64,000 nt of DNA, taken from the NCBI GenBank assembly GCA_946902875.1, contig OX336336.1, positions 25,561,558 through 25,625,557 on the forward strand. Reading direction: 5' to 3'. The notes under the pieces are model-generated. The model was not told the origin of the DNA and made no database searches. It saw only the letters and a list, made by a program, of their open reading frames with translations. The translations under genes were made by a program, and so were the position numbers. The DNA comes from Nematopogon swammerdamellus. Taxonomy: Eukaryota; Arthropoda; Insecta; Lepidoptera; Adelidae. Shown piece after piece: positions 1-64,000 of this stretch. Position 1 is the first letter of the stretch, and the number at the start of each line of letters is the position of its first letter.

Positions 1-376
1 GTAGCAGGTCTTGGGGTATGATTAATTTAAAATACACATTACGCCTGGATGTGCGTGCATCCAAATCAGATCAAATCCAAAATCACATCCATCTAAATAA
101 AATTTTCCCGAACAACAGCTTTATAATTGTTTTTTGTAATTCTTTGCAATGTTTCAACGTGATTTGGAATGTTGCTATAGTCGAGACTGAAGAAGCGGAA
201 TTCAGGTCTTACTACCAACACACTAAATTATTGTTGACCTGCCAAAGAAGGCTGATTGATCTGTCAAAAAGCAAGCTTTATTCACACAGCCCCTCATGCT
301 CACTCGTTCTAATAAGAAAAACTCATCTAACTCGCAATTAGCTTTATTTTTAGTTTTTTTTTTCTTTTTGGGCCGC
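1..376. other. Esyt2 intron, nothing recognised
   Basis: AT-rich intronic sequence upstream of the first visible exon. The open frames here are short and have no coding character. Confidence 0.5.
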
Positions 377-480
377 CCGGCCCCATCGGAAGTCAACGGT
401 TGTAAGGGTTTGGGGGCCGACCGGTTCCATCGGAAGTCAACGGTTGTAAGGGTTTGGGGGCCGACCGGCCCCATCGGAAG
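377..480. repeat. 44-bp tandem repeat, about 2.3 copies
   Basis: The block catcggaagtcaacggttgt recurs at 384, 428 and (partial) 472, a period of 44 bp. It is GC-rich and lies in an Esyt2 intron. Confidence 0.85.
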
Positions 481-489
481 CCAAGAGGT

Positions 490-600
490 TCAGACGGCTG
501 GTTGGAGTAAGGCCGTGGGACGCGCAAAAGGCCTGCACAAGAGCGGGCTTAGGCGCGGAGAACGAGTCCGAACAACAAGAACAAGAAGCCAAGAGGTTCA
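490..600 (+). mobile_element. 3' end fragment of the RNase-H LINE
   Basis: The stretch ggttggagtaaggccgtggg through gcggagaacgagtccgaaca followed by an AACAAGAACAAG tail is the reverse complement of the 3' end of the LINE at 53027-54945. It is a short 5'-truncated copy. Confidence 0.7.
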
Positions 601-678
601 TGGATAATTAGGCAGTTGTAGTTGTTAATCTTTAATAGATTGAATCTCCTTATTGACAGCTGTGTTCTCTCGTTGCAG

Positions 679-765
679 GCGCTGCTGGAAACGCAACTGT
701 TCAAGCTGGCCGGTCTGAGTGCGGGCGTACTTTCAGTGTACATTGACTCATGCAAGAACTTGCCC
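679..765 (+). CDS. Esyt2: Esyt2 exon: start of C2B
   Basis: This 29-codon exon is bounded by the acceptor cgttgcag and the donor GTAAGT and is in phase 0 at both ends. It reads ALLETQLFKLAGLSAGVLSVYIDSCKNLP in two pieces: a short pre-domain stretch and the first beta strand of C2B (GVLSVYIDSCKNLP). The preceding exon is outside the window. Confidence 0.9.
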
Positions 766-3700
766 GTAAGTACCCCCTATGCTCTGGCTTACATTATTAT
801 TATAGATGTAGTATACACTGGCAGCATTAGCGCTCGGCTACACAAACGATTGTATTACCAACTAAACAGTTTATTTGAGTTGGGCATGACGGCCGACTTC
901 TCTCCAACCCAACTGTTTAGTCGTTGAGGACGGTTGGAACACGGACAATTGTCATTAGCTCTGCATAGTGCAGCATAACCCAACTTTTTAGTCAGCCGCC
1001 GTCTAAAAAGTTGGCCGCTGTAGGCGTTGTTCAACTTTTTAGTTGAGTTGTGGAGAGTCGGTGCCGACTAAACAGTTGAGTTGGCGTTGGCGCCCTCGTC
1101 ATTTTGCATGTATTTTTGTACTTACAACAAACAGCTGTTCTGCGTTTGAACATAGTACGGTCATTGAACCCGTACAATGCAAGTTACCTACTGTTACACA
1201 CAGATCTAGTGACCTAGTGACTTACTTACAACAAACAGCTGTTCTGCGTTTGAACATAGTACGGTCATTGACCCCATACAATGCAAGCTACCTACTGTTA
1301 CACACAGGTCTAGTGACTTTGTGACTTACTTACAACAAACAGCTACATGCTGCCGTTGTCTACTCCCTAAAAACCCCTAATAAAGACACTTTGCAATGAC
1401 ATGTTCAGAATACAAGTCACACTTGCGACAGAAGGGATTGACAAATTAGTTATATTATTGGCGCAGAGTGCCCGAACGCAGTCCAAGCCGGACCCGTACC
1501 TGACGCTGTCGCTGGGCCGGAAGACTGAGAACTCCGGCGTGCAGCTGCGCACCGCCAGCCCCGTGTACGAGATCGGACACTCCTTCCTCGTCACCAACCC
1601 CGAGACAGATACTCTGCGGCTCAAGGTACCCTGTTGATGCTTGTGACGCTTGCAAGTGCTCCAGTAAATTCACATCAGGGTTGTTGCTGATGCACAATTT
1701 CTTCACATCAGCTGATGCTGATGCTAATGCTGATTTTAATAATTTTCTTTAAAAAAAAGGGAAAAATACTTAACTATCTGAATATTATGAATTTATATCC
1801 AAAGTTTTGGTTGGTATTGAAATAAAAGATTGTGTTGTAATAATTTTGTGACATTTAATAAAACAAATCAAATCTGATACCCTTACCAGTTTAGTAATTA
1901 TCTTAGCAATTAAATTATTAGTATTGGATGAAACTTTGGAACTATTTGGAACTGTATGTCTGCTTTTTCGGCTTCAGCTCCACCCCTCAGCGGTCATGTC
2001 ACGACTCGAACATCAGCATTAATATCAGCATCGATCAATGCGGATGCTGATGCGATGCTGATGTTGAAATGGATGCTGAAGTTCCGCGGATGCTGATGCT
2101 GATGCTGATGTTCGCAACAACCCTGATTCACATACCCAGGGAGTGAGACGTTTGGGGTCTGCCCCGCAGCGGCGGTGCATGAACTTAATTTGATGTGTGC
2201 AAGATACAGTTTGCGAGGCCCTATCAATGTTGCCAATACTTCAACAACCTCATCAAATCGCAATAATACTGCCAGTGTATTATTGCAATATTCACTGCCT
2301 CTGTCCTGCTTTCCCATGTTGTGTCTAATAAAGGCTTTATAGTAAGCTTTAGTTTGAATTTGATTAAGTCTAAACATGATATTTTTCATGAATCAAAGCT
2401 GCATGAACATTCGAGGCGCGAGGCCCCTCGGGCCGCGAGGCCGTGGGCGGTCGCCCACGCCTTGCGCAGCCTCTGCTGCCCCGCCTCTCTCTGAAATGTA
2501 AAAGAGTTATAGCCACCAGGGCCGTCTCAAGGGCGGGGCGAGCGGGGCGGGCGCCCCGGGAGCCCTGCGTTAGAGGGGCGCCGCCGATTGTTAGGCCACA
2601 CAGGCTTTCCGCCGCCTAAGCTTTCTCTAAAATTACACGAGCCAAAAAAACACAGGATCACTCAGCGCAAGTGTGCGTTCTTCAGTATTGGCCATAAGTA
2701 TATTGCCCGGTCTGGTCTAAGTTTGGGCGACTCCGAAAAATTTTAGTGGGATTTTGGGCTACTTCAATAAGAAATTGATTTGCGCGGGGAGCGTCTAGCG
2801 GCTCCACGCGCGGCGAGCGGCAGCAGCGAGCGGGAGCGGCTTGTGTTTGCCCCGGGCACCTATTACTCCAGAGACGGGCCTGATAGCCACAATTGTTCTT
2901 CAGTCGGTTACTTTCGTGTTTTCGCGCTTGGATTATCCTCTCATCATCATCATCAGCCTGTATCGGTCCACTGCTGGACATAGGCCTCTCCCAAGGCACG
3001 CCACCACACGCGGTCATCCGCTCTTCTCATCCATCCACTCCCGGCTACCTTTTTTAGGTCATCTGTCCACCTAGTCGGGGGGCGTCCCACGCTACGTTTG
3101 CTTGTACGTGCCCTCCATTCGAGCACCCGTCTACCCCATCGGTTGTCGGGTCTGCGACAGATGTGCCCAGCCCACTGCCACTTCAGCTTGCTTATTTTCT
3201 TAGCAATGTCGACTACCTTAGTTCTTTGACGTATCACGTCGTTACGGATTTTATCGTCAAAGAAATGCCGAGCATTGCTCTTTCCATAGCTCGCTGAGCG
3301 ACTTTAAATTTCTGGACCAGGCCCATCGTCAGGGTCCACGTTTCCGCTCCGTACGTCATTACTGGCAGAACGCACTGATAGAAAACCTTCGTCTTCAATC
3401 ACTGTGGGATGGAGGATGAAAAGATGTGGATTATCCTCTGATTGTCTATAATTGTACTAATCTTACCATTATCTCTACAGAAGAAGAGATTATAGATTAC
3501 CGTGAGATAATCTTAACATTTGCGTAATCGGAGGATAATCCTTTTTAATTGGGCCTAAAAGTGAGTTCGTTTTTTCCGTCCAGTTCTGTGTAGCAGGCAC
3601 GACCAAAGGGAAGCACTGACGTGGCACGTAGTTCACATAGGTGTTTTTGGGGCTGACATCACGGATTTTGTAGGTTATACACGGTTTTGCAACCCCGAAC

Positions 3701-6700
3701 GTAAAACCCGAAAGGGGGTGATTCTGTACGTGAAATAGAACAACTTTTGTTCTACTTTTTAATTTGAAGAACACAAATTTTTTTCTCCATACATTTTCAG
3801 AAAAAGTATTTAAAATTTGCATGGAAAAACATTTTTTTTTTGTTTAAAAAAAAATTTTCCTTACATAAGTTGTTTATTTTCACATATACAATAACCCCCT
3901 TATGTCAGTTAAAAATATTACGGGGGCAACTGCAACACCGTGTATAGCCGACCGTATCAGTTTCCATAAAAAAAACTGAATAGACGAAACTGCGCCATAA
4001 CTCGTTGCCTGCCTGCAGCGGAGAAGTTGGTTTCACAACATGACTAAAAATGTGTGATTGTCGTTTGCAGGTGCTCGACCAGAAGACCGGCTCGTCGCTG
4101 GGGGAGTTGGACTACGCAGTGGCGCCGCTGCTGCGCCAGGCGGACCTCACGGTCATCATGCAGCCGCTCGCGCTGCACAAGTCCGGCCCGGAGTCCAAGG
4201 TCGTCATGTCCATGTGCCTGCGGGTGAGTGTTGCACCACATCACAGTCTTCTAGACCAGAAGACCGGCTCGTCGCTGGGGGAGTTGGACTACGCAGTGGC
4301 GCCGCTGCTGCGCCAGGCGGAACTCACGGTCATCATGCAGCCGCTAGCGCTCCACAAGTCCGGCCCCGAGTCCAAGGTCGTCATGTCCATGTGCCTGCGG
4401 GTGAGTGTTGCACCACATCACAGTCTTCTAGACCAGAAGACCGGCTCGTCGCTGGGGGAGTTGGACTACGCAGTGGCGCCGCTGCTGCGCCAGGCGGAAC
4501 TCACGGTCATCATGCAGCCGCTAGCGCTCCACAAGTCCGGCCCCGAGTCCAAGGTCGTCATGTCCATGTGCCTGCGGGTGAGTGTTGCACCACATCACAG
4601 TCTTCTAGACCAGAAGACCGGCTCGTCGCTGGGGGAGTTGGACTACGCAGTGGCGCCGCTGCTGAGCCAGGCGGAACTCACGGTCATCATACAGCCGCTA
4701 GCGCTCCACAAGTCCGGCCCCGAGTCCAAGGTCGTCATGTCCATGTGCCTGCGGGTGAGTGTTGCACCACATCACAGTCTTCTAGACCAGAAGACCGGCT
4801 CGTCGCTGGGGGAGTTGGACTACGCAGTGGCGCCGCTGCTGCGCCAGGCGGAACTCACGGTCATCATGCAGCCGCTAGCGCTCCACAAGTCCGGCCCCGA
4901 GTCCAAGGTCGTCATGTCCATGTGCCTGCGGGTGAGTGTTGCACCACATCACAGTCTCCTAGACCAGAAGACCGGCTCGTCGCTGGGGGAGTTGGACTAC
5001 GCGCTGGCGCCGCTGCTGCGCCGAGCGGACCTCACGGTCATCATGCAGCCGCTCGCGTTGCACAAGTCCGGCCCGGAGTCCAAGGTCGTCATGTCCATGT
5101 GCCTGCGGGTGAGTGTTGCACCACATCACAGTCTCCTCGACCAGAAGACCGGCTCGTCGCTGGGGGAGTTGGACTACGCAGTGGCGCCGCTGCTGCGCCA
5201 GGCGGACCTCACGGTCATCATGCAGCCGCTAGCGCTCCACAAGTCCGGCCCGGAGTCCAAGGTCGTCATGTCCATGTGCCTGCGGGTGAGTGTTGCACCA
5301 CATCACAGTCTCCTAGACCAGAAGACCGGCTCGTCGCTGGGGGAGTTGGACTACGCGCTGGCGCCGCTGCTGCGCCGAGCGGACCTCACGGTCATCATGC
5401 AGCCGCTCGCGCTGCACAAGTCCGGCCCGGAGTCCAAGGTCGTCATGTCCATGTGCCTGCGGGTGAGTGTTGCACCACATCACAGTCTCCTCGACCAGAA
5501 GACCGGCTCGTCGCTGGGGGAGTTGGACTACGCAGTGGCGCCGCTGCTGCGCCAGGCGGACCTCACGGTCATCATGCAGCCGCTCGCGCTGCACAAGTCC
5601 GGCCCGGAATCCAAGGTCGTCATGTCCATGTGCCTACGGGTGAGTGTTGCACCACATCACAGTCTCCTCGACCAGAAGACCGGCTCATCGCTGGGGGAGT
5701 TGGACTACGTAGTGGCGCCGCTGCTGCGCCAGGCGGACCTCACGGTCATCATGCAGCCGCTCGCGCTGCACAAGTCCGGCCCGGAGTCCAAGGTCGCCAT
5801 GTCCATGTGCCTGCGGGTGAGTGTTGCACCACATCACAGTCTCCTAGACCAGAAGACCGGCTCGTCGCTGGGGGAGTTGGACTACGTAGTGGCGCCGCTG
5901 CTGCGCCAGGCGGAACTCACGGTCATCATGCAGCCGCTCGCGCTGCACAAGTCCGGCCCGGAGTCCAAGGTCGTCATGTCCATGTGCCTGCGGGTGAGTG
6001 TTGCACCACATCACAGTCTCCTAGACCAGAAGACCGGCTCGTCGCTGGGGGAGTTGGACTACGTAGTGGCGCCGCTGCTGCGCCAGGCGGAACTCACGGT
6101 CATCATGCAGCCGCTCGCGCTGCACAAGTCCGGCCCGGAGTCCAAGGTCGTCATGTCCATGTGCCTGCGGGTGAGTGTTGCACCACATCACAGTCTCCTA
6201 GACCAGAAGACCGGCTCGTCGCTGGGGGAGTTGGACTACGTAGTGGCGCCGCTGCTGCGCCAGGCGGAACTCACGGTCATCATGCAGCCGCTCGCGCTGC
6301 ACAAGTCCGGCCCGGAGTCCAAGGTCGTCATGTCCATGTGCCTGCGGGTGAATGTTGCACCACATCACAGTCTCCTAGACCAGAAGACCGGCTCGTCGCT
6401 GGGGGAGTTGGACTACGTAGTGGCGCCGCTGCTGCGCCAGGCGGAACTCACGGTCATCATGCAGCCGCTCGCGCTGCACAAGTCCGGCCCGGAGTCCAAG
6501 GTCGTCATGTCCATGTGCCTGCGGGTGAGTGTTGCACCACATCACAGTCTCCTAGACCAGAAGACCGGCTCGTCGCTGGGGGAGTTGGACTACGCAGTGG
6601 CGCCGCTGCTGCGCCAGGCGGAACTCACGGTCATCATGCAGCCGCTCGCGCTGCACAAGTCCGGCCCGGAGTCCAAGGTCGTCATGTCCATGTGCCTGCG

Positions 6701-9700
6701 GGTGAGTGTTGCACCACATCACAGTCTCCTAGACCAGAAGACCGGCTCGTCGCTGGGGGAGTTGGACTACGTAGTGGCGCCGCTGCTGCGCCAGGCGGAA
6801 CTCACGGTCATCATGCAGCCGCTCGCGCTGCACAAGTCCGGCCCGGAGTCCAAGGTCGTCATGTCCATGTGCCTGCGGGTGAATGTTGCACCACATCACT
6901 GTGTCCTTACGTCGATGCCGTCACGCAGCGTGTAAGCGTCCACTGCTGGACATACGGCTTTCCAGGCTTATGGCTTTTCCTCCAGTCCTCCCGGCCTTCA
7001 GCGGTACGGAACGACTGCTTTCCGCCGACGCACTTGATGTCGTCGTCCCACCTGACGGGTGGTCTTCCCACACTCCGTTTTCCTGTCCACGGCCGCCAGT
7101 GTAGGACACGGTTACTCCAACGGTCGTCGTCTCTTCGGCTGACGTGCCCAGCCCACTGCCACTTGAGCTTAGTCACCCGGTATCCAATATCGACTACTTT
7201 GGTGCGTCGGCGGATTGCCTCGTGTACAATAAGGTATCGGATCGGTTGGGGAAAGGCTTCAGTCTGTGTTTTTCCCATGGGATTATTTAGAAATAACGGT
7301 ACAGCTATGGGGCCTCGATCTGGCATATGTACATGATCACTGTACTCGCAAGAGTGCGGGTGTAGACGTCTGGATTTTGTAGCTGCAAGGCTGGTATCTC
7401 TGGATGTCTATAAACAAAACGTAAAATTATAAAATGATAGTAAGAAGGTGTACAATAAAGTATATTTAATTATCATTCCATCATATTGCGCGTAGATACT
7501 GCGCGAGGCGGTACGCGAGGACGCGGAGGGTGAGGATGGTGCGGAGAGCGGTGAGGCGGGCGGGGCGCCGGCCGGGGAGGAGCGAGCTCCGCCGTCCAGC
7601 GCGACCGCCAGCGTCACCGACAGCGTCAGCACCAGCGCCTCCGGTTCGTACACGCACATTACAAGTTCACCCGCTGTTATGGGCTGGCATCACGGATGTC
7701 GGAGGTGATGTAGCCAACCGTGTCAGTTTCCATAAAAAAAAAAAAAAAGTTTTTTTGCGCTAGAAAGCTTTATTATTACACTAGCTTTTGCCCGCGGCTT
7801 CGCTCGCATGAAATTCGTATTTAAAAAGAAGAAAGTAACTAAGCCCGCCTTTATTTCGGCGCGCGGAACAATTTGGTTTGTATGAGAGCCACATCTTAGC
7901 ATAACTGGAGCAAAATTTTATTTAGCCTATCCTGTGTCCTGTATAGTTAAATGTGCTTGTACTATGTTTCATCGAATTCAGATGATCGGTTTAAAAGTTG
8001 TGGAAGAACATACATACATACAAAAAAGATTTCTAAAAATCGTAATTTTTTTTTTTTTTTTATTGAAACTGACACGGTTGGCTACATCACCTACAACATC
8101 CGTGATGTCAGCCCATAACACCGGGTGAATGTGATGCCACGTCAGTGCTTCCCTTCGGTCGTGCCGGCTACACTGAACTGGGCGGAAAACACAAACTATT
8201 TACAAAGCCGTTTCGACCGACCTTTCATTCTGTGCGGTGGTACCAACCCGGGTGGGTTAAACCCTACCACCTAGTAATATAAGAAGGGAGTCATATCCCT
8301 TAGTCGCCTTTTACGACATGCACGGGGAGAGATGCAGTGGGGCTATTCTTTTAAAGTACCGGCCCCACACGGTACAAAAATCAATTTAGCTTTAGTATTA
8401 TGCATAGAGTCCACAAACGCAATATCTCATAAAATAAATCAACTTACTCCATAACCGTCCCTTACAGATTTATTATTAGTATTTATGATTTAATCACACA
8501 TTTCTTTTTATATAAATTTTTCATTTTTACAAAATTAAAACCTAAAAGTTGTACAAAACAAACGGCGTTTTCACCACCGGCGGCGGTGTGAACCCAGGCT
8601 ACCGATAGCCGGGTCCCAGGGACAATGCGTGCAGTGTCGAGCAGGGCTGCGTTCTGTATCTGGCCCTTAATTATTATTATTTATACACTATAGCAGCTTG
8701 TTTGCTTGTTTTAACAATGTATTTTTAATTGTACCGTGTGGGGCCGGTACTTTAAAAGAATAGCCCCACTGCATCTCCCCCCATGCATGTCGTAAAAGGC
8801 GACTAAGGGATAAGGACAAGGTGCCGTGCTAAAGGGCGACAGGCTCGCCACCTCTCACCTTGGCACGGTACTGCCACCGAGTCATGCAGCGGGTGGGTCT
8901 TCGTGCCTTACTTGCTGCTTGATCGATTGAATCTTGTTCGAGTACTTTGCGAAACGTGGCTGTCCGTGTTGTGCTGTAATTTAACAGAGCTTTGCAGCAC
9001 AACACCGATTACTCTGCTTACCCCGATTGTCGGGATTCAGCGTGTGTGATATGTATGTATATGATGTATTTTTAATTTTTTATAAATTTTTTTTTTCTAT
9101 AAGGCGAAATATTGTAATTTGTCTTCACATTGAAATGCTCCGTACGCAGTGACCCCCAGCCCGGTGCGCAAGACTCCGCCGGCGCCGCTGCCGGCCGCCG
9201 CGGACTCGGCCAGGTTCCTGCAGGAGGAGCTCATCATCAAGGATACCGGTGAGAGATTCCTATATTCTGATATAGATTGCTGTTGTTTTGGTTTGGGGTT
9301 GGCTCTAGGCCTGCAAACTAATCCCGCTTGGTTGGGGACCTTCGTGCAAAACCCCGCAGTCTCCAGCTACCCTATGTCTTCCATGTTAGCCACAAGTCGA
9401 CCGGGGTGTCTGCAGGCCGCTTATCCCTTAGTCGCCTATTACGACATGCGTGGGGAGAGATGCAGTGGGACTATTCTTATTAAGTACCCACCCCACACAG
9501 TACATTCTGATATAGAACGAAGACCTCTGTTTCAAAAGTGAGAAGAGGACTCGCTAGGCTTAACTTGTCGGAAAAGAACGGGAGACCGTGCACTGAAATT
9601 TAGACCTCCTCAAATAGTTCAATAGTTCTCAATAGTTCTCCTCAAATACTTCTCTCGGTCGGGTGATCTTGGACTGAAGAGAAGGGTAAAGGGGGAGGGA

Positions 9701-12700
9701 GGGGGATTGTCTGCTATTGTGTATTGAAACTAATAAATAAAGCTTTTTTTTTTTATTTTTTTTTATGGAAACTGACACGGTTGGCTACATCATGACATCA
9801 CCTACAACATCCGTGATGTCAGCCCATAACACCGGGTGAACTTGGTGCCACGTCAGTGCTTCCCTTCGGTCGTGCCGGCTACACTGAACTGGACGGAGAA
9901 CACAAACTATTTACATAGCCGTTTCGACCGACCTTTCATTCAGTCCGGTGGTACTAATCTGGGCGGGTTAAACCCTACCACCTAGTAATATAAGAAGGGA
10001 GTCATATCCCTTAGTCGCCTTTTACGACATACACGGGGAGAGATGCAATGGGGCTATTCTTTTAAAGTACCGGCCTCACACGGTACAAGCTAAAAGATTA
10101 TTAGATTTTTAGAGTCGATTCCTCGAAGTTCTTCCTCGCCGTTAGTGGTCCTTTCAAAGTGTCTTCCATCTCGGTCCTGCATACATGGTGCACTGACCGA
10201 TACGAAGTGAACGCTGGTTTCTGCCTCCTCCCCCACATTGAGCGCACAGTGGGTCGTCACTAAGGCCAGCTATGTGGAGATGTATTTTTTTGTCTATCAC
10301 CTACTCTTAGTTATAAGTCTGTTTTTTTTTCACAGCACTGTTTTTTCTGTTGTCTTATGTGCGTACAATGATGGATTTATATTTTATTAAGTACTAATAA
10401 ATACGTGCATTATCATCATTCTGTATGCCGATGATCGGGGTAATCAATTTCAAAGGCAAGTCTCCTGTACCTTAGCGTACCTGTAGGTACCTACCGGGTA
10501 CCTTCTCGGAGTTGATGTGCTCTGGCGCACTGACTGAACCAGTTTACTTAAAAAAAAAGAGTAATCTGTGTTGTGCTGCAACAAATCGGATATTTTTTAT
10601 TAATATAACTTTTTAAACCTAAAAAACCTGTTATGAACACATCAGCTAGAGCTGCTTGTTTCTTAAAATATAAATAAATAAATAAACATGTGCCAGACTC
10701 TGCGGAGCTGCAGAGCGAGCGGCCGGCACCGCAGACGACGGCGACGGTGGCGGCGGAGGTGGCGGCCGCCGCGGCCTCCGCCCCCGACCCCTCCCCGCCC
10801 GGCTCGCCCAAGCTCGTGCACCGCAACTCCACCGTCACCTCGTGAGTTTCAACACCACCACCATTACATTATTGGAAGGGGCCGACCAGGATGTCCCTCA
10901 TCGAAATAAAATTTTGTCACCTTCGGCAGCTCGGTGGCGCTATTGATCAATGTCTCATCGCGAAATTAAGCATACAGGAAGTCAGAACTTTGATGCGTGG
11001 CCGTTCGATCGTTAAGGCTATGCATGGTTCGGATTCCACATAAATCTGTAGGTCCTTTACTAGGTGGTAGGGTTTAACCCATTGTGACTGAATGAAAGGT
11101 CGGTCGAATAGGCTATGTAAATACTTGTTGTTTTCTTTACAATTCCATCAGTACAATGGATTTTCTATGGTCCTAGTGCGCAGACCACATCAATAACTAC
11201 ACCATTTCAATAGTATACACATCCTCGAAACTTTGCTAAAACGTTCACTTTACCATTCGACTTAATAAGCTTACGTGCCCTTTTGACAAAACACACGCGA
11301 CGTGTGGTTACATAAGTCGATGTTGATCGGTTGGCAGTGAGTTTAGAATCACTCTCAAAGGAGTTGAATTTGGTAGGAGTTATGGATCACATTTCAGAGA
11401 TGAAGGGCGAAGATGTTGGGTGCAAGAATTGATCCTTGAGGCACACACCCCTTAGTTAGTATATCTCACTTCAGATAAGATGCCACCAACTCTCGCTTAA
11501 TAATGTCGGCTCACCAAGTATTTCCATGTCAGCAGTTTTCCCATTGTACTGAGATGTTCCAGTTTCATGAGTAGGCATAATATGTCGGTTCACTTTGTCG
11601 AATGCTTGTTTGAAGTTCAAATATTACATCGACTGGGGTTTTGTGATCTGCGAGTGTGCATTATTATAAGTGTGATTGTCATCTGCGAGTGTGATTATAA
11701 GTGCAATTGGGAGCCACGAGTGCAATTGTCATAAGGACTTGCTTGTACTTGGCGCAGGTCGGCCGGTGAAGCGGGGCTGGGTCGGATTCAACTGACGCTG
11801 CGCTACTCGGTGCAGCGGCAGACTCTAGTGGTCGTCGTGCACAAGATCATGTGAGTATTATTATTGCCTGTCCCGTCCTGATGCGTGTACTCAGAAGAAT
11901 AAGTCTCTCATTGGACGAGTCATCATCATCATCATCCCCGTGTACCTATGTCATTTAAAGGCGACTAAGCACAAGATGCCGTACTAAAGGGCGTACTACA
12001 GGGTAGCCAACTCTCTCCTTGTTACGGTCCTTCGACAGTCATAGACAGGTGGGTCTTCGTGCCTTACTTGCTGCTTGATAGTTTATCTTGTCCGAATGCT
12101 TTGCTAGACGTGGTGGTCGGTGTTGTGCTGTATCTATCAGAGTTTCCTCTCCAGTTTTCTTGTCCTAATATTTTGTTATAAATATAGTGGTAGGTGTTGT
12201 GCTATAATTTAGAAGACTGACCGACTACATTTTTCCAAACATCCTCCCAATTTTCTGCTTGTTTACATACATTTCATACATACATATCACACACGCTGAA
12301 TCCCGACAATCGGGGTAAGCAGAATAATCGGTGCTGTGCTGCAAGAACTCTGGTAAATTACAGCACAACACCGACCACCACGTTTCGAAAATTATTCGAA
12401 CAAGATTCAATCGATCAAGCAGCAAGTAAGGCACGAAGACCCACCTGCTGCATGACTCGGTGGAAGCACCATGCCAAGGTGAGAGGTGGCGAGCCTGTCG
12501 CCCTTTAGCACGGCATCTTGTCCTTATCCCTTAGTCGCCTTTCACGACATGCACGGGGAGAGATGCAGTAGGGCTATTCTTTTTAAGTACCGGCCCCACA
12601 CGGTACTGCTTTCTGCTTGTTTACTTTTATTATTTAACTTTCGTTAGTATTATGTTTCTTTGATTCTTCTTCTTTTGTTGCTACCTTATTATGTTTTCAA

Positions 12701-15700
12701 TGAAGACAGGTTGACTGGCAGAGATTGCCATAGGTAATAAGTTCCCCTTTTGTAAAATTTATATTTAAGTGCAATAAAATATATTTCTATTCTATTCTAT
12801 TTAATAGGTACTATGGGGCTGGCATAGTCGCTAGGCGGCTAAAGTCCTATTCAAATACAGATTTTTAAAAAACCGGCCAAGTGCGAGTTGAGCTCGCGCA
12901 CCGAGCGTTCCGTATCGCCATGTCATGGTTAGCGCCACTCACGCCATCTATGGCGCGTTATGAAATGCTTCATATTAGGTCAAATTCATGATTATTGTTG
13001 TTGTTCGGACTCGTTCTCCGCGCTTAAGCCCACTCCATTGTGGGCCTTTTGCGCGTCCTACGGCATTACTCCAACCAGCCGAGTTCTTCCAGGAGGCGGC
13101 ACACTCTCTTTGATGATTATGATCATGATTAGTTAAAATGCTTCATACTCAATTCGGCAGATGGCGCGCGCGCATACACTTTTTGGTTTCTTTTATGGGA
13201 ACCCCGTGAATTTTTTACTTTTTCTTATTTTTATTATTTGTTGTTATATCGGCCATATTAACACATATTCTGTGAAAATTTCAACAGGCTACCTATTACG
13301 GTTCAAGAGATACAGCCCTCGGACGGACGGACGGACGGACAGACAGACAGACGGCGTAGGCTTAGTAATAGGGTCCCGTACCGGATACGGAACCCTAAAA
13401 AGCCAAAAAATCCATTACATGTCTACTCTTTCAGTGCAAGTTTAGTTTACCCGAGCGAAGCCGGGTTCGCAGCTAGTATACAATAAACTGACTGACTACA
13501 TTTTTCCAAGCATGCTGTCCCTCAGACGCTAGAGATGGTTTGTAGAATTGCTTAAATAGATACTATGGGGCTGACATCGTCGCTAGGCGGCTAAAGTCCT
13601 ATTCAAATAAACAAAAAAAAAACCCTTAGACTTGCGACCGTACCACAGATTACTTAATAGTTACTTCGTAACAGATAAATCACTCCATAGAAAAAGTTCC
13701 ATACCTACGGCTTTAATAGCCTAATGCTTCACGTCGCCAATCGCTGCGTGCGAAAATGTACCTAAACGATTGAGTGTAAAGTGCATTATTGCTTTGCAGC
13801 TGCGCGCAGTTGCGTGGGCGAGCTTGTAGGTATGCTTCGCGCGGCTGACGAATTTCTACTGAATAAGACCGCCGGCGGACCGCCAGTAGTTAGCGCGCGC
13901 AAGTACATAGAGTGCGTGAGGCCTGACCGTACTGTAACTTGTTGAGTGATATGGCTTGCGTGACGACAGGAACATCCCGCTGAAAGACCCGAGCAACATC
14001 CCCGACCCGTACGTGAAGCTGTACCTCCTGCCGGGCCGCGGCAAGGAGACGAAGCGCAAGACGGCCGTCATGCGCGACAACTGCGACCCCGTCTACGACG
14101 AGAGCTTCGAGTACTCGCTCGCCGGCCCGGAGCTCGCCGCCCGCCGGCTGGAGGTGACCGTCGCATCGCACAAGGGCTTCCTCGGCGGCAGCCCTGTCAT
14201 CGGTCAGGTGCGTGCACACATAGCTCCACGACAATAGCGACCCCGTGTACGACGAGAGCTTCGAGTACTCGCTCGCCGGACCGGAGCTCGCCGCCCGCCG
14301 GCTGGAGGTGACCGTCGCATCGCACAAGGGCTTCCTCGGCGGCAGCCCTGTCATCGGTCAGGTGCGTGCACACATAGCTCCACGACAACAGCGACCCCGT
14401 GTACGACAAGAGCTTCGAGTACTCGCTCGCCGGCCCGGAGCTCGCCGCCCGCCGGCTGGAGGTCACCGTCGCATCGCACAAGGGCTTCCTCGGCGGCAGT
14501 CCGGTCTTCGGTCAGGTGCGTGCACACATAGCTCCACGACAACTGCGACCCTTTGTACGACGAGAGCTTCGAGTACTCGCTCGCCGGCCCGGAGCTCGCC
14601 GCCCGCCGGCTGGAGGTGACCGTCGCATCGCACAAGGGCTTCCTCGGCGGCAGTCCTGTCATCGGTCAGGTGCGTGCACACATAGCTCCACGACAACTGC
14701 GACCCTGTGTACGACGAGTGCTTCGAGTACTCGCTCGCCGGCCCGGAGCTCGCCGCCCGCCGGCTGGAGGTGACCGTCGCATCGCACAAGGGCTTCCTCG
14801 GCGGCAGTCCTGTCATCGGTCAGGTGCGTGCACACATAGCTCCATGACAACTGTGACCCCGTCTACGACGAGAGCTTCGAGTACTCGCTCGCCGGCCCGG
14901 AGCTCGCCGCCCGCCGGCTGGAGCTGACCGTCGCATCGCACAAGGGCTTCCTCGGCGGCAGTCCTGTCATCGGTCAGGTGCGTGCACACATAGCTCCACG
15001 ACAACTGCGACCCTGTGTACGACGAGAGCTTCGAGTACTCGCTCGCCGGCCTGGAGCTCGCCGCCCGCCGGCTGGAGGTGACCGTCGCATCGCACAAGGG
15101 CTTCCTCGGCGGCAGTCCTGTCATCGGTCAGGTGCGTGCACACATAGCTCCACGACAACTGCGACCCTGTGTACGACGAGAGCTTCGAGTACTCGCTCGC
15201 CGGCCCGGAGCTCGCCGCCCGCCGGCTGGAGGTGACCGTCGCATCGCACAAGGGCTTCCTCGGCGGCAGTCCTGTCATCGGTCAGGTGCGTGCACACATA
15301 GCTCCATGACAACTGCGACCCCGTCTACGACGAGAGCTTCGAGTACTCGCTCGCCGGCCCGGAGCTCGCCGCCCGCCGGCTGGAGGTCACCGTCGCATCG
15401 CACAAGGGCTTCATCGGCGGCAGCCCTGTCATCGGTCAGGTGCGTGCACACATAGCTCCATGACAACTGCGACCCCGTCTACGACGAGAGCTTCGAGTAC
15501 ACGCTCGCCGGCCCGGAGCTCGCCGCCCGCCGGCTGGAGGTCACCGTCGCATCGCACAAGGGCTTCCTCGGCGGCAGCCCTGTCATCGGTCAGGTGCGTG
15601 CACACATAGCTCCACGACAACTGCGACCCCGTGTGCGACGAGAGCTTCGAGTACTCGCTCGCCGGCCCGGAGCTCGCCGCCCGCCGGCTGGAGGTCACCG

Positions 15701-17313
15701 TCGCATCGCACAAGGGCTTCCTCGGCGGCAGCCCTGTCATCGGTCAGGTGCGTGCACACATAGCTCCACGACAACTGCGACCCTGTGTACGACGAGAGCT
15801 TCGAGTACTCGCTCGCCGGCCTGGAGCTCGCCGCCCGCCGGCTGGAGGTGACCGTCGCATCGCACAAGGGCTTCCTCGGCGGCAGTCCTGTCATCGGTCA
15901 GGTGCGTGCACACATAGCTCCACGACAACTGCGACCCTGTGTACGACGAGAGCTTCGAGTACTCGCTCGCCGGCCCGGAGCTCGCCGCCCGCCGGCTGGA
16001 GGTGACCGTCGCATCGCACAAGGGCTTCCTCGGCGGCAGTCCTGTCATCGGTCAGGTGCGTGCACACATAGCTCCATGACAACTGCGACCCCGTCTACGA
16101 CGAGAGCTTCGAGTACTCGCTCGCCGGCCCGGAGCTCGCCGCCCGCCGGCTGGAGGTCACCGTCGCATCGCACAAGGGCTTCATCGGCGGCAGCCCTGTC
16201 ATCGGTCAGGTGCGTGCACACATAGCTCCATGACAACTGCGACCCCGTCTACGACGAGAGCTTCGAGTACACGCTCGCCGGCCCGGAGCTCGCCGCCCGC
16301 CGGCTGGAGGTCACCGTCGCATCGCACAAGGGCTTCCTCGGCGGCAGCCCTGTCATCGGTCAGGTGCGTGCACACATAGCTCCACGACAACTGCGACCCC
16401 GTGTGCGACGAGAGCTTCGAGTACTCGCTCGCCGGCCCGGAGCTCGCCGCCCGCCGGCTGGAGGTCACCGTCGCATCGCACAAGGGCTTCCTCGGCGGCA
16501 GCCCTGTCATCGGTCAGGTGCGTGCACACATAGCTCCACGACAACTGCGACCCCGTGTGTGACGAGAGCTTCGAGTACTCGCTCGCCGGCCCGGAGCTCG
16601 CCGCCCGCCGGCTGGAGGTGACCGTCGCATCGCACAATGGCTTCCTCGGCGGCAGCCCTGTCATCGGTCAGGTGCGTGCACATAACTTTTGTACCGTGTG
16701 GGGCTGGTACTTTAATAGAATAGCCCCACTGCATCTCTCCCCGTGTATGTCGTAAAAGGCGACTGAGGGATATGACTCCCTTCTTATATTACTAGGCGGT
16801 AGGGTTTAACACGCCCGGGTTGGTACCACCGCACTGAATGAAAGGTCGGTCGAAACAGCTATGTAAATAGTTTGTGTTTTCTGTCCAGTTCAGTGTAGCC
16901 GGGACGACCGAGGGGAAGCACTGACGTGGCACCAAGTTCACCTGGTGTTATGGGCTGACATCACGGATGTTGTAGGTGATGTAGCCAACCGTGTCAGTTT
17001 CCATAAAAAAAAATCATTACACAACACTACACTGCATTTACACTCACTAGACACACACACACATGTTTGATCCTACTAAACTAAAGTCTAATCAGGGAAA
17101 CAAAATGTGACCAGACTTCAATGTATGTACGTACAACTTATGTTTTATCTGTTTGTCATTAGGCTGTCTGTTTTCTAACAAATAAATAAATAATACAAAC
17201 CCAATAAAACAGCGTTGTGTTTCCTGCAGGCAATCGTGAACTTGTCCGAGTACGACTTCTCGCAAGCGCAGACGTTCTGGTTCGACCTGCTACCCGAGGC
17301 GGCGCACGACTAG
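679..17313 (+). CDS. Esyt2: Extended synaptotagmin (Esyt2), 3' part, nine exons
   Basis: Extended synaptotagmins are ER-anchored proteins that tether the ER to the plasma membrane; their SMP domain moves lipids and their C2 domains bind calcium and phosphoinositides. This window holds only the C-terminal part: C2B (exons at 679, 1467 and 4071), an acidic then Ala/Pro/Ser-rich linker (7496, 9150, 10697) and C2C (11758, 13970, 17230). Exon phases join without a break (0-0-0-1-1-2-2-0) and give about 400 aa ending in the stop at 17311. Visible family marks are VLSVYIDSCKNLP, SKPDPYLTLSLG, SLGELDYAVAPLL, IPDPYVKLYLLPGRGKETKR (the polybasic strand of C2C) and FWFDLLPEA. The SMP and C2A exons must lie before position 1. 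Two exons are embedded in tandem arrays, described separately. Identification is by motif recognition and is firm at family level; the symbol follows the single Drosophila orthologue. Confidence 0.93.
850..1095. mobile_element. Foldback/MITE-like segment
   Basis: Repeated and inverted blocks of ccaactaaacagtt, aactgtttagtcg and aactttttagtt lie within 250 bp. The outer pair (ccaactaaacagttt near 858 and aaacagttgagttgg near 1070) suggests a small foldback element; no target duplication was resolved. Confidence 0.45.
1121..1344. repeat. 104-bp tandem duplication
   Basis: cttacaacaaacagctgttc begins at 1121 and 1225, and a partial third copy at 1329. The two full copies are nearly identical. 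Confidence 0.9.
1467..1625 (+). CDS. Esyt2: Esyt2 exon: middle of C2B
   Basis: This exon of 53 codons lies between the acceptor ggcgcag and the donor GTACCC, phase 0 to 0. It begins SARTQSKPDPYLTLSLGRKT, the classic C2 'DPY' strand, and ends DTLRLK, which joins directly to VLDQKTG of the next exon. A hAT MITE sits 50 bp downstream in the intron. Confidence 0.92.
1676..2125. mobile_element. hAT-type MITE, 450 bp, with 8-bp target duplication
   Basis: The element begins CAGGGTTGTTGC and ends GCAACAACCCTG, a 12-bp terminal inverted repeat. It is flanked on both sides by ATTCACAT (1668-1675 and 2126-2133). CAGGG termini and an 8-bp duplication are typical of hAT transposons. The interior holds GATGCT repeats near both ends and no transposase, so it is non-autonomous. 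It lies in the Esyt2 intron after the exon at 1467. Confidence 0.88.
2134..2928. other. Esyt2 intron, GC-rich blocks
   Basis: Contains GC-rich, low-complexity blocks at about 2410-2480 and 2515-2590 (cagggccgtctcaagggcgg) that look like a decayed repeat, and another at 2785-2840. No exon was found. Confidence 0.4.
2942..3426 (-). mobile_element. 5'-truncated RTE-like LINE with 13-bp target duplication
   Basis: On the minus strand the frame reads LKWQWAGHICRRPDNRW, GRRVLEWRARTSKRSVGRPP and TRWTDDLKKVAGSGW, the well-known C-terminal tail of RTE-type LINEs, followed by a (TGA)n tail at the left edge. TGGATTATCCTCT flanks it at 2929-2941 and 3427-3439. Only the 3' 485 bp is present. Confidence 0.85.
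3440..4070. other. Esyt2 intron with foldback and SINE tail remnant
   Basis: The flank GGATTATCCTC upstream of the LINE pairs with GAGGATAATCC at about 3531, suggesting an older small foldback into which the LINE inserted. A diverged SINE tail (ttccgtccagttctgtgtag to ggctgacatcacggatt) covers about 3575-3680. The rest is AT-rich. Confidence 0.5.
4071..4223 (+). CDS. Esyt2: Esyt2 exon: end of C2B, first unit of array A
   Basis: The acceptor gtttgcag ends at 4070 and the first donor, CGG|GTGAGT, follows position 4223, giving 51 codons in phase 0. The peptide VLDQKTGSSLGELDYAVAPL and onward supplies the last strands of C2B. This is the only copy with the true upstream acceptor and the leading GTGCTC. 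Fifteen more copies follow. Using the donor of unit 16 instead would give a 936-codon exon, 4071-6878, still in frame, so the donor choice sets the protein length. I favour the first donor because it gives a normal C2 domain. Confidence 0.85.
4077..6908 (+). repeat. Array A: 16 tandem copies (177 bp) of an Esyt2 exon plus 5' splice site
   Basis: The motif gaccagaagaccggctcg recurs every 177 bp from 4077 to 6732, making 16 units. Each unit has 147 bp of exon (4077-4223 in unit 1) and 30 bp of intron beginning with the donor. The period is 59 codons and no unit has a stop, so the original frame stays open throughout (a second frame is open too). Units differ by point changes: GAC or GAA at the Asp/Glu site, gcagtg or gtagtg, and an agc/cgc change in unit 4. 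Donors are GTGAGT except GTGAAT in units 13 and 16. Units 6-7 and 8-9 repeat as a dimer (ALAPLLRRADL then AVAPLLRQADL). The array ends against an RTE-like LINE fragment. Confidence 0.95.
6915..7250 (-). mobile_element. RTE-like LINE 3' fragment
   Basis: The minus strand encodes RRTKVVDIGYRVTKLKWQWA, GHVSRRDDDRW and KRSVGRPPVRWDDDIK, the same RTE C-terminal tail as at 2942 but of another subfamily. It abuts the last unit of array A. Confidence 0.8.
7496..7643 (+). CDS. Esyt2: Esyt2 exon: acidic linker
   Basis: The acceptor attgcgcgtag and donor CCG|GTTCGT bound 148 nt entering in phase 0 and leaving in phase 1. The peptide starts ILREAVREDAEGEDGAESGE and ends in a Ser/Thr-rich run. ILRE directly continues MCLR from the C2B exon, as the family requires. 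The segment is low-complexity, acidic and probably disordered. The donor GTTCGT is weak. Confidence 0.85.
7677..7748 (+). mobile_element. SINE tail-1 fragment
   Basis: Only the last about 60 bp of the common tail (gttatgggctggcatcacgg to gtgtcagtttccat) and an A-run remain, 34 bp after an Esyt2 exon. Confidence 0.8.
7781..7850 (-). mobile_element. Helitron-type 3' end
   Basis: The plus strand reads ACTAGCTTTTGCCCGCGGCT, so on the minus strand a GC-rich stem-like segment is followed by a CTAG terminus before T. This matches Helitron 3' ends (short hairpin, CTRR) widespread in Lepidoptera. The 5' end was not found. Confidence 0.55.
8047..8376 (-). mobile_element. SINE, head A + tail 1
   Basis: Reading on the minus strand it runs from GTACCGTGTGGGGCCGGTAC (head A) through gtcgtaaaaggcgactaagg and a common body to ttccat plus a long A-run. 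It is a near full-length copy of the commonest family in the window, about 330 bp. Confidence 0.85.
8482..8668 (-). mobile_element. R4/Dong-like LINE 3' fragment between TTA repeats
   Basis: The 3' UTR and last codons match the element at 59925-62699 (ggcggcggtgtgaacccagg, gtgcagtgtcgagcagggct). TTATTATTA sequences flank it on both sides (about 8468 and 8669). Confidence 0.7.
8733..9100 (+). mobile_element. SINE-like, head A + tail 2
   Basis: Head A (gtaccgtgtggggccggtac to ctaagggata) is followed by a different body, aaggacaaggtgccgtgcta, ggtgggtcttcgtgccttac and agcacaacaccgattac, ending at gtatgtatatg. Tail 2 also occurs at 12236-12606 (minus). Confidence 0.8.
9150..9248 (+). CDS. Esyt2: Esyt2 exon: Pro/Ala linker
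   Basis: This 99-nt exon lies between the acceptor cgtacgcag and donor CG|GTGAGA, phase 1 to 1. It reads VTPSPVRKTPPAPLPAAADS then ARFLQEELIIKDTG. The Ser-Pro sites make it a plausible phosphorylated linker (inference). A head-A/tail-3 SINE-like element begins about 35 bp downstream. Confidence 0.85.
9283..9510 (-). mobile_element. SINE-like, head A + tail 3
   Basis: On the minus strand head A is followed by aagcggcctgcagacacccc, a body containing gttttgcacgaaggtcccca and a terminal (CAA)n. Other copies are at 22052-22292 (+) and 37615-37843 (-). Confidence 0.8.
9752..10086 (-). mobile_element. SINE, head A + tail 1
   Basis: A near full-length minus-strand copy with an A-tail at its left end. 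The sequence catcatgacatcacc near 9790 carries a small internal insertion. Confidence 0.85.
10110..10290 (-). pseudogene. LINE C-terminal zinc-knuckle fragment
   Basis: The minus strand encodes HLHIAGLSDDPLCAQCGGGG then QCTMYAGPRWKTL before stops. This pattern resembles the Cys-rich tail after the RNase H domain of I-type LINEs. It is short and degraded. Confidence 0.5.
10697..10841 (+). CDS. Esyt2: Esyt2 exon: Ala/Pro-rich linker
   Basis: The acceptor tgtgccag and donor TC|GTGAGT bound 145 nt, phase 1 to 2. It encodes DSAELQSERPAPQTTATVAA, then an alanine run and PSPPGSPKLVHRNSTVTS. The composition is GC-rich and low-complexity, typical of the region between C2B and C2C in this family. Confidence 0.85.
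10925..11135 (+). mobile_element. Diverged SINE with tRNA/5S-like head
   Basis: Contains cggcagctcggtggcgc, a degraded 5S-like middle and catggttcggattccac, followed by the tail-1 start (taggtggtagggtttaaccc). It is truncated at the 3' side. Confidence 0.6.
11270..11650 (-). pseudogene. Decayed LINE reverse transcriptase fragment
   Basis: In broken minus-strand frames one can read pieces resembling DFKQAFDKVN and GVPQGSILAPN of jockey-type reverse transcriptases, with several stops and frameshifts. Call made by eye; moderate certainty only. Confidence 0.45.
11758..11850 (+). CDS. Esyt2: Esyt2 exon: start of C2C
   Basis: This 93-nt exon, phase 2 to 2, lies between the acceptor ggcgcag and the donor AT|GTGAGT. 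It encodes SSAGEAGLGRIQLTLRYSVQ then RQTLVVVVHKIM. GRIQLTLRYS followed by LVVVVHK is the hallmark first strand pair of the E-Syt C2C domain. Confidence 0.93.
12236..12606 (-). mobile_element. SINE-like, head A + tail 2
   Basis: Full minus-strand copy of the family at 8733: head A at the right end, tail 2 to the left, ending in a TATG-rich tract near 12270. A partial relative lies at 11940-12130. Confidence 0.8.
12868..13400 (+). mobile_element. Interspersed repeat 'accggccaagtgcgag', with nested LINE tail
   Basis: It starts aaaaccggccaagtgcgag and ends gtaccggatacggaacccta after a GGAC/CAGA microsatellite. The same termini occur at 21508-21850 and 56802. At 12990-13120 it is interrupted by a minus-strand 3' tail of the RNase-H LINE (ggactcgttctccgcgct to gccgagttcttccaggaggc). 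Class unknown to me; common in Lepidoptera. Confidence 0.7.
13440..13477 (+). mobile_element. Helitron-type 3' end
   Basis: ACCCGAGCGAAGCCGGGT forms a short stem, followed by tcgcagCTAG|T at 13473-13476. This is the hairpin plus CTRR terminus expected of a Helitron. Confidence 0.6.
13480..13969. other. Esyt2 intron before the C2C exon
   Basis: A short repeat ctatggggctgacatcgtcg at 13562 recurs from 12809. Otherwise unique sequence up to the acceptor at 13969. Confidence 0.5.
13970..14207 (+). CDS. Esyt2: Esyt2 exon: core of C2C, contains first unit of array B
   Basis: The acceptor cgtgacgacag ends at 13969 and the first donor, CAG|GTGCGT, follows 14207. The 238 nt continue from phase 2 and end in phase 0. 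The peptide runs NIPLKDPSNIPDPYVKLYLL through the basic strand GRGKETKRKT and YDESFEYSLAGPEL to GFLGGSPVIGQ. Its 3' 133 bp are the founder of array B. Only this first donor keeps the frame into the last exon: in-frame read-through reaches a TAG at 14235 after VRAHIAPRQ. Confidence 0.92.
14075..16685 (+). repeat. Array B: 17 tandem copies (154 bp) of an Esyt2 C2C exon end plus 5' splice site
   Basis: The motif cgacaactgcgacc recurs every 154 bp from 14075 to 16539, so 17 units. Each unit holds 133 bp of exon and 21 bp of intron (gtgcgtgcacacatagctcca). Since 154 is not a multiple of three, every added unit shifts the frame, unlike array A. No internal unit has a usable acceptor. A higher-order repeat is visible: five units (770 bp) from about 15005 recur from about 15775 with the same private variants, ctggagctc at about 15050/15820, ttcatcggc at about 15410/16180 and tacacgctcg at about 15498/16268. 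A head-A SINE lies just beyond the last unit. Confidence 0.95.
16692..17012 (+). mobile_element. SINE, head A + tail 1, at the end of array B
   Basis: Full copy from gtaccgtgtggggctggtac to ttccataaaaaaaaa, starting a few bases after the last 154-bp unit. Confidence 0.88.
17230..17313 (+). CDS. Esyt2: Esyt2 last coding exon
   Basis: The acceptor tttcctgcag leads into AIVNLSEYDFSQAQTFWFDL then LPEAAHD and stop TAG at 17311-17313. GQ|AIVNL joins in phase 0 to the first donor of array B. The FWFDL motif is the normal final strand of E-Syt C2C. Confidence 0.93.
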   Translation, partial: AIVNLSEYDFSQAQTFWFDLLPEAAHD

Positions 17314-18290
17314 ATCACGCACAGTGACCCGGACGACTCTGCTCTGTCGCACCGTGTACCCGGTCACAGTTGAACAAGTATCTCACGATAGATCACAGCG
17401 AACACCATGTTGGCTGATATCTATTTGCCAGTAATAAATGTAACAAAGATTTTGGTAGGAGAGCGTAGATATGTGAAGGAGGCGTGTCAGCGACATGGTA
17501 ATATGGGGAGATTTGCCCATATTAATTTATTGATGTGTGCGTGAGCGCACGTGGATGCAACACTTTGGATTGGCCACAAATCACTGGTGCGAATGTGTAC
17601 GTGCGTTCGTATGTATGAATTGTGACTGTGTGCGATCGGAAACTGGCGATAGCGGTTCCGATACGACGCGGCGTTCATGACACATCTTCTCTGCTTCCAA
17701 AATCTTTGAAACGTACCAAGGTGCATTTCTTCCAACGTCTGCCGAACATTAGGCCGTTTTCGCCAATCAGACTATCAAACGTGGCCACTAAAATGATCGG
17801 TTGCTTGGTTCAAAACTAGTGTACTCAATTGTGTAATCACGGGTGACAACGCCGCCACGGTCGCTGGTGAATATTTTAAATAATGTATTGGTCACCCACA
17901 TGATCTGACTTATATATAAATGTGGCTCATCTCTGTAGCGCGAGGATTTTTTTATAAAGTTATACTAACTTTCTGTTCTATGTATGTAAGTATACCCTCT
18001 CTGTATAACTTGTACAAGTGTTCGAGATGTTCCTATTGACATACTGGCAACTTTAAAGCCGTTCAGTTGTAAAACTCGAGCAATTAAGTAAACTGGGAAA
18101 GGTTTATATTTTGCGAGTTGTTCTGAAATCCAGCTAGTGCCAGAAACTTAAATTTCCGAAAATGGATATCATTTCAGTATTCAATCCTCCAAGCCAAATG
18201 AAAATTCTAATTTTTTTTTTAGAAAAAAAAATTTTTTTTTTTAATTAATGAAGTACATAAAATATGTATATTGCAGGAGGACGTATAGAA
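17314..18290 (+). other. Esyt2 3'UTR and downstream sequence
   Basis: AT-moderate sequence without coding frames follows the stop codon. A canonical AATAAA lies at 17433-17438, about 120 bp after the stop, and is the first candidate polyadenylation signal. The rest looks like ordinary unique sequence ending in poly-T/poly-A runs near 18210-18245. Confidence 0.6.
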
Positions 18291-18720
18291 AAGTACTCAT
18301 ACAGGGTGTACCGAGGTAACCGTGCGCGATTTTTTTTTAAGTCAACAGTCTAGATAAAATTGTTCTCTCCTGTGACTGTTTTTTTTTTCATACAATATCA
18401 TCCATCTCATGAAAACTTTGAAAATACTAAATGCCCACTATGACGTTGCTAAATTTAAACCGGTGTACACAATGGACGCTAATACGAAACTTCGTGGTCA
18501 TTGCTAAAACTAAACAAAACTATAGTTTGTAAAATATAGCTTGATACGCGTGACAGATGTCAGAGTGACATTTCTTTGTATGTGTGACAGCTGTCAGAGT
18601 GACATTTCAACAAAGTATGACGTTGTATTGCGTGCATTTTACTGTAAAAAAATACGGAACTTCATGCGAGGTATTCTCGATGACATCTGTCACGCGTATC
18701 AAGCTATATTTTACGGAGAA
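18290..18720. mobile_element. Foldback segment
   Basis: The arm tagcttgatacgcgtgacag (from 18537) is mirrored by ctgtcacgcgtatcaagcta (ending at 18707), with two internal gtcagagtgacattt repeats between. The left flank begins acagggtgta, a terminus also seen at 44858 (acagggtgtt). Confidence 0.6.
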
Positions 18721-19474
18721 ACCCACTGAAGTACTTTCCTTCTAACCTAGTGGTGGTCCCATGGAATCCCATGGAATGAACTGCCTCAAGAAGTGATAAG
18801 TTTTATCTGAGGGAGCGGTTTTAAAGACCGGTTGGCCGAACTAAATAAAAATATATTTAAAGCTAGTAAGTGAATTTTTTCTTCAAAATAACAACAAATT
18901 AGGATAAAATAAAAGTGAGACTCAAATACACTCAACACACAAAGTACACGGGTCAGCTTAAAGCTGCCTATATAGTATACTACATGAATAATGATAATAA
19001 AAATTCAAAAATACCTTAACAAAACATCGCCATATAGGCTGTGGTGACTGGTCGACGTACGTTTCTATACGCCCAGCTAGTGTGATGTGATGACACGCGA
19101 AGGGAGAGAGAGGGGGGACGTGGCTAGTTTAAAATGAATTGAATCTTGTGTCTTATTTATAACAAAACATTTTATAGTAATATTTACATTTACTCTTGTT
19201 ACCGCTTGCATAAATCTATCGAATATTCAATATAATTGACGTTTTATACGCTCATTACCAGGGAAGTGAGTATAAATACCTGATGTTGGTTAAAAATGTA
19301 TTGGTATGGAATTGATTTGAAAATAATTCTTGAGATTTTTAATAAGATATTCATACATTACAGCATGTTACAAGCGTCAAAAGTTACTAACTATATCACT
19401 ACCAGGAAATATTTTTCAAATCCCGGAATTCCCGGGAATTTTTCAGAATTCCCAAAACAAAAAACAAATTTTTT
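18721..19474. other. Spacer, nothing recognised
   Basis: AT-rich sequence without supported features apart from short A/T runs. Confidence 0.5.
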
Positions 19475-19600
19475 TTTATAGGAAGCACGGCATATCGCGC
19501 GCGCCAAACTAACGCAGAGCTGTATTCGGACGGCGCCCATGGGCATTCGGATATTTACAGGGGCTGCGAATACCATGTCAGCCGGCTAAGTGCACCTTCA
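19475..19600. repeat. Diverged copy of the 'ggcgcccatgggcattcgg' repeat
   Basis: tataggaagcacggcatat, cggcgcccatgggcattcgg and ggggctgcgaataccatg match the pattern of the repeats at 28220 and 32505. Confidence 0.55.
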
Positions 19601-19874
19601 CATTATGTTTTAACCACTCCAAGTTATGTCTTCTCGCCAACATTTGGGATTTATATTCTACCTATTCCGATGCCTGCTCATTACGTTTAACAAGCCTTAA
19701 CGATGTTTTACGTTTGATTTTGTACTTAATCTAGTGTTTCTAATTATTCCTTTAGTTAAGATTGTTCTTATAAAGGTTAAGCTTAAATTGTGTTTTGTTG
19801 AATCAAAATGTTGAAATCAGTTTACACTCAAAATATTTTATGTGTAATTTTTTATTCCTTTTATATACAAAATA

Positions 19875-20474
19875 GGGGTGTGCTGTAGTATAAGGCCTGC
19901 TAATTAGAAATTGCTGGTAGCTGGGACTGGTAGGTGAGGGTCTATGGAACTATTACCAAAAAGAATTGTTTGCCGGAAATGCGTAGTTTCGGAAAAAAAA
20001 AAAAATTTCCCATACAATATTAATTTTTCATACAATATAAAAAATTTGTTTTTGTTTTTTTAAGGCACCAAAACATTGGTTTTGAATATAAATGTATGTA
20101 AAAACAAGGGAAGTGGTATGGGTGAATGTTTTGGTGGTTTAAAAAAAAAATAACCAGAAAATAAGCTAACCTTACCACCTTTGGTGGTTTAAAAAAAAAA
20201 TAACCAAAAAATAACCTAACCTAATTTTGAGGCGGGGCATGGCGTTTTTGCATAAATTCCTATTCAAAATAAATGTTTTGGTGCATTAAAAAAAATATAT
20301 TAAAAATCTAAAATTAATTTTGTATGAAAAATATTTTTTTCAACATTTTTTTTCTCCAAAACTACGCATTTCCGGCAAACAATTATTTTTGGTAATAGTT
20401 CCTTAGACCCTCACCTACCAGCCCCAGTTACCAGCAATTTTCTAATTAGCAGGCCTTATACTACAGCGCACCCC
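19875..20474. mobile_element. Foldback MITE, 600 bp, with 6-bp target duplication
   Basis: The termini are long inverted repeats: GGGGTGTGCTGTAGTATAAG at the left and CTTATACTACAGCGCACCCC at the right, extending about 130 bp inward through the gtttgccggaaatgcgtagt motif. AAAATA flanks both sides. The interior has a direct duplication of ggtggtttaaaaaaaaaata. No coding capacity. Confidence 0.85.
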
Positions 20475-21029
20475 AAAATAGAATTGTATTTACACGCATT
20501 GTCAATTCCATCACCTGCAAATGTAATTTGTGAAGTTGGTGTGGAATGCATTTATTTTTTTATATACAAATTGTCTTTAAAACATAATATTGGTCGCCGT
20601 CCCTACGATGACATAAGTTTCCTATGCTTAAGTTTTCTTACTTTTTTATATTGTTTTGCTTAACTGTACGCTTCAAAATGAATTATATGAATAATAAAAT
20701 GTTACTGTGTGTTTTAATTTAATTTATGAAGGAAGATTGAAGAAATTTATAAAATATTCATCGATATGTGGTAGCACCGACCACAGTATAGGGGACTAAA
20801 AATCAGCACGCCTCCCGTCTAGGTACTTGCATACGCTGGAAGCGCAACGTAACCATGTCAGCCGACATGCGCCGCTGCTGAGTCGCTGCCTACCCGAATC
20901 CCCGCTTCATTCTGCACCCTCAATTTTTTGGCACGCACTCTGTTTCAATACTGCAAAAATGTGTTAATTGTCTCCCGCAATCGCAAAAATAAAACAGGAG
21001 CGGGGACGCTGAGGTAAGGGGTACATAGG

Positions 21030-21361
21030 TTTTTTTTTTTTTTTATGGATACTGACACGGTTGGCTTACATCACCTACAACATCCATGATGTCAGCCCAT
21101 AACACCGAGTGAACTAGGTGCCATGTCAGTGCTTCCCCCTTTGATCGTGCCGGCTACACTGAACTGGTCGGAAACACAAACTATTTACATAGCCGTTTCG
21201 ACCGACCTTTCATTCAGTGCGGTGGTACCAACCCGGGCGGGTTAAACCCTACCACCTAGTAATATAAGAAGGGAGTCATATCCCTTAGTCGCCTTTTACG
21301 ACATACACGGGGAGAGATGCAGTGGGGCTATTCTTTTAAAGTACCGGCCCCACACGGTACG
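21030..21361 (-). mobile_element. SINE, head A + tail 1
   Basis: Full minus-strand copy with a T-run at the left edge and GTACCGTGTGGGGCC at the right edge (reverse complement). Confidence 0.88.
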
Positions 21362-21507
21362 GTTGGGCGGTGTGTGAACGCGGTGCTAAGGGATTCGGAA
21401 AAAACCAATCGCAATTATTCACTACACACGGACACTTTTGGACGACGTCCGAGCTTGGAGTAAGGTTTGTACTTGTACTATGAAAGGAAAATGCCACATA
21501 TTAGAAA

Positions 21508-21850
21508 AACACCGGCCAAGTGCGAGTCGAATTCGCGCACCGAGGGTTCCGTATCGCCATGTCACGAGCAGCGCCACTCACGTCATCTATGTATTAGTTA
21601 AAATACTTACTCTTATACTCTTTTCGGTAAATGGCGCGCATACACTTTTTAGTTTCTTGTATGAGGACCCCGTTAATTTTTTACTTTTTCTTATTTTTAT
21701 TATTTGTTGTTATATCGGCTATAATAACACATATTCTGTGAAAATTTCAACAGGCTACCTATTATGGTTCAAGAGATACAGCCCTCGGAGAGACAGACGG
21801 CGTAGGCTTAGCAATAGTAGGGTCCCGTACGACGGATACGGAACCCTATG
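21508..21850 (+). mobile_element. Interspersed repeat 'accggccaagtgcgag', uninterrupted copy
   Basis: Runs from aaacaccggccaagtgcgag to gacggatacggaaccctatg with the cagacggcgtaggctta block before the end. It serves as the reference for the interrupted copies at 12868 and 56802. Confidence 0.75.
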
Positions 21851-22051
21851 AACATCATCAGACTGAAGAGAAGAACGCCACAAGACCTTATAACAACATT
21901 GACGGTTGTGTATAATAAAATGGGTTTGTTTTATGCTATTGAGCAATCTCCATGCGAGACTTGAATTGAATCCAACTCACCTACTGATGAATTTCGGCAA
22001 CATAGATGACAGTATAAAAAAGTTACAAGGTTAGGTACCGCTTCCGATGGT

Positions 22052-22292
22052 ACTGTGTGGGGTCGGTACTTAATAAGAATAGTCCCACTGCATCTCTCCC
22101 CGTGCATGTCGTAAAAGGCGACTAAGGGATAAGCGGCCTGCAGACACCCCGGTCGACTTGTGGCTTTCATGGAAGACATAGGCTGGCTGGGGTAGCTGGA
22201 GATTGCGGGGTTTTGCACGAAGGTCTCCAACCAAGCGGGATTAGTTTGCAGGCCTAGAGCCAACCCCAAACTAAAACAACAACAACAACAGG
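22052..22292 (+). mobile_element. SINE-like, head A + tail 3
   Basis: gtactgtgtggggtcggtac to ctaagggataagcggcctgc, then the tail-3 body ending in caacaacaacaaca. Confidence 0.85.
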
Positions 22293-22334
22293 TACCGCTT
22301 CCGTTTTTCGGTGTTATTCTTGCTATTAATACCT

Positions 22335-22705
22335 TATTTTTTATGGAAACTGACACGGTTGGCTACATCACCTACAACATCCGTGATGTCAGCCCATAAC
22401 ACCGGGTGAACTAGGTGCCATGTCAGTGCTTCCCTTTGGTCGTGCCGGCTACACTGAACTGGACGGAAAACACGAACTATTTACATAGCAGTTTCGACCG
22501 CTGTGGTACCGGCGGTGGTATCAACCCGGCCGGGATAAGCCCTACCACCAAATAAGGTAAGAAGGGAAGTGACCTACAGTTTAACGTGGAATCGAACCGC
22601 GGTCAACCTCCAACGGTCGAGCGGTCACCCATCCAAGTACTGACCGCGCTCAGCGTTGCTTAACAACAGTCGACTGACCGCACCACTGAGCTACCGAGGC
22701 TGACA
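22335..22705 (-). mobile_element. SINE with tRNA/5S hybrid head + tail 1 (cleanest head)
   Basis: Read on the minus strand from 22703, the element starts GTCAGCCTCGGTAGCTCAGTG (tRNA box-A-like), then GTTAAGCAACGCTGAGCGCG and TACTTGGATGGGTGACCGC, which match the internal promoter region of animal 5S rRNA, then GGTTCGATTCC (tRNA box B). Tail 1 follows. The 5S-like core is at about 22620-22665. Confidence 0.85.
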
Positions 22706-22999
22706 GTATAACATAGGTTCAGTAGTCGAATGAAAGATCATTGTCAATTTGAAAAATGTTTATTCGGTCACATCAAGTTCGTTCTCTGTAACGTCAAACC
22801 ACACATCTTTTCAACTAAATTTCTCTTGAGAATTAGGATGACGGTTCCCATCAGTTTACGCTATCACAAGAAGAACATAGTTTGGTTAAATTGTAACACA
22901 TCACATATTTTTACACATTAACTCATTAGGGGCCGTCCATATATTTTTAGATTTATTACTTCGTCGATTCTTCATCATAATCCAAGCAATACAATACGA

Positions 23000-23125
23000 C
23001 CAACTAGGGTTGCCAGGTGCCCGGGATTTCCGGGATTGTCCCGGGCCAGGCTCCAATGTCCCGTGTACCGGGCGAAGGATCATTTTGTCCCGGAGAGTGC
23101 AATTTGTCCCGGGAAGAAAAATATG
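23000..23125. repeat. CCCGGG-rich block
   Basis: Short repeats of the form gtcccgg/ccgggat occur about six times within 110 bp, beginning at gttgccaggtgcccgggat. Origin unclear; possibly a TE terminus. Confidence 0.5.
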
Positions 23126-23479
23126 TTTGTACATACGACTTGACGTCGCGCAAAGGAGCCGGCGAACAAAAGTCCAGATGCTGATAAATTAGCAACTCAC
23201 AAGAAATATGAATAATTAATGTAAAAAAAGATTCTACGTTCATTTTAGTGTAGTGTTGCTTACTAAAGTACTTAGTTCGCGATAAAAAAACGCCGCCGAT
23301 GTCGCCGTAAAAATTGTATTTTTTATTTTTGCGATAATCACTAAAAGAATAGGCAGACAGAAAATCTACCCCTAATTTCAAATAACATTTGTTTTGCCAC
23401 CCACGCTGCATTGAGCACTGGCCTTGACACAAACTCAAATATTTCGCAAAATAATGAAGCTAGCTAGATCAATAAACTC

Positions 23480-23720
23480 ATGACATGAGGCACATAAAGC
23501 CAATGAAATTCCCCACAAAACGATGCGAAACAAGTGAGGATTCACTTATTTAGAAGCACAGACATGTTTTTATAACTCCGGGAAAAACAAAACATGATCA
23601 AAATCATTCCCGAATGTTTATAATGTAAAATTTACAATTCCCTCATACAAATCATATATATCAATGTAGGTGAAGAACGGTACCTCTAAAATGCCAACAA
23701 ACGTATGTAGTAAGTGGTAC
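23480..23720. repeat. Dispersed repeat shared with 51640-51960
   Basis: Blocks such as gaggattcacttatttagaa and acaattccctcataca recur, diverged, at 51694 and 51900. Both copies are AT-rich and non-coding. Confidence 0.55.
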
Positions 23721-23849
23721 TTGAATCCAATCCACAAACAAATAAAGAAAAACAAGGATTGAGAACCCCCGGGAACCTTCGGTCAACAAAAATGACAATT
23801 ATGTCATAATATATTTTTTTCTGTTTGAATGGAGAATTGTTTGTAGGTT

Positions 23850-24262
23850 TTTTTTATATGGAAACTGACACGGTTGGCTACATCACCTACAACATCCGTG
23901 ATATCACCCCATATAAATAAATAAATAAATAAAATAAATAAATAAACACCGGATGAACTAGGTGCCATGTCAGTGCTTCCCTTCATTTCATGTCGGCTAC
24001 ACTGAACTGGACAGAAGACACGGACTATTTACATAGCCATTTCGACCGAGGTTTCGTTCAGTGCGGTGGTACTAACCCGACCTGGATAAACCCTACCACC
24101 TAGTAAGGTAAGAAGGGAAGGGACCTACAGTTTTACGTGGAATACGAACCACGGTCAGCCTCCAACGGTCGAGCGATCACCCATTCAAGTACTGACCGCG
24201 CTCAGGGTTGCTTAACAATAGTCGACCGACCGCACCACTGAGCTACCGAGGCTGACAACTCT
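23850..24262 (-). mobile_element. SINE with tRNA/5S hybrid head + tail 1
   Basis: Minus-strand copy with head at 24120-24260 and a (TAAA)n microsatellite expansion at 23914-23948 interrupting the tail. Confidence 0.82.
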
Positions 24263-24310
24263 GGCAGGCTCTCAACAACAGACATGCCGACCTACTAGCT
24301 CTTGTATTAA

Positions 24311-24690
24311 GGGGGCTCCTTCCTAATTCTATCCTCTCTTACTAACATTGGCCGTTTTTCATAAATTTAATTTTATTATGAAGAAATTATACAACTTTAC
24401 TTATAAAAAAATCCTCTGGGAGAAACATGCATGATAAAATTATTAATGTTTTTCAACAAAAAAATTTGGTACGCCACATATAATAATTGAAAATAAAAAC
24501 TAAAAATTTATTAAGTTTTTGTTTTTTTAAATTATTATATGTGGAGTACCAAATATTTTTAATGAAAAACATTAATAATATCATGCATGTTTCTCCCAGA
24601 GGATTTTTTTATAAGTTGTATGATTTCTTCATAATAAAATAAAATGAGCATTGTTAAAGAGTGAGAGGCACAATTTAGGGAGGTAGACCC
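24311..24690. mobile_element. TTAA-flanked foldback MITE, 380 bp
   Basis: TTAA flanks both ends (24307-24310, 24691-24694). Terminal repeats GGGGGCTCCTTCCTAATT and, reversed, GGGTCTACCTCCCTAAATT are similar, and the arms continue inward (gaaacatgcatgat, 24424 and 24581) to a near-complete palindrome. TTAA duplication points to the piggyBac type. Confidence 0.8.
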
Positions 24691-25167
24691 TTAATGTAAC
24701 ATTAGGGCATTGTGGTTCATTCATTCACTCAAGGTTGTGCCATTTTTAAACACCAAATGTCGCGTAAACCAATGTATCTGCCCCTTTTAAACATATAATA
24801 TCATTGATTTCAGGTCAAAACTATGCAAACTTTTTTTTTACATTAAAAGCATGACAAAATACATTTCGATACCTACGTGATTGATCGCTTACAATTTAGT
24901 TCATGATGCGAGGTTACATCCCTTGCAAAGTTATCTAATTTATATAAATAAGTACACTGAGGGATAAAACTAAATATTATGACCAACCATACTAAATATG
25001 CTTGATTTGTGTCAATGGAATATTTTCAAGGTCGTGTGTTCTTTATGGCGAAATAAATATCTGAATCGGGAGAGTTCGAGACACAAATTATTATGCGACA
25101 TTAGTCGGTGATACTGCAATACAGTACAGTGTAAACAATCTTATTCAAATTAATCAGTTCAAATTAA

Positions 25168-25774
25168 GGGGGGAGTGGGGGGCAAAAGCACTTCGTATTT
25201 CCCTAACCATACCCATATTTCAAGTGATTTAACTATAATTTATATGCCTATAGTTAGGTAAAGATTCAAGGTATGATGTGAATACATGATTTTTAATTTA
25301 ATCTTATAAATTCCCTTAAAAATATGTGCTTGAAAAGTGGTAAAATCGTTCAAAAATGCCTTTGCTATTTCCCTCACCATTTATTACAAATGCATCTAAT
25401 ACGAAAAATGCTTCATTGAGCTTAGAGTCAATAAGACTAAGAGAATCATCTAAATAAATTCAAACGCTTACAGAATAAATGGTTTTTCACTTAACTATCT
25501 TTGAACTGAACATTCAAAATTTTGGGCCGTTGCCGTGCGCGATCGTTTTTTGTATGGACATATTTGTAACGAGAGTAGATTATGCATTTTCGAACGTTTT
25601 TACCACTTTTCACCCACTTATTTTTCAGAGAATTTACTATTACAATAATCTAACTCTATCACACATTATACCTTGAATCTTTACTAACTATAAGCATATA
25701 AATTGTAGTTATATCTATTGAAATATGGCTATAGTTAGGATAATATGATGTGATGTTTTGCCTAGTACCCCCCC
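25168..25774. mobile_element. TTAA-flanked MITE, 607 bp
   Basis: TTAA at 25164-25167 and 25775-25778 bracket G-rich termini (GGGGGGAGTGGG; reversed right end GGGGGGGTACTAGG). The arms share catatttcaa, tataatttatatgcctatag and gattcaaggtat in inverted order. The centre has no transposase. Confidence 0.78.
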
Positions 25775-25964
25775 TTAATACACGGCAATCACCATTCATA
25801 AGTTACAGTGTAAGTAAGTGTACAGTTTACAGTGTAAGTAAACGTTTTGTTGCTAAATTCTACAATGCAATATAGCTTAACACTAGAAGCGTGGAGAATC
25901 CTGCCACCACCGGTAGAAGCGCGGTTGGATCTATTGGGTTTCAAAGTTTATTCACAATTTTTTT

Positions 25965-26355
25965 CTTTTTTTTTTTTATGGAAACTTGACACGGTTGGCT
26001 ACATCACCTACAACATCCGCGATGTCAGCCCACAACACTGGGTGAACTAGGTGCCATGTCAGTGCTTCCCTTCGATCGTGACGACTACACTGAAATGGTC
26101 GGAAAACACAAAACTATTTACATCGCACCGGATTTTCATTCAGTGCGGTGGTATCAACCCGGGCGGGTTAAACCCTACCACCTAGTCTAGTAAGGCAAGA
26201 AGGGAAGGGACCTACAGTTTTATGTGGAATCCAAACCACGGTAAGCCTCCAACGGTCAGCGGTCACCCATCCAAGTACTGACCGCGCCCAGGTGTGCTTA
26301 CGATCACGATCGATCGTCGACCGACCGCACCACTGAGCTACCGAGGCTGATAAGT
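25965..26355 (-). mobile_element. SINE with tRNA/5S hybrid head + tail 1
   Basis: Minus-strand copy: poly-T at 25970, head at 26210-26352 with gcggtcacccatccaagtac reversed. Flanked directly on the right by the TTAA element at 26367. Confidence 0.82.
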
Positions 26356-26366
26356 AAATTATTTAA

Positions 26367-27028
26367 CCTTTGATTTGCCTAAGCACGTATCCGTGCACCT
26401 ACCTCTCACTGCCTAAGCACGGATCCGTGTCAACGTGACTGGTGACTTTCGGCATTTAAATACACACTCTTTCAATATGGGGATAAGGTTCAATTATACT
26501 TCTAAAAAAGGTGAAGTTATGCCCTTCTCGAAATGATTCACTTTGTCGCCAAGCTAGAGCACAGAGCAGAGATCTATTCAGTTGTTTTCGAGCAGTGGCG
26601 ACGAACGTACATGTTCGCGCGCGAATACGCCGCGAACCCGCTTTAGTTGGTTGTCTTTGTGTCTAAATTCGAAAATTCGAAAGAATACAACATTTATGAA
26701 GTGAATGTGTTATTATTGGAAGTTTTTATCCATTGGCGAGTGTGTTAAATCGAAACAAAACCTAACCTCTCTATATTTGGTAAGTGAAATGTTCGTGCAA
26801 TGTTCAACTCACACACAATTTGGAATCAAAACAAAAGTCAGAGCACTAAAAGTATAGATCCATTTGTAGCACATTTTGTAAGGATTACAACCATGCTAAA
26901 TTTGCAATAGGTGTTCATATTTTTTTTTTCTAAAAATTTTTTTTTCTCCTTGCGCAACGAATCGCTCGCGCGAAAAAGCCGCGGCATTTTAGGGAGGCAG
27001 TGCGCGCGCGGCGCCGACATTCGAAAGG
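26367..27028. mobile_element. TTAA-flanked piggyBac-like element, 662 bp
   Basis: TTAA at 26363-26366 and 27029-27032; ends CCTTTGATTTGCC and, at the right, TCGAAAGG. A subterminal repeat cctaagcacg(t/g)atccgtg occurs twice near the left end (26381, 26412). No transposase frame, so non-autonomous. Confidence 0.7.
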
Positions 27029-27298
27029 TTAAACAAGAGGATAAACACAAGACATGAGAATATTTTTAAAAATGTTACTTATAATATTTTCCATAATCTG
27101 GTTTACTTTAAAAAACTTAATCAAACTAAGACTCCAACAATTTGCTATGGGTAATGGTGATGGATGGTTTTTTGCTTCTCCTTTAAAATTATGCTACAGT
27201 TACTTACGCGATATTGCAGTATCATCAACAATTTGTGAAATAATTATTTCCACTTTAAGGCAAAATATTCCATAAATGAATTCTTATTTCTATGCCCT

Positions 27299-27707
27299 AA
27301 GAGTGCGACCGCACTTGGAGGAACTGCACTGTAGCGGGACGGTGCGGCACGGAGCGGCCATACGCCCCAAGCTATTCTTTTTTTTTTATCTTTTGTTTGA
27401 GGCTTTAGCAATTCCTGGCTATGCCAGCCCCATAGTAACTATATTGATATTTTAATCTACTTCCTTCAATGCCTGTGACTGTACAAACAAAAAACTTAGT
27501 ATGGATTCAAACTCCTCCCCCTGAGCTCGCCCTAAGGCTTCATGTATTTTAAAAAAACAGGTTGAGTCTGTCAGTTCTTAAGTCTCTCAATAGCTTCTGC
27601 CTCAGTTCTCAATTCCGGGCATATTCCAACAGTACCAAGCTATTCATAAGAACGAATTTGTGCCGTGTACCGCGCCGTTCAGCTTCCGCCAGCGCGGTCG
27701 CACCTTT
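27299..27707. mobile_element. Possible Harbinger-type MITE
   Basis: The left end gagtgcgaccgcacttggag and the right end ccagcgcggtcgcacc are inverted and similar. A short dispersed block (ttcctggctatgccagcccc) lies inside. Target duplication not resolved. Confidence 0.5.
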
Positions 27708-27716
27708 ATATGAAAT

Positions 27717-27862
27717 CAACACATAAACTGTGTTTTGTGTTAACAAATGAACTGTGTTTTGTGTTAACACATAAACTGTGTTTTGTGTTAACAAATAAAC
27801 TGTGTTTTGTGTTAACAAATAAACGGTGTTTTGTGTTAACCCATAAACTGTGTTTTGTGTAA
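27717..27862. repeat. 24-bp tandem repeat, six copies
   Basis: aaactgtgttttgtgttaac recurs every 24 bp (27726, 27750, 27774 and so on). It yields a repetitive chance frame in several directions. Confidence 0.92.
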
Positions 27863-28015
27863 AACGCATGCATTGACGCGCAGATCATCTGTGGAGCGCG
27901 CTGCTTGTGACCAACAACTCAGTCGAACTCAAATCACTTGCACATACAAATAATTCCACTTATAATTCACTAGATACAAAAGTGTCCGTAGTCGCGATGT
28001 GATCGCGAGCTTAGG

Positions 28016-28111
28016 TCAGCGCTCCATCGTGTTGGGCGTCACCTTCTGCGCGATGATCTTGCCGTAACCACCGCGCCCGCCGTCGTAGTCCGTCCGGTAC
28101 TCGTCTCGCAC
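28016..28111 (-). CDS. Cbp20: Cbp20 exon 4 with stop
   Basis: Acceptor [29 protein letters not shown] then [11 protein letters not shown] and TGA at 28018-28016. The first 18 residues match the conserved C-terminal tail; the last ten are lineage-specific. Confidence 0.95.
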
Positions 28112-31100
28112 CTGCCGACATCACCGACGTTACAATGAGTTGTCATTTTAATGTGTTTTAGTTTAACAAATTTTTGTTTCCAATTTATGTGTCGAAATAA
28201 CAATAAACTAACATGACCTTTTTTTTATATTAAGCGCGACATGTGGCTCCGAGCCACCAATAAGGTGTCTAGCGACGCCCATGGACATTCATGCGGGGGC
28301 TGCGAAAGCAATGCCGGCCTGACAGGTGCCCATTCATGCCTTTCTTGAAGGACCCTAAACTATACTTGGGGGCAGTGGCGGCTGGTGACTTCAGTGACCG
28401 GTAGTGCGCTAAGTACCTACCTACTTAAATACCAAATTTCCCAACACATTCCTGTCATGTTATTTTAAGATCGGAACTTCCGAATTTTTTAAACGCCTGC
28501 GTTTTATTATGTACGTACCTAGTATGAATATTCTCAAGACACTCAATGAGTTGCAAAAAACAAAACAAAAATCCAAACAAGTTTTTAAACTTATTTTTAG
28601 TACCTTTATGAATACACCCCATAGACAACACTACTGCAGCTTTCAAAAAGAAAACAGTCCAAAATACATCAAAAAAATATATAAAAATAAAAGCATTTGA
28701 AAAGTAGGAATTGAACCCGGGATCACCTGATTGTAAAGCCTTACCTTTAACCAACGCTTAGGAAAATATCGGCACCACTTAATTCACAGTATCACGTGAC
28801 AGAAAGCACAAAACCTAACCATATCCCATTTTAAATATTCGCGCGCTAACGGGTATGTGACATCACATGACAGCGCGCTGACTCTAGGTAGACGGAAAAG
28901 AGTTTGTAAGACGGACTCGTGCAAAACGAATCGCTCGCGACGCGACGTGTCGCACGCGCGGGTATTCACGATATAGCGTCCTTGTTTGGCGCTCGTGCGC
29001 CGCACGCAGAACTCCTTTCGGCCCATACTGTTTCTATGATGTATCTTCTGTCTCACGCGCCAGCGGTGTTTTGCCGATCCCCATACATTCAATATGGGAG
29101 ACCCGCGTGCGATTTATATACCGCACGGCGCGCGCGTTTACTCGCAAAAACGTGCCTTGTGAACTATATAATAAGGTCGAATTCACATTCGTATTTATTT
29201 GGAGTACGATCTTTATGGTTTTAATGTAGTATGTTGTAAGGTATTATTTATTTTGAGTGAAGTGAAGACTTCTCATGGTATGGTAGTGCGGCGCACGAGC
29301 GCACTTTAGGACCAGCCGCCAGTGCTTGGGGGGAAATATGTGGGCAGGGAGAGTGTTCCAAAGTTTACCAGTTCTGTGGAGGAAAGATCTGCAGAACCGA
29401 TTGATACGCATCCTCGGTAGGTCAATTGTATAGGGGTGCATCCCCTGCCCAGTACGCGTAGTGCGGAGGTGGAATGGGGACGACGGAATAGCGTTAAACA
29501 GCTCCTCTGAACATTCTCCGTGAAATATACGATAGAAATATACACCACTTGTGGTGGTGGAAACTAAATTTTTTTCTTGCTAGATTCAGCTTAAGATTTT
29601 GTCATTTCATATTATCAATAATATATTTTAAATATGACTATTTAAAATTCTTCGGAAACTGGCAACACTCCAATACTCACATTCCTCCGGATTCCAAAAA
29701 AAAAACAGACTGTGCGTACAGTTACAACATGTCTGGTTCCATCATATGTAATAATGAAGTGAAAAATAATTATTTGATAGATAGATAGAAATACTTTATT
29801 GCTCCAAAAAACATTTAACATAAACACACAATAAGAAATTTACATGAGGGGCAAAGGCGGACCTTACAGGGATTTCTCCCAGTCAACCTTTGGATGTTTG
29901 AGAGTCGTATGTTGCGAGATATAAGTAGGTAGTAGCAAAAGACTTGAGTGTGGGAATGTAATATACACTAATATACACTACATATAAGTACATACTAGTT
30001 AATTAAACGTATAAATTATTTATTCTTTCTTATCATATTATTTAATGTGTGGGGCTGGCATAGCCAAATGTTGGCAAAATCAGGCAACAGCCCTTATAAA
30101 ACAAAACAAAAACACACAGAGACAGGCGAAGCCGCTGGCACAGCCAGTGCCAGTGTGAGTAGAAGCGAATAGAGAATGAGTGACCTGGCCGCCGGTCTTG
30201 CCCCGCCCGTACTGCCGGCCCTCTATGAAGCCGGCGTCCCAGTCGCACCGGATGATGCGGTCGTCCAGTCGCGTACCGTTCACGTACCTACGCACAAACC
30301 AAAATATACTAACATAATAATGTTCATACAAATTACGTATCAAAGTTTGACAAAATGACAAAAAGATCGACGCTAAGCTCATATATGGAGAGAGCTTCGA
30401 AAACGTCACTGGAAGCATCCTACAGAATATGGATAGGTAGAGAGAGTGAGGTCGAGGGCGGGACTGGTGGTTTCCCCGCGTCCTAGTCAACGCAGACTAG
30501 CTGACGAGGGCTCGATGCGAGCCGAAACGTGAAGCATGCGCGGGAAATTTAGAGTGGCCACTCGCTAGTGCCGACCTCGATTAACACCCTCCTCTACTGC
30601 CGATGGGCCCGGATATGTTCGGTGAAGCCATCGCAAGCTTAGTTCCACACATTCATTACACATGATACACTTAATAATTTGTAGTCAGAACTCTCAGCAA
30701 AATGTTTAATCTTACTCTCAAGCTGTGCTTTCGACTGTAAGCGATGTTATTATGGGCTAGTCACTAAAATACTTGTAATAATATTATAAAAAAATAATAA
30801 TATAGTAGTAGAAAAAAATACTCTGCGAAATTTCTTGCCGGTTCTTCTTCGTGGGTGTAATCTGATTGATATACTAGCTGTGCCTGCGACTTCGTCCACG
30901 TGGACTTATCACAACGCCATCTACCGGGTTCAATTGTATTTTCAAACCATCCATGGACCCACTCAAATATACACACAAACCGGACAGAACAAATTGTGAC
31001 AAGTTTGAGTTTTTTTATTTTTTATATATTGACAAAATCAAAAAGATTAGATGAAAAGCTAGTGTAGAAAGGCATGCATTTGCCATTCCTTTTTTTTTAA

Positions 31101-33976
31101 GTAAAGCAACATGGGTGGCTGTTCCGAGTGACCAATAGTGCATTCGAAAGAGTCAAAATCACCTCTCCTCGTAAAACCACACCTGTGAGGCGCCATGCCA
31201 GCAGATTTGCGGACTGTTGCTAGGCCGTCTAGACTGTTAATGCGACATTTGAAGACACCCCACTGCATCTCTCCCCGTGTATGTCGTAAAAGGCGACTAA
31301 GGGATATGAATCTTCTAGGTGGTAGGGTTTAACCCGCCCGGTTTGATACCACCGCATTGAATGGAAGGTCGGTCGAAACGGCTATCTAAATAGTTTGTGT
31401 TTTCCATCCAGTTCAGTGTAGCCGGCACGACCGAAAAGAAGCACTGACGTGGCACCAAGTTCACCCGGTGTTATGGGCTGACATCACGAATGTTGTAGGT
31501 GATGTAGCCAACCGTGTCAGTTTCCATAAAAAAAAAACCCAGGTTAAAAGATTCGGGAAACACACTCGCCGGTGGCAACTCCAAACCACAACCACGACTG
31601 ACCTCATGCAGGCTTCTCCATCCTGCCTCGAGTAGTACTCGACAAAGCAGAAACCGCACGGCGTCTTCTTATACTTGTCGAGTCCCATGACGACGCGTCG
31701 GATGTCGCCGGTGCGCGAGAACAGCTCGTAGATCTGCTCCTCGGTCGTGTAGAAGGAGAGGTTGCCGATGTAGAGAGTGCTCGTTGTGCGCAGCAGCCGC
31801 TCCTGGTCACTGCGGGAGCCCTGCGTCACAGACGAAGGCCGTAATCATAATTAATATTCTGAAGCAGTAATAATAATTTTCACTCAATGTTTTTTTTTGG
31901 AAACTGACACGGTTGGCTGCATTACCTAGTACATCCGTGATGTCAGCCCATAAAACCTTGGTGAACTAGGTGCCATGTCAGTGCTTCCCTTCGGGCGTGC
32001 CGACTACACTCAACTGAACGGAAAACACGAACTATTTACATAGCCGTTTCTACCGATCTTTCATTCAGTGCGGTGGTACAAACCCGGGTGGGTTAAACCC
32101 TACCACCTAGTAAGGTAAGAAGGGAAGGGACCTACAATTTTAAGTGGAATCTGAACCACGGTCAGCCTCCAACGGTCGAGCGGTCACCCATCCGTCCACT
32201 GGTCACCCATCCGTCCACTGACCGCGCCTAGGTGTGCTTATGATCCGACCGACAGTCGACCAACCGCACCACTGAGCTACAGAGGCTGACAAACCATATA
32301 GACATTTCACATACCATATAGACATTTTTACGAGAATAAGGGCAAGAGTTCGATGCCTTCCTCAATTTTTGGAGCAGCTAAGGACTGGCAAGTGTTGATG
32401 GACACACATGAGAAGAATTTATCAGATGCCTTCAGAAATTTGTACCACAGCATACGGACCGGACGTACTCATATTCTCAAAAGTGACAAAGCATGTGGTT
32501 TTTTTTTATAGTAAGTTCGACATATGGTGCCGAGCCACCCATAAGGTCTCTATCGACGCCAATGGACATTCGGTCGCATGCGGGGGCTGCGAATGCCATG
32601 CCGGCCTGACAGGTGCCCAATCACGCCTCTCTTGAAGGACCCGAGACTATACTTGGGGTGAAATGTGTGGGCAGGGAGAGCGTTCCAGAGTTTACCGGTT
32701 CTGCGGAGGAAGGATCTGCAGAACCGATTGGTTGGATCTGCGGTAAATCCAGTGTATAGGGATGCAATCCCTGCCCAGTGCACCTTGTACGGAGGTGCAA
32801 ATGGGGACGGCGGAATCGTGTTAGATAAGATAAGATAAGATAATCGTTTATTTTGCATAATAACTAACTTAACCTATTTACATTTTATATACAATTCTTA
32901 ATTTATGCAAAATTGGCCAATCGGCTCAGCGTGTGCCAGGGCAGGACAGAAGTCCTTTCCTGGCGCTGTTTTTCAGCCGTTGCCACGTGTGTGTGAGGGT
33001 GTGTGTGTGTGTGTTAAGAGTGTGTGTGTTAGGGTGCGTGTGCGAGTGTTAAACAGCTCCTCCAAGCACTCCCCGTGGAATAAGCGATAGAACACACTTA
33101 GGGCACTTAGTAGTACTTGTTGGGTACTATCTACACTACTTAACTACATGGTAAAGCAATATAATATGGAAGAACCACAACTTCAAAATAAACAAGTACT
33201 ACAACTTAGTAGACGGGACAGTGAGAAACGGATTATGATTTATCTCTTTGCTGTGGAAGTCGGAGCAAAAGGAGTACCAGCGAAGTCGCTTTACAGTCTC
33301 TTTAAGAATCTAGGCTTACCAAGATCGACGCTAAGCTCATATATGGAGAGAGCTTCGAAAGCGTCACTGGAGGCATCCTACAGAATATGGATAGGTAGAG
33401 AGAGGGAGGTCGAGAGCGGGACTGGTGGTTCTCCGCGTCCTAGTAATCGTAGACTAGCTGAAGAAGGCTTGATGCGAGCCGAAACGTAATGCATGCTGGA
33501 GACCTACAGAGAGTGGTCACTCGCTAGTCCCGACCTCGATTCGACACCCTCCTCTACTGCCAATGGGCCCGGATATGTTCGGTGAAGCCATCGCAGGCTG
33601 AGTTCAACGGCTTCCCCTATTAAAGGGCAATCACAGGTTCTTCAACAGTCACGCAAAGGTAGGCAACTGTCTTCATGCTTTCGTGCTGGTTAGAAATTTG
33701 TCTTGTCCTAATATTGGTGTCATTCTGTATTGTGGTCAGACTTCATGCAGCACAACACCGATGGCTATGCTTACCCCAGCTGTTGCGATGCAGCGTGTCG
33801 TATGAATATATATTGTACACGCTAATTCATAACCCAAAAACGATTCATACCTAAAAATAATTACAAGCCAGGTAAACCCACCGGGCGGAGGTAAGAACTG
33901 GTGGTACCTTGAAGTGTTGGTCTCTATAGGAGCTGAGATCGACGGAGTTGTTCATAGAGTCGTGTCCTCGCTTCAT
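28016..33976 (-). CDS. Cbp20: Nuclear cap-binding protein subunit 2 (CBP20), complete, four exons
   Basis: CBP20 binds the 7-methylguanosine cap of RNA polymerase II transcripts together with CBP80 in the nucleus and acts in splicing, export and small-RNA pathways. Four exons (33976-33908, 31820-31603, 30287-30185, 28111-28016) join in phase to give 161 aa, close to the usual 150-160. The RRM shows RNP2 [10 protein letters not shown] and RNP1 [10 protein letters not shown], followed by [17 protein letters not shown] and the Arg/Gly tail [18 protein letters not shown] that contacts the cap. The cap-stacking Tyr of SSYRDQHFK is present. The start Met was chosen because exon 1 ([20 protein letters not shown]) aligns in position with the family N-terminus; MNNSVDL is an alternative start. 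Introns carry SINEs and a hAT element. The name is firm. Confidence 0.95.
28210..29560. repeat. Older dispersed repeat split by a hAT insertion
   Basis: The left part (28210-28372) and right part (29325-29560) match in order the uninterrupted relative at 32505-32825: ccatggacattc, gggggctgcgaa, ccggcctgacaggtgccc, actatacttgggg, then gaaat and gtgggcagggagag. The hAT element lies exactly between the halves. Confidence 0.85.
28373..29324. mobile_element. Non-autonomous hAT element, 952 bp, copy 1
   Basis: Begins CAGTGGCGGCTGGT and ends ACCAGCCGCCAGTG, perfect 14-bp inverted termini. The 8-bp duplication CTTGGGGG lies at 28365-28372 and 29325-29332. The interior matches the element at 60453-61517 in opposite orientation, including a stretch like the 3' half of a tRNA (28685-28760, minus) and a block with gcgcacgagcgcc-type motifs. 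No transposase frame. Confidence 0.93.
29561..30184. other. Cbp20 intron
   Basis: AT-rich. A GATA microsatellite followed by aatactttattgctcc at 29778-29800 looks like the minus-strand 3' tail of a LINE. Otherwise nothing recognised. Confidence 0.45.
30185..30287 (-). CDS. Cbp20: Cbp20 exon 3
   Basis: 103 nt, phase 2 to 0: [20 protein letters not shown] then [14 protein letters not shown]. The donor is GTCACT, a weak GT site, but phase and protein continuity support it. Confidence 0.93.
30363..30650 (+). mobile_element. Repeat family 'SYMERASK', copy 1
   Basis: agatcgacgctaagctcata through tggataggtagagagag to gatatgttcggtgaagccat matches the copies at 33148, 56950-57205 (minus) and 58525. 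It encodes part of the same peptide ([20 protein letters not shown]), so it derives from a coding element of unknown class. Confidence 0.75.
30873..30965 (-). mobile_element. Helitron-type 3' end
   Basis: ACTAGCTGTGCCTGCGACTT with ccatctaccgggttcaattg recurs at 45778. On the minus strand it ends CTAG|T after a GC-rich stem, as for other Helitron ends here. Confidence 0.55.
31085..31262. repeat. Diverged repeat fragment
   Basis: A poly-T start followed by gagtgaccaatagtgcattc and gaggcgccatgccagcag resembles, weakly, the repeat at 28210 and 32505. Confidence 0.35.
31262..31542 (+). mobile_element. SINE, head A (5' truncated) + tail 1
   Basis: Starts inside head A (actgcatctctccccgtgta) and runs to ttccataaaaaaaaaa, ending near the Cbp20 exon 2 donor on the opposite strand. 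Confidence 0.85.
31603..31820 (-). CDS. Cbp20: Cbp20 exon 2, most of the RRM
   Basis: Acceptor TGACGCAG, donor AG|GTCAGT, 218 nt (phase 0 to 2). Encodes [20 protein letters not shown] through [19 protein letters not shown] plus-strand SINE A-tail ends about 60 bp beyond its donor. Confidence 0.95.
31888..32292 (-). mobile_element. SINE with tRNA/5S hybrid head + tail 1
   Basis: Minus-strand copy with a small duplication ggtcacccatccgtccact in the 5S-like part at 32183-32222. Confidence 0.82.
32505..33110. repeat. Dispersed repeat, copy without the hAT insertion
   Basis: Reference copy of the repeat at 28210: at 32651-32666 it reads actatacttggggtgaaa where the other copy holds the hAT. It carries its own insertion of about 230 bp (about 32822-33048), a GATAA-tailed minus-strand element plus a GT-rich microsatellite, before gttaaacagctcctcc resumes. 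Confidence 0.8.
33148..33612 (+). mobile_element. Repeat family 'SYMERASK', longest copy with 113-aa frame
   Basis: An open frame at 33148-33489 encodes a basic peptide with a helix-turn-helix-like stretch ([20 protein letters not shown]). The sequence continues with gaaacgtaatgcatgctgg to gatatgttcggtgaagccat, shared with three other copies. I do not recognise the family; it could be a retroelement or recombinase leader region. All copies are fragments. Confidence 0.6.
33613..33830 (+). mobile_element. Degraded tail-2 SINE-like fragment
   Basis: tattaaagggcaatcacagg, ttgtcctaatattggtg and gcagcacaacaccgatg correspond to tail 2 of the elements at 8733 and 12236. Confidence 0.5.
33908..33976 (-). 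CDS. Cbp20: Cbp20 exon 1
   Basis: Starts ATG at 33976 and ends AAG|GTACC at 33908, 23 codons, phase 0. It encodes the N-terminal helix residues [11 protein letters not shown] found before the RRM. Confidence 0.9.
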
Positions 33977-34750
33977 CTTGCGCGCGCCAGCTCACAGCAC
34001 CCCAAGTTTGAAAATTATGCCACTGCACCGTCGGGCACCCCGCCCCCACTATGCCGACTCACACTGTCCGTTCAACTCTAATTGCTGTGCTGGTACAATA
34101 AACAATTATGGCAATATGAAATTACGGAAATGAAAAAGAAGAACACACGCAGCCAAAACGCTTTGCCAATTAGTAAGCTGACTGACACTGACAGGACAGG
34201 CAGACCTTTTTTTTTCCTTCTCAATGGCAAGTGGCCTCTTGACTTTACAGTTGAGGCTCAATGTGCCAATATCAAGCGAATTCCAAATATAGGAATAATG
34301 ACTAAAAATATGACTACTAGTCAACACATTATTATAAAGAGATGAAATTAGATGACTGTGAACCTATATTTTTAATTTATTTTGAACAATAAATTTCTGG
34401 AGAATCAAAATAATACGCGGATTATAAAAAAGTAAGACCTAATCTGACAGAGACATCGACGGATTCAAACTCTTTGGTGACCGAAGATCTGCTGTCTCTT
34501 TATATCGGCTTCTATTGGTTCGCTCCGGGCGAAGGAGTAGGATCGCAGGAACAGCAGGCACGACAATGGCTTTCAGGTGTCGTACGCGTCTCTTTATAGT
34601 AACGTTTTTTTTTTCTACGGAAATGCAAAAATAGTGTGACCGTATAGCCACAACAACCACAAAACACTGCTATTAGAAATGACTTAGCCTGCGGAAATCA
34701 AAACTGGGGCCAAAAATTTAAAAAATAAAACTTTACGAAAATAATTTATT
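33977..34750. other. Cbp20 upstream region
   Basis: The sequence just upstream of exon 1 (33977-34130) is the presumed Cbp20 5'UTR/promoter; no TATA box is evident. The remainder shows short T-runs and no supported gene. Confidence 0.4.
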
Positions 34751-34905
34751 TTCAATAGCGACTTAGGATTGCCTCTTCTCCGGCGCAGCGGGAAGTGCAG
34801 CCCCGCCGTCCTTGCGTAACACCGCGCAGGCACCCATGCTCGCCTCCGCAGATTCGGCTTTTTGGTCGCCTGCGGTCACGAGTCAGTAAGCCTGGAGGCG
34901 CTATA
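34750..34905 (-). repeat. Repeat shared with 50880-50960
   Basis: Its reverse complement contains gggtgcctgcgc, gtgttacg and gggctgcacttcc, which recur in order at 50893-50935. GC-rich, non-coding. Confidence 0.5.
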
Positions 34906-35028
34906 CATAGGAGGACAGGGGTAGCCGCGCGTCGGCGCACACGCGCCAGCGCGTCAGTCTAGCGCCGGCGACCGATCTTAGTCTCCGTCCGCCGCTCAGG
35001 CGGAGCGAACGTGCGCGTCTGTCACAAA

Positions 35029-35108
35029 ATGCCTCATTGTGCAGTGCTTTGGTGCAAAAAGTCGTCGAAAAATTCAAACTTGAACACAGATGGAGTCACC
35101 TTTCACGA
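35029..35108 (+). CDS. THAP-type zinc finger, first exon only
   Basis: The exon reads MPHCAVLWCKKSSKNSNLNT then DGVTFH and ends GA|GTAAGT in phase 2. The N-terminus with C-x4-C followed at about 15 residues by a V-T-F-H motif is the signature start of a THAP DNA-binding domain (C2CH; the second C and H would lie in the next exon). I searched the plus strand by eye to 39000 and found no convincing continuation, so the gene is either long-intronic, extends past the MULE gene, or is a broken transposon (P-type transposases also carry THAP). Name left open. Confidence 0.6.
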
Positions 35109-35795
35109 GTAAGTACTTTCATTCAATTTGATAGCATTTTTCGCTTGAATTTCAGTAACAAACATCGGCGTAAATATGTATGGAGAGCTCTTTTCTGCTT
35201 ACCCACCATAGGTCGACTATCGTGTTGGATGCAGTTAGCTCTTGTAATTTTTTTTATTTATTGATAAATATGTATGTTAAATGTATACAGATATTTCATG
35301 CATTCTGCCTTATTGCCAAAGGACATTTCTTCTAGTCAACCTCAGCAGGTTTCCTCGTTCAATATTCGTTTATCGCGCTTTTTTCATTCAACCAGTACCT
35401 ACCGGTTTTTACTTTTGAGCGACTCTAAAGGAATTAATTTCTTTAGGTCATGCGTCTACCGGGAATTAGTCTTGTTATGCTTAGCATTAACAAAATTAAT
35501 TCATAATGAATACCCCGTTAGCATTTAGCACTGCTAAGCGCCCTGATGAATAAAAATTAATGCTAAATGCTAAGCAATAATCACATTTAATTTTAATTAG
35601 CATTGCTGTTTCGTTCGTAAAACTTTGTTGGTTCGTTTGTTTTGGAACGCACAAAGCAATGAAGTATGTGCTATTTATCTGTGGTACTGCTAAATGCTAA
35701 ATGCTATATAGCGCCTGCGCTCCGCTGCTAGCTAGCTAGCTAGCATCTAAATGCGAAATGCGATGCGATCATGCGAGTGAGGGGTCGGAATTATC
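35109..35795. other. AT-rich spacer with 'aatgctaa' repeats
   Basis: Words such as taaatgctaa, gcattagc and a gctagctagctagctagc run occur in both orientations from 35475 to 35775, suggesting a degraded palindromic MITE. Confidence 0.45.
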
Positions 35796-35798
35796 ATC

Positions 35799-36300
35799 TG
35801 TCACGTGATCATTAGTTTTGGTCATATCTACAGAACCACTGGACTTAGACCCATCGTGTTGGTACTCAATCTGAACGTCTCGATGAGATCTATCCATCTG
35901 TCACATTAACTATTGTTTTGGTCATAACTCGAGAACCACTGGTGCTAGACCCATCGTGTTGGTACTCAAACTTCAGGTCTCGGTGAGATCTATCCATCTG
36001 TCACATGAACTTTTGTTTTGGTCATAACTCGAGAACCACTGGTGCTAGATCCATCGTGTTGGTACTCAAACTTTAGGTCTCGGTGAGATCTATCCATCTG
36101 TCACATGAACTTTTGTTTTGGTCATAACTCGAGAACCACTGGTGCTAGACCCATCGTGTTGGTACTCAAACTTCAGGTCTCGGTGAGATCTATCCATCTG
36201 TCACATGAACTTTTGTTTTGGTCATAACTCGAGAACCACTGGTGCTAGACCCATCGTGTTGGTACTCAAACTTTAGGTCTCGGTGAGATCTATCCATCTG
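35799..36300. repeat. 100-bp tandem repeat, five copies
   Basis: gagatctatccatctg recurs at 100-bp spacing (35885, 35985, 36085, 36185, 36285). Unit 1 is diverged; units 2-5 are nearly identical. Confidence 0.93.
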
Positions 36301-36636
36301 TTGCGCGACCATCTCTCGAGACACATGTTAGTTCTTTAGTTCTTTAGTTCAACAATAACAATGTAAATGTCAACAATGTAAACAGTAACAATGTAAATGT
36401 CGTAAATTGTGCTTTTAAATTTAATTCAATTGTTCAAAAGTTACCAAATGAAAATTTTAATATAGATACCGATCTATAAATAAATAATTAAGTAAATTAT
36501 TGTTCTGTTTCAAATATATGTTTCTATTACAGACTACACAGCCTTTCATTTGTTATTTTATTAACCCTTATATAACGAATTCACACCGTCAAACTGACAG
36601 AGAGACGCATGGTACATTTTATAAGGCTCTAGCTGC

Positions 36637-36782
36637 ATGGCTGGTTAGTTTGTTAAAAAAGGCAAAGCCTGGAAAACCTCATTTTACCCTAAAAAAATTA
36701 AATATCCAGGTGGGTATGGCTGGTTAGTTTGTTAAAAAAGGCAAAGCCTGGAAAACCTCATTTTACCGTAAAAAAATTAACG
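36637..36782. repeat. 79-bp tandem duplication
   Basis: atggctggttagtttgttaa starts at 36637 and 36716; the copies match through attttacc(c/g)taaaaaaatta. Confidence 0.9.
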
Positions 36783-36935
36783 CCGCCGCTATTCCGACGC
36801 CGTTTGTCTATGGTATCACTAATACTATTACATATCACTACCACCCCTATGCTGATTTTACGATATACGTGTTTATATACTTGCGTGTACACAAATGCAC
36901 ACACACTTCAAAAAGCGGCGTCGGAATAGCCACTT
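36783..36935. mobile_element. Small inverted-repeat element
   Basis: gctattccgacgccg at the left is mirrored by cggcgtcggaatagc at the right. The same terminus, cggcgtcggaatagcc, occurs at 49674. Likely a MITE end pair. Confidence 0.5.
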
Positions 36936-37610
36936 TTCAAGAATTTGACAGTTCTTGTATATAAGGTTCACGCCGCCGATCATATGTTTTTGATTATATT
37001 CTTTGTGTTTTTGATTGTAGTTTTATTCGTGAATGAACGAAAACACTGTGTTGTCAAAAAAGGTCAAATAATGTCGTGATGTGACTGGACTGGAATGTTT
37101 ATTAGATAGTCGGGCGTGTAAGGGAGTAGACTTTTAGTACATAATAAATGCATAATTTTCTTTTCACGGTGTTCGTCGTGCGTGGTGGTAGTAGGTAGGA
37201 GGCGGCGGCGATGGTATGACTTGACGAGATCCCGTACAACTTTGCCGTACAAACAAATAGTACAGTTTCCGTTTGTTTGTGTGTACAGATTGCAGGTATA
37301 GGCTCAGACAGATTACTTGTGTACGTATAGGTGAAGACCTAGTCACATCACAGCACAGACGCAATACTATTAGATTAGTTGAATCCTGTCCTGCGCAAAT
37401 GTTGTCCGTGTACTTTATGTTACAAGTATGAATGTAAGTAGGTACTGTTAAAGTCAACTGGACTGGAAATAACTATACAGTAACCACCAGTTTATTATTG
37501 GTGGGAACTTTATAGGTTAGTAGGTAGTATGTACTTTGTAGGTTCGTAGTACAATCATTGTCTGATGCAGAAGTTCCCCTCCCCTCAACGCACTCGGGGC
37601 CCTTTTCCCC
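36936..37610. other. Spacer, nothing recognised
   Basis: No supported feature; short (ggc)n at 37200. Confidence 0.4.
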
Positions 37611-37614
37611 ACTC

Positions 37615-37843
37615 ATTGTTGTTGTTTTGGTTTGGGGTTGGCTCTAGGCCTGCAAACTAATCCCGCTTGGTTGGGGACCTTCGTGCAAAACCCCGCAGTC
37701 TCTAGCTATCCCAGTCAGCCTGTCTTCCATGGAAACCACAAGTTGACCGGGGTGTCTGCAGGCCGCTTATCCCTTAGTCGCCTTTTACGACATGCACCGG
37801 GAGAGATGCAGTGGGACTATTCTTATTAAGTACCGACCCCACT
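37615..37843 (-). mobile_element. SINE-like, head A + tail 3
   Basis: Starts at the left with gttgttgttttggtttgggg (reversed CAA tail) and ends with the reversed head (cttattaagtaccgacccca). Confidence 0.82.
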
Positions 37844-39080
37844 CACGCACAGAGGAAGAATGACTGACGGGCCTTGAGGCCCCGAGGATGTCTCGGAGCA
37901 CCTAGACTATCGCCTCTCCGCCTTGGTGGAAGATCTGGAACTGCATCCACCACCACAGCACTGCACATGGACTGCTGTATTTTCATGTTCAAAGCAGTAT
38001 CTGCATAGAGGATTGTCAGAAATACTATTGTTATACAAATTTTTACCCTTGCCTTATATGAATACTAATAGATCCATCACTCCCTCACAAAACGAAAATA
38101 CCTGCACATTATACCACGCTGTAGTTCGTCCACTGCATCATTGCCATAATGCATTATATGACCTTTCACTTTCAAAAGACTGACAAGAGATAAAATAAAA
38201 TGGCCGCTGCAAGTACTTGGGTTTTGAGCCATAAGTGTAATTGCTCACGTATGGCCGACTGATCTATCACACTATCGATCCGATCTTCACGTTCAACTAG
38301 CTCTATACAAATGTCTACTAAAGAAATATTTATTTGCTATTCTATCACGCACACGCTGCGTTTATTAGAGGTTACTCTCTGATGGCTCTGTCTAGAATGC
38401 TCATGTGTGCACCAGAATGTTAGCTGAGCAGTGCATGAAAGTATTCTTTTATCAAATTAAATAAAGTTTAGCATGTGGAACAGTGGACTCAAAGTGGTGT
38501 GTTTCAAAATGATTACCACACTTTGTTTAGGATTAAAATAACAAAACAATTTTGTTCAAACTTTAAATTTTTAATGTTATGCATATCAAACGCCGACCCC
38601 TACTATTATCATTCTTCTCTCCCTCCACCAAACATAATAAAATCAACAATGTCAATGAAGTCATTTATATATTATAATTTTTGTCAATAATATATCCTTT
38701 TTACAATTTGCTTTCAAAGTAGATAAACATTAAATTTATATTTAATCATAGGCTTGATAATTCTGACTACCATAACTATATCAGGCGTAAAGAGCGTAAT
38801 TTTTAATTTATATTAGTATTTGTCGTACTACAATGTAGTACCATGTCAAAAAATATAATTATGATACTCAATGTATCAAACCGTCAATACAATTGTACTT
38901 TTAACAATTGTAGTTAAAAACAAGTGTCTCTACAAAATGTACACTATGTCTATAGATAGGTACTTATGTGGTGTCAAAATTATCATTACTAAATCCATTT
39001 ATTTACACATTTTCTTAAAACTCATTTTGTACATATAAAACCTAACACAAAAAACATATACAAAATTAACCTTAAAAAAA
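37844..39080. other. Spacer, nothing recognised
   Basis: AT-rich; no gene or named repeat supported. Confidence 0.4.
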
Positions 39081-39084
39081 TTGA

Positions 39085-39712
39085 GTTTAAAATTGATTTT
39101 TACAAAATTAAAACCTAAAATTGATATAAAAACAAATGGAGTTTCCACCACCGGCGGCGGGGCAAGCCCAGGCTACCGATGGTCGGGCCCTAGGGAGAAA
39201 CCTCCGGACGATGCGTGCAGTGTCGAGCAGGGCTGCCTTCTGGATCTGGCCCTTGACCCAACCACTCAGCGAGAGCCTCTCAAGGTGATCGTCGAGGCTC
39301 TTCGCTATCAGCCCATGCGCCGAAACGATTATGGGCACAACGATCGTCGAACTGAACTGAACTGGCTGTGGATTGTACTTATAGTAAGACACCTCGGTAC
39401 CTACAAGGTTGTACTTTAAGGCAAGTTGCTGATGGATGATCCTGGCTACTAGGTTCTTTCTATGCAGATACTCGGTGTTGGCAAGCTGCGAACAACCGGA
39501 AATCACATGTCTGAGGGACTCGCCAGGTTGGTGGCAGGCGCGGCAGATGTCAATGGTCCCGTCCTTCATTATGTGTTTCCTATAGTTGTTCGTCTTGACA
39601 ACCTCATCTTGTATTGCAAAGACAAAACCCTCGGTTTCCCCGAAGAGGTCCCCGAAGCGTAGCCAGTGCACGGAAGGAAGTTGGTCTACATCCGGTCCCG
39701 TGAGAGACCACA
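39085..39712 (-). pseudogene. R4/Dong-like LINE, truncated and internally deleted
   Basis: The minus strand encodes SLTGPDVDQLPSVHWLRFGD, the Cys-His knuckle CRACHQPGESLRHVISGC and the C-terminus [20 protein letters not shown]. Compared with 59925-62699, about 210 bp between KYNPQPV and STIVVPI are missing, which removes the restriction-like endonuclease core (the KPDIVI/DIAVP region). It is also 5' truncated near 39712. Confidence 0.85.
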
Positions 39713-40342
39713 ACCACGCAAGAAGTACTTAATTAGTAACAATCATGACTTTGACATGAATTAGCAATGATTCATGACAACATCACAGTTTGTTTTATCG
39801 AAACAGATACGCGCATGATATAATATGTTGCCAACTTGAGTAGGCCAGTCTCCACAATCAGCACCCGTTCACGAGCATCGCGCGGGCCCAGCCATCGCCC
39901 CCCTCAACCATATTGAGTGGCGAGGCGATCCAGACCAAGTGTCACCATAAGCAAAGACCTTAAAGCGATGCACTACGCAAGCGGCATTAAAATTAAAAAA
40001 ATATTATTTAACATGCAGTGATTATCAATATGAACATAAATATTTTTAAAGTGTTTTATTATTACTTTTTATAAGAAAAAAAAACACAAAATGAATTCTG
40101 ATAGACGATGATAAATAACATAAATTAACTTAAAATTACTTTATTTTACAATTATACTTAGATGATATAAATAAATAACTACCCTCTACATTACACTGTT
40201 GTACTCTACGTTGTACATTTGTACATTGTTGTACTCTACGTTGTCTTAACCCTTCCTACCCATTGTCTTACAATTTATCTTTCTCCCTTCCCTTCCTTCA
40301 CCAAGGATAATAATATAACCATCACCAATGAATATTTATATA

Positions 40343-40933
40343 TAAGGTCTTTCAATAGTAGGTAACGATACGCTAAGGGGTGTATGTCTATCAGATACTG
40401 ATCACGTTCCCATACCAATTTTTTTTATTACGATATAAAAAACCGTTTTGTACCGTGTGGGGCCGGTACTTTAAAAGAATAGCCCCACTGCATCTCTCCC
40501 CGTGTATGTCGTAAAAGGCGACTAAGGGATATGACTCCCTTCATATATTACTAGATGGTAGGGTTTAACCCGCCCGGGTTGGTACCACCGCACTGAATGA
40601 AAGGTCGGTCGAAACGGCTATGTAAATAGTTTGTGTTTTCCGTCCAGTTCAGTGTAGCCGGCACGACCGAAGGGAAGGCTGACGTGGCACCAAGTTCACC
40701 CGGTGTTATGGGCTGACATCACGGATGTTGTAGGTGATGTAGCCAACCGTGTTTCCCGTGTTTCAGTTTCCATAAAAAAAAAAACCTACTTAATAAGGTG
40801 AAATACGCGCACTTCACGTATTAAATTTGAGGAGTGAGTAGGTTTTACATATCGTAAAAAAAAATGGTATGGGAACCTGATCAGTATCTGATACACCCCT
40901 TAGCGTATCGTTACCTACTAATGAAAGACCTTA
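40343..40933. mobile_element. Foldback MITE carrying a SINE
   Basis: Inverted ends taaggtctttca and tgaaagacctta, continuing through gtaggtaacgatacgctaag (left) and its complement at 40902-40921. The SINE at 40450-40779 sits near its centre. Confidence 0.8.
40450..40779 (+). mobile_element. SINE, head A + tail 1, nested in the MITE
   Basis: gtaccgtgtggggccggtac to cagtttccataaaaaaaaaa; the tail has a small duplication, gtgtttcccgtgtttcag. Confidence 0.88.
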
Positions 40934-41483
40934 TATAAATTAACTTAAAATTACTTTGTTTTACAATCATGCTTAGATGATATAAATAAATAACTACCCT
41001 CTACATTACACTGTTGTACAGTGTACTCTACGTTGTCTTACCCCTTCTTGCCCGTTGTCTTACAATATTTATCTTTCTCCCTTCCCTTCCTTCACCAAGG
41101 ATAATAATATAACCATCACCAATGAACACATAAATATTATGGAACAACACAAAATTAGGACCCATGTGAATTATGTATGACATTACAAAAACCTGCATAC
41201 TTATGTAGTGAGTGTTATTGCATTTTTAAATTAAGCATTAATTATTATTACTAATGAAAAACAGTGCATAAGATAGCTAGAATAAACAGCTGGCATAAGC
41301 TAGAAGTAAATAATAGGCATAAAGCCATTAAAACACTGAACAAGCGCATAATGATTAATTAAAAACAGGCATTAATTACTTATTTACCTTTCACATCCAG
41401 ATTTTGCTATCCTGTAAATTTAAAATTGCATCATTAACAGTGAGTCATGGTTTGAATAAATTTATCATCATAACAAAGTATTT

Positions 41484-44400
41484 TTAATTCACAATTATGA
41501 TATTGTTATAAGAACTACATCGTTCACATGTAAAATTATGAATAGTTTTTTGTGTGACTCTATTTTTTAAACAATTATGGTGAAATAAATATTTACAGTG
41601 AACACATTGCACCATGGCATCAGTAAGAGGTTTTCGACATGAACAATGTACTTTGTCAAAAATAAATTCATGAATGAATGGCGTCGAATAGCTGTGCCGC
41701 TGAATTGCGGGGAATTCTTCAAGGCAATTTTGCTGGAGTGCCATGTGCAGATGTGATCTTAACTGATTATCAATTAAAGTTACTTTGCATGGATCTTTTT
41801 CAGCACAAAGTAATTTTGCATAGGCTATGGAGTACAATCCACAATTGTAACCATTCGGCTGTTGACTAACATCATGAACTCTAACAATTATTTTTGTAAT
41901 ATTTGTATGAAGTCTATTTAAGCTACTAGCTATTGAAATAACATCAGGATGAATAGTGGTGTATAAAGAATCATATTGGTCTATTATAAGGCGATTGTCT
42001 TGAATATGTCCTGATATTGTATTCCAGTGTTGGTTATCTAAATTGTTTATCTGTATAAATGAGCCAATTTCATAACGAAACAGAGGCGGCTTTGAAGAAG
42101 AGAATAGTGTGTTTTGGAGCCCGCCTGCTAAGGAGTGTTGCCTTCTAAGTAAATCTAAAGATTTATTAATTATCTCATCATCTAACCACGTATGGTTCTG
42201 CAAAATTTGTGAGTGCCTGACTGAAATGGACGATTCTAAGTTTGCATATAAAAAGCTGACTGGAGTGGCACTTGAAGAAGATTCTATATCTCGCTTTGAC
42301 GCGTGGCTCGAACTCGAAGTTAACGCTGAGTTCACCTCATGTATGCTATTTGGCTGTGTGTCAACAATGTCAAAATTTACAGGTGCTGATGTATCTTTGA
42401 CTTCATTTGTGATAATGGTTGTATCAAATTTTAACATTTTAATTTTTCTTCTGTTGGAGGGTTTTGGAGCTACTCGTTTTTTGCCTATTGCTGTTAATAC
42501 AGATCCTTTTGGTCTTCCGCGAACTGTAACTCTAGTTGGAAATACTATTTTACCAATGGAAGGGGAGGTGGTAAGTGCATTGGATGAAATTGGTGTTATA
42601 TCACGAAGTGTCACATCATTGTCCAGACATTCCAAATTTATTTCATTAGGACATGGCGAACTAGATTTAGTAGATGTATCAGAAGTAATTTGTTTCACGG
42701 AACCAGACCATTCAATTACTAAGTTTTCTAATATTTTCATTCTTTCTTTAAATTTTGTTTCTCCAGAACTTTTCAAAATCTCTGACATTTTTTTAAGAAT
42801 ATTTGATGATTGTAGGTACTTTTCAGTTTCCCTATTGTTGTAATATGTGGTTGTTCCTAATTCTCTAGGGGTTGTTTTCATACTGTTTTTAAGATTGTTA
42901 AGTGTTTGCATGTAATATTCTTTTCTCCATCTATTGATTACTAAATTTGCTTCAAAAAAATTATACTTTATATGTAATCTGAGTCCAAAGATGTGAGCAC
43001 ACGGTAGTTGATGCATTAAATAATACTTGCAAGTGCAGCTAAAGAGCGATGTATTAGTATTACTGTCCTGTGTTTCAAATTTTACGTTAAATTTATTTTG
43101 AGAGATTGTTGGCATAGTTTCTACAGTACAATCACGAGTGAGTGATTTTATCATTTGTGAAAAAATTTCTTTGGAAGCGGAATCGGTTGCAACTGAATAT
43201 ACTTCATCTATTATTTCTTTTGGTATAGGGGAATTAGTTAAATGTAATTTCTTATACGCTTGATCAAACCCAGACTTTAACATTTTTTCTCTTTTACGCT
43301 GTAGAAATGATTTCAAAGAATAGTAGAAGTCACATAATCTAGAATAACGGCTTATGGCTTGTTTCAACTTTTGGTTTAAGCTCTCGATCCGATTGTTCGT
43401 TGTATCACCCATATTAAAAATGTTACAACGACAATATGCCACCCATGATTCATAACAAGGTAGCCATCTATTTAGAAAATCCATATGTATTTTACTCCCG
43501 TTAAATTCTGAAGAAAACAATTCAAAATTTTGGTCAAAAATATTCTTGTCTTTGGCATACGCCATGCCTTCGAGATATGATTTTGCTTTATCTTTCATTG
43601 TGTGAGGAATATTAGATGTGTTTACCATCTGTTTAAATGATTTCAAAACATGAAAAAGACAAAGTTGTGATTTAGAATTTGGAAAATAATTTTTCAATAC
43701 AGATATTTCAGTTAAGTCCTTATCTGTCATAAATGACTTAACATTAATATAGTCTGGATTGTAACGGATAAAATATTGAATAAACTTTTCTACATATTCT
43801 TTAGTTTCATTTGCGACCAGACAAAATGCAACGGGAATTGACTGATTCATGCCATCAACGGCTAATATAATATATAGAGGCATGCGAGTATTCACTAAAC
43901 AATATGTGGCATCTATTAAAATGTGTTCCGGATATCGACTAAAGAAATGTCTCATCCAAGAAAATTGAAAGTACAACATTTTTACCTCACCCTCCACTAT
44001 ATACTTTTCAACAATCATACCACCATCTGAATTCTGATCATCTTCTAAAGCTTTAAGAAAAGAAGCATCCTCAGTCATTCCTCCCCTCACAACAGCACTT
44101 ATTTTGTTTTTTAAATTGTGTAAATACTTGGTGGACAGACTAATGTTGTGTTCAGACTGAAAGAAATCTTTAACACTATTAGCTTTAAATGAATGTTTAA
44201 CAAAACTTTCAGCTTGTTTACTTAAATTATTTTTATCCCTTCCTAATATTACGTTGCCTTCATTGTCAATAGTTACACGGGGAATCAAGTAATTTTTTCT
44301 ACGGAAGTTACTATTAGCTGAGTACATATTAAACAATACTTCCGTCAGGGGATGAACTGCTACACCATTTTCATCTACGTGCTTCGCTTGAAATTGATCA

Positions 44401-44714
44401 ATTTTAAACATATTAGTACTTCTGTTGTATGTTACAGACAAATTAGCAGTGCAACCGAGATTTAAACTTTTCTGATGTGGTCTGATCCCTACAGATTCCG
44501 ATTGATAATTGATGCCATGAATACATACAAAATTCATGTTATAATAACCTAGATGATCTGCAAGTTTTTTACTGTCTGAAAGAGTTTTATTTTTAGATTT
44601 TATTGTTTTAGAATGTTTTATTCTGAAAATCGTATCAAATTGCTTGTTTAAATATTCTTCGAATGATTCTGCAAAATGGTTCCAGCTTGTGAACTCTTGT
44701 CCTTTAAATATTTC
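41484..44714 (-). CDS. MULE/SWIM/Ulp1/PHD gene, last exon
   Basis: The acceptor is tttcag just before 44714; the frame is open for 1076 codons to the stop at 41484. It starts EIFKGQEFTSWNHF, 59 codons upstream of the first Met of the long frame, and this extension is conserved in style with ZSWIM3-like N-termini, supporting splicing from an upstream exon. Confidence 0.88.
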   Translation of the reverse strand, partial: EIFKGQEFTSWNHFAESFEEYLNKQFDTIFRIKHSKTIKSKNKTLSDSKKLADHLGYYNMNFVCIHGINYQSESVGIRPHQKSLNLGCTANLSVTYNRSTNMFKIDQFQAKHVDENGVAVHPLTEVLFNMYSANSNFRRKNYLIPRVTIDNEGNVILGRDKNNLSKQAESFVKHSFKANSVKDFFQSEHNISLSTKYLHNLKNKISAVVRGGMTEDASFLKALEDDQNSDGGMIVEKYIVEGEVKMLYFQFSWMRHFFSRYPEHILIDATYCLVNTRMPLYIILAVDGMNQSIPVAFCLVANETKEYVEKFIQYFIRYNPDYINVKSFMTDKDLTEISVLKNYFPNSKSQLCLFHVLKSFKQMVNTSNIPHTMKDKAKSYLEGMAYAKDKNIFDQNFELFSSEFNGSKIHMDFLNRWLPCYESWVAYCRCNIFNMGDTTNNRIESLNQKLKQAISRYSRLCDFYYSLKSFLQRKREKMLKSGFDQAYKKLHLTNSPIPKEIIDEVYSVATDSASKEIFSQMIKSLTRDCTVETMPTISQNKFNVKFETQDSNTNTSLFSCTCKYYLMHQLPCAHIFGLRLHIKYNFFEANLVINRWRKEYYMQTLNNLKNSMKTTPRELGTTTYYNNRETEKYLQSSNILKKMSEILKSSGETKFKERMKILENLVIEWSGSVKQITSDTSTKSSSPCPNEINLECLDNDVTLRDITPISSNALTTSPSIGKIVFPTRVTVRGRPKGSVLTAIGKKRVAPKPSNRRKIKMLKFDTTIITNEVKDTSAPVNFDIVDTQPNSIHEVNSALTSSSSHASKRDIESSSSATPVSFLYANLESSISVRHSQILQNHTWLDDEIINKSLDLLRRQHSLAGGLQNTLFSSSKPPLFRYEIGSFIQINNLDNQHWNTISGHIQDNRLIIDQYDSLYTTIHPDVISIASSLNRLHTNITKIIVRVHDVSQQPNGYNCGLYSIAYAKLLCAEKDPCKVTLIDNQLRSHLHMALQQNCLEEFPAIQRHSYSTPFIHEFIFDKVHCSCRKPLTDAMVQCVHCKYLFHHNCLKNRVTQKTIHNFTCERCSSYNNIIIVN

Positions 44715-46407
44715 CTGAAATTAAAAATGAATAAGTACAAGTGCATAAAGTCTATATGAGGACACATCACTGGTTTCGGTATATTTTATATTAGATTATC
44801 CATAGTGTTATCATGTAAAACTGTTTGTATTCCCAAAAAAAAAAATTGTATAACTATACAGGGTGTTCGGCACATCGACGGACAAAATTTTTTGGTAGGT
44901 AAGTGGGGTCATTTGCAACGTTCAAAACCCATGATACCTTTTGTCAGATGTCACGTGGTATCGAGATACGATTTTTTTTCTTTATTTTTGAAAATTACCA
45001 AAATCCCAGCTTTAAACTTGTAACTTGTAACCTTGTAACTTTTTTGTTTATGATTGTATCAGCACGAAATCAAATTTATTGAATTTTACGATGTATCCTT
45101 GTTCTAGAAAAAAATATTATTTGATGAAGTTACCAGCGGCGGACGGCGTGCAAGGTGATGTGACGTCACTCCACCGAGTATTGGGTGGTATTGGGTCTTC
45201 GTGGCGGGTAGTCGCGAAAACCAATTGTTTATACGCGCAATTAAAATTGCATCTTTTGAAATAGCTATAACTTCGACAATTCTTATCATATGCAATAAAC
45301 CTTATACCAAAATTTTAGTTAGGAAAAGTTCTTTCAATATAAAAAATAATAAAAAAATGGTGGAATAGTCTATTAGCCGTTTTATCGTGAAAAGCGGTCA
45401 AACATAGGTACAGACAGACAGACAAACACTTCCAAAAAATTGTTTTTTATCATCAGTTTCGTTAGTATAAGCCCCTCGAAAAAGAATTTTTGAAAATTCC
45501 AAAATTACAGACACGCGGTTAGCCTAGTGTTTTATAATTAGTGGAGATGTTGAGTCTATCAGGAATAAAATAACACTTACTGTTGTATTATAATCATCAA
45601 TGCGAGGTTTCTTCGCAACTGGTTCGTGTTCATTGGCGGACAACACACGCTTGTAGTTCATCGGCCCAGCAGTCTGCGGTCTGCATTCCATAAAACTGCC
45701 AGCACCTTGCACCTGATCTTCCAGGTTCTTCGCAGTAGTAGTGTCGTACTGCAAGTATTTAAATATACATGTAAATACTAGCTGTGCCCGCGACTTCGTC
45801 CGCGTGGACTTATCACGACGCCATCTACCGGGTTCAATTGTATTTTCAAACCATCCAGGGTCCCACTTAAATATACATACAAAATTTCATCCAAATCGGT
45901 CCAGCCGTTTAGGAGGAGTTAGGTGATAAATACACGTACAGAATTTTGTACCGTGTGGGGTCGGTACTTAAAAAGAATAGCCCCACTGCATCTCTCCCCG
46001 TCGCATGTCGTAAAAGTCGACTAAGGGATAAGAAAATTCGTCAGCCTCGGTAGCTCAGTGGCGCGGTTGGTTAGTCAACTGTTATTAAGCAACGCTGAGC
46101 GCGGTCAGTGATTGGATGGGTGACCGCTCGACCGTTGGAGGCTGACCGTGGTTCGGATTCCACGTTAAACTGTAGGTCCCTTCCCTTCTTACCTTACTAG
46201 GTGGTAGGGTTTATCCCGGCCGGGTTGGTACCACCGCACTGAACGAAACGTCGGTCGAAACGGCTATGTAAATAGTTCGTGTTTTCCGTCCAGTTTAATG
46301 TAGCCGACATGAAATGAAGGGAAGCACTGACATGGCACCTAGTTCACCCTGTGTTATGGGCTGACATCACGGATGTTGTAGGTGATGTAGCCAACCGTGT
46401 CAGGTTC

Positions 46408-46443
<36 letters not shown>

Positions 46444-48443
46444 TATAAGGATATATTCCAGTCAAACGTTATACACTTAGAATACCTTCGTATTGCTAAG
46501 TGTACAGGTTTCCTCATGGTGTTTTTCTTCACCGGTGTGGTGGGTAAATTTGCGAACAACCTATTACAAGATTTTAAAATCAGAAATAACTTTGTAGCAG
46601 CAGCGGGTAGGTTTCAAACCCACGACTTCTTACTCAGCGGCCGGCGCTTTGCCCACTAGGCTACTCCAGCACGCAAGTTACTAGTGCCATCTATTAAATA
46701 AATTTCTTATTTTATCAATCACAGAATAAAACATTATTTTGGAGGTAGTGATTTCAAATACTAGTTGCTCTTGGTAGGAACACAGTGAGGAAACCTCTGC
46801 ACAGCAGTACGAACATTTTTTGGTTGTGTACACCGCTTCCCATCCGGCTGGACACGGTGGAAGTGTGACTGTCACTTCCCTCCCATATGATTGGAATAGC
46901 CTCACAGTAATAATAACTAAAATATGCGCTAGATAGAGCTATATAGAGCTAAATACGTTGCTGTCCTGTCAAAATGTTCCGGAGCGTAGACAGGCGATGT
47001 GTGTTTCCAAGAGTCGTTTTTACAAGTTTCCACTGCACTTTTCACCGTTACAGATGATTATAGTAAAATAACACTTATGCGCTCTATAATTTATAATTAC
47101 TCTGAGCCCCTCCATCAGTGGTAGAGCACCCGGTGCGGATGTAAGGCGGTGACCGGCCAACTTACGCGCCGGGAGTTCTACCCATCATCAACTCGAAAAC
47201 TAACTTTTACAAATTAAATAATACAATGATACCTCGGTTAGTGGATTCATCCATAGTAATGTCCCAATTACACTGGTTATGCTTGGCTGTGATGTATTTT
47301 GAGACTGGAGCTGAAAATTTTAAAATATAATCTTTAACCCTTACCGCCTTACTTACCTTACATCACTTGCCGGACTATATGTATTGTTTATTTGCACACT
47401 GAGTTTAGGTAAGAAATAGGCGAGTCTAATACCACAGAAGCATTTTTGTATTGTATTGTATCAATATCTACCTGTACCAATTACCACAAACTGATTATGG
47501 CAATTGGTACAGGTAGGCGTACATGAGATATTAAACTGATGCTAAAATAAAACCGAGAGGGGGAGGTAAATAATTATATTAATATTAATAAATAAATAAA
47601 ATTATGCTTTATCTATCATAAGAGTAATAGTGACACCACCGCACTGTATAATGACTATGTAAATGGTTTGGCTTCCGTTCAGTCGTGTAGTTGGGAAAAT
47701 CATAATAATATAAACTGACAGACATGGCATCTTATTTCAAAGGAAATTACCTACATCACTCCAAACATATCTTCATAATATAAACTAAATCTAAATCCTG
47801 CACTCTGGTGTCACATTAAAAATATGTGTCGGTTGTCTTGTTTTAATACCCCATTAAAGCACCCCGAAAAACGAACGACTCACGATCCTGCGCACCACAG
47901 GATCGCCCCGTGACACGTGGAAGAGTGCGAAGCAGCTGCTGTGCTTCGTGGTAGAGTTTGGCTGGCTGACGTGAGCTACAAGGTCAAGTGCTACGTACAA
48001 TGGGCATCGAGCCTTCTTAGGGTGGAAACAAGCCGGCAGCCAACAACAAAAACAACATCATGGTTCTGATAGTGGAAGTGTATTCTTAGATCGTAATATA
48101 TTTAAGTGTAGTAGCAAGTGTAGTATATTTACATTAATTTTCTCAAAATGCTTGCGTGACTCTTGTATCTCTTACGTCCGCAGCCCGCAGGCAGATACGC
48201 GAGTGAAAAACATTATAGCGTATTCTTATCATGAGATGGATTTTAATGCAATGTTTTGATTTTATTCTGTATGCGGATGCACACACACACACACACGAGT
48301 AGAAATGATTTGAAGTGCTATGTGTAATCTTTCTCTCTATATTGTTGCTAAATAACAATACTACTTACCAACGAGCTTCTTACAGAGCTAAGGGAAGGAT
48401 CAGGACCTTCATTGTTCAGCTTGGACTCGCTGTAGTTATCCAT
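41484..48443 (-). CDS. MULE-transposase/SWIM/Ulp1/PHD protein, four predicted exons
   Basis: Predicted exons 48443-48369, 47310-47233, 45748-45581 and 44714-41484 are all phase 0 and give about 1183 aa. In the 1076-aa last exon, in order, I see: an N-terminal DNA-binding-like region (GQEFTSWNHFAESFEEYL); a MULE-type DDE core with LIDATYCL, SFMTDKDL and NNRIESLNQKLK carrying the three acidic positions; a SWIM finger FSCTCKYYLMHQLPCAHIFG (CxC...CxH); a Ulp1/C48 protease with NNQHWNTI (His), IDQYDSL (Asp) and QQPNGYNCGLY (Gln, Cys); and a C-terminal PHD finger (HCSCRKP to TCERC). This resembles animal ZSWIM3-like proteins and Ulp1-bearing MULEs. All catalytic residues look intact. No terminal inverted repeats were found, so it may be a host gene or a TE-derived gene. 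Function unknown; nuclear location is inferred from VAKKPRIDD. Confidence 0.8.
44855..45460. mobile_element. 'acagggtgt' repeat in intron
   Basis: Starts acagggtgttcggcacatcg; AT-rich with a caaaca/gacagacagac microsatellite near 45410. The terminus matches 18300. Boundaries on the right are uncertain. Confidence 0.4.
45581..45748 (-). CDS. MULE/SWIM/Ulp1/PHD gene, exon 3
   Basis: Acceptor AATACTTGCAG, donor ACA|GTAAGT, 56 codons, phase 0. YDTTTAKNLEDQVQGAGSFM to EHEPVAKKPRIDDYNTT, including a basic cluster that could be a nuclear localisation signal. Confidence 0.78.
45778..45935 (-). mobile_element. Helitron-type 3' end
   Basis: ACTAGCTGTGCCCGCGACTT at the left edge (CTAG at 45778-45781), with aaatcggtccagccgtttag inside, a motif common in lepidopteran Helitron-like repeats. 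Confidence 0.55.
45946..46440 (+). mobile_element. SINE with head A followed by tRNA/5S head and tail 1
   Basis: Head A (45946-46032) is directly followed by tcagcctcggtagctcagtg (46041), the 5S-like core (46084-46130), the B box cgtggttcggattccac and tail 1 with a long A-run (46410-46439). It is the only copy here carrying both heads. Confidence 0.85.
46445..46675 (-). mobile_element. Second tRNA-derived SINE family
   Basis: On the minus strand from 46675: gctggagtagcctagtgggc (box A) and gtcgtgggtttgaaacctac (box B) form a tRNA-like head, followed by a body with catgaggaaacctgtacact. It abuts the A-tail of the plus-strand SINE tail to tail. Confidence 0.7.
46676..48368. other. Introns of the MULE gene
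   Basis: Apart from the small exon at 47233 this holds a tRNA-like but degenerate stretch at 47103-47170 and a (CAA)-tailed SINE fragment at about 47865-48063. An inverted pair near 47470-47515 (tacctgtaccaattacca / tggcaattggtacaggta) forms an 18-bp hairpin. Confidence 0.5.
47233..47310 (-). CDS. MULE/SWIM/Ulp1/PHD gene, putative exon 2
   Basis: Acceptor tttcag, donor GAG|GTATC (weak), 26 codons. In the phase-0 frame it reads LQSQNTSQPSITSVIGTLLW. Another frame is also open (PVSKYITAKHNQCNWDITMD), so the frame, and whether the exon is used, is uncertain. Confidence 0.5.
48369..48443 (-). CDS. MULE/SWIM/Ulp1/PHD gene, putative first coding exon
   Basis: ATG at 48443 gives MDNYSESKLNNEGPDPSLSS then VRSSL, ending at a strong donor TTG|GTAAGT. 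Hydrophilic, no domain. Confidence 0.65.
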
Positions 48444-48639
48444 GTAGTACAATGAACGTGGAGCACTGGCGGCGTATTTTTACCTATATTTACATACAAA
48501 CATGAATGAATGGTTAGGACACTATTTCGAAGAATATAGGTCCAACAAGCAGGCGTATTTAAATCAATTAGGATGACAGCAGTGGCTTTCATTTAGTTCT
48601 CTGTAATAAAGGCAAGCACAACTTCTTTGCATTTATAAG

Positions 48640-48937
48640 TAGGTACACCCACCCCCCGAACACCTTGTGTTTAAATCTATATACCTATATAAAACAAAGT
48701 TGTGTTAGTTACACCATCCATAACTCAAAAACGGCTAGACCGATTTTTATGATCTTTGATTTGTTAGAATTGAATTGTCTCCGCCCCGAATAGAAAAAAA
48801 AAATTAAAAATTCGTAAAAAAAAATTATAAAGAAAATTCATTTTCTGCAACGTTTTGTATGCAACGGATTTTAGCGGGACGACAGCGAAGGGAACACACC
48901 GAGTTTGCCGTGAGCAAAGCCACGAGGAACAGCTAGT
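48640..48937 (+). mobile_element. Helitron-like element 3' part
   Basis: accatccataactcaaaaac, gctagaccgatttttatgat, then acaacgttttgtatgcaacgg and the end ggaacagCTAG|T at 48933-48936. This is the pattern of short Helitron-like elements in Lepidoptera. Confidence 0.6.
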
Positions 48938-50445
48938 AGAATATAAATTTGTTATTCAGACGATGCATCATATCATTCCTGACGCCGATAAGTAGTCGGA
49001 ACGATCTTTTAAGTAGGTAGAGAGTATTATTATAAAATTCAACCTGCATAAAGCAAAAGTATTGTTCGTGCACTTACCTACACGATGATGTACCTAATTG
49101 TTGCTGGAACAGGGGGCGACGGCTTGAGGTTGATCAGGGGTATGAATCGTCGTTGAATTTAGTTGATTCAAGGTTGGTCGGTACGCAACGACGGCGCGAC
49201 GCGAGCTGAAAATAAGTTAGTCAAATAACAGGAAAGATATCTGCAAACTACTTAGACAAGCACAACGGCCTTAAAATGTGCGGTCAAAATGTCGGCAGCA
49301 ATCTGTCGACAATAACAACAACTAGTAACTACTAAACAACAATGAATGATCGCCCTATAAACTGGTTTAACTGGTATCCAACAAGCATTCACAGCACTCA
49401 ACACAGCACTACACAGCGAGACAGCGTGAACGAGGAATGCAAAGAACGGCGGCGTGGCGAGGAACACAGAATGGCGCGGAATGAAACGACGCGACGCGAT
49501 GTCGACTCGAGTCCGAGCCACTTTTTCATTATGCGAAGATGCAAACGGCAAACGGGATAATAACGACTATTATTTTTGTATTTGACAGCAGAGCGCGCGC
49601 TCGGCGCGCACTAATACAATCAAACCTTTATGTAATGCCTTATTTACAAGTCCATACAGAAAAAACGGTTGCCGGCGTCGGAATAGCCTCGGCCAAAAAT
49701 TAAATATCGAGGTGGGTACTCATAAATTTTTTATGGTAGGGTAGATTTTCGCGAATTTTTCGCGAAGTCATATTGCAATATAATTTGTCATATCGTTGGC
49801 TAAGTAATTAGCAAATAGTTGTTAATAATTTAATAATAATTTTTTTTGGTTACAAAACTTTTCGACTTTCTAACATTATTTTTTTAATTTTGGAAAATTC
49901 CAATAACAAATACTCCAATAAGATAATACCAATGTACGAGGTCTTACATATCATTGTTTTGGAAATTTGATGTAGATTTATAATAAAGTATCCGAGGTAT
50001 CTCAGAACTTAGAACTATTATCGTGTTTATGCGAAAATCTGCAAATTCGCAAAATTGTGAAAGGGGCGTTGCCTTTGTTCATTTAAGAGAAAGTTATATT
50101 ATTCCCTTGATGTAAAGAAGGGTTAAATATTGTTAAATCCGTTTCATCTTTTCATCGCGAATCGACACAATGAGCGACTTATTGTATGAATCCCGTTCAA
50201 ACGTATGGAAGACTGGCGTCACGTGGCTACCTACTCGCTCGGCCAATCACGGCGTTCCATGCGCCGCTCCCGCCTCAGACTTCACACCCCTTTGGCGGCT
50301 ACCTCGGTTCTCATACAAACGATGCCGTATTTCGTATCCAGGTTTACTGACTCGTGCCTGCGGTGACCAGCCTCAGCCGCTCCGGCTGCATATTTCCAAA
50401 GTCCACTAGGCGAAGTGCTCTGATTGGTCGTTCTCAGTTTTTCGG
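48938..50445. other. Upstream region of the MULE gene and spacer
   Basis: The segment around 49100-49560 may hold the promoter or a 5' non-coding exon of the minus-strand MULE gene; no core element is clear. A MITE terminus (cggcgtcggaatagcc) lies at 49674 and AT-rich repeats at 49780-50090. Confidence 0.4.
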
Positions 50446-50662
50446 AAAATTTAAATTTCGTAAGTATTTTCGAAAATAAAGTTTTTTTAGGTGATTATAA
50501 AAAAATAACCTTAACCTAATTTTAACACCCTAACATAACTTAACAAAAAAAAGGAAGAAATTTAAATTTCGGAAGTATTTTCGAAAATAAAGTTTTTTTA
50601 GGTGGTTATAAAAAAAATAACCTTAACCTAATGTTAACACCCTAATATTGCTTAAAAAAAAA
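50446..50662. repeat. 111-bp tandem duplication
   Basis: aagtattttcgaaaataaag begins at about 50462 and 50573 with the shared downstream block aataaccttaacctaat. Confidence 0.88.
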
Positions 50663-50679
50663 ACAAAAAAAAATTGTGG

Positions 50680-50746
50680 GATTCGAACCCATGGTCATAA
50701 AATTGCAGTCCCTACACCATACCACTAGGCCACTATATCACATAAG
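50680..50746 (-). mobile_element. tRNA-like SINE head
   Basis: The minus strand shows gtggcctagtggtatggtgt (box A) and catgggttcgaatcccac (box B). It lacks a proper anticodon stem, so it is a SINE head and not a tRNA gene. Confidence 0.6.
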
Positions 50747-51381
50747 CAACCTAACGAATATCGGATTCACTAGGTTCGCTGGGAGTGCCGGAGGCGGAGC
50801 CAGACGAAATTTAAATTTTCTGCCAAACTGGCATCGACCAATCAGCATCATTCGCCTAGTGGAATATGGATATATGCGCTCCGGCTTACACGGGTGCCTG
50901 CGCTGTGTTACGGCGGACGGGGGCTGCACTTCCTCCGCGCCTCCGGCTTATAAAAACACTCTAGGGAATAGCCACACTAACAGGTTATGTCGGGGCGGTG
51001 GATTTAGTTTACCTCCATTGTCCTTTCAAATGTTGTCAACACACACCTTAATACACCATTCTGTACGATGAACGACGAACTTCCTTCGCTTCTCGACTTC
51101 GTTATAAGCCTTGTGCATGGCAAGGCAAGCGCGTGCGTTTTTGTTCCAGCAGCGTCAGCCAAAGAATATAATACTAGCTGTCAGGTTTGCTCAAACAAAT
51201 TAATAATCTGTGTAAAAAAAAAGTTAACTGTGACTACAAAGAGACAATAAAGCAGAGCGCAGAGAGAGAAACGGCCACTTTCTGTGGAAAGCAAAAAAAT
51301 GTCTGTGGTCTGTGCTGTCACGCACGAGTCACGCACGACCACGGTTCTGTCAGTCTGTCGCAAAGAATAAAATACTACTGA

Positions 51382-51418
51382 ATGTAGCCAACCGTGTCAG
51401 TTTCCATAAAAAAAAAAG
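51382..51418 (+). mobile_element. SINE tail-1 terminal fragment
   Basis: Only gtagccaaccgtgtcagttt and ccat plus an A-run remain, 66 bp before the rumi start codon. Confidence 0.75.
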
Positions 51419-51483
51419 ATACCAGTTCAGTAGCGGCGGTTTATTTTCTACAAAATAAAATAAATAAATAACCATATTAAATT

Positions 51484-51565
51484 ATGTTGGAGAGGGTTGG
51501 ATTAATTTTAACACTGCTAGCCGTTAGTGCGGGCGAAGAGCAACCCCATGAAAAGTACAGCCGTG
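51484..51565 (+). CDS. rumi: rumi exon 1, signal peptide
   Basis: ATG at 51484, donor CGTG|GTGAGT, 27 codons plus 1 nt. A hydrophobic core [11 protein letters not shown] follows a short basic N-terminus, and Ala-Gly-Glu is a plausible cleavage site. Confidence 0.85.
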
Positions 51566-54500
51566 GTGAGTTTCATTCAAAACTAGTAGATAACTGAGAA
51601 TTACACTTTGTTTTATGTATGGTAGAAAAGTATTGTCAGATCAAAAACTCAATTGGCATTTATAGTCAATGAAAGTACCCACAAAACCATGTGTAACAAC
51701 TGAGGAATCACTTATTTAGAAGATCAGTCGAGTTTTTTGTCTCCAGGAAATTTGTTTCTTTATTTTTTTTTTCTTCGAAACGACGTGTTTCCGGCAAACA
51801 ATTCTTTCACTAAAATTCTTTTTTTTTAACTCAGTCTACACATTAAGCTTACCAGCAATTTGTGACCTCGGCTCCCCAGTATAAAGCCACACCCAATTTG
51901 ACAATTCCCCTACACAAATTGCATATTATGAATGCGTAGATGAAGAAACAATCTCTCATTTAGAATATTTCATTTTGTACCGTGTGGGGCCGGTACTTTA
52001 AAAGAATAGCCCCACTGCATCTCTCCCCGTGTATGTCGTAAAAGGCGACTAAGAGATATGACTCCCTTCTTATATTACTAGGTGGTAGTGGTTAACCCGC
52101 CCGGGTTGGTACCACCGCACTGAATGAAAGGTCGGTCGAAACGCCTATGTAAATAGTTTGTGTTTTCCGTCCAGTTCAGTATAGTCGGCACGACCGAAGG
52201 GAAGGCTGACGTTGCACCAAGTTCACCCAGTGTTATGGGCTGACATCACGGATGTTGTAGGTGATGTAGCCAACCGTGTCAGTTTCCATATAAAAAAAAA
52301 ATTTACTTTACAGAGGTTAACGAATTTGAATCCGGAATCCTGCGGCAGACAAGATTGGCACTAGACAACTATGTGGAGTGCGAGCGAGACAATTGCGGCT
52401 GCCATTCCGATGTCATCCGGAGTGACTTGAGCGTGTTCAGCGACACCGGAGTCACCGAGGAGATGTTCCGTAGAGCTGCCGCCAAGGGCACCAAGTATCA
52501 AGTGAGCGGCATCCACTTTGACATTTTAAATATTGCTTTTACTAAAATGTCCGTCGTTCAGTCAGCGTGTATTCATCCACTGTTGGACATACACCTCTCC
52601 AATTTTCCTCCAGACCTCCAGGCCTTTTCGCCAACGTACACCCAATATACCCCTCCAGATAACTAATTTACTAATGCGTTGTTGGTTGGAAGAAATTTCA
52701 TTTAGCAATAGAATTGTCTCGTGCACTGCATTGAAGTGTAATAAGTATATTTCTCAATTTTTTTTTTTATGGAAACTGACACAGTTGGCTACATCACCTA
52801 CAACATCCGTGATGTCAACCCATAACACCGGGTGAACTAGATGCCATGTCAGTGCTTCCCTTCATTTCATGTCGGCTACACTGAACTGGACGGAAAACAC
52901 GAACTATTTACATAGCCGTTTCGAACTATTTACATAGCCGTTTCGACCAATGTTTCGTTCAGTGCGGTGGTACCAACGCGGGAGGGCCTACAGTTTAACG
53001 CTACATACTTCTTACTTCCGTATATTGATGATGATGATGATGGTGGACTCGTTTTCCGCGCCTAAGCCTGCTTCCATGCGGGCCTTTTGCGCGTCCTACG
53101 GCCTTAATCCAACCAGCCGAGTTCTTCCAGGAGGCGGCACACTCTCCTTGGGTCCTGGCACGCCTCTCGAAGTGTAGTAGGGCCTCCCAGCTCCTTCGCC
53201 CTTATGTCTGCCAACTCCTCGCACTCCAGCAGCACGTGGGTGGGTGTCTCGTCCGCCTGCAGGCATGCTCTGCACAGTGGACTGTCCGTTACTCCGATTA
53301 CATAGAGGTGTCTGTTAAGTGTACAGTGACCAGTAAGCATACCTATCACTATGCGTAGTTTTGATCTATGGACACGGAGCAGCGTCTTGGCGAGACGGAG
53401 GTCCGGCTTAGCCATTGCATCCCTCGCCTGTCTGCAGTCACTGCCCGCTGCCCATCTGTCTATGTGTAGTTGATACGTACGTTTGTGTATCCAACTTTTC
53501 AGTTGGTTGTGTGGTAGTGGTACTAGAGGTTCGGGTCCTTCAGGTTTGCTGCTGGATCCCCTCTTCGCGAGTTCGTCAGCAGCATCGTTCCCCCGGGATC
53601 CGCTGTGGCCCTTTATCCACTGTAGCGTTACCTTGTTTCTTGTAGTAATGGTCTCCAGCGCGAGGTGACATTGACGGATTAGTCCTGAGCTCATTATACT
53701 GCCGTTCAGCGCCGCTAGTACTGAGGCGCTGTCCGACAGTATCTTGATGCTGTGTCCCTCCATGTTGCGCTGGGCCACTATTGTAGCTGCTTCAATGATC
53801 CCGACACATTCTGCCTGGAATATTGAGTTATGTTGTCCAAGGTAAGTGTACCTGTTGATGTTTAGGTCCAGGGAGTGCGCTGCAGCGCCTGTACCTGTCT
53901 TCGTCTTGGAGCCATCGGTATATATGCGTAGCTCCTCTGATTGGTCTTTGGCCTCTCCGGCCAGGTTGATAGTGTATGATCTCTCAAATACGTACAGTTT
54001 GGGTATACGGTCACAGCAGGCTGCCAGTAGCGGTATCTCCGCTGTTACCTTCTGAAGGAGCTTTGTGTGTGGCAGTGTGGCGTTATTGTGCCAGAGTCCC
54101 AGAGTTCTGAGTCTCACCGCCGCAGACGCAGCCTCCTGTTGTACGTACAGGTCTAGCGGTACTAAAGATAGTATTACCTCCATAGCTGTAGTCGGTGTTG
54201 TGCGCATGCATCCTGTTGTTGCCACGCACGCCAGTCTTTGGAGTCGCTGTAGCTTCTCGACTCCTGTGCTCAGCTTTGTCCTGGGCCACCAGACTACTGC
54301 ACCATATGTTACCGTAGGTCTGATGACTGCTGTATATAACCAGAGAGAAATCTTTGGCCGGAGACCCCATGATTTACCCATGAGCCTCTGGCATTGCCAG
54401 CAGGATATGCTCGCCTTCTTTAGCTTGTATTCCAGATGTTTCGACCAGTTTAGCTTGGAGTCTAGGATTACACCTAGATACTTTACCTCTGGCGATAGAG

Positions 54501-57500
54501 TCAGTTGTGTGTTGAACAGTCTGGGCAGCTGCATAGCGCCCAGTCTCCTTCTGTTGGTGAAGAGGACCATCTCTGTTTTGCCGGGGTTAACATTAAGCGA
54601 ATAGTCCTTACACCATTTTTCGACAATCCTCAGGGCGCCCTGAGTCATATTGCACAGGGTTCCCTCAAATAATCCATTTATTAGGATTGCCAGGTCGTCT
54701 GCGTATCCTATCGTGTAGTAGCCACTCTCGTTCAGTTGCCTGATGAGATCATCGACTACTAAGTTCCAGAGTAGGGGCGACAGTACGCCGCCTTGGGGGC
54801 AGCCCCTAGCTACCACCCCCCTCGTTGTGTTAATAGTGAATTGGACGGCCCTAAGCTTGAGCATGTTATCGATCCAGTCTGTGATTGTTGGATCGACTTC
54901 AAATCTAGCTAGGGCTGCTCTGATACTGATGAAGGTAGTTTTGTCACTTCCGTATATTACTTCGTGCCTTACTTGCTGCTTCTACGGATGGTTACAGGAT
55001 ATATTGCCGCACAACTAAGCCGCGGGAGCACCTTTCTACCAATAAATAATTGTTGGTTACGATAAATAATTGTTGGTTACAATAAATTATTGATGGTTAC
55101 AAATTACAATTAATAATTGTTGGTTACAATAAATAATTGTTGGTTACAATAAATAATTGTTGGTTTTTTTATTTTTTATGGAAACGGACACGGTTGGCTA
55201 CATCACCTACAACGTCCGTGATGTCAGCCCATAACACCGGGTGAACTAGGTGCCATGTCAGTGCTTCCATTCATTTCATGTCGGCTACCTGAACTGGACG
55301 GGAAACACGAACTATTTACATAGCCGTTTCGACCAACACGTTTCGCTCAGTGCCGTGGTACCAACGCTGGCGGGATAAACCCTACCACCTAGTAAGGTAA
55401 GAAGGGAAGTGACCTACAGTTTACCGCTACATACTTCTTACTTCCGTATATTACTTCGTGCTTTACTTGCTGCTTCTACGGATGGTTACAGGATATATTG
55501 CCGCATAACTAAGCCGCGCGAGCAGCTTTCTACCAATAAATAATTCTTGGTTACGATAAATAATTGTTGGTTACGATAAATAATTGTTGGTTACAATAAA
55601 TAATTGTTGGTTACAATAAATAATTGTTGGTTACAATAAATAATTGTTGGTTACAATTAATAATTGTTGGTTACAATAAATAATTGTTGGTTACAATTAA
55701 TAATTGTTGGTTACGATAAATTATTATGTTATCCATTTATTTACAAATTTTTTTATATTAATTTTACATATTTACAAATTTAAAATCTAAAATTAATACA
55801 AAAACAAATTGAGTTTCCACCACCAGCGGCGGCGGGGCGAGCCCAGGGTCGGGTCCCAAAGAGAGGAACCTCTGGACGATGCGTGCAGTGTCGAGCAGGG
55901 CTGCCTTCTGGATCTGGCCCTTGACCCAACCACTCAGCGAGAGCCTCTTAACGTGGTCATCGAGGCTCTTCGCTATCAGCCCGTATTATTATTTTTTTTT
56001 TTTTAATAAACTAGCAGCTATATATATATTCAGCAGCTATCCTGATGTATTCATGTCTATGATGATCACTGGTGTTGCTATTTCTTATATTTCTTCGATT
56101 TTGAAATACTTGTCAAGCCTAATATTTTATTTTTTTTATTGTTGGTTACAGATAATATCGGGTGTGCTGTACCGCGAGCGCACGTGTCACTTCCCGACGC
56201 GGTGCGCGGGCGTGGAGCACTATCTGTGCGAGCTGGCGGGCTCCCTGCCGGACATGGAGATCGCCGTCAACACGCGGGACTGGCCGCAGGTCAACTCCAA
56301 GTGGGGCCATGCTCCGGAGCCGGTCTTCTCATTTAGTAAGGTGATTTTCATAAAATGCATAAAATTTTTAATTTTTTCTTTTTTATGGAAACTTGACACG
56401 GTTGTCTACATCACCTGCAACGTCTGCGATGTCAGCCCATAAAACCTTGGTGAACTAAGTGCCATGTCAGTGCTTCCCTTCGGCCGTGCCGGTTACACTG
56501 AACTGGACGGGAAACACGAACAGTTCAGTGTAGCCGGCACGATCAAAGGGGGAAGCACTGACATGGCACCTAGTTCACCCGGTGTTATGGGCTGACATCA
56601 CGGACGTTGCAGGTGATGTAGCCAACCGTGTCAGATTCCATAAAAAAAAAAAAAAATATATATTTACATAGCGTTTTTTTTTTCATTCAGTGCGGTGTTA
56701 CAACTTGGACGGGTTAAACCGTACCACGTAGTAAGGTAAGAAGGAACTGTGCCCATTGCGCGTCTTAGATGGAGAAGGAGATACATGTAAATATAATAAA
56801 CAAAAACCGGCCAAGTGCGAGTCGGACTCGCGCACCGAGGATTCCGTACCATCACAAAATAAATTGTGGTATGTGTTTACCAAAAAAAATTGTATTTTAT
56901 TGCATTCAGTTTGGGATCCTTAGCGCGAACCCGACTCACATTTGGCCAGGAAGGTGTGGAACTAAGCTTGCGATGGCTTCACCGAACACATCCGGGCCCA
57001 TCGGCAGTAGAGGAGGGTGTTAATCGAGGCCGGGACTAGCGAGTGGCCACTCTAAATTTCCCGCGCATGCTTCACGTTTCGGCTCGCATCAAGCCCTCGT
57101 CAGCTAGTCTGCGTTGACTAGGACGCGGGGAAGCCACCAGTCCCGCTCTCGACCTCCCTCTCTCTACCTATCCATATTCAGTAGGATGCCTCCAGTGACG
57201 TTTTCGTTTTATTATTTGTTGTTTTACGTAAAGTTTGCACTATCATCACACCAAGTTTGACGCTTGTATGTGTTACCGTTTTTACGATAGAGCAAAAACA
57301 AAAATACATTGAAAAAAAAACATGTTTTTTGGGGACGCTCTTAATTTTTTACTTTTATTTTTATTTTATTTTTTCTTTAGTATATCCGCCATAATAACAC
57401 ATATCCCGTACAGAAGCCTATTACTAAGCCTACGCCGTCTGTCTGTCTGTCCTACTGCTGTATCTTTGGAACCATACTAGGTAGCCGGTTGAAATTTTTA

Positions 57501-59056
57501 CAGAACATGTGTTATTATGGTGGATATAACAACAAATGATAAAATATAGAAAAGGTAAAAAATTAAAGGGGTCCCATACAAGAAACATGTTTTTTTTTGT
57601 GGTGCGGAAACCTAGGTCCGAGTCCGACTCGCACTTGGCCGGTTTTTTTGTTTTCCTATATACGTTCAAAACCATACAAGTGGAATGACTTGCACAGACT
57701 CGTGAGTACTACGACATAATGTACCCGGCGTGGAGCTTCTGGGAGGGCGGGCCCGCCATCAGCCTGTACCCGGGCGGCATCGGCCGCTGGCACCAGCACC
57801 GCCGCTCCATAGCCGCCGCCGCTCAACAGTGAGTTCATCCTTGTGAGACAGAACCTTTCTACAGTCACTGGTGGAATGCATCGTTGAATGACTTCTCTTA
57901 AAGAAATTTGTAACATACCTGATTCTTCACTTGCAATGATACTACACTGTATTTTTTTTTATGGAACTTGACACGGTTGGCTACATCACCCTACAACATC
58001 CGTGATGTCAGCCCATAACAACGGGTGAACTAGGTGGCACGTCAGTGCTTCCCTTTGGTCATGCCTGCTACACAGAACTGGACGGAAATTACAAACTATT
58101 TACATAGCCATTTTGACCGACCTTTCATTTAGTGCGGTGGAACCAACCCGCTAGTAAGCTATGAAGAGGGACCTACAGTTTTATGTGGAATCTGAACCAC
58201 GGTCGAGCGGTCACCCATTCAAGTTCTGACCATGACCAGTGCTTATGATCACGAACAAATCGACCGATCGCACCACTGGGCTACCGAGGCTGACAAAAAA
58301 AGTCTTATCCAATATAAAACAAATCATGAAAAAAGCTAAGAATAACCTCTCACAGTGCATTTTTTTTTTAGATATTTGTTAATCCTCCCTTTTCGACGCG
58401 TCATACTAATGAGTTTCGACGTGAATACGTCTTTAAATTTGCTTCCATAGTGGGAGCCAATCCAAAAAACTGATGATAACAAAATGGGGGGATACGGTTT
58501 GGTGTTGTAGCTTCATGAGAGCGGGACTGGTATTTCCCCGCGTCCTAGTCAACGCAGACTAGCTGACGAGGGCTTGAAGCGAGCCGAAACGTGAAGCATG
58601 CGCGGGAAATTTAGAGTGGCCACTCGCTAGTCCCGGCCTCGATTAATACCCTCCTCTACTGCCGATGGGCCCGGATATGTTCGGTGAAGCCATCGCAAGC
58701 TTAGATCCACACCTTCTATCATCTACTACATCCAAAATTTAATTACACCACTCGATAGGTAAAAGATCAAAGAATACGTACACGTATTCACGTAAAACAC
58801 ACGGTCGTGTCCACGCCACAGCTACACCCCGTTTTATTTTCTCCAGTTAACTGCGATACACTGCACTCAATATTACAACTATGTGACTGCATGTATGTGT
58901 TGGTTCAGGTGGCCGTGGGAGAAGAAGGAAGCGAAAGCTTTCTTCCGGGGCTCTCGCACGAGCGAGGAGCGAGACGCGCTCGTGTTGCTGTCCCGCTCGC
59001 ACCCGCACCTCATCGACGCACAATACACAAAGAACCAGGCGTGGAAGTCTGATGCG
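51484..59056 (+). CDS. rumi: Protein O-glucosyltransferase 1 (rumi/POGLUT1), first five exons
   Basis: Rumi is a soluble ER enzyme of the CAP10 family that adds O-glucose (and xylose) to serines in EGF repeats, notably of Notch. Exons 51484-51565, 52314-52501, 56152-56340, 57698-57828 and 58909-59056 join in phase (1-0-0-2-0) into about 246 aa. Visible features are a signal peptide ([20 protein letters not shown]), the Cys-rich [17 protein letters not shown], the CAP10 motifs [67 protein letters not shown] and YTKNQAWKS. The Asp of NTRDWPQ is the expected catalytic-region residue. About 150 C-terminal residues, including the nucleotide-sugar site, are missing; no further exon occurs up to 64000, so the next intron exceeds 4.9 kb. 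Identity is firm. Confidence 0.94.
51976..52300 (+). mobile_element. SINE, head A + tail 1, abutting rumi exon 2
   Basis: gtaccgtgtggggccggtac to gtcagtttccatataaaaaa, ending immediately before the atttactttacag acceptor. Confidence 0.9.
52314..52501 (+). CDS. rumi: rumi exon 2
   Basis: Acceptor tttactttacag, donor CAA|GTGAGC, 188 nt, phase 1 to 0. [32 protein letters not shown] and [11 protein letters not shown] match the family N-terminal region. A SINE A-tail ends only about 15 bp before the acceptor. Confidence 0.93.
52545..52650 (-). mobile_element. RTE-like LINE 3' scrap
   Basis: cgttcagtcagcgtgtattcatccactgttggac-type sequence, broken here as tccactgttggacatacacc, resembles the 3' ends at 2942 and 6915. 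Confidence 0.5.
52758..52996 (-). mobile_element. SINE tail-1 copy, rearranged
   Basis: Minus-strand tail from poly-T at 52760; the block gaactatttacatagccgtt is duplicated at 52904-52948. Head missing. Confidence 0.75.
53027..54945 (-). mobile_element. 5'-truncated LINE with reverse transcriptase and RNase H; 13-bp target duplication
   Basis: The minus-strand frame (from within the RT to stop near 53104) carries the RT motifs [20 protein letters not shown] and [11 protein letters not shown], an RNase H domain ([54 protein letters not shown]) and a Cys-His tail ([18 protein letters not shown]). RNase H after RT points to the I/LOA/R1 side of LINEs. The 3' end is a (GAT)n run. ACTTCCGTATATT flanks it at 53014-53026 and 54946-54958. 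The 5' half, including the endonuclease, is absent. The RT-RNase H frame itself is unbroken. Confidence 0.92.
55034..55165. repeat. Minisatellite 'ataaataattgttggttac', array 1
   Basis: About seven copies of an 18-19-bp unit, some with variant tac(a/g)ataaa(t). Directly followed by a minus-strand SINE tail. Confidence 0.9.
55167..55425 (-). mobile_element. SINE tail-1 copy in the second duplication unit
   Basis: Minus-strand tail from tttttatggaaacggacacg; parallels the copy at 52758. Confidence 0.8.
55533..55727. repeat. Minisatellite 'ataaataattgttggttac', array 2
   Basis: About ten copies of the same unit as at 55034. Confidence 0.92.
55745..55984 (-). mobile_element. R4/Dong-like LINE 3' fragment between TTA-type repeats
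   Basis: tttccaccaccagcggcggc, gtgcagtgtcgagcagggct and gagcctcttaacgtggtcat match the 3' end of the element at 59925. The flanks are attattatg (55721) and gtattattatttttt (55983). Confidence 0.78.
56152..56340 (+). CDS. rumi: rumi exon 3
   Basis: Acceptor attgttggttacag, donor AAG|GTGATT, 63 codons. [20 protein letters not shown] through [15 protein letters not shown] to PVFSFSK. GC-rich, in contrast with the AT-rich introns. Confidence 0.95.
56378..56740. mobile_element. Two SINE tails in inverted orientation, one inserted in the other
   Basis: A minus-strand tail (56378-56520) is interrupted after aaacacgaac by a plus-strand truncated tail (agttcagtgtagccggcacg to ttccataaaaaaa, 56521-56655); the minus copy then resumes at tatttacatagcg. 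The two tails can form a long hairpin directly downstream of rumi exon 3. Confidence 0.82.
56802..57648. mobile_element. Two 'accggccaagtgcgag' repeats tail to tail, with a nested element
   Basis: aaaaaccggccaagtgcgag at the left and its complement ctcgcacttggccggttttt at the right face each other; they meet near 57440 (gccgtctgtctgtctgtc). The left copy is interrupted at about 56945-57205 by a minus-strand 'SYMERASK' fragment (atggcttcaccgaacaca to ccatattcagtaggatgcc). Confidence 0.72.
57698..57828 (+). CDS. rumi: rumi exon 4
   Basis: Acceptor cttgcacag, donor CA|GTGAGT, 131 nt. [20 protein letters not shown] to [20 protein letters not shown]. Confidence 0.95.
57948..58297 (-). mobile_element. 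SINE with tRNA/5S hybrid head (decayed) + tail 1
   Basis: Poly-T at 57950 and head remnants ggtcgagcggtcacccattc and ccactgggctaccgaggctg at 58200-58292. It lies in rumi intron 4. Confidence 0.78.
58525..58715 (+). mobile_element. Repeat family 'SYMERASK', copy 4
   Basis: gcgggactggtatttccccg to gatatgttcggtgaagccat, matching 30440-30640. Confidence 0.72.
58909..59056 (+). CDS. rumi: rumi exon 5
   Basis: Acceptor tggttcag, donor GCG|GTTAGT, 148 nt. [20 protein letters not shown] to [13 protein letters not shown]. The next exon is outside the window. Confidence 0.95.
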
Positions 59057-59091
59057 GTTAGTTAGTACTCTAGCACCAGTCCAGTCCTAAC

Positions 59092-59412
59092 TGTACCGTG
59101 TGGGGTCGGTACTTTAAAAGAATAGCCCCACTGCATCTCTCCCCGTGTATGTCGTAAAAGGCGACTAAGGGATATGAATTCCTTCTTATAGTACTAGGTG
59201 GTAGGGTTAACCCGCCCGGGTTGGTACCACCGCACTGAATGAAAGGTCAGTCGAAACGGCTATGTAAATGGTTTGTGTTTTCCGTCCAGTTCAGTGTAGC
59301 CGGCACGACCGAACGGAAGCACTGACGTGGCACCAAGTTCACCCGGTGTTATGGGCTGACATCACGGATGTTGTAGGTGATGTAGCCAACCATGTCAGTT
59401 TCCATAAAAAAA
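59092..59412 (+). mobile_element. SINE, head A + tail 1, after rumi exon 5
   Basis: gtaccgtgtggggtcggtac to gtcagtttccataaaaaaat; starts 36 bp after the donor. Confidence 0.88.
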
Positions 59413-59544
59413 TAAACTGCTGTCACTCGGATTTTGTTACGTTGTTCAAGGTATAGGATGAAGGAACTCCAGTTGCTTTATAACATCTGCAGTTTTGCTT
59501 CTCGCCAAAATATACTTTAACCATCCTTTGATTTGTCAGGAAAG

Positions 59545-59589
59545 GCCTGTGAAAACCCCCATGCGGGCTGCATGGGGGTTTTCACAGGC
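59545..59589. repeat. Perfect 20-bp inverted repeat with 5-nt loop
   Basis: Arm GCCTGTGAAAACCCCCATGC at 59545-59564 and its exact complement at 59570-59589, separated by GGGCT. It lies in an intron of rumi. Nature unknown. Confidence 0.9.
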
Positions 59590-59900
59590 AGGCTTTCGCA
59601 CTGAACGATAATAGCACGGCAACGGCAATGCCTCGCATCATACGACCGGGCAGTCGTGACTTCGAATCCCACTTTCTTTCACTTTATCTCCGCATACAAT
59701 TCGTTTGGTAGCTCATTTCATTTCCCTTCCCCAAATTGAATTGAACAGGTAATTGTGTGACGTATATGTGTATATGTGTTTAGATATAGGTAAGTATGAG
59801 TATTATGTGTGTGTGATCGTGTTAGGCTATATGCGTGCGTGTATTAGTAGTAGAATTAGTATTATTTAGTAGTAAGGTATTATTATTATTATTTTATTCT
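59590..59900. other. rumi intron, nothing recognised
   Basis: Unique-looking sequence with a GTGT-rich tract at 59760-59860, ending in a TTA/ATT microsatellite at about 59877-59895. Confidence 0.4.
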
Positions 59901-59924
59901 TTTATTAACACATATATTTACAAT

Positions 59925-62699
59925 AATTTTACATATAATAAACTATACCTAAAATATACAAAAATTATATATAAAATTATTATAAAATAAATGGAGTTTC
60001 CACCACCGGCGGCGGGGCGAACCCAAGCTACCGATGGTCGGGCCCCAGGGAGAGAAACCTCCGGACGATGCGTGCAGTGTCGAGCAGGGCTGCCTTCTGG
60101 ATCTGGCCCTTGACCCAACCACTCAGCGAGAGCCTCTCAAGGTGATCGTCGAGGCTCTTCGCTATCAGCCCATGCGCCGATACGACTATGGGCACAACGA
60201 TCGTCGAGTCGACGGGCCACATTTTGGTAACCTCGTGCTGCAGATCCAGATATTTTAACATCTTCTCTGCTTCCTTACTGACGAGGTTACCATCGTGCGG
60301 CACGGCGATATCGACGAGCGTTGCGCGCCTTGCCTCCCGGTCTACTATCACAATATCAGGCCTGTTCGCGAGAATAGTCCTGTCTGTGATAATGGACCGG
60401 TCCCAGTAGAGTGTGACATGACCGTTCTCGAGAACTGGCGGTGGATTGTACTCACTGGCGGCTGGTCCTAAAGAGCGCTCGTGCGCCGCACTACCGTACC
60501 ACGAGAAGTCTTCACTTCACTCAAAATAAATAATATCTTACAACATACCTACATTAAAACCATAAAGATCGTACTCCAAATAAATAAGAACGTGAATTCG
60601 ACCTTATTTTATAGATCACAAGGCACTTTTTTGCAAGTAAACGCGCGCCCCGTGCGGAATCGAAACGCACGCGGGTCTCCCATACTGAATGTATTGGGAT
60701 CGGCAAAACACCGCTGGCGCGTGAGACAAAAGATACTTCATAGAAATAGTATGGACCGAAATGGAGTTCTGCGTGCGGCGCACGAGCGCCAAACAAGGAC
60801 GCTATATCGTGAATAGCCGCGCGTGCGACACGTCGCGAGCGATTCGTTTTGCACGAGTCCGTCTACAAATCTGTTAATCAACGCTGGCACGTACTAACTA
60901 ACACTATCGCGTAGTGTCTGTGTGTAAGCGCACGGGTGACGTCGCACTGCATACGCCCGATCTGTCTCACTCGCACTTGCACAATTGCATTGGTGTGAGT
61001 ACTGTGCACGCACCAGCAGCTAGCTAGAGTCAGCGCGCTGTCATGTGATGTCACATACCCGTTAGCGCGCGAATATTTAAATGGGATATGGTTAGATTGT
61101 ATGCTTTTTGTCACGTGATACTGTCAATTCAATGGTGCCGATATTTGCCTAAGAGTTGGTTAAAGGTAAGGCTTTACAATCTGGTGATCCCGGGTTCAAT
61201 TCCTACTTTTCAAATGCTTTTATTTTTATATATTTTTTTGAATAATTTTTGGGATATTACTACTTTTTCTTTTTGAAAGCTGCAGTAGTGTTGTGGTATA
61301 TGGGTGTGTTCATAAAGGTACTAAAATGAGTTAAAAAACTTGTTTGGTTTATTTTTTTCATGTTTTTTGCAGCTCATTGATTGTCTTGAGAATATTCATA
61401 CTATTCGGAAAAATTCGGAAGTCCCGATCTTAAAATAACATGACGGAAATTTAGTATTTAAATAGGTAGGTACTTAGCTAGCGCACTACCGGTCACTGAA
61501 GTCACCAGCCGCCACTGATTGTACTTAAAGTAAGGCACCTCAGTACCCACAAGGTTGAACTTTAAGGCAAGTTGCTGGTGGATAATCCTGGCTACTAGGT
61601 TGTGTCTATGCAGATACTCGGTGTTGGCAAGCTGCGAACAACCGGAAATCACATGTCTGAGGGACTCGCCAGGTTGCAGGTGGCAGGCGCGGCATATGTC
61701 AATGGTGCCGTCCTTCATTATGTGTTTCCTATAGTTGTTCGTCTTGACAACCTCATCTTGTATTGCAAAGACAAAACCCTCGGTTTCCCCGAAGAGGTCC
61801 CCGAAGCGTAGCCAGTGCACGGAAGCAAGTTGGTCTACATCCGGTCCCGTGAGAGACCGGAAATACCTACCGTGCAGCTCCTTGCCTTTCCATACTTCCA
61901 TGCGGTCCTCGGTGCTCAGTACAACCGGCTTCCGCCAGTCCTCTTTTCCCATGCTCAGCGGGGTAAGACCTTTATCGCTGGTGACGACATCGCGATGCAT
62001 CTCACAAACATCAGTCTTTTCCAAAAAGTACTGACGGAGATTGCATACCTCGCGGTTGTGCAGGTTCTTGGCATTTAACATACCTCGACCCCCACACTTC
62101 CGCGGGATATACAACCTCATGACCGATGATCGTGGGTGGTGCATACGGGATTTCGTCATCAGCGTCCTGACCTTTCTGTCCAGCGAGTCCAATTCGGTCT
62201 GAGTCCATCTGAGAATACCGAAGGTATATACGAGCACAGGCATGACCCAACCGTTATAGGCACGAATTTTATTGCCGCCTGACAAAAGGCTATTTAGCAC
62301 TTTTGTAAGACGGTGAAAAAACTTTTCCTTAACAGATTGTTTCATGTCCGTATCCTGTATGTTGAGAGCCTCCGATATTCCCAGATATTTATAGGTTTCG
62401 TCTTCGGAGAGAGCTCGAATATTCATAGACTCCGACAACTGTATGCCGCCGGAGTTCACGACCACACCACGTTCCACATGGATGGTCCCACATTTTTCCA
62501 AGCCGAACTCCATTCCAATGTCGTTGCTGAAGCCTTCAGTTATCTTCATCATCGACATTAGTTCAGTGTCCGACTTGGCAAACAGTTTGAGGTCATCCAT
62601 ATAAAATAAGTGCGATATTCGAGAGCCTCCTCTTCGAAGACAGTAGCCCAGCTCTGAGTCCTCAAGCAGAGTGCTAAGAGGGTTCAGAGCCAGACAAAA
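59925..62699 (-). mobile_element. R4/Dong-like LINE (5' truncated), split by a hAT element
   Basis: After removing 60453-61525, the minus strand reads through RT motif FYMDDLKLFA, the linker (HWLRFGDLFGETEGFVFAIQ), a Cys-His knuckle CRACHLQPGESLRHVISGC, an endonuclease-like region (RPDIVIVDREARRATLVDIA) and the C-terminus [22 protein letters not shown] followed by a knuckle and PD...D-type endonuclease is the R2/R4 layout, and MDDLKL favours R4/Dong. It is truncated near 62699 within the RT. TATTATTATT sequences flank both ends. Confidence 0.85.
60453..61517. mobile_element. Non-autonomous hAT element, 1065 bp, copy 2
   Basis: Begins CACTGGCGGCTGGT and ends ACCAGCCGCCACTG; ATTGTACT flanks it at 60445-60452 and 61518-61525. 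It is the reverse-orientation relative of 28373-29324, longer by about 110 bp in the middle (60880-61025 region). It contains a tRNA-3'-half-like stretch gtgatcccgggttcaattcc at 61184-61203. No transposase. Confidence 0.94.
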
Positions 62700-62815
62700 T
62701 ATTATTATTTTCCTTTATTTCACATATTGAAAATTTTACATTAATTTTATATATATTATACAAAAAAGTAATAAAAATACACAAAATTAATATAAAAATT
62801 ATAATTATTATTATT
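62700..62815 (-). mobile_element. Minimal R4-like 3'UTR fragment between TTA repeats
   Basis: tttacattaattttatata and acaaaattaatataaaaa resemble the terminal A/T-rich 3'UTR of the other copies, then the sequence goes straight into attattattattgttg. Tentative. Confidence 0.4.
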
Positions 62816-63338
62816 GTTGTTTAGATACACTAGCAGCTTAAAGTAGATGCGTGTACATCGAAGTTGGTAAATTGATGGTGCACTTGTTAGATTTTTTTTG
62901 TTTTGTTTTTTGGTTTTTGTTTTTTTTGTTTTGTGGTGATTTGGAACGTTGAAAAGTGGACTGTATGATGATTGGATTTCTGACCTTAGTTTCATTCCAT
63001 AGGTGTGATTCTGTCGTTATTTCTGCTTACGGTTTCGGTAGTTTCCAGGGTCGACCCTTTCTTGTATGGAAGTCTCTTGAATGCTTCTTGCTCCGAATAA
63101 TAATGATTAATTTCCTTTTGTCACCGGTTGGTTGTTGCAAGTCAGGTTGATTGTATGTGAATGTAATATGATATGGAGGTAGGTCAGGAAAAGGATTTTT
63201 TTTCTCTACTCATGAAGTTTTCGACCTACCTACAATAATATCATTGCCATAAACAATTTAGTGATGCCAATGATATAAAGTTAAAATCCCTAAAAATGTG
63301 AAGAATAACCAGTTTTGTTTTTTTTTTTTTATTTCGTT
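62816..63338. other. Intron/spacer, nothing recognised
   Basis: T-rich tract at 62890-62930; no other supported feature. Confidence 0.4.
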
Positions 63339-63671
63339 CTAAAGTTTGTGGTTTTTTATATAGATGTCAAGTCTGTTTTTGAAGCTGTTCAATGAAGTAG
63401 CACTAATCACTTCCTCTGGGAGTCTGTTCCACGAGTCAACTACCCGGTTGGCAATAAAGTGTTTTCTTGGGTTTGATTTGCTTGAGGTTCGGTTTAGTTT
63501 TAATGAGTGTCCACGTAGGTGATTGTTCGTATTCATTGTGTACATTAGTTTGAGATCTGCCACATCATACCGTTCTGACAAAATTTTGTAAGTTTCGATG
63601 AGGTCACCTCTGTGCCTTCGTTCTTTCAGTGTGGTGAGGCCCAACGCCTCTAGGCGGTTCTCGTATGACAC
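63339..63671 (-). pseudogene. LINE C-terminal fragment (CR1/L2-like)
   Basis: Minus-strand peptide with YENRLEALGLTTLKERRHRG, DLIETYKILSERYD, RGHSLKLNR, RKHFIANRVVDSWNRLPEEV and NSFKNRLD, the conserved C-terminal tail after the RT of CR1/L2/Rex-like LINEs. The RT itself is absent. Confidence 0.8.
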
Positions 63672-63689
63672 GTTTCTTATATAGTCGAT

Positions 63690-63965
63690 TATAAAATTAG
63701 TTAAAAATTAGGCGTTAGTTACGGTGTCTGGCTTTTAAACTTGTTATGTAAAATCGTAAAATTGTATAAAATTGTAACTAACACACTTTGTCGACACACT
63801 GGACTGGCTTAAAATCAGCGCTGCACACACAGCCTCAGTACTGAGCTGGAGTGTCGCGGCATAGGCTGTGCCAGATCCTTTTTTCTCTTCACACTCGTAA
63901 ATGTATATTTAACGACGTATTTTAAATTTAAATAGGGAAAATAAACATTCTTTCTTTCTTTCTTA
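63690..63965 (+). mobile_element. Probable LINE/SINE 3' end with (CTTT)n tail
   Basis: The block gagctggagtgtcgcggcat to gggaaaataaacattctttc ends in a CTTT microsatellite, as LINE-like 3' ends do. Partner not identified. Confidence 0.4.
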
Positions 63966-64000
63966 AAATTGTATTACTAATTTCAGCACACTGACTAATA

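Follow-up and report, generated by a model that had tools for sequence, protein, structure and literature searches.

The window analysed here, a 64,000-nucleotide stretch of the Nematopogon swammerdamellus genome (contig OX336336.1), contains near its start an extended-synaptotagmin-2-like gene that is covered in its 3′ part (679..17313, forward strand), the 5′ part lying beyond the window edge. A nine-exon model on that strand with GT/AG borders, comprising exons 679–765, 1467–1625, 4071–4223 (exon 3), 7496–7643, 9150–9248, 10697–10841, 11758–11850, 13970–14207 (exon 8) and 17230–17313 with the stop codon, yielded an open frame of 401 amino acids. Pfam recognized C2 in two stretches of the predicted protein. 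The C2B part matched the E-Syt2 chains 4npj and 4p42 in the PDB and the C2C part matched 2dmg, while the top single chain for the predicted protein was synaptotagmin-7, which has two C2 domains. KIAA1228 is another name for ESYT2. Among the matches listed (120 of 189), the closest protein was E-Syt2 of the bagworm moth Eumeta, with 58% identity over 99%. The PDB chains, the C2 domains and the Eumeta protein agree with the assignment to Esyt2 made in an earlier note on this DNA; judged by these matches, the locus is an extended-synaptotagmin-2-like insect gene, nearest to Lepidoptera.

A quick tree built from 24 rows placed the window protein outside the remaining lepidopteran rows, its end branch measuring 0.62 against a median of 0.22. 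Its amino acid make-up was an outlier (GARP 0.312, FYMINK 0.152) relative to the comparison set of 21 rows without the two outgroups (GARP 0.203–0.247, FYMINK 0.194–0.239). The protein is enriched in residues with GC-rich codons, beyond the range of these 21 lepidopteran-like rows. Judged by tree and composition, the source may be a moth lineage that branched early, a close relative of the moths, or a lineage that evolves fast. Two long open frames lie elsewhere in the window, both on the reverse strand. One (41484–44720) encodes 1078 amino acids, and its best relative, P0235 (37% over 74%), carries PF02902, PF10551, PF00628 and PF21056; by these families, the frame is presumably a transposase of the MULE type that also contains Ulp1 protease and PHD parts. 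The other (53104–54981, 625 amino acids) is a putative reverse transcriptase of the LINE type, joined to RNase H.

Two exon ends of the E-Syt gene continue as tandem arrays

Two tandem arrays on the forward strand, array A (4077..6907; TRF 177 bp × 16.0, score 5298; 16 donors) and array B (14075..16682; TRF 154 bp × 16.9, score 4838; 17 donors), had the top two TRF scores among 29 rows and were the largest two of the 24 arrays in the window. Array A derives from exon 3 (4071..4223), which encodes the end of C2B, and array B from exon 8 (13970..14207), which encodes C2C; checks of frame and donor showed that both source exons are intact and hold donor 1. Each unit of array A consists of the final 147–148 bases of exon 3, beginning 5–6 bases inside the exon, plus 29–30 intron bases, and each unit of array B of the final 133 bases of exon 8, beginning 105 bases inside it, plus 21 intron bases. 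The donor borders, marked by a slash, read CGG/GTGAGT at exon 3 and CAG/GTGCGT at exon 8. Copy 1 of each array runs on from the real exon and the remaining copies occupy the next intron, giving 15 extra copies in array A and 16 in array B. In a unit-by-unit layout, the copies aligned without gaps, with a mean pairwise difference of 2.9% in array A (15 full units) and 3.1% in array B (16 full units). All 33 copies (16/16 and 17/17) keep the donor GT; copies 13 and 16 of array A have gtgaat in place of gtgagt. The central description in the earlier note, namely two sequence-unrelated arrays of one exon-end-plus-donor architecture in one gene, with 16 and 17 donors behind a single acceptor each, was therefore borne out, the acceptors being those of the gene model; only the end of array B shifted, from 16685 to the TRF end of 16682.

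In both arrays, variants are common to groups of copies in runs, and array B contains two identical five-unit blocks of 770 bp each (14999..16538, forward strand), with 14999–15768 matching 15769–16538 at 770/770 bases. The block could be taken as a sign that the assembly multiplied single exon ends. Such an artefact would have had to occur twice at exon edges, and it would have to account for copies that are about 3% apart and for shared variants in both arrays, which makes it the least probable reading that we considered. A real array would be expected to show shared variants and an exact block of this kind, but how many copies array B truly has could be an assembly matter: either the five units were duplicated as a block very recently, or the assembly has the copy number wrong. 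The shared-variant runs and the exact repeat fit local turnover.

A dispersed repeat that we label SINE-like, with 30 BLAST matches in the window including itself, adjoins array B at 16687–17013. The idea that one kind of mobile element had made both arrays was discarded, as the sequence after array A matches only two weak sites elsewhere in the window, unlike the SINE-like repeat behind array B.

Later donors would extend the protein in array A and truncate it in array B

We then considered what the use of later donors would do to the product. In array A, the frame is kept to the normal end from 16/16 donors, each unit adding 59 amino acids up to 885, and the read-through of 954 codons is stop-free. 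In array B, all later donors lead to an identical truncated product of 383 amino acids, with a stop ahead of the last exon, so that the full protein needs donor 1 in array B unless the units are spliced as cassettes. Cassettes are conceivable on paper: taken from the AG in ATAG/CTCC, 16 units of array B measure 138 nt each and are in frame and open. It might thus be proposed that the copies serve functional isoforms, with later A donors inserting in-frame 59-residue steps between C2B and C2C, or with array B supplying 138-nt cassette exons. Only 0.29 stops (array A) and 0.50 stops (array B) are expected among the variants, however, and the open frames therefore carry little information. The AG in ATAG/CTCC and the other copy-start AGs lie outside the six best-scoring AG phases in both arrays, as scored with a matrix of the nine native acceptors; the strong AG within each B unit (99.8th percentile) sits 17 nt before the donor and is present in the native exon too. 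Moreover, a 59-residue unit would be just the end of a C2 domain.

The isoform reading also draws on the variants themselves, which lean synonymous. Of the 34 variants in the exon parts, 17 were nonsynonymous, whereas base changes of the same kinds would be expected to yield 23.6 (P = 0.007); the corresponding counts were 7/16 in array A (P = 0.037) and 10/18 in array B (P = 0.074). This sample comprised 15 of the 16 A units and 16 of the 17 B units, the incomplete last units being dropped, and 11 B units entered the split into private and shared variants. Private variants were nonsynonymous and synonymous in ratios of 3:4 in array A and 9:4 in array B, and shared variants in ratios of 4:5 and 1:4. 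As the numbers are small and the copies not independent, the signal of selection is suggestive. The synonymous lean would be unexpected for plain intronic junk unless the variants passed through a functional exon, and one reading is that the variants common to several copies originated in such an exon or had been through it. The private variants of array B, by contrast, look neutral and speak against functional copies. Taken with the acceptor scores, we regard functional isoforms as quite improbable, if marginally less so than an assembly artefact. Most likely, donor 1 is used in both arrays and the arrays are removed with the intron. For the 120 protein relatives listed, of 245, coverage of a query with about 11 read-through units stayed at or below 21%, so that the repeat is absent as protein from those listed; this is weak support for removal with the intron, since most annotations would hide an intronic array.

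The arrays resemble exon stuttering described in chicken

The earlier note knew of no described case of such an arrangement. That view can no longer be maintained, as Hron et al. (2026) describe in chicken, under the name exon stuttering, exon edges that are tandemly copied with a donor or acceptor into the adjacent intron (PMC12954441). In that study, sequence stuttering was found in 115 chicken genes, where it affects 236 introns, and dot chromosomes carry 190 of these introns; the exon parts measure 20–187 bp (median 36 bp) and occur in 1–44 copies (median 4), their source lies at most 1 base from the exon border in more than 90% of cases, 183 of 192 such introns differ in length among birds, and the repeats are described as less organized (PMC12954441). 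Stuttering is there tied to GC-rich genes, the other vertebrates are represented by GC-rich gerbil genes alone (data not shown), and the mechanism is a matter of speculation by the authors (PMC12954441).

We reran the screen of Hron et al. with its printed program options on this one gene, comparing 9 exons with 8 introns. All 31 matches fell in the adjacent intron after the exon, in plus orientation and on the donor side, with no distal match; 30 extend to the last exon base and one ends 4 bases before it. In 20/20 controls with shuffled introns, the maximum was 26.3 bits, compared with at least 42.1 bits for the 31 real matches, showing that the array matches exceed the chance level of these controls. 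The coding exons are intact, copy 1 supplying the 401-residue frame, and neither array crosses into the following exon. The adjacent intron, the exon border, the intact exon and the GC-rich gene, all of them features described for exon stuttering, were thus found in the E-Syt gene.

As in the chicken cases, one end of a coding exon, together with the splice site there, is repeated in tandem in the adjacent intron of a GC-rich gene while the exon stays intact, and the exon parts of 133–148 bp in 15–16 extra copies lie inside the chicken ranges (PMC12954441). The host, by contrast, is an insect, without dot chromosomes, and the units are long and very regular. This regularity counts against stuttering, as do the synonymous lean of the exon-part variants, the high GC3 elsewhere in the window and the GC content of the two source exons, which other exons of the gene exceed. 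The coding sequence has a GC content of 0.68 and a GC3 of 0.89. Exons 3 and 8 each reach a GC content of 0.68, compared with 0.76, 0.72 and 0.78 in exons 4, 5 and 6, and GC3 is 0.98 in exon 3, 0.95 in exon 8 and 0.96 in exon 6. GC content by itself does not single out the two source exons. High GC3 is also seen beyond the E-Syt gene, in a reverse-strand exon at 31461–31844 (0.85 over 65 codons) that resembles the nuclear cap-binding protein CBP20, and high GC3 may thus be genome-wide. In the literature searched, which covers few subscription journals, PMC12954441 was the only paper found under the name of stuttering, and exon stuttering in an insect was not found. The kind of array is already known, and the insect instance is the new element here.

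Other systems share single features with the arrays. Units of 154–177 bp at the E-Syt gene consist mostly of conserved coding exon and occur as arrays twice in one gene. Turri et al. 1995 reportedly concerns a tandem array that likewise gives one transcript many donors; the gene is reportedly 6-16/IFI6, with a far shorter unit of about 12 bp. Mutually exclusive exons of the Dscam type are whole exons with their own acceptor and donor; the array units hold a donor and part of an exon, and their copy-start AGs score low, though on a matrix of nine sites only. In human duplicated genes, internal tandem repeats span exon–intron boundaries, as here, and can alter splicing; they average a 30-bp unit × 4 and lie in segmental duplications, compared with 154–177 bp and 16–17 copies in the E-Syt gene (PMC2812944). 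Intron gain in Drosophila similarly involves tandem duplication of exon sequence bearing a splice signal, a proto-splice site, but there the duplication makes a new intron, whereas the E-Syt arrays lengthen an existing one by many copies (PMC2891723).

The two arrays share a candidate breakpoint motif

The earlier note had proposed a shared mechanism or a shared fragile feature at donors. The exon-side breakpoint contexts of array A (TGCTCGAC, 4072..4079) and array B (TGCGCGAC, 14071..14078), both on the forward strand, lie in TGC(T/G)CGAC (TGCKCGAC) and have 7/8 bases in common, an agreement matched by 861 of 702705 pairs of CDS positions and, in the same codon phase, by 546 of 234630. The junctions, CTCC[T/A]CGAC, agree at 8/9 bases; among 400000 random junction pairs, 172 agree as well as this. 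With both arrays on the donor side, these matches could indicate a donor-specific mechanism, in which duplication across the donor is driven by the motif, with TGCKCGAC at the exon breakpoint and CTCC[T/A] at the intron breakpoint, or by some other feature of the exon end.

Several results temper this proposal. The motif was recognized post hoc, and the CTCCTCGAC form of the array A junction (CTCCT/CGACC) follows just 3 of 15 copies (6, 8 and 9), the others reading CTAGAC, in CTAGACC forms. Since the exon before copy 1 carries C, we took the C in this junction as original. On that assumption, exon GTGCT/CGACC and downstream intron GTCCT/TACG would share CT as a 2-base microhomology, while the array B junction CTCCA/CGAC shows no microhomology with exon ATGCG/CGAC; the intron after the last B copy is altered beside the SINE-like repeat. 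Across the window, the motif has 8 matches where 2.8 would be expected; among the six outside arrays A and B, one (36302) abuts the end of another array (P = 0.068 by boundary coverage). That array, the third with such an end (35795–36309; 100 bp × 5.1), stops directly ahead of the TGCGCGAC motif, with a chance of about 0.07 among six matches.

Blind placement of the units on the gene minus its extra copies gave donor-only placements in 9.35%/9.07% of cases, acceptor-only in 9.32%/9.05% and intron-only in 78.5%/80.0%, so that both arrays would be donor-only in about 0.8% (product). Two donors of two would have a chance of about 1 in 4 if only arrays that spare an intact exon copy were tolerated. 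Two of the seven arrays between 370 and 16682 hold a donor. Folding was ordinary at both array donors (z = −0.03 and 0.07), compared with values down to −2.09 at the other exon ends of the gene (nine exon ends), and we discarded folding-driven fragility at donors. In addition, the chicken cases occur at donors or acceptors (PMC12954441). A mechanism specific to donors is thus unneeded and unlikely, though better placed than functional isoforms; from the earlier proposal, there remains the shared TGCKCGAC motif as a weak, post hoc lead to a shared mechanism.

Discussion

Both arrays are probably exon stuttering, with donor 1 in use and the copies tolerated because one intact exon remains. This reading draws its support from the screen (31/31), the intact frame, the GC-rich coding sequence, the shared variants and the truncations from later B donors. 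The process would start when a GC-rich exon edge is duplicated in tandem at its own site, the duplicated segment reaching a few tens of bases beyond the donor, and would go on with growth and partial homogenization through unequal exchange or conversion among copies. Copy 1 would remain the real exon with acceptor and donor. Copies 2–16 of array A and 2–17 of array B would lie behind a working donor and be spliced out as intron upon use of donor 1, a choice that exon definition and the order of transcription would favor. Tolerance of this kind, by which copy 1 keeps the gene functional, may also account for the donor-side layout of both arrays.

A broader proposition, which we hold tentatively at somewhat less than even chances, is that exon stuttering extends beyond birds and reflects an instability tied to GC content in animal genes generally. 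If it is true, the E-Syt gene would supply two independent events from an invertebrate, and many more cases would be expected across the rest of this GC3-rich genome, mainly at donor edges, since copy 1 stays functional when a donor is duplicated. Because its units are long and regular and its gene GC3-rich, an insect case would allow GC content to be told apart from the history of bird chromosomes. Furthermore, the sharp breakpoints of arrays A and B could be used to study the mechanism, and the arrays offer a natural test of how the spliceosome chooses among 16–17 near-identical donors.
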